Origin: Hippasteria phrygiana
Taxonomy: Eukaryota; Echinodermata; Asteroidea; Valvatida; Goniasteridae
DNA: 64,000 bases
Direction: 5' to 3'
Assembly: GCA_037893225.1 (NCBI GenBank)
Contig: JAZGUH010000928.1
Span: forward strand, 124,001 to 188,000
Position numbers and translations under genes: made by a program. Positions 1 through 64,000 of the stretch are shown in pieces (the first letter of the stretch is position 1; each line of letters opens with the position of its first letter). The notes below the pieces were generated by a model. The model was not told where the DNA came from. It worked only from the letters and a program-made list of their open reading frames with translations, and made no database searches.

Positions 1-732
1 GACCTACGACAGCCACCAGAAAAGCAAAAAGCGAGATCGGCAAATTACGGACAACGGGATACAGAAATGGTATAAGCACATCGAATTAAGTTGCCGACGC
101 TAACTGAGGGTGCTGTTACATTATGCTGGATGGACGAATTCTGGAAAGCCGTTCACATAATCCAGTGGCGCCCTCTATTCTCGAGACCACTTGGCAAAAC
201 TTGAGGAAAATAATTCAGTTTCTTTCCTTTTTTAATATCCATAAACCATTCATAACCCATTATATTGCACGCCTTTGCTTAATTTTCATTGTATATATGG
301 AAAGTTATAAATTTGCTTGCATTTGTGTCATGTTCATTTAATAGACCAAATAATTAGATTAGGCATAATAGCAGGTTAAGTGGCGCACTTTCAATGTTTC
401 CTTACCTGCTACCAGCACCTTGCCGAGTAATAGTTTTACCCCACACAAAAATGAAATTCTACCAGTTAAAAATGTCCCTGTCCGTAAGTTTACGAACCCG
501 TTTGTAAGTTACGAAGACATTTTATTTCGACACGATTTCCTGATCTTGCTTTTGTGCGCGCAATGAACCCTTTAATTAAAATGTACCAATAAGTCTGACA
601 AACATCAAGTTGGGTATGTGAACGGAGATATTAATTAGTCTGATTTATTGAAATGTGTTCAACCACGCCGCGTTGGACGGCTGTCGGTCAAAATTTATGC
701 CCAATTTCGGGACACCACATTTTTGGACTTGG
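1..732. other. unassigned host sequence
   Basis: AT-rich non-coding sequence. I see no convincing exon, RNA gene or recognisable repeat; open frames are short and lack family motifs. Confidence 0.5.
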
Positions 733-1561
733 TATGGTGTTCCATATGTGCCATAGCTTTTGCAATATATTTTTGGGGGCGTATTTTTTTTCGGCATTGC
801 ATTTTTTGTTTTTGGCGTCGCATTTTTGTTTTTGGCGTCGCATATTTTTTTTTTTTGCTTTTTTTTTTTTTTTTGGGCGTCGCAATTTTTTGTTGGTTAA
901 ATTGTTTTTTGGCGTCTTTTTTTTTTTTTTTTGGCGCTGTCCTATTTTTTTTTTTCTTAATTTTTTTTTTTGGGGGGGGCGGCGCCTTTTTTTGGGGGGT
1001 CGTATTTTTTTGGGCGTCGCAATTTTTTTTTTGGCGTCGCATTTTTTTGGGCGTTGCATTTTTTTTTTGGCGTCTCATTTTTTCTTTGGTGTCGCATTTT
1101 TTCTCTGCGTCGTATTTTTGTCTCGTTCACGTGTCTGTCACGTGACTGTCACATCACTTGATGTTGATGAGAATGTTTAGAATCAGATTTTGTACAAGGC
1201 CTCTCGGTTGCAAATGAAAAAAGGATATTATTGTAATCATCTAGCGTGCACTGTGGATGAAGCAACGTATACATTTTAACCGGAATGTTCGTTACCATCT
1301 GCACAGTATTATAGCAGCCATCGGCATAATGAAAAGGTCAAAGTTGAACTTCCTCGTCACATGGGATTCACGTGAAATATATCTCGTCGCTGAAAATACG
1401 TCGCTGAAAAAAGAAATGCGACGCCCAAAAAAAAGAACAAAACAAAAAGAATATGCGATGCCAAAAACAAAAATGCGGCGCCAAAAACAAAAAATGCGAC
1501 GCCGAAAAAAAATACGCCCAAAAATATATTGCAAAAGCTATGGCACATATGGAACACCATA
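733..1561. repeat. inverted-repeat element of GGCGTCGCA/poly-T units
   Basis: A left arm from 733 (TATGGTGTTCCATATGTGCC onward) is the reverse complement of a right arm ending at 1561. Both arms then run into repeats of GGCGTCGCA separated by T-runs (A-runs on the other side). The left array is much longer (about 770-1110) than the right (about 1410-1520). Long lysine- or phenylalanine-rich frames here are products of the low-complexity repeat and are not genes. The family is not recognised. Confidence 0.7.
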
Positions 1562-2792
1562 ATATGGACTAAATTTCAAGTTATTAACTTCAAATAGAAA
1601 TAGCGAAGTAACTTCTATTAAGGTAATAGTACCGAATTTAAATACCTCAATGAACCAGCAGGAACAGGCCCCCCGCCCAGTTAATGCCGTCGAGCCAAGC
1701 ATCTTTGCACGCCGAACCATGATAGCAAAACCACAGGTAGGTCGGTGTTTAACATCAGGGGTGCGTTTTGGAGGTCATATGCGAAAACTGGTTCTGTTGC
1801 ATAGGCGTAGCCAGCGGGGGGGGGGGGGGGGGAGGGGGTTATTTACCCCCCACTATTTTCGGAGTGCCCTTTCTTTTATTTTACTTTCTTTTTTGTACCC
1901 CAAAATTTCCGTCCCACAAAAAATCAAAACCCTGCCCTCTACATGTATCTACGACATACCTGTGTTTAATGTCGCAAGCTATATATAGGAACGGTGCCCG
2001 TAAGTACACAATCGACGCAACATTAAAATAATGTCCTTCATGCTGCTGGCTCTAAGTGTGCCCTCACTAGAAATTATAGTGATCCCTGTGCCCCCACTGA
2101 CAAATGTTAGTGCCCCCCTGTGCCCTAAACATGTTAGTGCCCCCTGTGGCCCCGATATATCGAGGAAGGAGCAGTTGTGGCTGTGACATACTAGTCCGGT
2201 ACATACAAGGCCCGATCGAGTTGTTCAACCTAAACGTAAGTAAAACCTAAACAATTCCGGTTATAGGCTATAATCTGTCCCTTTTCTATTTGCAAAAGGT
2301 GTGGATTGTTTAAATTGTTGTTTAAGAAAAATGGTCAATTTCACGTTGCCGTCTGCAGATAGAGATTGGAAGCGGTGGGTCTTCGTTGTGTTTAGATATG
2401 CTCAACTTGCAATTAGGATTGTATAGGCCTCGTCATTGGTTGAAATCCCGCAGAATCAGAAAAAGTTAAACGGTCTCTATCTGCTGAACACGTTTCGCGC
2501 TTTTATTAATCCGAGTTCATTCCATACAGCTCAGCATTTCGTAAGTTTCGCAATTTTTGAGTATAGGTCTAAACACATCAAAATGAGACCCAATGAGGGA
2601 CAGAACGTTTCCCGTTTTCCGGAGTATACTCAGCTTTATTAACCCAAGTGTTGATTCATTAATTTGCACCCCGGTCACATCGCCGGTGCAATTCGTTCCA
2701 CCGCCTCCCTCACCACAAGACGGGCTTGACCTATCGGACCTGTCCGCCATGTTGGCAATGCCGCTTGGCAACAACTATGCAGACATCTTCAA
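1562..2792. other. unassigned host sequence with poly-G run
   Basis: No supported gene. A 17-base G run lies at 1816-1832. A degenerate GTTAGTGCCCCCTGTG-like short repeat lies at about 2050-2150. Confidence 0.45.
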
Positions 2793-3596
2793 CACTGAAC
2801 ATTTTATTTAGTCAATTGACTAAAAAAAATAGTCATGCACACTGTCTTATTTTACTAATTAATAGTTTGTCATGTATGGGTTATTTTGACTAATTATAAC
2901 TAGTCGTGAAAAAGTGTCTTATTTGACTAACTTCTCAAATGATTAGTAATGCAAAAAAAATTATTAGTAATGCAAGAAAATTAATTAGTAATGCAAGAAA
3001 ACTAATTTGTCATGCTGACCATTCTAAATTGTCATGTTCGGCCTACGCCTAGTACATGTATACATTTAAACGGGCAGTATCCCTTCAATATCTTTAAGAT
3101 ATTGAATCAGACGTTGAACTGAATATTGCCAGTTTCACTTTTCATTCTGAATCGAAGCCTGATTATGGAAGTCAGCAACCAGGTTTCTAACTACATGTAC
3201 ATACATGTAGTTCTTGAAGAATTAATAAATATGTTCTAAGAAGCACGATGAACACATTGATAAGAAGCAACAACATTTTGACATTAAATTTCGCGATTTC
3301 AATTCAAGATTTATCACGTTCATAGCTATCAGTATCAATTTAGTCAAGCAATTCACAGGGAAACAAAAACATTCATTTGTCATTGTTCATCTCTTTAATT
3401 GTGAGTTGTGACCGACTGGACTTGTGAAGGAGCTTGTATTGTAATGGAATACAAAACTGGTCGACATTAATAACTTCGGTAAAAGTGTCTGAAGACCCAA
3501 CGAAAACATCAGATTTCACCCTTATAACGGCCACCAAAATACTGGTACGCAACCAGAGATACAAGTAGAGTTCGAGGATATAGGTATAGGTACTAG
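2793..3596. mobile_element. left half of a DNA transposon split by the virus-like element
   Basis: CACTGAACATTTTA at 2793-2806, followed by TTAGTCAATTGAC, is matched in inverted orientation by GTTCAGTG ending at 19761, preceded by TTGACTAATTAAAAT. Inside both ends are many copies of short TTAGTCA/TTTGTCA/TAGTAATGCAA motifs, the kind of subterminal repeats used by DNA transposases. Without the insertion the outer element would be about 1.5 kb. No transposase is seen, so it is probably non-autonomous. The superfamily is undecided: the termini start CACTG, but I could not find a clear target duplication. Confidence 0.6.
3591..3596. repeat. left target-site duplication TACTAG
   Basis: TACTAG directly before the left terminus is repeated at 19069-19074 directly after the right terminus. 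Six base pairs is the size made by Polinton/Maverick integrases. With this duplication the right end lacks the first A of the left terminus, so the exact junction is uncertain by one base. Confidence 0.6.
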
Positions 3597-3636
3597 AGTA
3601 GTATAGAAGGGAGAGTACTACCCCACTTTCAAAATT

Positions 3637-3874
3637 GCTGTATATACCCACACCAAATTTCTGTAAAAATTTGAAGAAAAAAACCCTAAAATCTCAAAAC
3701 CTCAAATTTCTCTCTCTCTCTCTCGATTTCTCTCAAATTTCGCTGTATCTACCCACACCAAATTTTTATAAAAATTTAAAAAAAATTGGAAAAACATAGC
3801 GTTCTAAGACTTTTCTGATTTTTAACAAATTTCGCTGTATATACCCACAGCAAATTTTTGTAAAAATCGATAAA
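3637..3874. repeat. three terminal iterons
   Basis: Three related units begin at about 3637, 3742 and 3834. Each reads GCTGTATATACCCACA or a close variant, followed by CAAATTT, a short spacer and TAAAAAT, so each carries a small near-palindrome. They are mirrored at the other end (about 18800-19033). A CT microsatellite lies between units 1 and 2 (about 3710-3734). Repeats this close to both termini are candidates for origin or replication-protein binding sites; that role is inferred. Confidence 0.55.
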
Positions 3875-4034
3875 ATCAAACTATTTTTCCCGCATCCCCA
3901 CCTGTATCATAATCACCTTAAAATTCTCTTGCAAAAAAAAAAAAACCAAAACCCTCAAACCTCTCTCTCTATTTTAGGGTCAAAAAAAATTAAATATTTT
4001 TTTTTTTTTAATAAAATAAACATCTATTATAAAG

Positions 4035-7000
4035 ATGGAAAACAGAATGATACCAGCGATAGGCTACACACGTTGGCCAAAATGCAGCTTGAAAAAATAC
4101 ATCGACAAATACGCCATTACGTTGGGCCCACCAACCGGACGCGATGGTGCATATATCAGACGAGACTTTCTATCGGTCATAAAAAAGAACGAAGCGCTTT
4201 ATAAAAATTTACGATCTAAGTCTAAAGAATCGTTAGAACATTTAATCGCGGATAAGAATATTCCGCTGGGCGATCCTACCGGAAGAAGGGGTCGACACAT
4301 TAAAAAAGATTTAGAATCCGCCATACGACGATACTATAAAAAACCCGACGAAGAACTCGTCCCCTTGATTTTTAACGAAACAGCTCCGAGACCATTCAGA
4401 AATTATTTACGTAATTACGAGATGAATATCGACAGAATTCTCGTAGATCCTCTAGCATTTTTTAACGAAAACGAACAAAAAATTGTAGAAACATTGAAAG
4501 AAACACTAAACGAATTTAGAAGCTTCAAATTTCAACTCGCATTAAAAGCGGCGTTGAGAAAATATAATCTTGCGAACGATACTTTTGTCGAAGACGCGAG
4601 CGTGTTTTTTGGGTTTCAATCGACCGCATTAAACGAAGACGAAATAGAAAACCAAGTACGAGAACAGATAGAGTTCATAATCGAAAAAATAGAAAAATTT
4701 CAAACAAACGGAAGCGGTTGGGTCATTTACGATTTAAAGACGCTCTACATCAACGTTTCTAGATATCAGCCGATAAGAGGCAGTTCCTACATTCCACTAC
4801 CCCCTCACATAGCCCTTAAAAAGGCAGTCGTCAATGTTAAAAACAAAGATCAACGATGTATCAGATGGGCGTTGAGAGCCGCCCTATCAAAATTTAAGCC
4901 CTCTGTCAAAGAATCGATTAAAAACAACCCCAACTATAATATTCACTACGAAAGGAATTCTATCTTCGAAGAAGATGATGGATTAGATTTTAAGAACGTA
5001 GCGTTTCCAACTCCCATCACGGATATTGACAAGATCGAAAAACAGAACGGTCTCGCCATTAACGTTTTTGGTTACGAAAATACAATTTTCCCGCTGAGAA
5101 TAACTACTCAACGAAAACCGGTCATCAATCTACTGCTGTTTTCTCAAGGAGACAATAATCATTATTGTTGGATAAAAAACCTCGACCGTTTACTGTCCAA
5201 CGAAACTAAACACAACGGACGCAAATATTTTTGTATGTGGTGCCTACAACATTTTAGTAGGCAAGACATTTTAGACAGACACGAGATAGATTGTAGGGGC
5301 GTTAGCCAAACCCCAGCTTTAGCCGTATTACCCGACTCAACCAACAACGTTCTAAAATTCAAAAACTTAAAAAATAAACAACCGGCGCCTTTTACTATAT
5401 ACGCCGACTTTGAAAGTATATTAGTGCCCTCTACACCCCTCGCGAGCACGCAACCCCCGCGCACTAAAAAGACTCACGAACATGAAGCTTGCGGCTACGC
5501 TTATATCATAATCGGACCCGATGGTCAAGTCTTAGGCGAGCCCAAGACGTACAGAGGAGCGAACGCAACATCACATTTCTTAAATCGTTTACTAGCCGAA
5601 AAAGACAAAATCAACGAAATATTCTCGAGTACGAAACCCATGATTTTTACGACCGAAGACGAGTTAGCTCATAACGACGCTAAAAATTGCTGGATTTGCG
5701 AGTACCCCCTTCAACACAAAACCAACACTTGCGAATGTACGCATCCGATAGATATAAATTTAGATCATCTCGGTAAAAAAACTAACGAAGAACTATTAGA
5801 AATAATCGCGGATAAACACATCGAGTTGGACGAACCAACGGGGGGATATATTAAAGCGGACTATATATCCGCTATAGAAAACGAGTTTTTAAAGGGGGAA
5901 GAGCTCGAAACGAGATCTTTTCCAACAAAATTCTGTTATAGATGCGTCAAAAAGATTTGCGCGTTTAGAAAAGTAAGAGACCATTGTCACATCACCGGTA
6001 AGTATAGAGGAGCCGCACACATGTGCTGTAACTTAAAATTACAGATAAAACCCGGTAAAACGACAATACCGGTCATCTTTCACAACTTAGAAAATTACGA
6101 CGCCCATTTGATTATGCAGAGTATTTCGGAAACCGACGGAAAACTAAAGTGTATAGCTAAAACGTCCGAAAAATATATTTCATTTTCGATAGGTCAACTC
6201 AGATTTTTAGATTCATTTAATTTCTTATCAACGTCGTTGGAACGATTGGTAGCCGCGTGTCCGATAGACGCGTTTAAGTATATCGATAAAGCCGTTGTAC
6301 CTAGGACCAACCCAGAGTCTGTCAGCCCCGTGTATGAGGACGTTGACGTGAGTAATCTAGAGAAAGACGAAGACGAAGTTAACGATTACAACGTAATCGG
6401 AAAACTGGTAACCTACTTGGCAGAGTCTAACAGTCCCCTATCACCTTTGTACGACGGTTACTCGGTAGAGTCTACAGTTGACGACGAAGCGCCACCCATC
6501 GACCTCGATAAACGAGATCTTTTAATTAAAAAGGGTGTATATCCCTACGAGTACATGGACAGCTTTGAACGATTTAACGAGAGTAGTCTGCCAGCTAAAC
6601 ACCATTTTTACAGCGGTCTAACGGATAAACACATAAGCGACTCTGACTATGAACACGCTAAAAAAGTATGGCGGACCTTCGACATCAAAAACATGGGCGA
6701 ATATCACGACCTCTACGTATTGACCGATGTGCTATTACTATCCAGCGTATTCGAGAATTTTAGAAAAATCTGTATAACAAATTATAAGTTGGATCCGTGC
6801 CATTATTTTACATCACCCGGCCTAAGTTGGGACGCTTTATTAAAACACTCTAAAGTCAAATTAGAACTCTTGACCAATATAGATCAGCATTTATTTGTAG
6901 AGAAAGGAACCAGAGGAGGAATATCTAGCGTGGGCTCACTTCGCTACGCCGAGGCCAACAATAAGTACTTGAAAGATTACGATCCGAGCAAACCCAACTC

Positions 7001-8297
7001 GTATATTTCGTATCTAGACGCCAACAACCTCTACGGATGGGCCATGAGTCAGCCATTACCGATCTCAGACTTTAGGTGGATCGACGAAAAGAAATTAGGT
7101 TTGTTTACCGCCGAATATATATCGTCTCTAGCCGACGACTCTCTTTGGGGCTATATTCTTGAAGTGGATTTAGACTATCCAGCTAAACTGCACGACTTAC
7201 ACAACGGTTATCCTTTAGCGCCCGTAAACCGAGTTATCTCGTTGGAATCGATGAGTCCTTATCAGCTAGACTCGATGGAAAAAACGGGAGCGAAACCGTC
7301 GAACGAAACTAAGTTGGTAGCGACGGGCGGACCGAGAAAGAATTACGTACTTCATTATAGAAATCTAAAATATTACCTCGCTCACGGTTTAGAACTAAAG
7401 AAAGTACGTAGGGTTTTAAAGTTTACACAAAAACCTTGGATGAAATCGTACATCGATAAAAATACCCAACTCAGAAAAGAAGCTAAATCCGATTTTGAAA
7501 AAGACTTTTTTAAATTGATGAACAACTCGGTATTTGGCAAAACTATGGAAGACGTTAGAAAGCGAATGGATACTCACTTGTGTAGAGCCCACGAAGAAGA
7601 TAGAATTAGTCGTCTGGTGGCTAAGCCCAATTACAACGGTAGGACAATTTTTGAACGCTGTAATCTATTAATGATAAACATGTATAAAACCCGAGTTGTT
7701 TTAAACAAACCCGTCTATTGCGGTATGAGTATTTTAGACTTATCGAAGCTTTTAATGTACGAATTTTATTACGATAAACTAAAAGTAAAGTACGAAGACA
7801 AAGTCGATTTGATTTATACCGATACGGACTCGTTGCTCTTACGTATTGAAACTGAAGACCTTTATCTCGACATGGAAAAAGACAAAGACTCGTACGATTT
7901 TAGCAACTACGAGAAAGACCACTTTTTATACGACGATTCAAACAAGAAAGTTATCGGTAAATTCAAAGACGAATGCGGCGGAAAACCTATCAAAGAAGTG
8001 GTTTGCATCAGATCAAAAATGTACTCTATTTTCATGGACGATAAGAAGAACATTAAGAAATCAAAAGGAGTCAAAAAGTACGTTGTTTCCAACGCGATAA
8101 CTCATCAAGATTATAAAGACTGCCTGTTTAACTCTAGAGTTTATCGACACGATATGAACACGTTGAGGAGCGACAAACATATCGTGAACTCTTTAACTCA
8201 AAATAAGGTATCACTCAATCCTAGAGACGACAAACGGTATATCTTAGACGATGGAATTCATACTCTGATGCACGATCATTACGCTATACGAGCGTAA
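4035..8297 (+). CDS. protein-primed family B DNA polymerase (intact copy)
   Basis: 1420 residues. All motifs of a family B polymerase are visible. Exonuclease: ExoI YADFES with D458/E460; ExoII FHNLENYDAH with D689; ExoIII Y894-x3-D898. Polymerase: motif A YLDANNLYG with D995; motif B KLMNNSVFGKT from K1160; motif C YTDTDS with D1263/D1265. The KSKGVKKY segment lies near the C terminus. Earlier, FCMWCLQHF...RHEIDC is a zinc finger, and CWIC...VRDHCHITGKYRGAAH is the zinc/HNH-like motif common in Maverick polymerases. The roughly 440-residue N-terminal extension may hold the terminal-protein function (inference). A motif of the SAP/HeH/LEM type occurs twice at the N terminus (about 19-50 and 66-98) and a third time inside the zinc motif (about 583-617). 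The ATG at 4035 follows an AT-rich leader and gives the longest frame. A second, broken copy lies at 14373-18631. Confidence 0.96.
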   Translation: MENRMIPAIGYTRWPKCSLKKYIDKYAITLGPPTGRDGAYIRRDFLSVIKKNEALYKNLRSKSKESLEHLIADKNIPLGDPTGRRGRHIKKDLESAIRRYYKKPDEELVPLIFNETAPRPFRNYLRNYEMNIDRILVDPLAFFNENEQKIVETLKETLNEFRSFKFQLALKAALRKYNLANDTFVEDASVFFGFQSTALNEDEIENQVREQIEFIIEKIEKFQTNGSGWVIYDLKTLYINVSRYQPIRGSSYIPLPPHIALKKAVVNVKNKDQRCIRWALRAALSKFKPSVKESIKNNPNYNIHYERNSIFEEDDGLDFKNVAFPTPITDIDKIEKQNGLAINVFGYENTIFPLRITTQRKPVINLLLFSQGDNNHYCWIKNLDRLLSNETKHNGRKYFCMWCLQHFSRQDILDRHEIDCRGVSQTPALAVLPDSTNNVLKFKNLKNKQPAPFTIYADFESILVPSTPLASTQPPRTKKTHEHEACGYAYIIIGPDGQVLGEPKTYRGANATSHFLNRLLAEKDKINEIFSSTKPMIFTTEDELAHNDAKNCWICEYPLQHKTNTCECTHPIDINLDHLGKKTNEELLEIIADKHIELDEPTGGYIKADYISAIENEFLKGEELETRSFPTKFCYRCVKKICAFRKVRDHCHITGKYRGAAHMCCNLKLQIKPGKTTIPVIFHNLENYDAHLIMQSISETDGKLKCIAKTSEKYISFSIGQLRFLDSFNFLSTSLERLVAACPIDAFKYIDKAVVPRTNPESVSPVYEDVDVSNLEKDEDEVNDYNVIGKLVTYLAESNSPLSPLYDGYSVESTVDDEAPPIDLDKRDLLIKKGVYPYEYMDSFERFNESSLPAKHHFYSGLTDKHISDSDYEHAKKVWRTFDIKNMGEYHDLYVLTDVLLLSSVFENFRKICITNYKLDPCHYFTSPGLSWDALLKHSKVKLELLTNIDQHLFVEKGTRGGISSVGSLRYAEANNKYLKDYDPSKPNSYISYLDANNLYGWAMSQPLPISDFRWIDEKKLGLFTAEYISSLADDSLWGYILEVDLDYPAKLHDLHNGYPLAPVNRVISLESMSPYQLDSMEKTGAKPSNETKLVATGGPRKNYVLHYRNLKYYLAHGLELKKVRRVLKFTQKPWMKSYIDKNTQLRKEAKSDFEKDFFKLMNNSVFGKTMEDVRKRMDTHLCRAHEEDRISRLVAKPNYNGRTIFERCNLLMINMYKTRVVLNKPVYCGMSILDLSKLLMYEFYYDKLKVKYEDKVDLIYTDTDSLLLRIETEDLYLDMEKDKDSYDFSNYEKDHFLYDDSNKKVIGKFKDECGGKPIKEVVCIRSKMYSIFMDDKKNIKKSKGVKKYVVSNAITHQDYKDCLFNSRVYRHDMNTLRSDKHIVNSLTQNKVSLNPRDDKRYILDDGIHTLMHDHYAIRA

Positions 8298-8299
8298 TG
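8277..8299 (+). terminator. perfect hairpin over the polymerase stop codon
   Basis: CATTACGCT, loop ATACG, AGCGTAATG: a 9-bp perfect stem that includes the TAA stop (8295-8297). A second 8-bp stem (CGTTAGAA/TTCTAACG, 8333-8356) follows within 60 bases. Some cytoplasmic DNA viruses and virophages end messages at hairpins, so a transcript 3'-end signal is plausible but inferred. Copies accompany the other polymerase ends near 13160 and 14372. Confidence 0.4.
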
Positions 8300-8463
8300 A
8301 GCGAGTACCGAACAAACGTTTAAAAAATACGTCGTTAGAATACTCGCTTTCTAACGTTGTATAGGAATACACCAGATTTCAAAAGGGAAACCCCCCTTTA
8401 CGAAAAAATGAAATAATAAAAAAAATGAGAAAAAAAATAATAAAATAATTAAATATATAAATC
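8298..8463. promoter_or_regulatory. AT-rich gap between polymerase and zinc/death-domain gene
   Basis: 166 bases. After the hairpins, the last 60 bases before the ATG are almost pure A/T, with AATAATAAAATAATTAAATATATAA. A very similar TTAATAAAATAA stretch precedes the polymerase ATG (about 4009-4020), and an A-rich run with ATAAA precedes the RPB5 start. This suggests a shared AT-rich early-type promoter, inferred by position only. Confidence 0.35.
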
Positions 8464-9330
8464 ATGTGCAAGTGGTTAAACATCGGAAAGCTAACTACGT
8501 GCGAAAAGGATGGAGAACCGTGGTGCCTCGATCATTTCGGCAGACGAGATCTAGCGCCTAAACCGTGTTTAAATTGTGGCTGCGGAACTAAATCAACTAC
8601 GCAACTTTGTGTGAATCATGCTTTAAGTAACGTAACGAGCCCAACTAATTTAAAAGTAAAGGATAAGTATTACGATATTTTTGTGGACGTAGCGAACAAG
8701 TGTAGATTGTACGACGAGAATATAAAAATGCCAGACGTTATATATATAACAGCGATTATACATCATATGGAAAAGATCGCGACCTTTATGGGAATAAATG
8801 TAGAATTCTTAGAGTACATCGAGGGAACTAGATATGATCATTATACCAAAGTTAGAATGGTAACGTATTTATGGTATCTTAAAGCATGTTTCGATAGAGA
8901 CTATAAACAAGATCTCAAGAAGATCTTGATCAGCTCCGGACTAACTCTATATACTTACAAGCTGAAATTCTTCGAAACTAGATCTAGAAATATCAACGTA
9001 GCTGACGACGCCGGCTATGCCTATATGGGTCCGTTGACGCCGACTTACTTGATAAGTAAAGATAAACTAGGTATAATGGATACTTTAACGAAACTAGCCG
9101 ACGAATTAGGTATAGATTGGAGACAATTTTGTACATACGCCGGAATGAACTATAATTGCGTAGAACAAATAGATGCCGATTATAAAAAAACGACCGAAAA
9201 AGCTTTTATGGCCTGTTATAAATTTTATTCGGACCATAGGAATTACGACGATATAAATACTATATTTCGTCGCATCATGCATCAGATAGGCAGATCGGAT
9301 TTAGCTATAGCGTATAACGATGTCTTTTGA
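8464..9330 (+). CDS. zinc-binding domain fused to a C-terminal death domain
   Basis: 288 residues, intact. Residues 1-53 are cysteine/histidine-rich (C13, C21-x2-H24, CLNCGCG at 35-41, C49-x2-H52) and identical to the start of the two-repeat zinc protein at 12467-12994. Residues about 60-180 form an unrecognised helical region. Residues about 205-286 fit the death-domain consensus: LADELGIDWRQF with W219, a YNCVEQIDADY helix, AFMACYKFY, then IGRSDLAIAY. Death domains mediate homotypic contacts in apoptosis and innate immune adaptors, so the protein may act on host cell-death signalling; this is inference. The identical N-terminus followed by an abrupt switch after CVNHA suggests a gene fusion made by deletion. 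The last helix lies just beyond the left arm boundary; the right-arm copy has lost it. Confidence 0.78.
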   Translation: MCKWLNIGKLTTCEKDGEPWCLDHFGRRDLAPKPCLNCGCGTKSTTQLCVNHALSNVTSPTNLKVKDKYYDIFVDVANKCRLYDENIKMPDVIYITAIIHHMEKIATFMGINVEFLEYIEGTRYDHYTKVRMVTYLWYLKACFDRDYKQDLKKILISSGLTLYTYKLKFFETRSRNINVADDAGYAYMGPLTPTYLISKDKLGIMDTLTKLADELGIDWRQFCTYAGMNYNCVEQIDADYKKTTEKAFMACYKFYSDHRNYDDINTIFRRIMHQIGRSDLAIAYNDVF

Positions 9331-9345
9331 AAATATAAACCTCGC

Positions 9346-9422
9346 ATCAGCTCATCTGCAGTTATCTATAAGTCATCTATCAGTTATCTATCAGTTATCT
9401 ATCAGTTATCTATAAGTCATCC
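9346..9422. repeat. 11-bp minisatellite, array 1
   Basis: About seven tandem copies of an 11-bp unit, consensus AGTYATCTATM, directly downstream of the death-domain gene and before the 3' end of the RPB5 gene. The unit is not a multiple of three and is not coding. Confidence 0.85.
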
Positions 9423-9458
9423 GTTTATATTTTTAACACTCTAAGAGTTTTAAAAAAT

Positions 9459-9962
9459 TCACGTTATAATTCTATAATATATTTCGTCGTTTCGTTTTAT
9501 CCTAATCAATTGTCCGTATTTTGCTCCTATTAATTTTATAGGTGGATCGGTAATTAATATTTTTGGTAATTTATCTTCGGTAATGTTATATTCTGATAGT
9601 ATTTTTTTTTTTTCATAGTCGGTACAAATCTCGTGCGGTACTAATAGATCGTGACTAAATATATCTATAGATAATTCATCTCTGGTAAAACATTGTATAT
9701 TAATATTTCCAATTTTATTTATTATATCTATGGTATTCTTTGCCCAAGGTGTAGGTTTTTCTTTAGTAACTAAAATAATATCGTTTAATCCTAGAGTTTT
9801 TATTTCTTTATAAATATCTCTGAGATTTACTCCTAGTTTTTGATTTTCTATATCTAGATATAGTAAATTTGAATCTAGTTTAGATAATAAAACGCATTTA
9901 TATTTCGAATGTATTTGTTTACCTAGATAATCATATCCCCTAATTTTACATAGTCTTTGCAT
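9459..9962 (-). CDS. RPB5-like DNA-directed RNA polymerase subunit
   Basis: 167 residues. The C-terminal part (about 104-167) matches the RPB5/RpoH assembly domain: HDLLVPHE, then the LPKI-x3-DPP segment (136-141), GAKYGQLIRIKR (146-157) and terminal YYRIIT. Residues about 58-100 resemble the end of the eukaryotic RPB5 N-terminal domain, including DIILVTKEKPTPWAK. Cellular RPB5 has about 210 residues and archaeal RpoH about 80, so this is a shortened eukaryotic/viral form. It would bind the largest RNA polymerase subunit and contact downstream DNA. No other polymerase subunit is encoded here, so it must work with a host or helper-virus enzyme, or act as a decoy. The AT-rich upstream run on the minus strand is a likely promoter. 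Confidence 0.9.
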   Translation of the reverse strand: MQRLCKIRGYDYLGKQIHSKYKCVLLSKLDSNLLYLDIENQKLGVNLRDIYKEIKTLGLNDIILVTKEKPTPWAKNTIDIINKIGNINIQCFTRDELSIDIFSHDLLVPHEICTDYEKKKILSEYNITEDKLPKILITDPPIKLIGAKYGQLIRIKRNDEIYYRIIT

Positions 9963-10021
9963 TTTATTTTTTTTTTAAGAAATAATAAACAATTCTTTTT
10001 TTAAAAACCTAGATAAACTTG

Positions 10022-10385
10022 AAGGTCATCTACAGTTCATCTATAGGTCATCTATAAGTCATCTATAGTTCATCTATAAGTTATCTATCAGTTATCTATC
10101 AGTCATCTATAGTTCATCTATAAGTTATCTATCAGTTATCTATCAGTCATCTATCAGTCATCTATCAGTTATCTATAAGTCATCTATAAGTTATCTATCA
10201 GTTATCTATCAGTTATCTATCAGTCATCTATCAGTCATCTATCAGTTATCTATAGTTCATCTATAAGTTATCTATCAGTCATCTATCAGTCATCTATCAG
10301 TCATCTATCAGTTATCTATAAGTCATCTATCAGTTATCTATAATTCATCTATAAGCCATCTATAGGTCATCTATAGGTCATCAAA
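10022..10385. repeat. 11-bp minisatellite, array 2 (largest)
   Basis: About 33 units of the AGTYATCTATM repeat, with TTATC/TCATC and CAGT/AAGT/TAGT variants intermixed. It lies between the divergently transcribed RPB5 and VLTF3 genes, so it may sit in or near both promoters. Confidence 0.9.
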
Positions 10386-10512
10386 GAATCTGCTATATCA
10401 CTCTTTTTTTTGTGCTATAATATAAAAGATTCAACGTTTAAAACGATTCTGGCGAAGACTTTATCGTTTAACGATATAAAAAAGTTGTTAATTGAAATAT
10501 CACGCTCTTTAA
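10386..10512 (+). promoter_or_regulatory. upstream region of the VLTF3-like gene
   Basis: About 130 AT-rich bases between the minisatellite and the ATG. Contains TATAATATAAAAG at 10418-10430, a plausible TATA-like element; no functional evidence. Confidence 0.3.
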
Positions 10513-11424
10513 ATGATGGAGATCGATGCTACCATAGATATCACTAATTTAAATTTAGCGATCTTAAACAGTTTATCAAATAGCCAACAATTTTGTTTTA
10601 TATGGCAAACTTGCGAAATTTTCGATCGATGGAAAAACAGCGGTTATAAAAAGTCTCTCAGTTATAAAAACGATTTGGACAAAAGGCAAAAAATAAAACG
10701 AGACTATTTACTGATTGCGTCGAAATATATAGATATAGACTTGGCGTTATTAAAGACTCAGCCCATCTACTGCGAATGTGGAAATACGAACTTTATAAGA
10801 GACGAGGATGGGACGTATTGTTCAGTATGCAAGACCGAACAGAATATTATAGATTTCTGCCCTAGTTTTAAAGACGTAGATAGAGCGAATTTATCCAATA
10901 AATATACGTATACTAGAAAAGGTCATTTTAAGGATGCCATTAAGAAATTCCAAGGAGATCAAAATGTAGATCAAACAAAAATATACAACGTCGTAAAAAT
11001 CATAAACAACGAAATAAAACATCACAAATTATCCGCAAATATCAAAGATAAAAATTGTATCACTAAAGATCAAGTTTATATGTTTTTGTCGGAAAACAAT
11101 TTAGGCAGTTTTTACGACGATATAAATTTAATTTATAATCTAATCACCGGAATAAAATGCCCGGATATTGACAAATATCTCGACGTTTTATTGGTAGATT
11201 TTGATAAATTAGAAGAAGCATTACGATATTGTAATAATAATAACGTTAGGATAAATTCGTTGAACGTAAACTATAAATTGTATAAATTATTGCAAAAAAA
11301 TTCTTACAAGTGTAAAAAGGATGATTTTTACATTTTAAAAACAAAAATCAAAGAAGAAGAACACGAAGAAGCTATGATGAAAGCTTTCGAGTACCTAGGT
11401 TGGAAATGGATTCCTACGAAATAG
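10513..11424 (+). CDS. VLTF3-like late transcription factor
   Basis: 303 residues. A zinc ribbon (C87-x-C89 ... C103-x2-C106) is followed by YTYTRKGHFKDAIKKFQG (131-148), the signature start of the poxvirus VLTF3/A2L family core. A long helical domain follows, with RINSLNVNYKLYKLLQ (about 246-261) and a C-terminal FEYLGWKWIPT. This order and the GW-x-WIP-type ending are characteristic of VLTF3 homologues in nucleocytoplasmic large DNA viruses, where the protein activates late genes. ATG ATG at 10513 gives two possible adjacent starts. The gene converges on the clamp gene and overlaps its 3' end by 11 bp. With no capsid genes here, its late targets are unclear. Confidence 0.92.
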   Translation: MMEIDATIDITNLNLAILNSLSNSQQFCFIWQTCEIFDRWKNSGYKKSLSYKNDLDKRQKIKRDYLLIASKYIDIDLALLKTQPIYCECGNTNFIRDEDGTYCSVCKTEQNIIDFCPSFKDVDRANLSNKYTYTRKGHFKDAIKKFQGDQNVDQTKIYNVVKIINNEIKHHKLSANIKDKNCITKDQVYMFLSENNLGSFYDDINLIYNLITGIKCPDIDKYLDVLLVDFDKLEEALRYCNNNNVRINSLNVNYKLYKLLQKNSYKCKKDDFYILKTKIKEEEHEEAMMKAFEYLGWKWIPTK

Positions 11425-12172
11425 ATAGTCTTTTTATATACAAAGTTACGACTCCTAAATTACCGGCTAATATAGCAATTTTAAGAGGGTCGTCTTCATC
11501 TTTTGGGGCGTACAGCCGAATCTGCTTTTCTAAATTACATATTTTTAATACGACGGCAAAGTTTTTACTATCGAACGCGCAATCGTATAACGGAAAGTCA
11601 TCTTTAACTCCTATATTTAAAGATGAACTGTACAACTGACCTTCTTTGCAATAGATCGATAAATAATTTTTATGTGCGCGCAAGTCTAACGATTTGCTCA
11701 TATTTATCATATTTTTAATTTTAGAAAAACAAACGCTTTCTATAACCTTAGCTTCAAAGTAGTGGTCTTTGCTAGGTATTTGAGTCTTTTCGCACTCGTC
11801 TATCAATCCTATGACGATTTTATAGACTTTAGAACTGATGTAATCATTATAGACCGTGATAATTAAGTTATCCGCTATCATTTTCAAATCTACAGATTCT
11901 TTACGTTTTATACTTTTTGTAATTTTTTGTAAATGCTTTAAATTTAGAAAGAAACACGTTGGTTTATTTTTTGTATAATCAAATTTGAAGAATTGATCTC
12001 TAGGAAATACTATATCTACGAAAACGTTTGTATTTTCGTCGTAGTATACGTGATATAAACCGGTATTATCGATTCTGAATTGAGTTTTTGGCATAAAAGA
12101 ACTCAGCATATCTATAACAGACTTTAGAATATAACCGTTCATTATGGTCACGTTAAATATTTCGCAGCTCAT
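11414..12172 (-). CDS. PCNA-like sliding clamp
   Basis: 252 residues, close to the usual 255-265 of PCNA. The two-domain clamp pattern is visible. The first half has the FRIDNTGLYHVYYDENTNVF region and FFLNLKHLQKITKSIKR, like the interdomain part of PCNA. The C terminus DPLKIAILAGNLGVVTLYI matches the typical PCNA ending in which a PL-x-I strand precedes LG-x-x-x-x-YI. As a trimeric ring it would tether the element's polymerase or recruit host proteins. Protein-primed polymerases are normally processive without a clamp, so its presence beside one is odd. The gene converges on the VLTF3-like gene with an 11-bp 3' overlap. Similarity is distant; identity is judged from pattern and length. Confidence 0.8.
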   Translation of the reverse strand: MSCEIFNVTIMNGYILKSVIDMLSSFMPKTQFRIDNTGLYHVYYDENTNVFVDIVFPRDQFFKFDYTKNKPTCFFLNLKHLQKITKSIKRKESVDLKMIADNLIITVYNDYISSKVYKIVIGLIDECEKTQIPSKDHYFEAKVIESVCFSKIKNMINMSKSLDLRAHKNYLSIYCKEGQLYSSSLNIGVKDDFPLYDCAFDSKNFAVVLKICNLEKQIRLYAPKDEDDPLKIAILAGNLGVVTLYIKRLSIS

Positions 12173-12335
12173 TTTACGTTTATACGTTTATTCGTTTATA
12201 CGTTTATACTTTTAAATTTTTGTAGGTTTAGTCGTATATCTATACAGCGTTCTAAAGGGCAACGGTCGAGTAAAAGTATTAGTTTAAAATCAACTAGATA
12301 TTCTATTATATTTGTATATTACTATTCTATTATAT
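12173..12335. promoter_or_regulatory. AT-rich region upstream of the clamp gene
   Basis: Contains tandem GTTTATACGTTTATTC-like repeats directly before the minus-strand ATG (12177-12212), with TATA-rich sequence beyond. Likely promoter by position. Confidence 0.3.
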
Positions 12336-12462
12336 TTTATCTATAGGTCATCTATCAGGTATCTAACAGTTATCTATGAATCATCTATAAATCATCTATA
12401 GATCATCTAACAGCTATCTATAGGTCATCTATCAGTTATCTATCAGGTATCTATCAGTCATA
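12336..12462. repeat. 11-bp minisatellite, array 3
   Basis: About eleven degenerate copies of the same AGTYATCTATM unit (variants GGTATCTATC, AATCATCTAT, AGATCATCTA) between the clamp promoter and the 3' end of the two-repeat zinc gene. More diverged than arrays 1 and 2. Confidence 0.85.
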
Positions 12463-12466
12463 TAAT

Positions 12467-12994
12467 TTAGAAAAACATACGCTCTTTACGACTTGGGTGT
12501 CGATATTCAAATATCGACTTTGAATAAATTTTACTACTACAGCGCTCAATTTTATTACACTTGGTACACTTACCGTTTTTAGAAAAAGTACCCCGGCCGC
12601 AGCAGTCGCAGGGATCTAATGCTCTACCGAGTTTTTTAAAACGATACGCGTGTAAAGAGCAATATATAGGGTCAGACTTAGCAGTTGGCTTATTACAGCG
12701 TTTTGAGCTACTACAAAGTAACCAAGTGCATCGACATTTTTCTGGGTTAAATTTAAAGTAGAGTTCTTTTATAACTCTTTTATACTTGGTTTTAGCCATA
12801 TTTTCGATGAGTTGTAGCCGCTGTTTTCCTTTCGTAGCATGATTCACACAAAGTTGCGTAGTTGATTTAGTTCCGCAGCCACAATTTAAACACGGTTTAG
12901 GCGCTAGATCTCGTCTGCCGAAATGATCGAGGCACCACGGTTCTCCATCCTTTTCGCACGTAGTTAGCTTTCCGATGTTTAACCACTTGCACAT
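12467..12994 (-). CDS. cysteine-rich protein with two zinc-binding repeats
   Basis: 175 residues. The first repeat (about 2-52) is identical to the N terminus of the death-domain fusion. The second (about 86-147) repeats its layout: CTWLLC, C-x3-H in IYCSLHAYRFKKLG, then CDCCGRGTFSKNGKCTKC, compared with WCLDHFGRRDL, CLNCGCGTKSTTQ and C-x2-H in repeat 1. The tail is basic and arginine-rich (EYRHPSRKERMFF). Having both repeats, this looks like the undamaged parent of the zinc portion of the fusion protein. I recognise no named family. DNA or RNA binding is a guess from the cysteine/basic composition. Confidence 0.65.
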   Translation of the reverse strand: MCKWLNIGKLTTCEKDGEPWCLDHFGRRDLAPKPCLNCGCGTKSTTQLCVNHATKGKQRLQLIENMAKTKYKRVIKELYFKFNPEKCRCTWLLCSSSKRCNKPTAKSDPIYCSLHAYRFKKLGRALDPCDCCGRGTFSKNGKCTKCNKIERCSSKIYSKSIFEYRHPSRKERMFF

Positions 12995-13406
12995 GATTTA
13001 TATATTTAATTATTTTATTATTTTTTTTCTCATTTTTTTTATTATTTCATTTTTTCGTAAAGGGGGGTTTCCCTTTTGAAATCTGGTGTATTCCTATACA
13101 ACGTTAGAAAGCGAGTATTCTAACGACGTATTTTTTAAACGTTTGTTCGGTACTCGCTCATTACGCTCGTATAGCGTAATGATCGTGCATCAGAGTATGA
13201 ATTCCATCGTCTAAGATATACCGTTTGTCGTCTCTAGGATTGAGTGATACCTTATTTTGAGTTAAAGAGTTCACGATATGTTTGTCGCTCCTCAACGTGT
13301 TCATATCGTGTCGATAAACTCTAGAGTTAAACAGGCAGTCTTTATAATCTTGATGAGTTATCGCGTTGGAAACAACGTACTTTTTGACTCCTTTTGATTT
13401 CTTAAT
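12835..13406 (-). repeat. third copy of the polymerase-end/zinc-start segment
   Basis: This 572-bp segment repeats 14047-14618 in the same orientation, 1212 bp away, and also matches the left arm inverted. It carries the first zinc repeat, the AT-rich gap with both hairpins, and the last part of the polymerase gene. Beyond 12835 the sequence continues into the second zinc repeat instead of the death-domain region. Confidence 0.88.
13161..13406 (-). pseudogene. fragment of the polymerase 3' end
   Basis: Only the C-terminal roughly 80 codons of the polymerase, including the stop, are present. At 13404-13406 the sequence switches into the truncated death-domain gene. No start or catalytic motif remains. 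Confidence 0.85.
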
Positions 13407-14206
13407 ATAGTATTTATATCGTCGTAATTCCTATGGTCCGAATAAAATTTATAACAGGCCATAAAAGCTTTTTCGGTCGTTTTTTTATAATCGGCATCTA
13501 TTTGTTCTACGCAATTATAGTTCATTCCGGCGTATGTACAAAATTGTCTCCAATCTATACCTAATTCGTCGGCTAGTTTCGTTAAAGTATCCATTATACC
13601 TAGTTTATCTTTACTTATCAAGTAAGTCGGCGTCAACGGACCCATATAGGCATAGCCGGCGTCGTCAGCTACGTTGATATTTCTAGATCTAGTTTCGAAG
13701 AATTTCAGCTTGTAAGTATATAGAGTTAGTCCGGAGCTGATCAAGATCTTCTTGAGATCTTGTTTATAGTCTCTATCGAAACATGCTTTAAGATACCATA
13801 AATACGTTACCATTCTAACTTTGGTATAATGATCATATCTAGTTCCCTCGATGTACTCTAAGAATTCTACATTTATTCCCATAAAGGTCGCGATCTTTTC
13901 CATATGATGTATAATCGCTGTTATATATATAACGTCTGGCATTTTTATATTCTCGTCGTACAATCTACACTTGTTCGCTACGTCCACAAAAATATCGTAA
14001 TACTTATCCTTTACTTTTAAATTAGTTGGGCTCGTTACGTTACTTAAAGCATGATTCACACAAAGTTGCGTAGTTGATTTAGTTCCGCAGCCACAATTTA
14101 AACACGGTTTAGGCGCTAGATCTCGTCTGCCGAAATGATCGAGGCACCACGGTTCTCCATCCTTTTCGCACGTAGTTAGCTTTCCGATGTTTAACCACTT
14201 GCACAT
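13358..14206 (-). pseudogene. right-arm zinc/death-domain gene, 3'-truncated
   Basis: The frame is identical to the left copy through residue 267 (NYDDINTI). It then runs into polymerase-derived sequence in another frame and stops after 15 foreign residues (282 in all). The break removes the last helix of the death domain, so that domain is unlikely to fold normally. The joint has a three-base ATT shared by both partners, as in microhomology-mediated or copy-choice recombination. Confidence 0.8.
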
Positions 14207-14372
14207 GATTTATATATTTAATTATTTTATTATTTTTTTTCTCATTTTTTTTATTATTTCATTTTTTCGTAAAGGGGGGTTTCCCTTTTGAAATCTGGTG
14301 TATTCCTATACAACGTTAGAAAGCGAGTATTCTAACGACGTATTTTTTAAACGTTTGTTCGGTACTCGCTCA

Positions 14373-17300
14373 TTACGCTCGTATAGCGTAATGATCGTGC
14401 ATCAGAGTATGAATTCCATCGTCTAAGATATACCGTTTGTCGTCTCTAGGATTGAGTGATACCTTATTTTGAGTTAAAGAGTTCACGATATGTTTGTCGC
14501 TCCTCAACGTGTTCATATCGTGTCGATAAACTCTAGAGTTAAACAGGCAGTCTTTATAATCTTGATGAGTTATCGCGTTGGAAACAACGTACTTTTTGAC
14601 TCCTTTTGATTTCTTAATGTTCTTCTTATCGTCCATGAAAATAGAGTACATTTTTGATCTGATGCAAACCACTTCTTTGATAGGTTTTCCGCCGCATTCG
14701 TCTTTGAATTTACCGATAACTTTCTTGTTTGAATCGTCGTATAAAAAGTGGTCTTTCTCGTAGTTGCTAAAATCGTACGAGTCTTTGTCTTTTTCCATGT
14801 CGAGATAAAGGTCTTCAGTTTCAATACGTAAGAGCAACGAGTCCGTATCGGTATAAATCAAATCGACTTTGTCTTCGTACTTTACTTTTAGTTTATCGTA
14901 ATAAAATTCGTACATTAAAAGCTTCGATAAGTCTAAAATACTCATACCGCAATAGACGGGTTTGTTTAAAACAACTCGGGTTTTATACATGTTTATCATT
15001 AATAGATTACAGCGTTCAAAAATTGTCCTACCGTTGTAATTGGGCTTAGCCACCAGACGACTAATTCTATCTTCTTCGTGGGCTCTACACAAGTGAGTAT
15101 CCATTCGCTTTCTAACGTCTTCCATAGTTTTGCCAAATACCGAGTTGTTCATCAATTTAAAAAAGTCTTTTTCAAAATCGGATTTAGCTTCTTTTCTGAG
15201 TTGGGTATTTTTATCGATGTACGATTTCATCCAAGGTTTTTGTGTAAACTTTAAAACCCTACGTACTTTCTTTAGTTCTAAACCGTGAGCGAGGTAATAT
15301 TTTAGATTTCTATAATGAAGTACGTAATTCTTTCTCGGTCCGCCCGTCGCTACCAACTTAGTTTCGTTCGACGGTTTCGCTCCCGTTTTTTCCATCGAGT
15401 CTAGCTGATAAGGACTCATCGATTCCAACGAGATAACTCGGTTTACGGGCGCTAAAGGATAACCGTTGTGTAAGTCGTGCAGTTTAGCTGGATAGTCTAA
15501 ATCCACTTCAAGAATATAGCCCCAAAGAGAGTCGTCGGCTAGAGACGATATATATTCGGCGGTAAACAAACCTAATTTCTTTTCGTCGATCCACCTAAAG
15601 TCTGAGATCGGTAATGGCTGACTCATGGCCCATCCGTAGAGGTTGTTGGCGTCTAGATACGAAATATACGAGTTGGGTTTGCTCGGATCGTAATCTTTCA
15701 AGTACTTATTGTTGGCCTCGGCGTAGCGAAGTGAGCCCACGCTAGATATTCCTCCTCTGGTTCCTTTCTCTACAAATAAATGCTGATCTATATTGGTCAA
15801 GAGTTCTAATTTGACTTTAGAGTGTTTTAATAAAGCGTCCCAACTTAGGCCGGGTGATGTAAAATAATGGCACGGATCCAACTTATAATTTGTTATACAG
15901 ATTTTTCTAAAATTCTCGAATACGCTGGATAGTAATAGCACATCGGTCAATACGTAGAGGTCGTGATATTCGCCCATGTTTTTGATGTCGAAGGTCCGCC
16001 ATACTTTTTTAGCGTGTTCATAGTCAGAGTCGCTTATGTGTTTATCCGTTAGACCGCTGTAAAAATGGTGTTTAGCTGGCAGACTACTCTCGTTAAATCG
16101 TTCAAAGCTGTCCATGTACTCGTAGGGATATACACCCTTTTTAATTAAAAGATCTCGTTTATCGAGGTCGATGGGTGGCGCTTCGTCGTCAACTGTAGAC
16201 TCTACCGAGTAACCGTCGTACAAAGGTGATAGGGGACTGTTAGACTCTGCCAAGTAGGTTACCAGTTTTCCGATTACGTTGTAATCGTTAACTTCGTCTT
16301 CGTCTTTCTCTAGATTACTCACGTCAACGTCCTCATACACGGGGCTGACAGACTCTGGGTTGGTCCTAGGTACAACGGCTTTATCGATATACTTAAACGC
16401 GTCTATCGGACACGCGGCTACCAATCGTTCCAACGACGTTGATAAGAAATTAAATGAATCTAAAAATCTGAGTTGACCTATCGAAAATGAAATATATTTT
16501 TCGGACGTTTTAGCTATACACTTTAGTTTTCCGTCGGTTTCCGAAATACTCTGCATAATCAAATGGGCGTCGTAATTTTCTAAGTTGTGAAAGATGACCG
16601 GTATTGTCGTTTTACCGGGTTTTATCTGTAATTTTAAGTTACAGCACATGTGTGCGGCTCCTCTATACTTACCGGTGATGTGACAATGGTCTCTTACTTT
16701 TCTAAACGCGCAAATCTTTTTGACGCATCTATAACAGAATTTTGTTGGAAAAGATCTCGTTTCGAGCTCTTCCCCCTTTAAAAACTCGTTTTCTATAGCG
16801 GATATATAGTCCGCTTTAATATATCCCCCCGTTGGTTCGTCCAACTCGATGTGTTTATCCGCGATTATTTCTAATAGTTCTTCGTTAGTTTTTTTACCGA
16901 GATGATCTAAATTTATATCTATCGGATGCGTACATTCGCAAGTGTTGGTTTTGTGTTGAAGGGGGTACTCGCAAATCCAGCAATTTTTAGCGTCGTTATG
17001 AGCTAACTCGTCTTCGGTCGTAAAAATCATGGGTTTCGTACTCGAGAATATTTCGTTGATTTTGTCTTTTTCGGCTAGTAAACGATTTAAGAAATGTGAT
17101 GTTGCGTTCGCTCCTCTGTACGTCTTGGGCTCGCCTAAGACTTGACCATCGGGTCCGATTATGATATAAGCGTAGCCGCAAGCTTCATGTTCGTGAGTCT
17201 TTTTAGTGCGCGGGGGTTGCGTGCTCGCGAGGGGTGTAGAGGGCACTAATATACTTTCAAAGTCGGCGTATATAGTAAAAGGCGCCGGTTGTTTATTTTT

Positions 17301-18631
17301 TAAGTTTTTGAATTTTAGAACGTTGTTGGTTGAGTCGGGTAATACGGCTAAAGCTGGGGTTTGGCTAACGCCCCTACAATCTATCTCGTGTCTGTCTAAA
17401 ATGTCTTGCCTACTAAAATGTTGTAGGCACCACATACAAAAATATTTGCGTCCGTTGTGTTTAGTTTCGTTGGACAGTAAACGGTCGAGGTTTTTTATCC
17501 AACAATAATGATTATTGTCTCCTTGAGAAAACAGCAGTAGATTGATGACCGGTTTTCGTTGAGTAGTTATTCTCAGCGGGAAAATTTTATTTTCGTAACC
17601 AAAAACGTTAATGGCGAGACCGTTCTGTTTTTCGATCTTGTCAATATCCGTGATGGGAGTTGGAAACGCTACGTTCTTAAAATCTAATCCATCATCTTCT
17701 TCGAAGATAGAATTCCTTTCGTAGTGAATATTATAGTTGGGGTTGTTTTTAATCGATTCTTTGACAGAGGGCTTAAATTTTGATAGGGCGGCTCTCAACG
17801 CCCATCTGATACATCGTTGATCTTTGTTTTTAACATTGACGACTGCCTTTTTAAGGGCTATGTGAGTAGTGGAATGTAGGAACTGCCTCTTATCGGCTGA
17901 TATCTAGAAACGTTGATGTAGAGCGTCTTTAAATCGTAAATGACCCAACCGCTTCCGTTTGTTTGAAATTTTTCTATTTTTTCGATTATGAACTCTATCT
18001 GTTCTCGTACTTGGTTTTCTATTTCGTCTTCGTTTAATGCGGTCGATTGAAACCCAAAAAACACGCTCGCGTCTTCGACAAAAGTATCGTTCGCAAGATT
18101 ATATTTTCTCAACGCCGCTTTTAATGCGAGTTGAAATTTGAAGCTTCTAAATTCGTTTAGTGTTTCTTTCAATGTTTCTACAATTTTTTGTTCGTTTTCG
18201 TTAAAAAATGCTAGAGGATCTACGAGAATTCTGTCGATATTCATCTCGTAATTACGTAAATAATTTCTGAATGGTCTCGGAGCTGTTTCGTTAAAAATCA
18301 AGGGGACGAGTTCTTCGTCGGGTTTTTTATAGTATCGTCGTATGGCGGATTCTAAATCTTTTTTAATGTGTCGACCCCTTCTTCCGGTAGGATCGCCCAG
18401 CGGAATATTCTTATCCGCGATTAAATGTTCTAACGATTCTTTAGACTTAGATCGTAAATTTTTATAAAGCGCTTCGTTCTTTTTTATGACCGATAGAAAG
18501 TCTCGTCTGATATATGCACCATCGCGTCCGGTTGGTGGGCCCAACGTAATGGCGTATTTGTCGATGTATTTTTTCAAGCTGCATTTTGGCCAACGTGTGT
18601 AGCCTATCGCTGGTATCATTCTGTTTTCCAT
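14373..18631 (-). pseudogene. protein-primed DNA polymerase, frameshifted copy
   Basis: Same gene as the left copy, but a GGGG is missing between 17866 and 17867 (plus-strand view). The frame is broken after about residue 255, leaving 14373-17798 as an open 3' part with all exonuclease and polymerase motifs and 17858-18631 as a short N-terminal part. A shortened product from an internal methionine is conceivable but would lack the N-terminal extension. Apart from this indel it is almost identical to the intact copy. Confidence 0.9.
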
Positions 18632-18799
18632 CTTTATAATAGATGTTTATTTTATTTAAAAAAAAAAAATATTTAATTTTTTTTGACCCTAAAATAGAGA
18701 GAGAGGTTTGAGGGTTTTGGGTTTTTTTTTTTTGCAAGAGAATTTTAAGGTGATTATGATACAGGTGGGGATGCGGGAAAAATAGTTTGATTTTATCGA

Positions 18800-19033
18800 T
18801 TTTTACAAAAATTTGCTGTGGGTATATACAGCGAAATTTGTTAAAAATCAGAAAAGTCTTAGAACGCTATGTTTTTCCAATTTTTTTTTAATTTTTATAA
18901 AAATTTGGTGTGGGTAGATACAGCGAAATTTGAGAGAAATCGAGAGAGAGAGAGAGAAATTTGAGGTTTTGAGATTTTAGGGTTTTTTTCTTCAAATTTT
19001 TACATAAATTTGGTGTGGGTATATACAGCAATT
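18800..19033. repeat. mirrored terminal iterons (right end)
   Basis: Inverted copies of the three left-end units, with the GA microsatellite between two of them (about 18939-18956). Confidence 0.55.
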
Positions 19034-19068
19034 TTGAAAGTGGGGTAGTACTCTCCCTTCTATACTAC

Positions 19069-19074
19069 TACTAG
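19069..19074. repeat. right target-site duplication TACTAG
   Basis: Matches 3591-3596. The first T overlaps the alternative reading of the terminus in which the right end stops at 19069. Confidence 0.6.
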
Positions 19075-19761
19075 GGTTTACTTACGATCCGGATAAAAAG
19101 TCAAATTTCCCGTTCAATTCCGAGAGGCACCCGCAGCGATACATCATGTATCGTCTTGTTTGCTAATACGCTGTACACACATATTTCAAACAGACCGCGC
19201 ATATTATTACGGCATGACGTTGACTAATGCATCGCGCGGCTTCCCGTTGACTGTTTCCTGAAGGAAAAGGAGTCGTAACGCGCAACCGACATTTACTGCG
19301 AACATCGATCCGTTGTAGGCCTACCCTTCATGAAACAGTCCGAAAAGCGCCCCTTGGCGCATCGCCCAGGGTGGGAAACCCGGCAATCAAAGGTCAAAAG
19401 TACAAAAAAAATCGGCATATTTTGGCGGGCTCGCTCCGTTAATTAGTCAAGTTGTAAAAAAGTTAGTCATTCAATTTGTCATGTCAAAAATAATTCGTCA
19501 CATCTAATTTACATGACTATGCATATTTGTCATTTGACGTTCGGTAGATTAGTCCGTCATTTAAATTAGTCTTTCACGGATTTTAATTCGTCAAGCAATT
19601 AAAATGATTCGTCAAGCAATTAAAATGATTCGTATTGCATGGACTTTAATTCGTCACACCCCTAAACTAAATCGTCATCTGACTAATCACTTGCATCACT
19701 AATTATTTTCTCGCTATTTGACGACTTTTTAACCGCGATTGACTAATTAAAATGTTCAGTG
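19069..19761. mobile_element. right half of the outer DNA transposon
   Basis: Ends with TTCAGTG at 19761, the reverse complement of the start at 2793. Positions 19440-19750 are packed with TTAGTCA, TTCGTCA and CAAGCAATTAAAATGATTCG units, paralleling the left half. No coding capacity is seen. Confidence 0.6.
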
Positions 19762-19820
19762 AAGCGTCTTTCTTCTGTCGAGGCCAAGCTATTAGCAAAC
19801 AGCTATTAGCAAACAGCTAT

Positions 19821-20292
19821 GAGCAAGTTCGGTTGGGAGACTAGAGTGACTAGTCGATCTAGATGTCACTCGAACGCTGCGTGGTTTGACTAGCTAGTCC
19901 AACTGGATCAACCTAGCTCCGGACCATGGTTTCTCTAGTCACTCGCGAGTTACGTCACGGTTTCAAGATGGAGGATAGGTAAACTGGGCAAGTTTTGCAA
20001 ACGTTTACGGTAAATTGTTAGTTTTGTCCAATGATAATAACTCTTTGCAATAGGGTAATGAATTATTTATTGCACTAAAGTTAAATAGAGAAAATAAAAT
20101 AAATGCATAATAGAAAATAAAAATTACGTACCAACATTTGCTTCGTTAACAATTAGCAGACGACATTCTTTACAGTTTGTTAGATTTGACGTTGATCGAC
20201 TAGATGCGTTCGAGTGAAAACAGACCACGCATGCGTGATATAAATCGCAAAATTGACAAAAGGGACTAGATCAGCAGCACCCGAACTTGCTC
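19821..20292. mobile_element. MITE with GAGCAAGTTCGG ends
   Basis: GAGCAAGTTCGG at 19821 is matched by CCGAACTTGCTC ending at 20292, and both ends are flanked by TAT. A copy of CTAT...GAGCAAGTT-like sequence just upstream shows local duplication. Non-coding. Confidence 0.55.
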
Positions 20293-20542
20293 TATACCAA
20301 TCACAAGCGATATACATCACATGGAGTTTTGGCCGGTAACCTGCTTTTTTAAGCAAGATTTTTGCGCTTTAGCATTTTTTTGCTTAAATTGACCCCACAG
20401 ATGAGACTGCAAAATTCTGCGAAATTTAATAGAAATCTGCTAAATCACCTAGATTCACACGAAATGCATTTTAAACACGTCCAGACGTTATAAAATTCCT
20501 TCAAATTAAACAAAAAAAATTGGCATATGGCTAGCCTGGCTG

Positions 20543-20716
20543 CACTGAAAAATCATGGGGGTTAAATTTACCCAATTGTTTGTGAAAACTGCAACTACCC
20601 AAAATTTGGGTAAATCTATTTGAACACAACCGGATGCGAGTTTGTTCACCCAAATTTTGGGTAGTTGCAGTTTTCACCATCATTTAGGTAAATTTAATCC
20701 CCATGATTTTTCAGTG
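20543..20716. repeat. 174-bp foldback element
   Basis: CACTGAAAAATCATGGGG at the left is the reverse complement of the right end. The arms run almost to the centre (CAACTACCCAAAATTTGGGT / ACCCAAATTTTGGGTAGTTG). Confidence 0.75.
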
Positions 20717-20986
20717 TGCCATGCCAATTGTAGTAAGCACTGTAGTTAAAAACGTTGAATTTCTCTCTGGAGCCTAAATATGTTTCAACATGTTCAATTT
20801 TGTTGTCCAACATGTCTCTTCACGAATCGTTGAATCGTTGAAAAACTTACGGTTGTAGGAAATATAAATGAGAATGGCGGCCATCTTGAAAATAAATAAA
20901 ATAAAAAGCCCCTCCTTCCTTAAAAAAAAATACAAAAACCCAGACGCTAAACATGATTTTTTTTTACCTGGCCTAATATTAATATA

Positions 20987-21416
20987 CAGTCGAACCCCGA
21001 TAAGAGTCAGTGTTGTAGGTCTCGAGACCGGTCTCGGTCTCGAGACCAGTTTTTCTTGGTCTCGGTCTCGGTACCCCGTGGTCTCGGTATTTTGCTGGTC
21101 TCGGTATAGAGACCACCAATATTTTATACAAACAGCACATGTGCAGAATCGATTACAGCACACCCGACTCGACTCAACTCGAGATGTATAATTGTGCAGT
21201 ATATGACAACTTCTTGTTTACAGAACCGAACCGATATACATGTAATGTAAACATGTAACCGGATAAATGGTCAGTTAACCGTGTAACCGCAGCCTTATTC
21301 TTGATGTCAATAAATACGGTTTACTTGTACATGTATACTCCTTTGCACATAATGCATATGGAAATTTGTTATCTTTTTGCATTCTTTTATTATGTAAATG
21401 ACATACAAGGTCTCGA

Positions 21417-21448
<32 letters not shown>

Positions 21449-21662
21449 GCCATTAGGTCTCGGTCTCGGGGTCTCGACTACAACACTGATAAGAGTACAT
21501 GCACTGTTTAAATAATACAACATCCTGCTTATAACAAGGGAAAAAATAGGTCCCGAGTAGTTTGTTTTTCTTTGTTTTCCATTACTGATAATACAAGGTA
21601 TACCTGTTATAACAAGGTAAATTGTAAAGTCCAAAGGACCTTGTTATAAAGGTGTTTGACTG
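20987..21662. mobile_element. pogo/Tc1-like MITE interrupted by a hAT-like MITE
   Basis: CAGTCGAACCCCGATAA at the left and TTATAAAGGTGTTTGACTG at the right, flanked by TA on both sides (21663-21664 on the right). Such ends are usual for pogo/Tigger-type elements. It is interrupted at 21008-21488. Confidence 0.65.
21008..21488. mobile_element. hAT-like MITE with GGTCTC repeats
   Basis: Ends CAGTGTTGTAG / CTACAACACTG and a perfect 8-bp target duplication ATAAGAGT (21000-21007 and 21489-21496), both typical of hAT elements. The interior begins and ends with tandem GGTCTC hexamers. Confidence 0.85.
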
Positions 21663-21774
21663 TATTAATCCAATATTAATGTCTCTAAATGTTTCTTTGT
21701 TCAGCTATCCTGCCTGGGGTGGAAGATCTTGCGATGGTCCTTTCTGTTCGTCTCAGATGTGTGCACATACTTAC

Positions 21775-21999
21775 ACAGTGGAGGCATTTTCCCAATTGTT
21801 TTTCTTGAACGGAAGGCATGTGCTCATCCGGAGGGCCTTCGGGTAGATAGAGTGCTTCCAGGAAAGTCAAGAAGTGATCTGGATTGGCTGGAGATGGGAC
21901 TGGTGACGGAAATGCCCGATAGAATGTGCATGCTTCAGGTATCGATGGTGGGTTTTCAGCAGTGTCGACACACATCAGATGGTTGGCATTTTGTAAGGC
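21775..21999 (-). CDS. orphan exon-like frame, function unknown
   Basis: 75 codons open throughout, preceded on the minus strand by an acceptor (ACATGCAG) and followed by a consensus donor (GTAAGT), both in phase 0. The product is proline-rich with a compact hydrophobic stretch (PANPDHFLTFLEALYLPEGP) and ends with LGKCLHC. I do not recognise a family, and no partner exons were found. It may be an exon of a host gene or of a decayed transposon. Confidence 0.35.
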
Positions 22000-22554
22000 C
22001 TGCATGTAACCAATTCCAACAGGCGAGGGACTATTGTTAAGGGATTAGGTGCTTGAGGTTATAAGGCCTACTTTGCTGCAACGGTAACAAAAGAATAAAC
22101 TATTCGCCATTGTGTGCTGCGTACCTGTAGAAGTCTGTGATGAGGCGTTTTGTAAAACTGTTCAACGTAGCTGGTGCATGTGGCCTATTTTTCTAGTGGA
22201 TCGAAAATGCTATCCGCCAGCTAGCTACATGTAGTCTGTCATTATCATGGAAAGAAGCGCCTATAGATAGAAAGAAATGTTTTGCTCTTTAGTTCGCCCC
22301 GCCTTATGTATTTCACTTTAAATTGATGGCACGATGCCCCTCAGTAATAAAAATGTTGTGTTATTCTGTGTCCTCTGTTTAAGTAAAAAGTTGATAAGTT
22401 TTGGATTGCATATATAGTAAGAGCGAGGACTACCGCTCCTTGAAAAAATAATTTCTTCGGTTACTTCTTGTCGGTAAATTTCTTTAGGAAAGTTGAAATA
22501 GGCGAAAATTACGCATCATAAGAAATCCCAAAATTTCCAAAGTGATTAAAGAGG

Positions 22555-23901
22555 AACTAAAACGCCAATTTTTTTGACTTTTTGGACTTTTCCGACAGTT
22601 TAAATACTCTTTTAACTGATGGAGATTAGTTTGCAGACGAGAGGGATTTTTTATTAAAAGAAAAAGGGTTGTTATTCTGAACCATTTATCCTGTTTCGCG
22701 AAAGCTCATTATGTATGTTAAATGTATGTACGTGACCCCGTGACGTACACGTGTAGAGTCGGTTGATGCTAAACACTATGCATGTACGTACGTGGAGTTG
22801 ATGCTGCTGAAGAGTTTTTGTCGACCTAACTCCTCCGTTTTCCTGTCTATTTTGTCTAATTTTGATATTATTTCAGTATGAGCATGGTTCTGAGATAATC
22901 ATTATGCCTCGATCGTGTGTAGTTGGGGGTTGCACGAGGAACAGCGACAAAAACCATGACCTAACCTTACTGCGATTCCCAGTGCTGAATGGAGCTCAAA
23001 GGCGACAGTGGGTCCGCTTTGTAGACAATACAATATCTGATTTTGGGCTGTCGAAATGGTCGAAAATATGTGCAGAACATTTCGCCAAAGACTGTATAGA
23101 TGATAGTGTTAGTATGAAAACTCAGCTGGGTTTGAAGGCACAATTCCGTTTGAAGGCTGGAGCCATTCCAACTCTAAAGGCACCGAGCATATTCCAATCG
23201 TGTCTTGGACTCACGCGCCCCAGACCATACGACGTTCCCTGCGGTTGCCGTCTCGAGCAGCCAGAGATCGAGCCCCGGCCGTCTCCCTGTCCACGCTCGC
23301 TTGACTCAACATGCATTGTACACGCACGGTACCGCATGCACTGCATGCGATTGAGTCTGGTACCTTATAACATAAATTTTGTGTATAGTTCTGAGAAGGT
23401 GCGGGTCGCCAGACTAGAGTATAGCATCAGCTCACACACAACTCACCGCGCAGGTCCCAATATAAAAGCCGACTGCAAACAAAGGAAAGTATGACTCATA
23501 ACTAGCTTTTCAGCAAGAACAAGCCTACAACCCCAATTCTAAATGTGTCTCACAAAGATGTCAACACTTTAAAATATGTTTATCGTAGTGTTACTCCTGA
23601 ATCATGAGCAAAACGCACAGCAAGTAATACTAGCCTTAGACAACAAAATACGTACAGACTACGTAAAACATTGTCGTATAATACAGTGACGTCATATGTT
23701 TCTACACGATGCGTCAATACTCGCGCGATACGACACGCAGTTGACCTCGGCCTTTTCTGAATCGAGTCAAAGTGGCTCAGAAAGAAAAGGCTCAAAAACA
23801 TTTTTTTGATTTTTCAGAATCATGAAACTTGTTACATTAGTTTTGGGGAGGCATAAACCAGATAAGTCAAAAAAATCAACAACAAAATTGGCGTTTTAGT
23901 T
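22555..23901. mobile_element. candidate THAP-bearing transposon remnant
   Basis: AACTAAAACGCCAATTTT at 22555-22572 is perfectly inverted at 23884-23901, enclosing the THAP exon. THAP domains are the DNA-binding domains of P-type transposases, so this could be a decayed transposon. No catalytic domain remains, and a host THAP gene exon with chance flanking repeats is the alternative. Confidence 0.45.
22904..23494 (+). CDS. THAP-type zinc finger exon
   Basis: The frame begins MPRSCVVGGC and holds a complete THAP domain over about residues 1-92: C5-x4-C10, F25-P26, W36, W52, C56-x2-H59 (CAEHF) and the closing AIPTL. This is the C2CH DNA-binding module of THAP proteins and P-type transposases. 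The ATG at 22904 fits because THAP domains normally start at the first residues; a splice acceptor TTTCAG precedes it by about 28 bases. After about 23180 the open frame continues without recognisable domain and may already be intron. Only this exon is found. Confidence 0.75.
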   Translation: MPRSCVVGGCTRNSDKNHDLTLLRFPVLNGAQRRQWVRFVDNTISDFGLSKWSKICAEHFAKDCIDDSVSMKTQLGLKAQFRLKAGAIPTLKAPSIFQSCLGLTRPRPYDVPCGCRLEQPEIEPRPSPCPRSLDSTCIVHARYRMHCMRLSLVPYNINFVYSSEKVRVARLEYSISSHTTHRAGPNIKADCKQRKV

Positions 23902-25294
23902 GGTCTACCACAGAACTAGTTTTCGGTTATGAGGACCGCCAAAATGCACCCCTGCTAAAGTATTCCTGTCAGACTTTGGATGGAGATTTCATAGTAAGAA
24001 ATGAACGATCAAAATTCAATGAGATCAATGATTTATTATACCATTGTTGTTAGGACGTACTCAGTCTGGTAGATTTTTTCAGTAATGTTGAAAAATGTTC
24101 GCTCTCGTAATTTTTTTTTCGAGAGCCGTACGCGTTATATTTGGAGCTTTCTGAACGGAATCGCTCTCCCCTCCCGTGCATTTTTTTTCGCCGAGGCCCC
24201 TAGGCCTATACAGATCGCAATCGGGACGTGCATGTGCATGCTTTGGATCATGGAGGTAGGAAATAGATTTAATAAGAAATTGAGTTTATCCATTAATGAA
24301 GATTCCGGTTTCGTTATAGCATGGAGGAGTTTGCTTTGGAGATCCAATATATACACGACCGCACGTACACCGAGTTTAGGAACGGCACGTCTTGTCCGCG
24401 TGCAAGCCGTTGGTGCTTTTGTCTCATGTTTATTCATTACACCAATTGTTGGGATGACAATCGCACGCGATCGGCCTTGCTCATTAACTGTGCCGCGCTT
24501 GAGCGTACACTCCCGTCCAGACCTCCTTGACAATGACGGACCGATCGGGAAGAACGGGGGAAAAACGGTCAGTCAATTTTGAGATCGCGCCTAAAAGAAC
24601 CCAGAGCACCTGTCGTGAAAGAGTATGGTTTGCCCCGGTGATTCTGGTGCCCTCATCGCACATCCTGTAATTGGCGCTTGCGTTGTTTGATGTTAAATAA
24701 AATAAAATAAAATAAATTAAAAAATATAGAGTTACTAAAAAGTACATGAGTTGCAATTTAATGTTAATGACAGCAATTTTTTTAATTTAAATTTTAAATT
24801 AAATTGCATGTCTTTCAAAACAAATCTATTGATCAAGAAGTGGTTATATAACGAATGTTTTTTCACTTCTCACAGCCAATAGGCCATTCAGATCTTATAC
24901 AGGGTGTCAAAAAAAATGCCCCTCCCAGGGTTGCAGCATAATTCGAATAAATGAAATGTTATTTCTACTTTTCTTAAATAATTGTGAAGCATATTTATTT
25001 GTACTATTTTCCGTAAAATTTCCACTTTAAACAGCAGGAAAATTATGTCCCCGCTCCCTTTTTGATCTGTAAAAAATCCTTGTCTACCTCTCAGCATGGA
25101 TATATCAGGTGCCCTTTTTCACGTTTACCCCCCCCCCCCCCCCCAGTAAAAATGACCTTGCTACGCCTATGTGTGGTTTCTCTTTGGTTAATCATTTTGG
25201 GGATTGGAGTATTTCGTACCGTTATGGTGCGTAATTCTCGCCTGTTTAAAATTCCCAAAGAAATTCACCAGTGTTGTAACCAAGTAAATTTTTC
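23902..25294. other. unassigned host sequence
   Basis: No supported exon or RNA gene. A C run lies at 25128-25144. AT-rich AAATAAAATAAAATAAAATA repeats lie near 24695. Confidence 0.4.
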
Positions 25295-25925
25295 TTAAGT
25301 CAAGTCAAGTCAAGTCAAGTCACAAGTCAGATTTTCCCAAGTCAAGTCAAGTCCCAAGTCAATTTTTCTCAAGTTGAGTCAAGCATTAGCCTTTTAGAGG
25401 TATGGCGGACACAATAGGAGGGCGCTATTTGATTTGGGTATAAATACAAAGGTTTTACCCAAATCAAATAGCGCCCTCCTATTGTGTCCGCCATACCTCT
25501 AAAAGGCTAATGGAGGTACCTCAATGAATCAAGTCAAGTACCAAGTCTCGAGTCAATGGTTAGTAAATAAAAATTCCAATGACAAAATGACAATGCATAG
25601 GCTAGCACGCATGCACTGTACAAAATCAACCTGGTGTGCCATTTCGACAATTCTCCATGCAGCTCGGCCAGCGCTGCGGCCCTGCATATATAGACACCCA
25701 GCTTGCTATATATGCGCTTGTTTTTTAACTGATACCTGAATGTTTGTGTTTATTTTAACAAAAGGGTTAATGTCAGCAAGTCAAATTTATTCAAGTCAAG
25801 TCGAGTCACAAGTCATGTTCTTTCAAGTCCAGTCAAAAGTGATTTTTTTCCCAAGTCAAGTCAAGTCTTAAGTAAAAAAAATTGCGACTCGAGTCCGATT
25901 CGAGTCAGGTCAGCAAGTCAAGTCA
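25295..25925. repeat. degenerate CAAGT/AAGTC pentamer repeat
   Basis: Two blocks (about 25295-25390 and 25784-25925) of tandem TCAAG with frequent variants, separated by a palindrome and unique sequence. Confidence 0.7.
25384..25512. repeat. perfect palindrome with 57-bp arms
   Basis: 25384-25440 and 25456-25512 are exact reverse complements around a 15-base loop. The arms include GGTATGGCGGACACAATAGG. It sits in the pentamer repeat and could fold into a strong hairpin or be a foldback MITE. Confidence 0.9.
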
Positions 25926-28333
25926 ACAAGACTGAAATTCACAGACAAGAAACAACCGAACCGATTCTTGGTTGTAGCTGTTTGTGGCTGTTTGTGGCCG
26001 TTAAAACGCACCTATAGGGAGGTCGAGGCAACGACAGTCCAGGCTTCCTTGCAGCAGCACCGTCAGCCTCGGTCACGATCTAGCGATGAGGAGCGCAAGC
26101 TCCGGCAGAACACGCCAAGGAGATGCTGCACGCGATTGAGACAATTCCACTAATCAATGGCGTTCATTCTCACCATTTTCGTTATCGTCGTCGTTGTGGC
26201 TCTATCTGCGTTAAATTCGCATATTGCGGGTGTAGTAGCAGGGCCTACATGAGAACTGACCGAAAGTGAATCAAGGTGGATATACCCGCGCTTACTGAAT
26301 CAAACATTCACAAAATTCAAAACATTCTAGTGCTGGGAGACAATTATACTGGAATTAAGCTGGTTCGCAACAGCATACATATTTTTTGTATGGTTTGTAC
26401 ATGATGAAAAGGAAATCAACAATAACAACTATGCATTTGGCAAGTTGCATAGTCTTCAATTATATTACAAAGAGTCCTAAATAATGAAATAGGTATTGTT
26501 TGAAGTTTTGAAAATATCCGGTGGTGAGATATGGTCTCCCCCGCTTCGAACAGTGTGCTCTGTTCATCTTCAGCAGTCTGATGAAAATGAACAGACCACG
26601 CTGTTCGAAACATCAAGACCGTTTCTGGCCATTGGCTCTTTTCAGACCCAACACTTCCTCACAAAAGAGATATCTTCCCTTCGCGTACCCGCAACCTACT
26701 TTCCAAAAAAATGTTAACTCAAAGTACTGGATTCGAAGGTTTAGAAAGAATGAAACCATAACATGGATAATGCAATTTTAGAACAAAATAAGTTTTTTTT
26801 ACTTATATGGAAGGCACTTTAAACAGAATAAACCTGGGTCCAATTTACAGCAAGCACCCATGGGTGCATTAATCTTTTTAGGGCATTTTTGTCAAAAGAA
26901 TTAAATTGGTTTAACCTTTTTGTTTGCAAAACTATAACGTTGGGGGGGGGGGGGGGGGGGGAGGGACTAGGGGGTGATGCGGGAACCACCTGTCTCCGTC
27001 TCCAACCCCACTGCACACCACCATACAAAATCCCCGACTTATTCCAAGGGTTGTGAGTATTCACAATAAGTAAAACTCTTAACTGCACACACCTAAAAAA
27101 AAAACAATCAAAGAGGGCATTCTTTTACAGAACACTGTTAAAAATATCCGTTTTTATTTGTATTTTGTTTCTTTTCTTTGTTAGGATATTCTAGTCCACG
27201 ATTTCTGTCCAAGACATGATATTCATCAGAGAACAAATATACTATAAGTATAGGTACACAAAATAGAGATTTGTGTGCAATTACGAAACATCGTGACTGC
27301 ATCGTTATTGGGGAAATGAAGAGAACAAATCAGACTAATATTTCCTACAACAATTTCACAGAACTTAAATCCATGTCTAGTTTTAGACAATGCTAACGGC
27401 TAATTCATGGAAACTCATTTCACAAGTTTAAACACTTCTTTTTTCACCGAGATCGAATTTAAATAATGTATTTATAAAATATTCGTGAAACAAAAATACA
27501 TTAAGGAGCCCAGTTTTAATGTCTCTATTTACTGTAATATTGTAGTATTTACTGAGTCACTGTTTGGAATTCAATGATGAAATTAACATCATATCAGGGA
27601 TAGGAGGGGCAGTCAATATTAGATAAAAATATGATTTGATTAAAAATTGATCGATTAAAAGTAAATTACCTGATTACTTATATGATACAAAATATACATA
27701 ATTTACATAATGTTCCCTCATCTTCAACAAATTCCAGACATTCTTTACACGGCCAGCAATTAAAACATTCACTTTTTACAAAAGCACTTTGAAAAATGAC
27801 AAACTGCCACAAATATGCCAACAAAGTGCTCCATTCAATGCATGATCACACTAAAGTAATGTGCTTGCTTGATAATGACTTTCAATTGGCTCTATCTCAT
27901 TGCAATTCACTACAGGCTTTCAAGCAGACCTGGGTGAAAAGTATAAGATTAGGATACCAAAAAAAACCAAAAAACAATGTTATGAAAAATTTCAATGAGA
28001 TTTCATTTTTCGGAGTTGTGGGACCAAAAATTAGAAAAAAGTAGGAAAAAATTGGAATTTCAAGAAAAAAGTAGGAAAAGTAGGAGCAAGGTAAAAAAAA
28101 AAAGGAAAAAGTAGGATTACTTGAAAGCCTGAATTCATGGTGTACCAAACCACTGAACACAAAAAAACACCTAAATGATGATGCTGCTTTAATTGTGAGA
28201 TATGTCTTCAAGTTTATACATGCAAGTACAGCAGAATGGCAGAATACAATCTAGGAAGCAGTCAACAAAAATGCACAGGAATCTTTATCTGACAACTTTA
28301 ACCTGAGGTTAGAACACATCTCTCATGTAAATG
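25926..28333. other. unassigned host sequence with poly-G run
   Basis: No supported gene. A 20-base G run lies at 26942-26961. Short open frames show no family motifs. Confidence 0.4.
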
Positions 28334-28594
28334 GGGTCTTTCCATAAATTTGGGGTCCAAAAGTGCGACATTTTTGGTATAGTGACATTTATAAGATTTT
28401 GCAATTCAGGAAACATTCTTTAATGCCTTCTATCTCCAAGAGTGATTATGTAAAAACAAAGTACCTGCCAAACAAGTAAAAAAATAGCGTGAAGTCAATT
28501 TTAATTATACTTGATGGGAAATTACACAGGTCGGGTGTAACAGGGACACCAACAAAATGTCACACTTTTGGACCCCAAATTTATGGAATGACCC
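28334..28594. mobile_element. MITE with CCATAAATTTGGGG ends
   Basis: GGGTCTTTCCATAAATTTGG at 28334 is matched by its reverse complement ending at 28594, and the pairing continues through TCCAAAAGTG. Non-coding, 261 bp. Confidence 0.75.
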
Positions 28595-31500
28595 AAATGT
28601 CCTATCTCTTCTTCTTTTGAGAATTTTTTTCCTCAGAAAAAAGGGGACAAATCTCCAGATTATTTTTTGTTGTTGATGTAAATTCTCTATACATCACTGC
28701 ATTGTAAATCACATATAATTACTATAATGAGTAAGTTATACAAACTTACCCTATTACTGCAGATTTGCCAAACAAAAAAAACAACAAATATCCATAAATG
28801 TACTCTGCAAATATACACAAAATGCGGACACGACGACGTAATGTCATCAAATAACTCTTACAGTGTATACACACACAGTCAAGTAATATTTAGCACAAGG
28901 TTAAACTCATTTGAACAGATTTCTATGAACATCTATCTTTTTTACAATCTCGCAATTCAAACACCAAAAACTGCGCTGAAGTAATTAATAAGTGTGCATA
29001 ATTTGAACTTATATCATTGGTGTACAAGAGACAGAGATATTTGTTGTTACATTATGCTCATATTTTTGACAAGTGAGCCGCAAGCAGGCAGTTGCAATGC
29101 AAATGTCTGTGTGGAACAAATACATGTAACAGTGAATGCAGGCCCACGTCACTGCCATACCATGACCCCAAATGGCCTAAATTTAAAAGACAGAAGGGGT
29201 CAAGATGGTCATATGACATTGATGACTCATTTTTCAAAGGAATATTTCATCATGTCTGCCAAAAGAACTCACACCATCCTGTTATGAAAAGCATTGTGAC
29301 TTGAACAAGAACCCCCGATATCAAAACTGCTTGGAGCTGCCTGCAAAAGAGCTATTTATGTACAGTATTTCAACAAATGCAGCACCCCAACATATTCATA
29401 ATAAATATACATAACAGCCGACATTGCACTTCTATTACTGAATTAATAAGTTCATGATACATAGCAAGAAATCACTTGGAGCACTGTAAAATACAAGTCA
29501 AAAATCTATGCTTTTTTGCTCTACAACAGAAATGATAAAGCCCCTCCACTGATTGTTTTTCTTTCAGACACAAATTCAATGATTAAATAATTGCAAGTCA
29601 CAAAAAAAGGTCCGCTACCAAAAAGGAAAGCTGATTCCATTCAAATGAGGACGACTTGAATTAGATGATCTTTAATTATTAATTTAATAAGACATGACCT
29701 TCACGAAAAAAATTGTTTATCAGAAGTTAAGAAACGAGAGCAGCTGCGTCGTATATTTTGGCTGTTAAGGGAATAAATCAAATGATATATTTCCTGACAA
29801 TTCTTTCGCAACAAAAGCCTGACTTAAGCCTCAGACTAATAAAATTCATTCTTGAATCTCACTGTTCATTAAACTTGAGACTCGTCTATCAAACCGAGTG
29901 ATCCATCCCCATGTTGGCATGCTCCTATGCTGAATTAGCAGTACAGCAATTACGATGTTTTAAGTCATTTTACAAACCACTGTTTGTTTTAGGTTTATTT
30001 TTTCTTTAAGGCAAGTCAATTTCACTTTACTCAACTCAGGAGACGATCGAGTATGTTAACATGTTGATACAGGTAATTATTTATGGAGATTTAAAAAAAA
30101 ATTACTAAATTTATTTTGAGTCATTAAACAAATCTCATCTGTTCACATAAGTATTTTCTCAAACCTCTTGTGAGTTTGTTTGAGCTGCACAAAAAACTAT
30201 TTGTGATTTCACAGAAAATATGGCATGCGAGTAATTTGCCTTTGAGAATACAATTTGTAAAATGACTGAAATTGACTTTAGAATGACTTGAGAATGCAGT
30301 GCGAACTTGTGAGTCCGTAAGTTGGGGTGGGTGGGGGGGGGGGGGGGGGGGGGGGCGGTTCTCATAAAACATGGTTGCAGCCATTAACACGTTTTAACCG
30401 GACAGGGAAGGAAATAAATGTGGGTGTGTCTCAGGAAAGCCTAGCTTCCGACACCTTTATGTGCAATGAACAGTTACATAATTTTGGTTCTGTTGAATTC
30501 ATTATCGTTGAAACATCAATACATGTATAAGAATTTATTCTGACAAACAAAAATTGATGTGGACATTCTTGCCTTCATATCTTGGCAAGAGATAAAAGTA
30601 TTTGTTTGTTTCAAATTATCTACAATTTATCTACATATTCCTGTCACATTTTATACAATTATAGACATAAGTACATATTTACAGAAACAAATTGTGTTCT
30701 AAAATGTAAAAAATATCAAGCACAGTCTGAAATATTTGCACATTGCTTTTCTCGTATTTAGAAGAACAAAAAAAGTGTTTTTAATCTTTCAAAAAGTTTC
30801 TCATTTAAAAGAGTTCGGTTCAAATTCTTATCATATTCCCATGAAGTCAAGAACTATTTAACAAATTTAAGCAAACAAAGGGAAAATGACATCACAAAAT
30901 ATGTACATGATGCAGATTTGAACCGCTGTAAGCAGAGAGAAAAAAGGTCTTTCTTGTGAGCACAACAGCAAAATTGATGGCAAGCAGTGCATGACCCACT
31001 ATGCACATCACAAAAACACTTCAAACATACACTACATCATTACAAATTGCAAACGGTTTTTTTGTCTGTATCAACAAATCAAGAGAATTTGTTTATAATT
31101 GACTGTACTGCAAAGCTGAAAACTGATCTAATTTCTGCTACATAATTTGGTATTTTTTACTGTTCGACAACAGAAAAATATCTCCAAAGAGAATCAAGAT
31201 TATTAATAGAAAGAAGCAGACAGAAACCTACATGTAACTACAAAGATGCCTGAAATTCATTAGTAAGCAAATAAAGATAAGTTAAATGAATATTTATGAA
31301 GCATCTGCCTTGCAGAAACTTCAATATCATGAATATTCATACTCTAAGTTGGCACTCAGAACATTGAGAAGTCAATGTATCCTTGACACTGTAGAAGTTT
31401 TACTCAATGTACACGTTTTCATCAGACCCTCATCTACGAATATTCATAGTTAAATTGAAGGTCATTCTGTCATGAATATTCATCTCGTTTCCTTCCTGCT

Positions 31501-31664
31501 AAAAATTAAATAATCTGGTATCATGAATATTTAATATTTAGCAGACTGATAGACCATTTCAGTGGGCATTGGGATAACAATGAATATTCATCTTGACATC
31601 TCTGCTGATGACCAGCACAAGCGGATGCGCTCAGCCGCTCACAGGCAATTTCTACCATGAATAT
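28595..31664 (-). other. region downstream of the NAV stop codon, including probable 3' UTR
   Basis: Non-coding and AT-rich. The first 340 bases after the NAV stop contain repeated ATGAATATTCAT palindromes (see separate entry). Several minus-strand AATAAA hexamers occur further down, but I cannot tell which is used. A G run lies at 30333-30355. Confidence 0.4.
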
Positions 31665-31668
31665 TCAT
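31328..31668. repeat. cluster of ATGAATATTCAT palindromes
   Basis: Near-exact 12-base palindromes occur at about 31328, 31437 (partial), 31471, 31522 (partial), 31580 and 31656. The last overlaps the NAV stop codon, so they span the start of the 3' UTR. Confidence 0.75.
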
Positions 31669-31799
31669 ACAGTGATCTCCATGGTCTTGTGGATGTCTTC
31701 GGTGGACATGCCCACGCTGTCGATGCTGTTGGTGTCGCTGTCGCAGCTCTGGGCGCCAGACAGGTTGGCAGCCTCCTGCAGCCTCATCAGCATGTTGAG
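31665..31799 (-). CDS. NAV: NAV last coding exon
   Basis: Acceptor TTTCCAG. Begins LNMLMRLQEAANLSG and ends at a TGA after MEITV. The LQEAAN motif is conserved at navigator C termini. Confidence 0.9.
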   Translation of the reverse strand, partial: LNMLMRLQEAANLSGAQSCDSDTNSIDSVGMSTEDIHKTMEITV

Positions 31800-34700
31800 C
31801 TGGAAATAGGAGAAATGACAAGAGAATTCCAAGAGTTACACATATTGCCTTTCAATTAACGGTGCAGATGGCAGGGACACAAGCTTCACACAATGGATGT
31901 TTCTGAGGTTGTATCAGCAACTTGCCAAAGAAATGATTGGCGAATCACAATTAAACAAAATTCACACAAGGTCATCACAAAACAAAACAAAAAAAACACT
32001 AGCAAATGCATATTTGGACCTTGTTAAAGTGTTCAAATGTTATTGACATAGAGACACAGTAGTGGTGTTGAGTTGCTACAGACTACACAAATAACGGTGC
32101 TTTTTTGCCGTCATCTACTCACAGTGACATACATCTAAACGTCTCATAGGGGGGAGAATAAACCTAGCTATTTGCTAGCGAAACTGTTTTTTCTGACTTA
32201 CGAAGCAATGGACCATAACATTTCTTTTACTGACTAAAACTCAAGAGAAGGGTACAGCCTGAAGAATGGAATTCTCTCACAAAATGAAACTTTACAGCAA
32301 AGGAAAAACCCACAAATTTGAACTAAACTAATTTCCACAGTGCAACCTCCGTATTATGTTAACACTCCTTGAGACTAGTTTTAGGGAGGACAAATGACAC
32401 AGATATGCTTAATCTACTACATTTAAAGATGATGTGAATTGCTGAGAGAAGTCTGCCTCATTTTTTTGTTTTATTTAGATTGCGTATTGTAAAATATAAC
32501 GGCCAATTATTTCTGCCATTAAAAAACAAAAAAGTTACCTTTGAGAGTAGTTTTATCAAGTCCCCTCTAGCCCGCTGGTGCCATTTGTCTATTAATGAAA
32601 TGGATGAAATTCCTTTTGTGTCTAGCACTAGGAACAAAAGAGGAGTTCGTACTATGATGTCAGAATTGTTTGCTGCCCGCAGTGACGACTTTTAGACAAA
32701 TGGCACCAGCGGGCTATGCTTTGATAGAGGGGACTTGATAAAAATAGCTCTCAAAAGTCACTTTATTGCTATTTCATGGCAGAAAAAAATTGGCTGTTTT
32801 ATTTTAATACAATACAGAATCTACATCAAACAAAAAATGCCGCAAACTCCTCTCAGTAATCGACATCATCTATGTTGCATACAAAATACAATGTATGCCA
32901 AACTGTTACAAACAAACCATGCTGCGGGACATTTATACAGTTATACGAGCGACCAGAAAAGTGGACAAACAATGCCATGCACAGTAAACGTGCTTCATTT
33001 ATGAAACTAAATTTCATAGCAGTACATTCACTACATATACAATCTACAAAGAACCCAAAAGAAGAAAGCTTATCGCGATGGCCGTCTCACTTGTTTCAGA
33101 TTCTACACTGATATATGCCGTTACACACAACTACATGTCAAACACTATCAGACAAAAGAATTAGTGGTGGGATATAAATCTAGATTTTTTTACATTCAGT
33201 TTGAATTCCACTAGTCGTCCCAATTTTGGAAACCAGATATTCAAAAACAACCTTAAAAATGTCTTCAAGGCTATAAAGAAAACAATTGTAACATCCTCCA
33301 ATCTGCTCCATGGTCTCTGATTGTAACTCCATTCACTCACTAGTGGTGGTCTTGGTATATGAATAGCCTGCCCATCCATTTTATTTTTACATTGCAGTTC
33401 CGGAGCGTCTTTTGTAAAGGTTCAATGGTCACTGAATTCTGCAAACTATATCCAGTCATTGGGAGGGCTTTTCATGCAGCACCTAGCTCACTCTTCACGT
33501 TTTGTTGGCATGACTATGAGCTACATTTATACATGTAGATGGGAACTTCTGGTGAAATCAGATAACCGTTATTCAATTTGAATAAAAATTTAAATAACTT
33601 GATTTTAAAATCTCTGATTTCTCCCACCACTAAAAAGAATCCTACATGTCTAAGACATGGGCACCACAAGGCAGCTATTCATCTAAAATCATCAACTAGC
33701 CACTCAGATCATAATCTCGGCAAGGCTAGTCATTTTCTAAACACTTTTAAGCAAGACAGAGAAGGCCTGGTGCTTTACGAGGAGAAAAATGACATTGCTA
33801 CCATTGCTTTATCTAACGAGTATTACGTTTGGTTTGGCATGACATCATAATCTCTTCACTAAAAGATTCAGTGAGTTGCCTTATTCTACATTTTTATTAT
33901 AGTGAGCTACGACCAAAAAAGAATAATACAAATACAACGAATTACAATAATGAAACATTCTGAAAAATACAGCTTGACAAGAGAAAAAAAACATCTAACA
34001 GCAATCTTATTAGTCAAAGTTATTAGTCAGGCTAAATGAAGAAGCACAATTGTGAAAAAAAACCACTACTCACTCGTCTAGTTTTTAAAAAGGCAGTGTT
34101 TGCGTATTACAAACTAACAAACCTAAATGTGCACGAATTTGATGACATGCATGCACAAAACAAGAAAAAGCTCATTCGGTGCCGGAACCTACCTACGAGG
34201 TTAAATAGTCGGGCTCGCGCAACTGCGCGGGCTGGAGTAGCCCGAGGCTTCTTGCAAATGCATGAGCATGCTCAGCTGTCGGTTGCCATGGAGAGAGGAA
34301 GGTCAAAGGTTAGAACTGGTGGTCAGTGTGCATGTTATGTGTAACAGGATTAATGTGCATTGGGCTGTGAACTGGAGCAGAAACGGATGTTAAATGATTA
34401 CAAGGAATGGATCACATCAAAGGTTTATCATTTCACCATCAGGAGGTCAGCTCTTGACATGTGACTTGAGTCGTACAGGAAACTAGTGTCCGCCAAAATG
34501 TTCCCATGTTTGTATTCTTCTGAATCCCGAGCAGAATCATGACAAGAAAACAGCTAGAACCCCCAGAATGTATTCAAATGATTTTCCACCACCACATGAA
34601 TAAAACACACCGAGCCGCGTTACAGAAGAATTTACAATAATTACGATGATGTATCATCTGATTGTCAGACCTGAAGTCAAATCTGGCCATAAGATAAATA

Positions 34701-37700
34701 GGAAGTCACGGTGAACTGCATTATGACACTGATGAGTGCATTTGTATCTGGAGTCACATAAGGCACACATTTTGTACATTTCTGGTGATTAATTTAGTTA
34801 TATCACAGTCTAGGGCTGTGCATCCAAACCGGGTACCCAAGTACCCGACCACTAATGCCAGGAACCGGTTCCAGATTGTGGAATCAATTACCACTAACTG
34901 AAATAACATATTACTTAGTAATTCCTCAGACAATAAAAAAGAAAAGTTTTTGAATGCCATTTGTGGGGAATTATTAAAATGAAAACCAGGGTACATAAAA
35001 AACCAAAATAGATGAACATTTATAATGCTTGGAAAAATGCAATTTACACCGTAAAGCTATAGAGCTCACTGTACACACTTGCATCTTGTTGCATTGATGC
35101 ACTGATGTGGTGGCATTAACGTGCGGACCTTTATGAACAATATGAACAGCAATTTCCGAGATTTAATTTTTGGGATTGGCTTTCTTTAACGGGTGCTCGT
35201 GCATTTTTCAATCGGGTACCCAATTCCTGTACTACCCATAAATACACACCCCTATCACAGTCCCCCAAACATATTACTTTGATAACAACCAGTACTACCT
35301 GTTAATACTACTCAGTCTTTATATCTTCCTGGCATATGACACAGCCTACAATATATTTGTATTTTTGTCCGAAAAACATAATTTTTTTGAACTTTTGATG
35401 CAAAAAATTAAAAAGAAACTTACTAGAGGGTCACCTTCCGCATCGCTCTGACCGGACTGCTGACCTTTCAACCCAGTGTGCATGGTGTAGCCGTCAAATC
35501 CGACATCTTCAGGCCGTAACCGTAGCAACGAGGGCCAATCCTGGCTGCTGGTTGGTTGCCAGGGGTAACTGTCAATCACCCATTCAGCTGGGTCTTCCCA
35601 GGCGGCTTTGCGACCATAAAGCTGATTGAGATAAAAACAATAGTGGGTATGACTGGCTTGACTAGTTTTTAAACAATAATTTTGGTCAACAAAGGGATAC
35701 AAAAAAACTATCCCAAGTTTGTAATGCACTGAACATTTAACAGTTAAACGTAGTAGTATACACCATTTGCTTTTGCTGTTATTTTTATAAATTAATGGAT
35801 TAATGTATTAAACATTGACCAATTTAAAGTTTTGTGTGCATAGATGTTGGAAAAAAAGAAAAAAATATGTTCTAGTAGTCTGGTTCCCTGACCATACCTT
35901 AGACAAAACAGAGCAATTTATAGATATCAGGAAATTATCAGGTCGGGGAACTACACTACTTCCAATGATTGTCGTCCAACAATCGTTGGAAAACGGTATC
36001 AATTTCAACTTTTCTTCAAAACGACAGCACACCAGGTGCCATGATTGCACAGGATGCTTGAGACTGCTATTTGCTTACAGTCTAGTACAGTATTTTGTAT
36101 TAATTCAGTAGTTTTGTTTTTTGATGTTTGCAAATGGTGTATACTACCTTTACCCTGCAGGCCACAATTTCACAGAGTTGTTTAGCGCAAAATAGGAAAA
36201 CAAAAAAGAAATCGCAAAATTCCACTTTATAGAAAAAATGCAAAGTTATTGCTCATAAAATTCTAATGCTGAACAAGATGGCCAATAACCTGTTGCAATA
36301 TGCGTCGCATTCAATGTTATATTAGATTAGATTCACCTTTAGACTTGATTTATTGTCCACGTTCAATGAAAAAACAGACATTTGGCCTCCGCTAAGCGGA
36401 ACTTTTCTTTGCTAATCTGTTTATTACAGATCCATGAATACGGCCCAAGATCCCACATGCAATGAGTACATATCCACAACCCAGGAGTCCTAAGTATTGA
36501 GAGATCCCTGGTGTGTGACTGGTAACCAACAAGTGAAATGAAATCTTCAAGTGGCGAGTGATCAAGAAAATCCATTTCTCACACAAATTAAGCACTGTCA
36601 ACAGAGATATTTCTATCAATTTACAACTGTTACAGCTAAACCTGTATAATGTGGCCACCCAAGCAACTCACAAAAGTGGAGTCAGTTGGGTATGTGTACA
36701 GGTTCTGTATATACTTCCGAGGACAAGAGGAGAAAGGAGATACAAAGAAACCTTTCAGTCCTCGCAAGTCAAGTCTTTTGTTGAAATCGGTCCTCGCAAG
36801 TAGAAGTACATGCTTAGTCTATGGGGTTGGGTTATAGTAAAGGAACAATAGGAAACACAAAGCATTGTCTTTGGAAGTATTGGGAGAGTACGACTGTGTG
36901 TAATTTATACTTTGTTGGGACCATCAGCAGCTGGCCTCCGTTTGTTAAGTTATCCATAGCAGCAAGTCTGACTGGGGTATGCACGGCATCCTCACTATGC
37001 ATTCAACTAACCTGTAGTCCTTCCCTGACAGCCTCCAGCAGGTAGGGCACGATGGAGTAGTTCCAGAGATCGGTGAACCACACCTGGGACCCAGCCAGGT
37101 CCACAGGGCAGGACAGGAAGAGACGGGGCCCGATGGTCACATCCGAGGAGCTGTGAGACTCCAGGAACTTGTTGAGATGCTGCCAGACCTTGGGGATCCA
37201 GTCTATGATCTTGTTCAGGTCGTTGTTGCGGGTGTTCTCCCGGATCTCCGTCTCCACCAGCTTGCGGCGCAGGAAGCGGCCCAGGAAGCCCTTGACGGGC
37301 TCCATGTGGTTGGCACACAGGACCCATCTATATTCCCCAAACAGAAAAGAAAAAGGTGCTCTTTCACCTCTTGAATATGGATGACGGCCATAGCCACAGT
37401 TTGAAAAAGACCACCTGGCCGGTTGTCATTTATACACGCATTCCTGCACATACTCAATCCATTCATTTGTAACTGTATTGTTCTTGAATGGGAGTGTAAT
37501 GAATAGATGGAGCTGTTTCAAACAAAGCTTTCATTCACATGAAGGGGGGGGGGGGGGGGGCTCCAGGTACTATGAACAGGACCACTATATTCAGTATGGT
37601 GTCTATTATTTGTATTCATGCTTGGCTGCATAGCCTGTTCTTGGCGTACCAGCCCCCCATCAATAACAGCCAGACACAAGGGGTTAAAAAGTGCTTAAAA

Positions 37701-40700
37701 CAAGGCAAATAAATTGGATCTTTTGTTTACTCTTTTGGTTTGTAAAGATCTGACTTTTGAGAAAGAACGAAGAAATGGACAGAAGCAGGATTTGGACCTT
37801 CAACCTCGAGCAGACCGTTTTGCTACTCAACACACTGAGCCATCTTGCCATATACTGGTGGTCTCTGAATTTGTCAATATCATTTTTTTTTGGGGGGGGG
37901 GGTTAAGTTAGAAGTCATAAACCCATAATAACCTATACAGCCAGGTGTCACGCCCTATTTGTGCAATACAATACAACCTGGCAAGTGGCATTGCGGGAAT
38001 TACTCAAGGATGTACCACACTTTTATCTTACCTTGCTCATTTCTTTTAATAATCAGATGTTTCACTAATATGAACATTCCTGTAAAATATTTTCAAGGAT
38101 TATCTGGTCCCAATAACAATCTTTAAAAAATTTCCGAGCGAGTTTCATCGTTAGACTGCGAGACGTAAGGCAAAATGGTATTATCTAGTGAAAACAACAA
38201 TTTTGAGCACCATTGTGTGGAAAGATTTCGGAGAAACGACTTGAAGACCAAGACTAAAAACACCATAACATTTTTGTTTAATGAAACCATAGATTCTTTA
38301 GAAATCTCTAAATACTGTAGCTTGCAAGCTTACAAAAGCCCACGTAGGGATGATGAAGACATGATTGTCTTGGAGATGGGAGGGAAAAACCCAAACAGTT
38401 TTTGTGCAACCAATATCCTCTACTTTTGGTTAAATAAGCTTCAAGAACACCACAAATTCCACTTAACAGGTGAGCATTTTTAGGGACTGACCTGAAGTTA
38501 TGGTGCAGTTGAAGGTTAGTGGAGGAACAAGTGGCCTGGTTCATGGTGCCGATGATGAACGGACACTTATGGTACTTGTAACTAAGGAAACCGTTGAAGA
38601 TGTCGCCAAGGGCACCGACATGATGGAGGTTGTCCAAGATGATGACAGAGGGAAGATCCATTGAGCTGTGGGCACAAACAAATAAAGTTATTAGATGTGC
38701 AAAACTTCACTCAATGGTTTTACTTTGGAAAATGTGCAAAAAGGAACTATTTAAGTTTAGGTCTATGTTGAAACTATTTAATAAGGCTACGTTCAGGCAC
38801 CGTTTTAAATTCCCTTAAAACACTAGTTGAACTCGATTTGGTTTAAAGTTTTAGCTAAAACAGTGTCTGAACGGTTTAAAAGTTGCACCGAATCGGTTTT
38901 ATCTCGCTGCTAAAACGGTGATTTAAAACACCTCGGAGTGAGGGTTTAGCTAAAACCAGAACAGTTTTATCTTTTAAAACGATGTCTGAACGGTTTTAGC
39001 TAAAACGCTTCCTGTTTTAGCCAGCACAGTCGACCCGGTGTTACGTTACCCCTGCTGTGGCACGCCTTTTGTTGTGTAAACAATCGTGGTTGCACGTCAG
39101 TGCATGTCCTACACACAGCACGCACGCGCTAGCGTGGTCCATCAGTCGCCATCTTTGCTAAATACAGTGTGAAGCCTTCACGTCCATCTTTCTGCTCTTG
39201 CCCTTGCATTTAGTTCATTGTTCCAAATTTTTTTAAGCAGCTGTTTTTTTCAAAACTGTTCACCAATGCATCATGGCCACTAGACTGAGTATCAGACGTT
39301 GCATGCATTGCATTGCATATCAACGTCTGATATATGCGGACATGCTAATTTATGCGACCCCGCGCACCAGCCAATCGGAGAGGACTTTGCAAACTTGTGA
39401 CGTCATTTCGATCAGAAATGTGGACGAAGGTACTGGTTGGTTGTCAGCTGACCCAGTTTCTCTGTATTCATCACGGCGCGTATGTAGCATGCGATGGCAG
39501 TTATAAAATAATTCAAATGCCGCCGCGCGTGTCGCGTGCTCCCCCAGCACGCGCACGCAGTACGCAGTACTATACTACGCACAGTACAACTGCAACATGA
39601 TTCCGTGCGCGTGCAGAAATGTTTACATTTCTCAAAGATATGCATATCATGGGCGCGTTACGTGTCCGGGTAGCAACGCGCGCCTTGATCAGCGGTTTCT
39701 CGAAGGTCCAAAAAACGAGCAGTCTGATTGGTCAAAATCTAGAGGTCATGAGGCGGTTGTCTTGCATAATTGATCGCCAGATCTGCACACATATTATAGA
39801 CGCTCGTCGCATTGCACGAGCGGCTATTCCATAGACTACATGGCCACTGCTTCGACTTCATAATTATTCAAACAAGAAACTCTCGTGACAGCGCAATGTT
39901 GACAGTATTAAATGCATGTAATGGTGGTGCGCGCAATCCTAGCGATGAATGCAATGGAGATCAATGGTTATGAAGCACGTACGCCGGCAACCAGTTGAAA
40001 GCTGTGCAAGCACAATATACATGATGCATCCCATATACACACAATTTTATGATGTACACACGAACTAGCGCGCTTTGTGTAAATGAGTGGAAGTTTCTAT
40101 GTGACCCCAGAATGGAGATAAACCACTTTGAGTTAAACTCGCTATACTTAAAATGGTGTCAGTACCAAAAAACGCTCGGTACATTTTAATTTTACGACCG
40201 GCCAACCGTGCTGAATGATCGTTTTAACTTTTTACCATTTTAACTAAAACGATGTCTGAACGTAGCCTAAGGTGAACATTTCACGCACTTGTAATACAAG
40301 TTGTCTAGTAAACAAAGATAGCTTATTCACAATCAAACAAATTGCAATACAAGTTTATCTTGTGTCCAAAATAGCTTATTCACAATCACACAAATAATGT
40401 TATTGGAAAGAGTACCTGCAGTAAAAAAAATATTGTGATCCCCACAAAAAAACAACAACAACAACATACTCCAGACAAATACAAATAGCAAATCTATAGT
40501 GAAAGTAAACTCTAAAGTTCGAGAGATTGAATTTTTCCAGTTTCTGTGACTCACTTTGTCTCACACTGGTCCGCCACATTGGTGAGATACTGCTTCAGTT
40601 CTTTACTGGATTTGTGGTCCACATTAAAGAGGGCTATCGTTTCCTCTGATGGCTCCTTGCCGCTCCTGAACAGGTGTTTCAAAGAAAAATTGTTAATTTC

Positions 40701-43700
40701 AGGTAAATTTAGTATACAAATTGACAAAGTAATGCATGCACTATGCAAACTAAAACATTACATTTCCCTGTGCTTTTTTTTTTGGCTGGACACAATTTAG
40801 CTTTGGTTATTTAAAATTCATTGAAAATAATATAGACTATTTGTGAAAATGAATTAATCAAATTTACTTGAGCGGGCTTCGTTCCATGCACATCAAAATT
40901 TAGATTACACAGAAAATGCCCCTTTTTTAACATTGGTAAATCAAATAACATATTTTGGAAAATTTCTCAAAATTTCCAAACGTTTTCCAGAAACAGGATC
41001 TCAAAAATTGGTTTATTTCCATAAAACAGGGGTGAGATTTGAGGAAAATGAAACATCCACAAAACATTCGGGGGCATTTGATTTGAATTAATCAGAATTG
41101 AACAAAAGACTGTTTCAGATTGCAGAATGATTAAAAACAATTTTAGGACCTAAAAGTCTTCTGGAAATCTTACCCCTGATAACATGATTTTTATTCCTAC
41201 CCCTAAATATGTAGTCCAAAACCACACCTGAAAGCCACTAAAACTACGTATATATCTTGCAAGAGATAACAAAGCAAGTCGACTTCAATAATGAAATTCC
41301 AACTATAGTGGAACGCCGCAATAACGAACATCGCGGGATCCACAGATTTTGTTCGCTGTAGCAATCGTTCGGTACAGTGATTTTCAGCCACCAGTCCGCC
41401 AACATGGCGCCGTTCTTTTAAATAGCACCCTCTTACATCGTATTTGAAGTGCGCCCTCTTTTGATTGTAATTGAACATGTGCCGGCCATTGAATCATGTT
41501 CATTTCTAAGCTTACCGAATTCTGAAGGAACAGTTGGCTTTCCCTTCTATTCCTTGGGGAAATAATTGCCACCTGTCACTTTTCAACATAAAGCTGCGGC
41601 CGTTTGGGAATTACAAACAGCCCAAATACCCAGTACATTTGTTTAATTCGTTGCCTTTTTTTTCGTTTGCCAATGTTCGGTAAGTTTTGTACAAAAAATT
41701 GGGGAGCCAAGGATGGTGTTCGGTATAGCCGAATGTTCAGTATAGCAGTGTTCGTTATAGCGGCGTTCCACTATACTGGCTATGTGAAACAGTTGTGACA
41801 AACTAAATCTACACTGCCTGCGACTAAGGGTTTGGGTCTCTTACCTCTGGACGATGTGGTCCGCCAGCCTCTGTGCCAGGAATGTCTTCCCGGTCCCACT
41901 GGGCCCACAGAGAATGATCCTGCGATGCTCAAGGAGCAGTGAGATGTACCGCTGGAGGATGGGCTTGGGAATCAGGGTCTCAAAGACCAGCCGACCACAG
42001 CCGTTCTGCTGCACACCTGCGACAATGATTGATGTTCACAAGGATCATCAACAACAGCTCGAGTCAAAATGTCCAAAACCACTAATCAAAAACATTATGT
42101 GCCGTCCACTTCTGCTCAAATCCAAACCTCCCAAAGGGGATAAATTCAACATGCCTGGCATTTTATGACAGCAACTCTTTCACCAAATCTTTCAGCATCA
42201 CATCCAACGCAGTTTGCCTCCAATTTCATGGAGTTACTAAGCACAGAATTTTGCTTAGAAGAAAAAAACCGGGTTACCAGCCAAGACTGCATGGTGACGA
42301 TACTGCTTGTGACTGGTCCTCACCTAAATTTTGCTAAGCAAAAATTGGGAAGCGAAATTTGGGAAGCGAAATTTGGTACTTGAGCCAGGGCTCTATTTCA
42401 TAAAAGTTAGGAATATTCCAATTTTGGAATTAGGAATGGAACAATAATTTTTCCAGAGTCCTTTTTGTTCTTGTTTTTTTCTTAAATAGAAATCGCCAAT
42501 TACAAGGCTAAAAGCCACTCTAGGTAAAGGTTAGCCCCACTAGTGTGGCTGGCGGATTTTGACATCGGGCTGATCCTTAGCCACACGTCCTACCCATATG
42601 TTTGTGTGGTGAGAACTTCAAAAATTCGTGCGGTGGGGTAGCGCTATCTGGACCGCATTTTTAACGGTCTGGCTGTGTTCTCTATCTTCTTAACTATTCC
42701 AAACTGCTAACGGGTCATCTTACTCACCATTTTCCGAAATATTGGACATTAAACTGGGACTCCAACTGGTGTCAGCCATTATAAAATGACGTCACTGGGT
42801 TTGAAACAGCTTGCCGACGGCTGTTTGATGAGAGCACAGCTAGCTTATCACGATTTCAGTGGAACATCTTGCGCGAATTTCGTGATAAGCTGTGATCTCA
42901 TCGAACAGCCGTCGGCAACGAACCCAGTGACGTCATATACTTGGGTCATGTGGTCATGTCAAAATGGCTACCACCGGTTGAAATCGTTTGCACGCAAGAC
43001 TATGGAGCCAAAGTTTAATTTCTAATATTTCGAAAAATGTTGAGTAAGATGACTAGCCGTTAGCAATTTGGAATAGTTAAGAAGACAGAGAACACAGCCA
43101 GACCGTTAAAAACGCTGTCCAGATAGCGCTGCCCCACCGCACAAATTTTTGAAGTTCTCACCACACGAACATATGGGTAGGACGTGTGGCTAAGGATCAG
43201 CCCGATGTCAAAATCCGCCAACCACACTAGTGGGGCTAGGTAAAGGGCTGCAACAGAATTAGTGGGGTTGGCCATATTTTAGGTTGCCAGCCCCACCACC
43301 CTTACAGTTTTCCTGTGTCCAGATCTAAAATAGAGGAAAAATCTTCAATAGATACCAAAGAAATGATCCCAGTTTTCAGACCTATAGACCCAGGGGTAAC
43401 TTCCACCATTGGGGGGACCAACTCGCATCACCCAAAAGTATGGCTCTGAAAGGGTTCAGAGCAGGTGCGGTATTAGGACAAGGTGTCTACATACAGGAAC
43501 TTACCTTTGACGTGTATCTGGATGGACGTATTATCACCCACTAGATATCCACAGGGCAAGAGTTCTGGTGGATCAGAGTCCTTTGTTCTACAGATTTCCC
43601 CGACGACGTAACTATGTACACTTTCTGCACTCAGTCCTATGTTCGTTACTGGATCTATTCTTAATACATACTCCTACAAAGGGAGAAATTATACAAACAA

Positions 43701-46700
43701 AAGTTGTTAATCAGTGTCAGTATAATACTCGTTTATTAAAACAGTTTTACAATAATGAACTTAAAATTAGTTTTAAAAATAACAAAATTATAAAACAAAC
43801 GTAAATAAAATGTTCATGTTTAAAATAAGAATATTTTACACCATAATAAAAAAAAAAATCACACAAAATGACACTAAAGCATCTGGCAAGTAGTTATCGC
43901 AGCAAGAAAATGACAGATGGCCGACAGAATAGGTTATATTTTCGGATAAAAAGCACAACATCAAGTGTCTATAAGTATAAATGGCAGGTACACAAAGAGC
44001 ACCCTTAACCTTTCCATTAGTGAATTATTGATATTCATTACTACGTTTCAGAGTCCTGTTTATTTATTAAACAAAAATTACCACATTCAATTCCATAGGG
44101 TTGTCTAAAGAGGCATGGTTAACTCGCAAATGGCAGTAGCTCAGTTCCAGATGTTCACCTGCCTTTTCTCTTTTGACATCGTCTCCTAAACTACATCCGA
44201 TTAGGTTTGTCTGTATTGAGATGGGTTGTGTTGGGTTGGGTTGAGTGTGTAAATACCGGCAATCATGGACTAGGGACAAAGGGGTTAGGGCATAGACAAA
44301 GGGTCCACGATTGACCGAACGCCCACGATTAAAATTCGTGTACAAAACATATGGGAGGGCTTCCGAAAAAGTTGAAGTACAAACAAACGGGGCCAATAGG
44401 GAGTCCTTGATTGCCGGTATTTACACACTTGTGTGTGTTTGAGTTTGTTTTTGCATTCAATAGGGGACCTTTAACAATAGAGGACAATAGGATCCCCGAT
44501 TGAGAAAGGTCCCGTTTGAAAATCGTGCACAAAACCAATGAGGGCCCTTGCCAAAAAGTATGAACAATAGGACAATAGAGGAATTTCACATTAGCCCCTT
44601 CTGCGCACTTCCGGGTTGAAAGCGAGAATGTCAGTGGCAAACAAAACAACGCTTATCAGCACATTCATTCATGCATGAATTAATCAGGCCATAAAAGAAA
44701 GCGCAGGCGCACGATCAGCATAAAGTTGTTTACTGTGACATTGAGATCCTCGTTTTCAAACGCGGAAGTGCGCAGATCGGCGCTAAACTCGTCGTTGTGG
44801 GATTCCTCTATAGGAGGTCCCCAATTGCAGGCGTTTACACACTTGGGTGTGTGTGTTGGGTTGTACGCGTATAGGTATGGTTTTGGGGTAGGTATAACAA
44901 AGGGCAACAATGGGGACAATGCTACCCCACGAGGGTGTCTTTAGAAATCGACCTACCCCAGAGAGTTAACGCTATGGCTTTTCAGATTTCAATGGCGACA
45001 AAGGGAGAATAAAAGAATGGAAGTAAAGTCCACAATAGAGGTACCCCGTATCTATACGTATGTGAGGATTTGTGAGTTTGTATAGCTATTCAAACCGTGG
45101 ACCTTTAACAAAGAGGACAATAGGGTCCACGATTGAGTCAAGGTCCACGATTGAAAATCGTGTACAAAACATACGGGAGGCCTTCCGAAAAAAGTTAAAG
45201 TATAAACAAAAGAGCGACAATGGGAGGTCCGCGATTGCCGGTATTTACACACTTGGGTGTGTTGGGTTGTGTTGGGATGGGGTGGAGTTTGGTTGAGTTG
45301 GTATTGATTTCATTGGGTTGAGTCCGTGGTCCGTAGTTTCTAGTACAAACCTTGAATATTCTCTTGACGACACTATCTAACGTATCCCAGTTTGTCTTAC
45401 TGCTGATGCCTATAGTACCGATGAAAACTTCCTGTTGCTTGGATGTGGCATTCTGTGTGTCAAAACAAACAAACTAATTATTACATTCAGGAATTTCATA
45501 TTCAAAGTAAATTACTTGTAACAAATTTTCATATATTTTGTTACATAGTGAAAAGCATTAAAGAGCATTGACGAGATAAATTTGCAGTGCCAAACTATCT
45601 TACATTATACTCCAGAAAAAAAACACAAAAAAAAACATCAACATCAACAACATGGAAACAGAATTACCTCGGATTGTTTGACTGCTTCGGGCAGACTGTG
45701 GACAGCGACGGTCACGATGATACGTTGACTGTTGTTGGTCATGCCGGAGTTGTCATCCAATAAAATATCTGGAGTAACGAATGGGATACAATTAGTCTAC
45801 AAAGAACAGAAAACTAGAAACACAATAACAACTAAGATAAATTTTTTTTATCGATGGGGGCCAAGTGATTCATGGGAACGGATCCAGGATTTAGAATAGA
45901 GAGGGCACAGAGACTAGGGTATGCTGTCATACCTGTTTTAGGACCCCTTTAAGAGGTGCAGGGGTAAAGCCGCCCTGGAAGACCAGTGAACTGGCCCCAA
46001 AGGGGAGGCCGGGGGACACATACTCTAAACCTAGATTGGATTACGGTTAAAGGCTTTCAAATTAAAACAATTTGTACATTTGCATCTACAATGCTAAATA
46101 CCTCTCACTGACCAAGAATATAATTTGGTTTTCCGGTGATTCTGGAGCAATTAGTGGACATGGAAATTAAAGAGAAGCGTCTACTTTACAAATATTCACA
46201 GAACAGCCATTGAGTAAAAAATTAACAACAAATTGAATCATGAAAAGCATTATAGAAAAGACGGGACAAGTATCTGAAATAAATTGATTCATTGCGCTAC
46301 ACATCCGTCATTTTTGTCAGAATTTTGTCGGACCATAGTCGCGGCCGTGATTGGTCAATGCATCAATGGCCGGTGCTTAATGGAGCCGTCTATTGTGTTG
46401 AAAACAAGATGTACAGTGGAAATATCCTCTGACTGACCTAGACTGCCGTGGTCCGAGTTCATACTCAGTCGGTGCCTGTCCAGTGAATCGCGGCTGAGCC
46501 GTTTGGATGATCCTAGGGAGTTGAGCGAGGCTTGTGAGGAGCTTGCATCCAGCGAGCGCTTGGCCACCACCTGGCGTTGCAGTCTGTCGTTCTCCTGCTT
46601 GAGCGTGCTCATCTCATTCTGTGCAAACCAAATCAAAAAGCAACATGATAGCGACCCAAAGACAATGAAGCATTTCAGTCCTGCATTTTGGAGCCGTTTT

Positions 46701-49700
46701 CATGGTGTGGAGATTACAAAAGATAAAGCAGTTACATTCTGCAGTAACAATGCCTGTGAATCAAGCTTGTGCATTAAAGCCAAACCTCACACCAACCACC
46801 AACCACTTCCAACTGAATGTGCATAAAACCGCAGCATTAAAGAGGAAATTCAGTGCTGACAGAAGTCGGCCTCATTTTTCATTTTTATGTAGATTGTGTA
46901 ATTGTAAATTCAAACAGCAAATTATTTCTGCCATGACCATGACCATGACTTTTGAGAGCTATTTTTATCAAGTCCCCTCTAGCGCAGCATAGTCCGCTGG
47001 TGCCATTTGCTAAAAGTCGTCGCTGCGGGCAGCAAACAAATCGACTTCATAGGACGAACTCCCCTTTTGTGTCTAGCACTAGGCACAAAAGGGGAGTTCG
47101 TCCTATGACGTAGATTTGTTTGCTGCCTGCAGCGACAACTTTTAGACAAATGGCACCAGCGGACTGTGCTGCGCTAGAGGGGACTTGATAAAAATAGCTC
47201 TCAAAAGTAACTTGTTTGGTATTTCATGGCAGAAAAATTTTGCTGTTTGATTTTCCAATACGCAATCTACATAAAAATAAAAAATAGCGCAAACATCTCC
47301 CAGCAATCAACATCATCTTTAATTGTGCGCCATCACGTGGCCCACAATATAGCCCTTACACCTAGTGGCCATCTTTGAGGCTAATGTCTCTGTTACCAGG
47401 CATGGGCAAACTTGTGTCCTTACATTGATACAGAATTTCAATGACGAAAATATACCTTGAAGATGGCCGCTATGCATAAGGTCTACAGACACACAGTCTG
47501 TCATTTTCACTTTACCACGCCAAGGTGGTGGAGGTTCTGCATGAAGCCGAAAGTTGGGGAATTCAATTTATAATTTGTGACACCTCCAATCGTGGGAAAA
47601 GGTGTAGGAATTCTTCAATAAATGGTATTCATTATTTACTAACCAATTACCTTACTCATCTAAACTTAACCCCAAATCCCTAAAATCCTCCAATGTTTGT
47701 TACTGGGGACCACTGCCTGAATCCTGCAAAATCCTCCCGTTGGTGTTGGTTTTGGATAAACACCCCAGTAACCTCAGTCCTCCAAAATCATCCAGCACCA
47801 GATTGGGCCTCATGACCTGGATCTTCCATTTTCCTCCAGAGGCAAAATTCTCTTATTCCCTCAATCCTCTGATGCTTTAACTTCCAAAGACCCTCAATCC
47901 TCCAAATTCCTCCATTTGGCAAAGAGGATCTTGGAGAAATTGGAAAGGTTAGGGTTTAATCCTAACCTTCCCAAATCCGCCAAAATCCTCTTTGCAAATT
48001 TTGGAGGATTGAGGGTCTTTGGAAGTTGAAGCATAGGAGGATTTTGCAGGATTGAGGGCATAAGAGGATTTTGCAGGATTGAGGGCATAAGAGGATTTTG
48101 CAGGATTGAGGGCATAAGAGGATTTTGCAGGATTGAGGGCATAAGAGGATTTTGCAGGATTGAGGGCATAAGAGGATTTTGCATCTAGAGGAAAATGGAG
48201 GATCCAGGTCATCAGGCCCAATCTGATGCTGGTTGATTTCGGAGGATTGAGGTTACTGGGTTGTTTACGAAAACCCCTAGAGGATTTTGGAGGATTCATG
48301 CAATGGTCCCCATAAGGGGATTTTGGAGGATTCAGGTTACATGCAGGAAAAATGATGGAGGGAGTTATTTAACAAAAAATGGTCTAAATAGGTGCTCCGA
48401 TAATAATTGAAGAAAGGATCTTTGAGTCTCTCACCTTCATTTTGTTCATGGACTCCTTCAGTTGGTCCAGCTGGTGTTGAGAGCTGAGTGCCTCCAGCTT
48501 GACATCGGTCAGCTTGGTTTCTTTATCCCGCAGTTTCCTCTTAAGATCATTGATCGTCTCCTGGCTCTTCTCTGCATCATAGATTCTGGGTGAGGCAAGT
48601 CAAAACAAGGGAGAAAGACTTTAGTTTGACAAAGGTTTACATTGCAAACTTGGAAGAAAAAAAACCCAAACAAATCAATTAAAGAATGCACTAACAAATG
48701 AGCAAATGCACAAAAACCTAAACTAGAGATTCTTGTAATATGTGAGCAGCATTTTCTCACAAGCCCATAAGTTTTACCTGATAACACTTTTTTTAAAACA
48801 AATGCAATGGGAGAACTGCCACAATGTCCCTACTTTTAACTATTTCCTTTAATACCAATGTTGAGTTTACTCCACAAGCCACAGCTCCCCTGTTGCTTAC
48901 CAATGTCGAGTTGACTCGACAAGGAAACCACACACCAGGGTATCCAATCAACAGATATATTCACCATGTTTCAATGAACTGTAGTGCTTGTGTTTTTAGC
49001 TGTCCATACACGATCTATATACCAACAGAAAGAGCTTGTTCGGATCTTTATAATGGTGCTATTAAACTCATGTGTCACCATTACAATATTTTGAGAAAAC
49101 TGTATCCCTGTAGAGTTATGTGTATGGAGTACCATTGGTTCATGTGACAAACAACTTTCCTGTTTGATAAAGTTTTGAAAAGAAAACGGCTGTAACTTTG
49201 CTACTTCCCAGTTATGACTTAAATTTTTACACCATATAAAAGACAAATTTTCATGCAACGAACTTTAAACACAACATTTTCTTTTTCAATCAATTCTTGA
49301 GGGCGAAATCTTTGGTTGAAAATACAACCATTCAACAAGCAGTCAGCTGCTTTAAGTGGTTTTATGTTTGACTGCAAAAAGAACAATTCTTACTCTCGTT
49401 AATCAAGCCTAATTTAATGTTGTTTTCTCTTTTCAGCTGGTTTCTTGGCCCAATTTGGACCAAGAACAGGTCGCTGTTCAGTTGACAGTTGGAATAGTAC
49501 AAGGGTTCATGGAAGCTGCAATTTAAATAGTCAAGATGCTACTTAAAGCTTTTGTTGGGCACTGAAATAGAATGCCAATAATTTCATCAAGCAGCGACCT
49601 GTATAGTCAGTTGGCCATCAAATTAGTCAGTCGTTACTGATTGGCCGCTAAATTAGTCTGGTGCCCTCGGCACGAAACTTACGCCGATGTCGAAGCTGAT

Positions 49701-52700
49701 GTTTTCAGTTGTTGGTTGGCAGGGTGCCCGCCACTTTGGAAGGAGCTGTTGCTCTCCAAATCCTCTGTGTCTGTCGACGTGCCATTCTTCTTTTTGCGGC
49801 TGAAGGCGGCTCGGAAAGAGCTTCGAAGCTAAAAGTACAACAAACAATTTGTAAAAACATTTGATGGTAAAAAAAAGAAATTCAAGGAACCTCTTATTTA
49901 ATAGTTGCAATATTTCCAAATGTGCATCCCAACCTATCTTGTGATTCACACCTCAACGGTAATTATTTAATAGAAATTAGGTCACGAATTCGAGAAAACT
50001 TCAAAACATCAAATATCACTCAATAAAGCCAGACATACACTATACTAAATCCACAAGTTTCGTAATAATACTGGCAGTGTTAACACTTAAAGGCTTCCGA
50101 AAAGTCAATACACAAAAGTAGTCGAGTCATGAACACTATCGATTGTGTGCACACGAAAAACGAAGCCAGGTGTTGCCTGGTTAACCAGAATCAGAAAACC
50201 TGAAAAATCAGCCATTTGTAGGACAAACAACAGTTTCAGGCTTTTTCAGTAATCAACATAAAGAACAATATCATTCACCAAGTTTCATGCTTCCCACAAA
50301 AACTCTGACACAAAATATTGTCAATCTTCAATAGTGTGATTCGGCCAAGCAAGAAAATAAACTTGTTTAGCATCCCTAATAGAAAAAAATGAAAAAAATG
50401 AACATAAATGAAAAAAAAGAGAGGAAAATACAAGTAATGGGTAGCTGAGGGGCTCTCGCATCTTTTTTGTGAGAAAACAACTGAGAACAAAATTACAGCT
50501 GCAATCTTGGTAAATGGACTTGGCAGCAGTTTTGGAAACAAGTATTAACCCTAACCTACCTGAATCCATCAAAATCCATACCCCTGTTTTGGAGGATTTC
50601 GGCGGATTCAGGATACCTCCATATTGAAAACTGGGGGATTTTGATGGATTGAGGATTGTAAGCCTAGCGGTACTGCAGGATTTTGATGGATTCAGGATAC
50701 CTCCATATTGAGCAGTCACCAAAACCAACTTTTTGTGCCTGACAAAATAGGTGGATTTTGGCGGATTCAGGATACTTTCTAGTCAAGTTACCCAAGGGGT
50801 TAGGGGTTAATATCAGGAAGGATGAACTTCCATTTAAAACCAAAAAAACTGGATGTTTAACATGTTTATTTTCCCACTTGACCTCACATCACCCAATATC
50901 ATGACAAAGCAATAAAGCCCATGCAAGAAAACTTATAAGTACCTTTTCGCCGGATGATATCTGAACATGGAAAGGGGGTTGGTGGAAAGGTGAATGGATG
51001 GACGGATGGTTGGATGGACGGATGGTTGGATGGGGGTAAAGGGTGGAATGAGCAAAGGTGAAAGCATATTAGTGCGGATGCATCAACAAAAATGAACAAA
51101 TGGAAATGAGGAATGATGGGTCACATGATGCGTCACATGATGCGTCACATGATGCGTCACATGATGCGTCACATGATGCGTCACATGATCTTTAATAGGT
51201 TGCATGACTAGTGCAATTATTATAATGACAAATTTTAATGCATAGAAGGCACAAAGCGGTGATGAATAAAATAAAGTATGAGCAACCACGGAGGCTTTGA
51301 AATTTTAAAAAATGGAAGAAATATTGCCATGCTCTAAAAAGGTATGTTTATAGTCCAGTTTTACAAATTCGGATTGTAGTGAATGGAGCAGTTCTGTGCA
51401 TCATGATATGCAGACATAACAAGGTATGCAGCGTAGGTGTGATACAGTAGAACTTTGCTACAACAAATACCATTATACTAAAACATTTGGCTTATAACGA
51501 ACATCCCATTTGGATCCCACATTGTTGTATTCAATATACCATTATTGGCTATAACGAACATCCACTAAAGTGAACCTTTTTTGTGGATCCCATAATGTTC
51601 ATTATAATGGCATTCTACTGTACAGCACTTGACAAAAGTGACAAAAGTGCAGTGCCCGTTCAAAATGTGCCTGTTCAAAACGGAAAAATTGCTTGGCTTT
51701 CGTAAAAAAAAAAGCCACGGGTGTACATGTTTCCATGCCACACGTGTATCACAGCTTTGGAAGCGACTTTCTTTTTGTAACACTGATGCGCATGCGTCTA
51801 ATTTGCATATTAGATCACGCCCCATTGCATGCGTGGCGGTCTATACCCGTGGCGGTACAGTGCAGTGCAGTGCCCGTTCAAAATGTGCAGCAGTGCGTGG
51901 CAGTCTATACTGCCACGTTTGCGGGTCTAGGCCTCCAGTATTGCTGCTTTTTGCAGCTTTTTTGAGAACCGCTCATCTAAACAACTTTAAACTTGAAACT
52001 GCACATTCTTGGGTCCTGAGCAATACACCTGCAGATTTTCAACTTCATACATTCCCCAGTTCTGGAGATAATCGAATTACAGACAGACACACATACACAC
52101 ATACAGCTGTACTTTCCCAATACTTCCGAGGACAATGCTTTGTGTTTCCTATTGTTCCTTTAATATAACCCATCCCCATAGACTAAGCCCGTATTTTTAC
52201 TTGCGAGGACCGATTTCAACAAAAGACTTGACTTGCGAGGACTGAAAGGTTCCTTTGTATTTTCTTTCTCCTCTTGTCCTTGGAAGTATATACAGAACCC
52301 GTACATACATACACACAGACAGAGATTCCTGGAATTATAGTAAGATTTGATTAGCTTCTGGTATCTAAAACCAACTTACGGGTTTGTCTAAAGCCCTGTC
52401 CGCACTGGACTTTTTTTGGTAAAACTTACCGAGACGATGGGTACTTTTCCCATTTTAAGTCCAGTGCGGACAGCCTACATTGTAGGACGTTTTCCTCTCA
52501 GTTACTTTTCCTGAGTCCAGCGGTTACTTCTACCGGGCAACTGCTGCCCAGGAAAACTGCCCAGGAAAACTGACCAGGTAACTTTTCCCGAGACGATAAG
52601 TCCAGTGCGGACAGTGCGAGTTGGTAAAAGCGGCTCAGTAAAGCGTACATTCGGCCCAAGCGCAAGGTCATGCTTCACAGGGAAACCACGCATGCGCTTT

Positions 52701-55700
52701 GCATTGTTTCACCGCGGTGCGGTGCATATGTGGCAAGTTTCCAAATTCCAGTGCATTGTTCCTCTTTTGGTCGCAATCATGGCAGATTTTATTATTGATA
52801 CAGTCGGAAGTTTGATTGGTGCAGTGCTAAAGACATAGGTCTGCGTGTACACATCGGCCGGAAAAATGAAAAGGCACGCGTGATTTGGGTCAATCGCATC
52901 AATGTAGAAAGGTCAAGCAAAGCGCCCTCATGAGTCGTTATATTGACAGCTCGGTTACTTCTACCACGGTCTCGGTAAAAAATTTCCCGTGTCGAAAGTC
53001 CAAGTGCGGACAGTGGTCACCATTTTAAATAACCATTTTTCATTTTACCATCGTCTCGGTAAAACCTTCCAAAAAAAGTACAGTGCGGACACGGCTTTAA
53101 CCTTCTCTTCAACTATCGACTATCGACTATCAACTAGTTAGATGGGTATGACTCTTGACCTACCCAGTGCTTCTTTTTCTTGCCATTCTTCTTGTTGTCA
53201 GTGACCTCCGAGTCGGTCATGGCTGAGCCAAAACTGGACATGCTGGTCATGGACGCCAGGCTTGACATGCTATCAGTGGATAACTGTCTGCTGATTCGGG
53301 CCTCAGGAACTGAGGATTAAGGGGAAAAACAAACAAAAGCTAAACAGTTTAGTTTGTTTGGTAATCATTCATATACACTGAAGATAAGCGCAGGAAAACA
53401 CAGTAAAGCTGAAAGGACATGAATATTCAGAGCTGTAATTTAGTAACACAACAATCAAAGAAACTATGAACAAATCCTTCTAAGGGTCATTGAATTAATT
53501 CTAAGTTTGATGAGATCATTATTAACCATAACCCTGCCAGATGCAGCACAGTGCATCTGTGGTGACAGCTTGACCTTGCTGCACTCTGCACACAAGTCAA
53601 TGTGACAAAGTATGCAATCTGATGCGTCTGGCAGGGTTTCTAACCAAAATGCCCTGGAGGGTTAGGGTTAAAGAGAAAAAGAGCGTATCTTCCTTACAAC
53701 TTCAATGCTGCAACACCTGTGGTTCAAGTCTCCTGACAACCATCTGGACGTCAATTATTACTGATCTGTTCGTTTATACAAATCAGCACGAAAGGGGCCC
53801 GTCACCTCAAACAATTTATCAGCATGCAAATGAACACGCAACTTCTGCTGGTAGCCGGTCAGTACAAAGCATATCAAACAAGGAAGCAATGTCTCCTAGG
53901 CCAACGTTACTCCTTTCTAGCTAAGTGATCATGGCTGGTAAAACTCGCTGCAAGACCTGTTCATGCTCCAACCCAATTTATCCACCAATCCGTGACAAGA
54001 CATCCAAACAGGTGCTCAATAAAACACATGAATTATTAACACAACATACATAATATGAATCAGTTGATGCATATGAAGCACGATATGGGGCAAAGGGACC
54101 CCCCCCCCCCCCCCAACTTTTGTGTTGGTCAATGTGTTCCCGGAATCTCACTAATTCTTTTCAGAAATCTAGGGGAGATGTTTTAGGTAACAATAGTATG
54201 GAGTGTGTATAGGGTACAGGGACAAAACGAGGGGTACCCCTTTGCCCCATATCGTGCTGGGTATCAGTTGATGTCCGGACAAAAATGGCAGTGCAGCCAA
54301 AATATACCAGTTTTTGGCACAACTGCTAATGATGTTACATAAATCTTTTGACTACTGACTTAAATTATCACACGACAAAAGCTAACCATAAATTTAGCTG
54401 GTCATGTGTCATACTTGTATACCCAGTTATTTGTTTCCCACCAGGGAATATCTAAAATAACTCATATATCTGCATTGTATTCAGATTAGAACAGTTTGGA
54501 AGACCAACTAAAAAAAAAAGCACCACAAAAATACTCACGATGCCTGACGAACAAACACAGGGTCCGGACATTTTTGTTTAATATTTGCACCTGAATAATC
54601 GCTCATCCAACCACGACCAATTATCAAGATGGAAGCAAGCCATTGTTACATTGTTATAGGTTGAACAGCAACTACCAGAATATACTCCAACGTCACTCCC
54701 ACCACAGATGGCTGAAGCCGTTTCTTTGAAACGTTGGCAGAGTAATGGAATAGTACTAGTGCGGCAATACAGCTCGTCAACTGACACTGTCCACAAACCT
54801 TTGGACCCAGCACAAACACATTAACTTGTCTGGGGGGTGACACGTTGACATGGGTACAGGTACAAGCCACTAGAACTACCAGACAGAAGTCGAGAACTTT
54901 GTTTTCTGTTCGCTAAATCATACCCTGGTGCTGATCATTATCAACAGTTTATGATCAACAATGGTTTGTACCAAGTCAGGAGTTGAGGCTAGGTATTCTG
55001 ACAGGTAGGGTTTTACAAGATCTTTATTAATCTGTATGTCATTCTTTTTTAAATGGACGCCAGACAGAATTCCAATTTTAAGTAGTCTTATGTCTCATGT
55101 GCATAATGAATAAAATACTTTAGGGAAGGATCAAAAAGCAGTTATTCAGGTTAAGAGCTTCATGGTGTGACGATGAACCTGTTTTTAGGTGCCTGAACTT
55201 CTTATGACCTCTTCAATCTGTGCAAAGGTCAGTCATTGTTCCACATTTCTGGTGATCCCAGATCTTCCGAGTTCAAAGCGTGCAGCTTGAAAGAAAAAGT
55301 ACGGACTGATCCCTAAATGTTGGCTTGGGCAGTTAGTCGCTAGTTGTTTGTTCACTCTTCAGGATTTAGCCGTATAGTTAAATCTGACTTGAGGCACCCA
55401 CTGGGTAACTAGGACTTACGTAACCCTGCTGCTAACTTCAATAAGGTATCAACCCCCAGGGTTTGAATTTGATGCAGTTTACAAAACCTTTATCAAATCT
55501 TTGATCCAAATCACTGACCAAAGTTTCCTAGTCTTCCTGAAATTCTACAACCTAGCTGAATCCCACAAGATCCAACAAGCTATCAAATTCTGCTTTATTC
55601 AGTGAATGAAAGTTATTTCAGTCTAGTTGTTGGGTTTTGTTAGATTCAATATGCTGTGCCATTTGGTGGGGTTCTGTTGGATTTAGCAGGTTGCCCATAG

Positions 55701-56401
55701 AATCTAAAGATGGGGGGGGGGAGGAGGGTGGCAAATTCACTATAGCTTAAATTGTCTTTGTACCCCAATAAAGTTTTCATTTCTCGCCATCCACTTATTT
55801 CTCCATCCAGCTATATTTGGTGTTGTTTGAGGCTGAATGGGATTTCAGGCTTTGTACAGTGGAGGGTTACAGCCACAAAGACATTTGCAGATGACACCAT
55901 GTGAAAACACTAACTCGAAAAAAAATATAGAATTATGGTTCTCAGCTTTTAGAAGAATTCACCAGGAGTTAAAACCATACTTCCCTTTTTTCTTTTAATT
56001 TTAAATTTTTTTTTCTTTTCAGTTACTCACTTCACATGGCATATCAACAAAATGTCTCTACTTGAGGTCTCGTTCATTTGCCATAGAGTCCTGCCAGTCC
56101 TACCAGTGTTCATCCAACTCACCACAGAATACCCAGGGTCTTGCGAATACTATGACAAGCGATACTTACAGGCAATGGAGTCCTTCCCGAAGGACTGTTT
56201 TCGTAGTAGGGCGCCGGGATCGCCACCCAGTGCCTGGCCGTTGCGCTCTCCGACGGCCGCCTGCTGGGTGTACTTCAAGAGCTCGATCTTGGTCCGCAGT
56301 TCCTGGAGTTCGCTGTCCTTTTGGTCGGCATCACATGTCAGCTGCTGTAGGCGATTGGTCATATTCGACAGGCTCTGCTCGAATGCTGCCACCACGTGAG
56401 C
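31665..56401 (-). CDS. NAV: neuron navigator (unc-53/sickie family), 3' half of gene
   Basis: Fourteen exons totalling 2334 bp join in consistent phase to 777 codons plus stop. In order they encode: a coiled coil (AAFEQSLSNMTNRLQQLT); a serine-rich stretch; a basic KKHWLRSSFRAAFSRKKKN segment; a second coiled coil; the conserved NAV region containing PPELLPCGYLVGDN; and an AAA-type ATPase with Walker A GPSGTGKT, Walker B-like SVIILDN and sensor IIGTMNQ. Navigators bind microtubules and guide cell and axon migration. The calponin-homology domain and other N-terminal parts would lie upstream, beyond the window. The exon order matches vertebrate NAV2/NAV3, and the C terminus ends with the family's LQEAAN segment. 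Introns carry many MITEs but no exon is visibly broken. Confidence 0.95.
32425..32873. mobile_element. palindromic MITE, copy 1
   Basis: Same family as 46836-47323: AAAGATGATGTGAATTGCTG end, TATCAAGTCCCCTCTAGC, GCTGGTGCCATTTGTC and the inverted right half. The centre differs between the copies. NAV last intron. Confidence 0.8.
35424..35621 (-). CDS. NAV: NAV exon: LYGRKAAWEDPAEWV segment
   Basis: 66 codons, phase 0 at both ends; acceptor CAATCAG, donor GTAAGT. Contains AAWEDPAEWVIDSYPW, the tryptophan-rich stretch after the ATPase in navigators, and ends in an acidic/serine tail. Confidence 0.93.
36705..36895. repeat. dispersed repeat, partner of 52.2 kb
   Basis: Contains TACTTCCGAGGACAAGAGGA, CAGTCCTCGCAAGTCAAGTC and CTTTGGAAGTATT, matching 52122-52310 in opposite orientation. 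NAV intron. Confidence 0.7.
37012..37327 (-). CDS. NAV: NAV exon: end of ATPase domain
   Basis: Encodes WVLCANHMEPVKGFLGRFLR through LLEAVREGLQ, the strongly conserved C-terminal part of the navigator AAA domain. Acceptor ATATAG, donor GTTAGT. The first base completes an arginine codon split with the preceding exon. Confidence 0.95.
38492..38665 (-). CDS. NAV: NAV exon: Walker B and sensor 1
   Basis: Encodes SVIILDNLHHVGALGDIF and YHKCPFIIGTMNQ, then LQLHHNFR. Acceptor CCCACAG, donor GTCAGT. The Walker B-like motif ends in DN rather than DE, as I recall is usual for navigators. Confidence 0.95.
38785..40267. mobile_element. PIF/Harbinger-like non-autonomous element
   Basis: Ends GGCTACGTTCAG / CTGAACGTAGCC, flanked by TAA on both sides, the usual Harbinger target. 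The interior of 1.48 kb has TTTTAGCTAAAAC subterminal repeats and no transposase. It lies in a NAV intron. Confidence 0.75.
40555..40665 (-). CDS. NAV: NAV exon within ATPase domain
   Basis: Encodes SGKEPSEETIALFNVDHK and SSKELKQYLTNVADQC, conserved between Walker A and B in navigators. Acceptor GTTCAG, donor GTGAGT; phases fit both neighbours. Confidence 0.94.
41304..41775. mobile_element. Tc1/mariner/pogo-like MITE
   Basis: TATAGTGGAACGCCGC at the left is inverted as GCGGCGTTCCACTATA at the right, next to internal TAACGAAC/GTTCGTTA repeats. TA lies at both ends. NAV intron. Confidence 0.7.
41845..42016 (-). CDS. NAV: NAV exon: Walker A
   Basis: Encodes RLVFETLIPKPILQRYISLL and GPSGTGKTFLAQRLADHI, the nucleotide-binding P-loop of the AAA domain. 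Acceptor GTCGCAG, donor GTAAGA. Confidence 0.96.
42531..43238. mobile_element. foldback element with about 200-bp arms and 8-bp target duplication
   Basis: Left arm 42531 to about 42735 is inverted at about 43037-43238 with few mismatches. GGTAAAGG flanks both sides (42523-42530, 43239-43246). A second palindrome lies in the middle (AACAGCTTGCCGACGGCTGT / ACAGCCGTCGGCAACG). Two conserved GACGTCA sites lie inside. No coding capacity. Confidence 0.85.
43505..43673 (-). CDS. NAV: NAV exon upstream of the ATPase domain
   Basis: Encodes EYVLRIDPVTNIGLSAESV and PPELLPCGYLVGDN, a navigator-specific conserved block. Acceptor TTTGTAG, donor GTAAGT. Confidence 0.94.
44215..45310. repeat. diverged tandem repeat block in a NAV intron
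   Basis: Four incomplete copies of a unit containing GGTCCACGATTG, AAATCGTGTACAAAACAT, CTTCCGAAAAAGTT and CCGGTATTTACACACTTG followed by GTGTGTTGGGTTG tracts. Copies differ by insertions and by missing parts. Confidence 0.65.
45351..45452 (-). CDS. NAV: NAV exon: QQEVFIGTIGISSKTNWDTL
   Basis: 34 codons, phase 0 at both ends. QQEVFIGTIGISSKTNWDTL matches the conserved navigator block before the EYVLRIDP exon. Acceptor CACACAG, donor GTTTGT (weak). Confidence 0.92.
45668..45768 (-). CDS. NAV: NAV exon: ILLDDNSGMTNNSQRIIVTV
   Basis: Encodes a short block ending VHSLPEAVKQSE. Acceptor ACTCCAG, donor GTAATT. Its 101 bp fit the split codon left by the upstream exon. Confidence 0.85.
46438..46618 (-). 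CDS. NAV: NAV exon: end of coiled coil and serine-rich linker
   Basis: Encodes NEMSTLKQENDRLQRQVV, then a serine/arginine-rich linker (SKRLSRDSLDRHRLS). Acceptor GCACAG, donor GTCAGT. Confidence 0.9.
46836..47323. mobile_element. palindromic MITE, copy 2
   Basis: Ends TTAAAGA.. and ..CATCATCTTTAA inverted, and nearly the whole element folds back. Core markers: TATTTTTATCAAGTCCCCTC, GGTGCCATTTG and a central GGACGAACTCCCCTTTTGTG palindrome. Same family as 32425-32873. NAV intron. Confidence 0.8.
47660..48340. repeat. large foldback with internal 27-bp tandem array
   Basis: Arms rich in AATCCTCCAAAATCC and its complement pair across about 680 bp. Within the right arm (about 48036-48183) a 27-bp unit (GAGGATTTTGCAGGATTGAG plus GGCATAA) repeats five to six times. 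27 is a multiple of three, which gives spurious repeat proteins in two frames. NAV intron. Confidence 0.8.
48435..48585 (-). CDS. NAV: NAV exon: coiled coil
   Basis: Encodes IYDAEKSQETINDLKRKLRD and LEALSSQHQLDQLKESMNK, a heptad-rich coiled coil typical of the family. Acceptor CACCCAG, donor GTGAGA. Confidence 0.93.
49683..49828 (-). CDS. NAV: NAV exon: LRSSFRAAFSRKKKN
   Basis: Begins LRSSFRAAFSRKKKNGTS, continuing the KKHW of the preceding exon; this basic block is a strong navigator signature. Followed by a serine/threonine-rich tail. Acceptor CTTTTAG, donor GTAAGT. Confidence 0.94.
50555..50800. repeat. GGATTTTGATGGATTCAGG repeats, related to the 47.7-kb foldback
   Basis: Several degenerate copies of TTTTGGAGGATTTCGGCGGA / GATTTTGATGGATTCAGGAT, with an inverted AATCCATCAAAATCC at the left. 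Related in motif to 47660-48340. NAV intron. Confidence 0.6.
50980..51040. repeat. GGATGGATGGACGGATGG microsatellite
   Basis: Interrupted GGAT/GGAC tetramer repeat in a NAV intron. Confidence 0.7.
51115..51189. repeat. 12-bp tandem repeat TCACATGATGCG
   Basis: Six near-perfect copies. Each holds CACATG and TGCGTCA motifs. NAV intron. Confidence 0.9.
51445..51621. mobile_element. pogo-like MITE with TA duplication
   Basis: CAGTAGAAC at the left and CATTCTACTG at the right, TA on both sides (51443-51444, 51622-51623). Internal GGCTATAACGAACATCC repeats. Length 177 bp. Confidence 0.75.
52122..52310. repeat. dispersed repeat, inverted relative to 36.7 kb
   Basis: About 190 bp matching the complement of 36705-36895: ATACTTCCGAGGACAA, GACTTGACTTGCGAGGACTG and CCTCTTGTCCTTGGAAGTAT. 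Confidence 0.7.
52391..53098. mobile_element. MITE with AAAGCCCTGTCCGCACT ends
   Basis: AAAGCCCTGTCCGCACTGGA at the left is matched by GTGCGGACACGGCTTT at the right. Inside, GTCCAGTGCGGACAG recurs in several places with GGTAAAA/TTTTACC repeats. Target duplication is ambiguous. NAV intron. Confidence 0.7.
53164..53309 (-). CDS. NAV: NAV exon: serine-rich to KKKKHW
   Basis: Encodes ISRQLSTDSMSSLASMTS and DNKKNGKKKKHW, directly preceding the LRSSF block. Acceptor TCCTCAG, donor GTAGGT. Confidence 0.92.
53515..53645. repeat. short inverted repeat ACCCTGCCAGATGCA
   Basis: AACCCTGCCAGATGCA-like left end and TGCGTCTGGCAGGGTT right end; about 130 bp, MITE-like. NAV intron. Confidence 0.5.
56170..56401 (-). 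CDS. NAV: NAV exon: coiled coil, most upstream exon found
   Basis: Encodes AAFEQSLSNMTNRLQQLT, DQKDSELQELRTKIELLK, then a glycine-rich linker and LLRKQSFGKDSIA. Acceptor CTTGTCCAG, donor GTAAGT. It begins in phase 0, so the preceding exon should end with a complete codon. Confidence 0.92.
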
Positions 56402-59400
56402 CTGGACAAGGTAGAGAAAAATACGACAGTAGGAAATCAAACATCATGAACGTACCGGGAATATCAGCGAACGCTCACAGCTGGCACGCAGCAGAATTAT
56501 GCATCAATTGAGACATGCCATGTAATATCCTTGGGCTCTTTAGTAACTCACTGCTACCATGATGTTTTTTTTCCTTTCTCAAAATGAAAACACCTACTAA
56601 TTTCCCTGAAGCACAGTATTACTCTTGTTTATCTGCATGTCAATAATAGCTTAACCACAATTTGAACTCCATCAGTTGCCCTAAATATTCCAACTACAAG
56701 TATAGAGCTGGTTTGTTTAATCACTTTCGCATATTCACATTATGCCAGTTAAAGAACAAACTTGATAACCCTTACCCCACAGGACAGTAGCCCGCTACTG
56801 TTTGAGAAAACTTCAAAATCATATTTCCCAGGACATGGTTGTTGGAACTGCTTATCCAACGTTTCCCTTCTCGATACTTTCTCTCTATTCACAATCTCTC
56901 ACACAATCTTTTATTTATCACTGTTTTTATTCTTTATTCGTATTGTCACACAAATCAATCTCATCTCCTTTCCTTTCTAGTTATCTAATACTTGAGCACA
57001 ACACAAAAAATCAACTGGTGTGTTGAAAAACAGTCTGGCCGAGCTGTGATAACATGCGGTCTGTTCCCAAAACAACGATTAAGACCAGCAGCCTGTTCAA
57101 ATCGGGGAGAGAGAAATATCCGTTATCTATGCACACATGATGAAGATCAAGAAAAGAAATGACACTCACAACCCAGGAGTCCATCATTAACTAATCTTAT
57201 CCTCTCCAGGGTCATCTCGTTCATTACAGCAACAAGAACTCCAAATCTCTCCCAGCTACAGGCGAGCATACCTAGCATTCCTTCCTCTTAAAGATTCCTT
57301 TCATCCGACAGATTATCTACTCCAATTGTCCTTAAGCTGTCCGTGGATTTAGACCACATTGTCTGATCCATTTCTCTTCATTCCACATCATTCAAAGGGA
57401 CTTTTTCTTCTCTTGTGTTATTCCCTTGCTCAAGCGAAACAGGAATTGTTCAAGTCAGTGGAGGACTTGCATGGAAATTCCGGTTCTATTCATGTCTGGA
57501 GAAACAGCAATTTTGTAAGGAGACAAAGATTTGTGGAAGAAATGGAACAGACCTTTGCTTTGGTGACACACATTCAAGATAAGAACTTGGTGATAACATT
57601 TCCATTTTTTTCCCACTTTGTTATTGGTTAGCCACATTTAGGTCACTCGGCAAGGAAGCAGCCTAAACACAGTGTGACTAAATTAACACATTATGTCCCA
57701 TTCTTTCCAAATTCACACCTACGGCTGCAATCACTGAAAAAACTTCTGCTGCACAAGCATTTTTCTGGGAAAATTCAACAGGATGACCAGACTCCACTTC
57801 CCCAGAACGGAGTGAGGTTTATACCAGCTGTTGGAGTGAAATGAAAGGGGTAAATTACGGCACACCAGGGGACCTTAGATGTGGTGGCAAAGCCTCTCTG
57901 GGTTCTCCCCTGGCAAAATGTGGGGCATGAGAAAAAAGTGTGGTTAATTAATGACTACTGCAAGAGTGTCCCAGATTATTAAGGTGATGAAGGCCAGACA
58001 TAACTGCATACAGCCCCTATAGCATCTTGAAGATCCCCGCACTATTTACGCACCATGGATCCTTTTCCTAGGTCCATGCACCAGTGAGAGCAAGTGACTT
58101 TACTGCCAGAAAAATCTTGATTTGTACTTCTCCAGATGTGGTATTCCATATGTAGAAAGAAATAAAGTATCAACTTGGCACAGACTTCACAGCTTACAGT
58201 CAGCCACATTATAGACAAGGCTGCAAATTGCCTTCAAATACTCATATACTGATCATACAGAATTTCAAACTAATAGTCATGCTATACAGGATTAAGACCA
58301 ATTTGAGGAATATTTGCACAGGATATTCTTAAATTACTGGTCCTCCCTCAGGCCCAAAATATAAAAAAAATTACAATAAAGCTATATCAGGATTACTTAA
58401 ACTTTGCACTAAAAATATTCACTCTTTCTTTTTCCTCTTGCCTAAGCATATGTACACATGGTTATGTCATTCTGTCATTCTGCCAGCCAGTTGTCCATCT
58501 CCTGTAATTAATCCTCTCACTCAGCTAAAGCAATTATCATCAGCAGCTGGAATCCCATTAAGGAGCCCAAGCCACCTCCATGCATAGGGTCACACCTTTC
58601 TCAGGTTGGTAAGTGGATTAAGTGGATTAAGAGGTGTGAAGCCCCTTATTATCCAGATTCAATGGCTGTCTGTCAATGCAGGGGGGGGGGGGGGGGGGGG
58701 GGCTTATTTCAATCTGCATCCAAAAGGCACAAAGCATTCACACTACATGCAGCAATAAAGCCGATTTTTGTGGAAGCATACATGTATATGCATACTTCAT
58801 GCATGTCACTGTACTGAATATAAATTTAATGGAAGATGCATGTAGGAACATCATCGCCACTTCCCTGTTGACTGATGCACAAGCTTTCAATGTGCATGGG
58901 TGAAATGATGTGCACATTATGTCAACCGGTGCCAGTATTTCTCAATATGAATTCCTCCATGACTGAATTAGGACAATTCTTAAAACTAATCCCTCAGACT
59001 CTAGTCCTAAACACACAACACAAAAATGAAAATAAAAAATCTCTCTGGTATATGCAGGTCTATACCTAAACAAGTACAAGACGACATAAACAAAGACCAT
59101 ACAAATATCAATTACGTTTTGCAAACCTTTCATGGCCTGCACATAATACTTGCTTACAACAGCAAGTTTACAGAATGGTAGTACTCACATCCACTGCATT
59201 CGCAGGCATACTGAATCGGAAAATCCAACAGGAACGAGAAATCTTTGCACCTCCACAAGTCAAGAAGACCCACACCAGAGTACGGTATACAAAAAAGTCA
59301 AGCTCCTTGTCAAGCCTCAAGATGAATTTTACAGTACCACAGTTCTTACAGTTCACCTGGCCAACTTGCAGATGGTGTCCATCAGCACTACCTCAGATCA

Positions 59401-60114
59401 CACAGCATACACACTGTGGGGTTTCAGCACTGACTGCTTTTGGGCTGCTTGGAATTGGATGGACAATAACCTGGAAGCCCAGTCTAGCTGCTGTTACATG
59501 TACATGTCCAGATGTCACTGCCTCTGTATCAGTTAACTGACAGTAATAACGGACAGCACTGACCAGATAAATTCAGAGGCGTTCACGCAGCATCAGTGAG
59601 GTTTGAAAATCTTCTGGTCTGTTGGCTCTGAGGTGACCACTTCAGGAGAGAGAACCGTGCAGTGGTCAATACAATGAGTAGAAGTCATTGGGTACTATGA
59701 AAGCAGTAATAGCTGGCCAGTGGTCACTTCACTCATCCTGTAGTCTGCTGCTAATTTTACAGGCTGCAGGTGCTTATGATCCCAAACATCCAGTCTGCCA
59801 CTGCTAGACAACCCTATCAACTATTAAACACATAGCCACGTTTGACTGGTACAAAGACCAATCAGCAGAAGGCTTGTTAATAAGACTTCTATCTTCCACC
59901 AATGGGCCCAACTCTGCCATTGTTCTTCCTAGTAGTAGGCTGGCTCTGTCACTATGATGAGCTGTGAAGAGGCCAACAGGAAACAATCAGTCACCACTTA
60001 ACCACAGCTTAAAGTAATCCTAATTCCATTCTCCAGAAGATTGGCTTTGGCTCTGGCCCAATGATCTTCTACCCTTTTAAGGCCAAAATCCATAACCACA
60101 CCAATTATGTCTTG
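56402..60114. other. upstream NAV intron, no exon seen
   Basis: No splice-flanked frame with navigator similarity found. A G run lies at 58681-58702. Open frames here lack domain motifs. Confidence 0.45.
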
Positions 60115-60776
60115 AGGCCTTTTCACACTGCAACCTGAACACGGTTCAATTCCGCTCCATTTTCACACTACTCAACGCAACACCAGCATTTGTGCTACAC
60201 GTGTAATGTTTCGACCTATTTCTTGTGCGATCGTTTCACGATACATGTACACACACGGCCAGCAGTTCTACACGGATCAAATCGGAAAATCCCCCATACT
60301 GCATTGCAGTGCGTCACTCCAAGTGCATTCTGGTTATCAGATCATCACGATGTTCATGTTACAAAAATAATATAATATTCTGTGAACTGTACTTTGTAGC
60401 ACGATCAAAATACGATTACGAAGAAAGCACGAAAAAGCGAGAAGGGTCGGTGGCAATGCTGCAGGTCAAAGGTAATCTGTTTGTTCGTAGCTAACAACTA
60501 CAGTGTGTGATGCTGCTGCGCACGCACTCTGATCCGCAGTTACAAGGGCCAAACTTAACACAGAAGTGTTCACACTACAGCTTTCAACACGTGTCAGACT
60601 TCTCTACACTGTCAAGAGCTCTCAACCCCCTTCCGAGCAGGGTTTCGAGCAGAGTTTCGACACAGATTGAGCACTCTACATGGGTCAGTGCCTTGTTAAA
60701 ACGTTATGTGAAAAGGTCAGTCATGTGTGGGACCCATGTACGACATGGAGATTTTTTCCTAGTATGAAAAGGCCTT
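60115..60776. mobile_element. MITE with AGGCCTTTTCACACT ends
   Basis: AGGCCTTTTCACACT at the left and AGTATGAAAAGGCCT at the right with one mismatch. 662 bp, non-coding. Confidence 0.65.
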
Positions 60777-62459
60777 TACTCTAAAGTTAGCCAGGTAAGA
60801 GATCCCCTTACCTCATGCGGTTGACTTTTGAAACCCAAAACAAATCTCTAGGCTACTGGTGCCGGGAGCTTTAGGATCATTTGAACCAAATCATTATTTG
60901 CAAAATGAGTGAAATGACACCACCCTTCTTGAAGAGATAATAAAAGCTGAGATATGCACTTTCCAAGAAGAGCTGATGAGACCTCAGTAATGACGGAATG
61001 AAACAGTTGGTTCAATCTCACTGTCCTGGGGTAGGGCACTCCCAAGATACTACTTGTGCCAAACACCTTGACCAGATATTGCTGTACCGGAATGTTTTAT
61101 TCCTATTTGTAAGGAACTTCTAGGAACAATTTATTTCTAAAAGTGGCCCAATCCTACAAAAAATCAGATGCAAGTAAACTGTGCTAGGGCAAAAAGTACA
61201 CATTCAAAAATAAAGTTGTAAACTTGCTTTGTTATTATCCATACAAACACAAAATATAATGTCCAATGGATAGTTACAGTTAGTAAGTTTTGCTCTCCCA
61301 TGTGTTGACTTTCATATGTTTTATGTAAAATGTAGTTTTGGTAATACGAGGACCACAATGAAAAAAAGTTCTAGACTCTTTTTGTAACAAACTATTGTTT
61401 TGTCAATTTTGATGTTTCCCAAAATATATTGAAATCAAATAATGTACAAGTTTTTCTAAAATATTTCAATATAAAATTTGGGCAGTTAATGAGCAACTGC
61501 CTCCCCAAAACTTCATTGCCACTTCCCTCATTATAGCAGAATGACATCAGGGAAAGGCAGAGCAAGAAAGCATGTGTAAGGTTTCATCTTTCACACAAAC
61601 GTTTTCCAGACCATCGTGGGAGCAGTTCATTCAGTATGATATTCTTTCTAAGCAAAGGCCATCCTTGACTCATTCCTTACGAAAACCCTCTTTTCACAGT
61701 CATAAAGCTGTCCTTGGAAGTAGAGCACCTTCAAGACCCATAACAGAGGGAGACAGAAGCAGATAAAGAAAAGATGCGGGGGGGGGGGGGGGGCATCTGA
61801 AAAGGAGGATAAAAAAAATGAGGCGGGTAAAAAAGTAATCTCCTCCAGCATCACATAGCGATCTCTCCAGGATCTGTGACGTCACACTACTATCTCCAGG
61901 AACAATCCGTCCCTTAAGCTTGACTTAAGGTGTGGACAAACAGCGTGGACAAAAAAGGTTCAGATATATCCCTCAAAAACTTTTCTTTCCAGGGTCGCAA
62001 TTGAAGTATGAGGACCGCTGATGGCACAAAGGGATTACTAGGCACAATCGGTCATCAGGGTCTTCCATTTTGGTGCGAAATAGGAATCATTCAGGTTCTT
62101 CCTTTCTTAAAAAAGAACCCACAAAAATGCATGTGTGTCACATGCTTGAGATTCTTGCTTCAAATTACAAGAGAACAATTACAAGCCAACAAAAAGCTAC
62201 TCTTTAAAAAAAAGTGGAAGCAGAAAGACCAACAAATCTTACATTCTCCTTTGCAAATTCAGATTACCTGAGGCTGAGTGTGCATTGGCTTTAAGCCGAT
62301 ACTAATGACAGGAGATCACCCATTCCTAGAGAATTAATCAAACCACTTTCGCTGGTTGGCTGGTTTGTTTGTTTGTTTGTTTGTTTGAATCTGGATTGTT
62401 TGGCTGTGATACCCACCGCTATACCAGATTCGAACCAACCAGCCAGCCAACTCCGACAA
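60777..62459. other. unassigned sequence with poly-G run
   Basis: No supported gene. A G run lies at 61778-61793. A GTTT microsatellite at about 62366-62387 is bracketed by inverted GGTTGGCTGG/CCAGCCAACT. Confidence 0.4.
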
Positions 62460-62535
62460 GCTCGGTGGACAAGTGGTAAGACGTCTGCACTAGAAAGCAG
62501 GAGGTCATGGGTTCAAGTCCCACCCAAGTGATTTT
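62460..62535 (+). repeat. tRNA-like sequence, probably tRNA-derived SINE head
   Basis: Contains a degenerate A box (GGACAAGTGGTAAGAC) and a good B box (GGGTTCAAGTCCCAC), with a CTGC/GCAG stem between them. The acceptor stem is poor and the anticodon loop does not close to seven bases, so a working tRNA is unlikely. Confidence 0.4.
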
Positions 62536-63230
62536 CTCCAAATAATCTCTCGGGACAACACTAAGTATACAGTGTTTATACACATTTATCTGTGAAGGGC
62601 AAACCCAATATTGAATTTACATTGCCCCGATGCAAATTCCATCTTAAGAATTGTCTTAAAGTTACCAGCTGCTTTTCGCTGCAGACAAATGGCACTCACA
62701 AATTTTCAATAATTCTCATTATTTGATAGCGCAGCAGCTATTTAGATCCAACTGTGAACACATGGGACCAATTTATTCCTCATAAGCCGACCCCAGAGTC
62801 TGGAATTAGATGTGAGCAGCTAGAGTAGATGGATATTAATATATTCCGCTGGGTGTTCTCCCTATCAAGATACATTTATCACTGAATTGGATGTAATTGT
62901 GATGAGGCACGACCCCAGTTTGGCAGTATGGCAGAATGTACCAGTATAATCTCTTGACCTTGGTGGAAAGGTTCATTTTGGGGAGGAATGTCAGCTTGAT
63001 ATCGGAATACAATTAATTCTGTCCACTTCTGTAATTTACAAACGTAAGGACATGAGGCAGGGGAACACCTGGGGGGTTTCATCCACAAAAACATCCAGAC
63101 AAAACAGATGTCCAAAGATAAGTTCAATTATAAAATCACTGACATTCAAATTTAAAATAACCTTCTGGTGGTTTTCTTCTGACTGGTCTTTCCACAAGAC
63201 TAGATTACAATCAAATGTATGGAAAGAAGA
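62536..63230. other. unassigned sequence
   Basis: No exon, RNA gene or clear repeat boundary recognised. Confidence 0.35.
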
Positions 63231-63234
63231 TTAA

Positions 63235-63515
63235 CCCCTTGCATACGAATGCCGCAAATATGCGCCAAAAAAACAGTGCCACCAGACCGGATGACGCAAT
63301 TGGCCGCCGTTTGTGCAGTTTCAATCCATTGTTGGATTAAACAGTGCCACCAGGCCGGATGACGCCATTGGCCGCTGTTTGTGCAGTTTCAATCCATTGT
63401 TGGATTATTGTGTATAGGTTACGCTTGACTGCACAAACACATTGTAGCGGTTCGCTTGGCTGCCAGAGCCGCTGCGGTACCCCGGTGTCTCCCGTAAAAT
63501 ACTGTACTCAAGGGG
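63235..63515. mobile_element. piggyBac-like MITE with internal 68-bp duplication
   Basis: Ends CCCCTTGCATAC / TACTCAAGGGG, flanked by TTAA on both sides (63231-63234, 63516-63519), the piggyBac target. Inside, a 68-bp unit starting ACAGTGCCACCAG is tandemly duplicated (63273-63340, 63341-63408). Confidence 0.75.
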
Positions 63516-63519
63516 TTAA

Positions 63520-64000
63520 TATCCTCTTTTTTACTTTAAACTTAGAAACTGACTCTTCTGTCCCCACCAGCAACAAAACACAGTGAGCAATAGTTACGAA
63601 ACAAAGTCTGCTGCCTGTTTTCCGACAACTACTTTCCAAACATAAGTGACTGACACTTAAATAAAATTCTTCCCAAAACCTTTTTTTGCCATCAGGATGC
63701 CCTATCTCCACCCGTATTAAGTTTGCCCACAAAAAGGTCCCCAGCATATACTTTTAGTCCAGCAAATCTCCCGCATCAAAAGAGAGGCACGGATGGCTTC
63801 CACAATAGCACCAAGAAGATCGATCAAGATTAGGCTGACTAAAACTCGGCCAAATCCTTTAATTTGTGCTCCTGATCTTTGTTCGCAGCCATCGATATAC
63901 ACATGCTGCATGACAGACCAGACGATAAACTGTCAGGGTGGAGCCACAGACCAGCACAAGGATATCCTTCCACAAAGGTTGCAGACACAGAGCACTAACT
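63520..64000. other. unassigned sequence
   Basis: No exon supported up to the window edge. Confidence 0.35.

What the first reader, a model, noticed from the sequence alone, without database searches (positions are those of the whole stretch)
3597..19068. Protein-primed polymerase element carrying RPB5, VLTF3 and PCNA homologues
The termini and polymerase are Polinton-type. The central genes are a giant-virus-style transcription and clamp set: an RNA polymerase subunit, a late transcription factor and a sliding clamp. Canonical Polintons and adintoviruses, as I know them, carry integrase, ATPase, protease and capsid genes instead. This points to an unfamiliar lineage, or a satellite that exploits a large DNA virus's transcription machinery in the cytoplasm. 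The most interesting object in the window.
Basis: partly seen in the sequence, partly recalled or inferred. Interest (0 to 1): 0.95.

Follow-up and report, generated by a model that had tools for sequence, protein, structure and literature searches.

The report
Animal mobile elements with giant-virus genes
An animal genome carries a family of mobile DNA elements that encode their own protein-primed DNA polymerase and keep conserved copies of a giant-virus transcription factor and a sliding clamp, but apparently no capsid or integrase genes; they may be satellites of a DNA virus.

Summary
Window 3597-19069 is an insertion in an animal genome with a 5-bp target duplication, ACTAG. Profiles support RPB5, VLTF3 and PCNA; the polymerase belongs to a large protein-primed PolB family. 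First, the element is a near-palindrome: 5.67-kb inverted arms, 99.8% identical, each with the polymerase. Second, it is one of a family: 51 near-full-length open VLTF3 copies at 94-100% identity plus older lineages. In 16 of 16 young copies read, polymerase flanks VLTF3, PCNA and a zinc-finger gene on both sides. VLTF3, PCNA and polymerase show purifying selection (dN/dS 0.08, 0.13, 0.18). RPB5 and the VLTF3-PCNA pair are modules absent from some members. No integrase, ATPase or capsid gene was found in the window element or the centres read; a Polinton-like locus with them lies elsewhere in the genome. Best reading: integrase-less, capsid-less satellites that replicate themselves and bring transcription factors for a viral-type RNA polymerase. 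The helper is inferred, not shown.

The parts
3592..3596 (.). left target-site duplication ACTAG
3597..9266 (+). left inverted arm, about 5.67 kb; terminus AGTAGTATAG
4035..8297 (+). [quoted passage not shown]
   Evidence: own Endonuclease VII match only E 0.23
8464..9330 (+). ORF2, 288 aa: zinc module plus weak Death-domain match (22.4 bits, cut-off 22.6); optional in the family
   Evidence: no PDB match with a profile of 12 copies
9346..9421 (.). 11-bp tandem repeats (TCATCTATCAG type)
9459..9962 (-). RPB5 homologue, 167 aa, optional module
10026..10382 (.). 11-bp tandem repeat array between RPB5 and VLTF3
10513..11424 (+). VLTF3 homologue, 303 aa; lacks about 100-140 N-terminal residues that most aligned relatives have
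11414..12172 (-). PCNA-like sliding clamp, 252 aa; overlaps the VLTF3 3' end tail to tail
12337..12461 (.). 11-bp tandem repeats downstream of ORF6
12467..12994 (-). ORF6, 175 aa, cysteine-rich double zinc-finger-like protein whose first 53 aa equal those of ORF2
   Evidence: no Pfam family
12836..13417 (-). extra partial copy of the inner arm end (matches 8041-8622), a rearrangement of this copy
   Evidence: absent in C76
13358..14206 (-). right-arm copy of ORF2, changed at its C-terminus by the rearrangement
13404..19069 (-). right inverted arm, 99.8% identical to the left; polymerase frame broken (ORFs 14373-17435 and 17858-18631)
19070..19074 (.). right target-site duplication ACTAG

Best explanation
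SHOWN: a family of integrated, recently mobile elements, about 12-15.5 kb between paired ends, with AGTAGTA termini, 5-bp target duplications and long inverted arms that each carry a protein-primed PolB, around a variable centre that can hold VLTF3-PCNA, RPB5, a zinc-finger gene and a Death-like gene. VLTF3, PCNA and polymerase are under purifying selection. INFERRED: the element replicates as linear DNA by protein priming with its own polymerase and clamp; a replication or recombination step copies one arm onto the other, so the arms are identical at insertion, as in LTRs. An rve-type integrase from a Polinton of the same genome inserts it in trans, and any capsid would come from that Polinton or another virus. 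VLTF3, sometimes with RPB5, directs a viral-type RNA polymerase, most likely that of a co-infecting large DNA virus, to the TATAAA/TAAA sites just upstream of the element's start codons. It would work like a transpoviron or virophage that has its own replication enzyme.
For: 51 near-full-length open VLTF3 copies at 94-100%; 16 of 16 young centres have pol-VLTF3-PCNA-ORF6-pol; dN/dS 0.081 VLTF3 (17 sequences, 136 pairs, none with dN>dS), 0.127 PCNA (16 sequences), 0.178 polymerase C-terminal part (16 sequences), and 0.093 for VLTF3 against three old copies at mean dS 1.26; arms 99.33-100% alike within 17 of 17 copies over 1.5 kb of the polymerase 3' end, against 93.3% mean between copies; perfect 5-bp duplications in 7 of 9 copies whose ends were read; the seven VLTF3 element rows form one clade among 79 homologues (quick tree, SH-aLRT 100); the only virus named among the listed VLTF3 hits is Marseillevirus LCMAC102; TAAA in the last 12 nt before, or running into, the ATG in 5 of 5 distinct promoters, chance 6e-5 before correction for choosing the motif; a capsid-like gene, A32 ATPase and rve integrase together at a separate place in the genome.
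Against: No helper virus, transcript or virion is known. RPB5 was found near only 21 of the 51 near-full-length young VLTF3 copies, and VLTF3-PCNA is absent from some members, so neither module is essential everywhere. RPB5, ORF6 and ORF2 show weak constraint (dN/dS about 0.4; RPB5 3 of 28 pairs and ORF6 5 of 120 with dN>dS). Termini of the resident Polinton were not found, so integrase in trans is inferred. The promoter motif was chosen after looking. Outer arm parts of the other copies were not read, so an integrase there is not excluded for them.
Confidence: 0.5

Rival explanations
1. Self-contained nuclear element: VLTF3 and RPB5 work with host RNA polymerase II, not with a virus's. RPB5 is shared by Pol I, II and III, so the element subunit could join host polymerase and let VLTF3 recognise element promoters.
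For: RPB5 keeps the C-terminal assembly domain; the elements persist in an animal genome with many young insertions and no helper is known.
Against: VLTF3 is known (recalled) only with viral RNA polymerases; 30 of 51 near-full-length young VLTF3 copies have no RPB5 match nearby; TATAAA/TAAA within 12 nt of the ATG does not fit a Pol II TATA box about 30 nt before the start (geometry recalled).
Confidence: 0.22
2. Interference element: the shortened VLTF3 and RPB5 act as decoys that poison a large DNA virus's transcription and protect the host, as integrated virophages do in protists.
For: VLTF3 lacks 100 or more N-terminal residues against 15 of 19 aligned relatives (44-82 against the other four); RPB5 residue 31 aligns to PDB RPB5 residue 64; modules come and go.
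Against: PCNA and polymerase are also constrained, as expected of a replicating parasite; no evidence of infection or protection.
Confidence: 0.15
3. Deletion derivatives of a fuller virus: one end was copied over the other, replacing integrase and capsid genes, as in mirror-image deletions of poxvirus ends (recalled); VLTF3, RPB5 and PCNA were part of the intact virus, which may still exist elsewhere.
For: Polymerase present in both arms of 17 of 17 young copies read, the window included; a Polinton-like locus in the same genome.
Against: Order VLTF3-PCNA-ORF6-polymerase is kept in one old 79% copy (L026) and in part in the three other old centres read; none of the 40 scored terminal matches lies within 250 kb of any of the 21 A32-type ATPase matches; the 10 kb read of the one 39-kb terminal pair held no ORF of 100 aa or more, the rest was not read.
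Confidence: 0.1
4. Passive cargo: giant-virus genes captured by chance in a transposon, with no function.
For: Modular presence and absence of the genes.
Against: dN/dS 0.08-0.13 for VLTF3 and PCNA; 51 open near-full-length VLTF3 copies.
Confidence: 0.03

Closest known systems
Polintons/Mavericks and adintoviruses
   Same: Protein-primed PolB, inverted terminal repeats starting AG (recalled), integration with a short target duplication, metazoan host
   Different: No integrase, ATPase, protease or capsid gene found in the element; kb-long arms hold two polymerase copies; 5-bp target duplication; VLTF3, PCNA and RPB5 present
Transpovirons (features recalled; PMC11464507: abstract start and passages seen)
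   Same: Small linear capsid-less elements with terminal inverted repeats that use giant-virus transcription
   Different: Transpovirons are episomes of protist giant viruses and have no PolB (recalled); these are integrated in an animal genome
Cytoplasmic linear plasmids of yeasts (features recalled; PMC10328495 passages seen)
   Same: Protein-primed PolB plus virus-like transcription genes on a linear element
   Different: They carry their own RNA polymerase and capping enzyme, are not integrated and have no VLTF3 or PCNA (recalled)
Isolated VLTF3 copies in the sea anemone Exaiptasia pallida (PMC5294986, passages)
   Same: Copies of VLTF3, without other giant-virus core genes, amid metazoan genes
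   Different: Described there as an isolated gene; whether they lie in elements of this kind was not tested
Mavirus-like virophages and Polinton-like viruses (recalled)
   Same: Small integrating elements tied to giant viruses, some with protein-primed PolB
   Different: They encode capsid and ATPase, often integrase

Membership tests
[quoted passage not shown]
Polinton/Maverick | terminal inverted repeats and short target-site duplication | tested here: met
   5 bp in 7 of 9 copies read, 2 unresolved; Polintons usually give 6 bp (recalled)
Polinton/Maverick | rve integrase in the element | tested here: not met
   the nine ORFs of 80 aa or more in the window element (list, scanned) have no rve match; in the 16 young centres all but two of the ORFs of 80 aa or more (80 and 95 aa) match the window's own genes; outer arm parts of other copies not read
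Polinton/Maverick | packaging ATPase, capsid, protease | tested here: not met
   the 21 A32-type ATPase matches in the genome lie elsewhere; capsid families were not searched genome-wide
Adintovirus | capsid proteins plus PolB and integrase | tested here: not met
Transpoviron | episome carried in giant-virus or virophage particles | not testable with these tools
   sequence only; integrated copies with target duplications
Transpoviron | no DNA polymerase gene (recalled) | tested here: not met
   PolB in both arms
Cytoplasmic linear plasmid | own RNA polymerase and capping enzyme (recalled) | tested here: not met
   only an RPB5 subunit
Endogenous giant virus fragment | long stretch of many viral genes | tested here: not met
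   bounded elements of about 12-15.5 kb with termini
Satellite of a large DNA virus (works like) | replication or expression depends on a helper | not testable with these tools
   no helper or expression data

The most novel reading that the evidence does not exclude
A class of animal-genome satellites that replicate themselves by protein priming, move with a Polinton's integrase and borrow a large DNA virus's RNA polymerase by supplying its late factor VLTF3 and subunit RPB5: endogenous virophage-like parasites, without capsids, of an animal large DNA virus.
Probability: 0.35. Interest if true: 0.95.

Novelty: new variant of a known kind. Interest (0 to 1): 0.87.

Why it matters
It joins Polinton-type replication, giant-virus transcription genes and an animal host in one mobile family. 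It offers a testable explanation for VLTF3 copies reported as isolated genes in a sea anemone (PMC5294986, passages), and would be a further case of protein-primed elements gaining virus-like transcription genes, which bears on how nuclear elements and cytoplasmic DNA viruses exchange parts (PMC10328495, passages). With some 50 open copies and arms that date each insertion, expression and infection studies could test it directly.

Tried and rejected
Assembly artefact for the palindrome: rejected, since 16 of 16 other young centres show polymerase on both sides and end pieces of 7 of 8 other copies are inverted repeats of each other. The smaller rearrangement at 12836-14206 could still be an artefact or a real local duplication; C76 lacks it.

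Passive cargo: rejected by dN/dS. Recent capture of PCNA and RPB5 from the host: not favoured, because PCNA scores higher with archaeal-type clamp models (45.6 bits) than with the eukaryotic model (37.7) and the only RPB5 hit of the large protein search, P0122, is on a 463-kb contig of unnamed source; but PDB hits of RPB5 are eukaryotic first, no host RPB5 was compared, and the origin is open. A hidden capsid-bearing version between the same termini: looked for in C182 (39-kb pair, 10 kb read) and in the centres of C272 (twice), C860 and C439; none found.

Led nowhere: relatives in IMG/VR, phage records, PDB support for the Death domain, Polinton terminus from three copies (two match over the 2.2 kb, the third not at all), hairpin after the polymerase stop (a fixed pattern in 12 of 16 copies; of 4 folds only L009 caught the intended stretch; no covariation test). 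Host species not determined. Capsid family PF04451 search did not complete.
Full report
WHAT IS THERE. Window 3597-19069 is bounded by inverted termini AGTAGTATAG.../...CTATACTACT and by the duplicated host bases ACTAG. The inverted repeat is long: the arms are about 5.67 kb each, 99.8% identical (5 mismatches, 2 gap openings), and each holds the polymerase gene. The left copy is open for 1420 aa; the right copy is broken by a small indel. Between the arms lie RPB5, VLTF3, PCNA and a zinc-finger-like gene (ORF6); ORF2, with a Death-domain match just under the cut-off (22.4 against 22.6 bits), lies mostly in the arm. ORF2 and ORF6 share their first 53 residues.

IDENTITY OF THE GENES. RPB5: Pfam 2.7e-18, PDB 4e-16. 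VLTF3: Pfam 3.1e-24; 140 proteins at E <= 1e-3, the best at 48% identity over 99% of the query, none of the 120 listed above 59%; the only virus named is Marseillevirus LCMAC102. PCNA: 4.8e-7 in Pfam, 6.3e-12 in NCBIfam, 9.6e-8 in PDB. The polymerase has no DNA_pol_B_2 hit of its own, but 9 of the 18 aligned members have, and 17 of 18 (not the window's) match Endonuclease_7. Relatives named in the listing are from Elysia crispata and Oculina patagonica. ORF6 has no family.

A FAMILY, NOT A SINGLE ODDITY. The genome (944 Mb, 1285 contigs) gives 126 VLTF3 rows. By my count 51 are open over at least 296 aa at 94-100% identity, and 4 more are full length and open at 79%; two contigs hold pairs with equal scores that may be duplicated segments. 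PCNA gives 118 rows; of the 58 at 90% identity or more, 57 have a whole or partial VLTF3 match within 1 kb, C305 being the exception. RPB5 gives 39 rows at 34 places, 29 full length and open, all 89-100% identical, so RPB5 looks like a recent addition. These tool counts are lower bounds. I read 10-kb centres of 20 chosen copies, 16 young and 4 old. All 16 young ones have inward-facing polymerase on both sides plus VLTF3, PCNA and ORF6 (PCNA and ORF6 frames broken in C607); RPB5 is present in 8 of 16 (one split) and the Death-like gene in 10 of 16. The 4 old ones are decayed: L026 keeps VLTF3, PCNA, ORF6 and polymerase in the same order, the others parts of it. Four terminal pairs without VLTF3 match were read at their centres: C272 (first), C860 and C439 have polymerase, ORF2, RPB5 and ORF6; C272 (second) has polymerase, ORF2 and ORF6 only. 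The central genes are exchangeable modules; 11-bp repeat arrays flank RPB5 in the window.

MOBILITY. A search with the outer 124 bp (40 of 133 candidates scored) found paired ends mostly 12-15 kb apart. End pieces of 8 other copies were read: 6 show perfect 5-bp duplications (CAAGT, CATGT, CATTT, CAGGG, CCTTG, ACTCG); C529 and C162 were not resolved. The script split the left end of C76 three bases off; the alignment gives CAAGT on both sides. Three of these six sit in host tandem repeats. Over 1.5 kb of the polymerase 3' end the arms are 99.33-100% identical within each of 17 copies but 93.3% on average between copies (272 comparisons, range 88.7-100). So the arms become identical at or just before insertion, and the lineages diverged long before. 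Arm and VLTF3 identities are loosely correlated (rho 0.47), which suggests module exchange.

SELECTION. Pairwise Nei-Gojobori, ratio of mean dN to mean dS, pairs with dS of 0 left out of the means: VLTF3 0.081 (136 young pairs, none with dN>dS) and 0.093 against three old copies (54 pairs, mean dS 1.26); PCNA 0.127 (120 pairs, none); polymerase C-terminal part 0.178 (120 pairs, none); RPB5 0.41 (28 pairs, 3 with dN>dS); ORF6 0.41 (120 pairs, 5); ORF2 0.40 (66 pairs, none). Pairs are not independent, and frames shortened by breaks were left out by a length filter. VLTF3 and PCNA are clearly kept; the case for RPB5 is weak.

WHERE THE GENES CAME FROM. In a quick tree of 86 VLTF3 rows the seven element rows form one clade (SH-aLRT 100) on a long branch (2.69); its neighbours are not resolved and the careful tree did not finish. 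A single origin from a viral-type VLTF3 fits. The element VLTF3 lacks 100-143 N-terminal residues against 15 of 19 aligned relatives, 44-82 against the other four.

HOW IT MAY WORK. Shown: polymerase, clamp and VLTF3 are kept by selection; insertion makes 5-bp duplications; no integrase, ATPase or capsid gene was found in the window element or the young centres. Inferred: protein-primed linear replication; arm homogenisation during replication; integrase in trans. The genome has 21 A32-type ATPase matches, none within 250 kb of an element match on the same contig; the one place I read (C151, 9.5 kb) has a capsid-like match (0.0023, below its cut-off), ATPase (2.9e-11) and rve integrase (2.4e-8), as in a Polinton; its polymerase was not in the piece. 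All five distinct promoters have TAAA in the last 12 nt before the ATG or running into it (chance 6e-5; about 0.016 if multiplied by the 256 four-base words), a layout more like late promoters of poxviruses than Pol II promoters (recalled). VLTF3 and RPB5 would then serve a viral-type RNA polymerase. Which one is unknown.

AGAINST. No helper, transcript or particle is known. RPB5 is not found near 30 of the 51 near-full-length young VLTF3 copies. The promoter argument is post hoc. The IMG/VR scans found no relative, but they also confirmed no viral VLTF3. Host species is unknown; frames like neuron-navigator exons in the window (recognised from memory) mark it as an animal.

KNOWN OR NEW. Paper searches: Polinton with VLTF3, PCNA and RNA polymerase subunit; adintovirus, terminal inverted repeat, sliding clamp, any two (29); Polinton, protein-primed, inverted repeats, without capsid, any three (62, 20 of 23 listed); VLTF3 with Maverick (63); late transcription factor 3 with transposable element and invertebrate (64); Polinton with late transcription factor (79, 15 of 27 listed); Polinton with Rpb5 (80). 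The listings and abstract starts name no such animal element. Passages of PMC5294986 report VLTF3 copies amid metazoan genes in Exaiptasia pallida, which may be the same kind of thing. The element fails defining tests of Polintons, adintoviruses, transpovirons and cytoplasmic linear plasmids, but works like a mix of them.

Noticed in passing
L050 (G000:C151:381000-390500): Polinton-like locus with capsid-like, A32 ATPase and rve integrase genes in the same genome; 21 ATPase matches in all
   Followed up: partly
G000:C182:1358534-1397935: Terminal pair 39 kb apart; 10 kb read inside hold no ORF of 100 aa or more, perhaps a nested insertion
   Followed up: partly
G000:C529:1319862-1335979: A third copy of the terminus 1.4 kb outside one end; the inverted repeat continues past the terminus
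   Followed up: no
L029/L030, L037/L038, L043/L044: Three of six resolved insertions lie in host tandem repeats, two of them in the same repeat family
   Followed up: partly
window 9346-9421, 10026-10382, 12337-12461: 11-bp repeat arrays (TCATCTATCAG type) beside RPB5 and ORF6, possible recombination sites for module gain and loss
   Followed up: no
window about 8380-8400 and copies: AAAGGG-loop-CCCTTT hairpin between polymerase stop and ORF2 start, possible 3' end signal
   Followed up: partly
G000:C272:1307275-1309937: One VLTF3-less element carries two RPB5 copies
   Followed up: no
window 37003-37425 and 46355-46699 (-): Frames that resemble neuron navigator exons (recognised from memory), marking the host as an animal
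   Followed up: no
window 767-1529: Inverted repeat with GGCGTCGCA tandem repeats, perhaps a small non-autonomous element
   Followed up: no
window 47949-48368 and 50321-50782 (-): Frames with repeated NPAKSSYAL / LNPPKSS peptides
   Followed up: no
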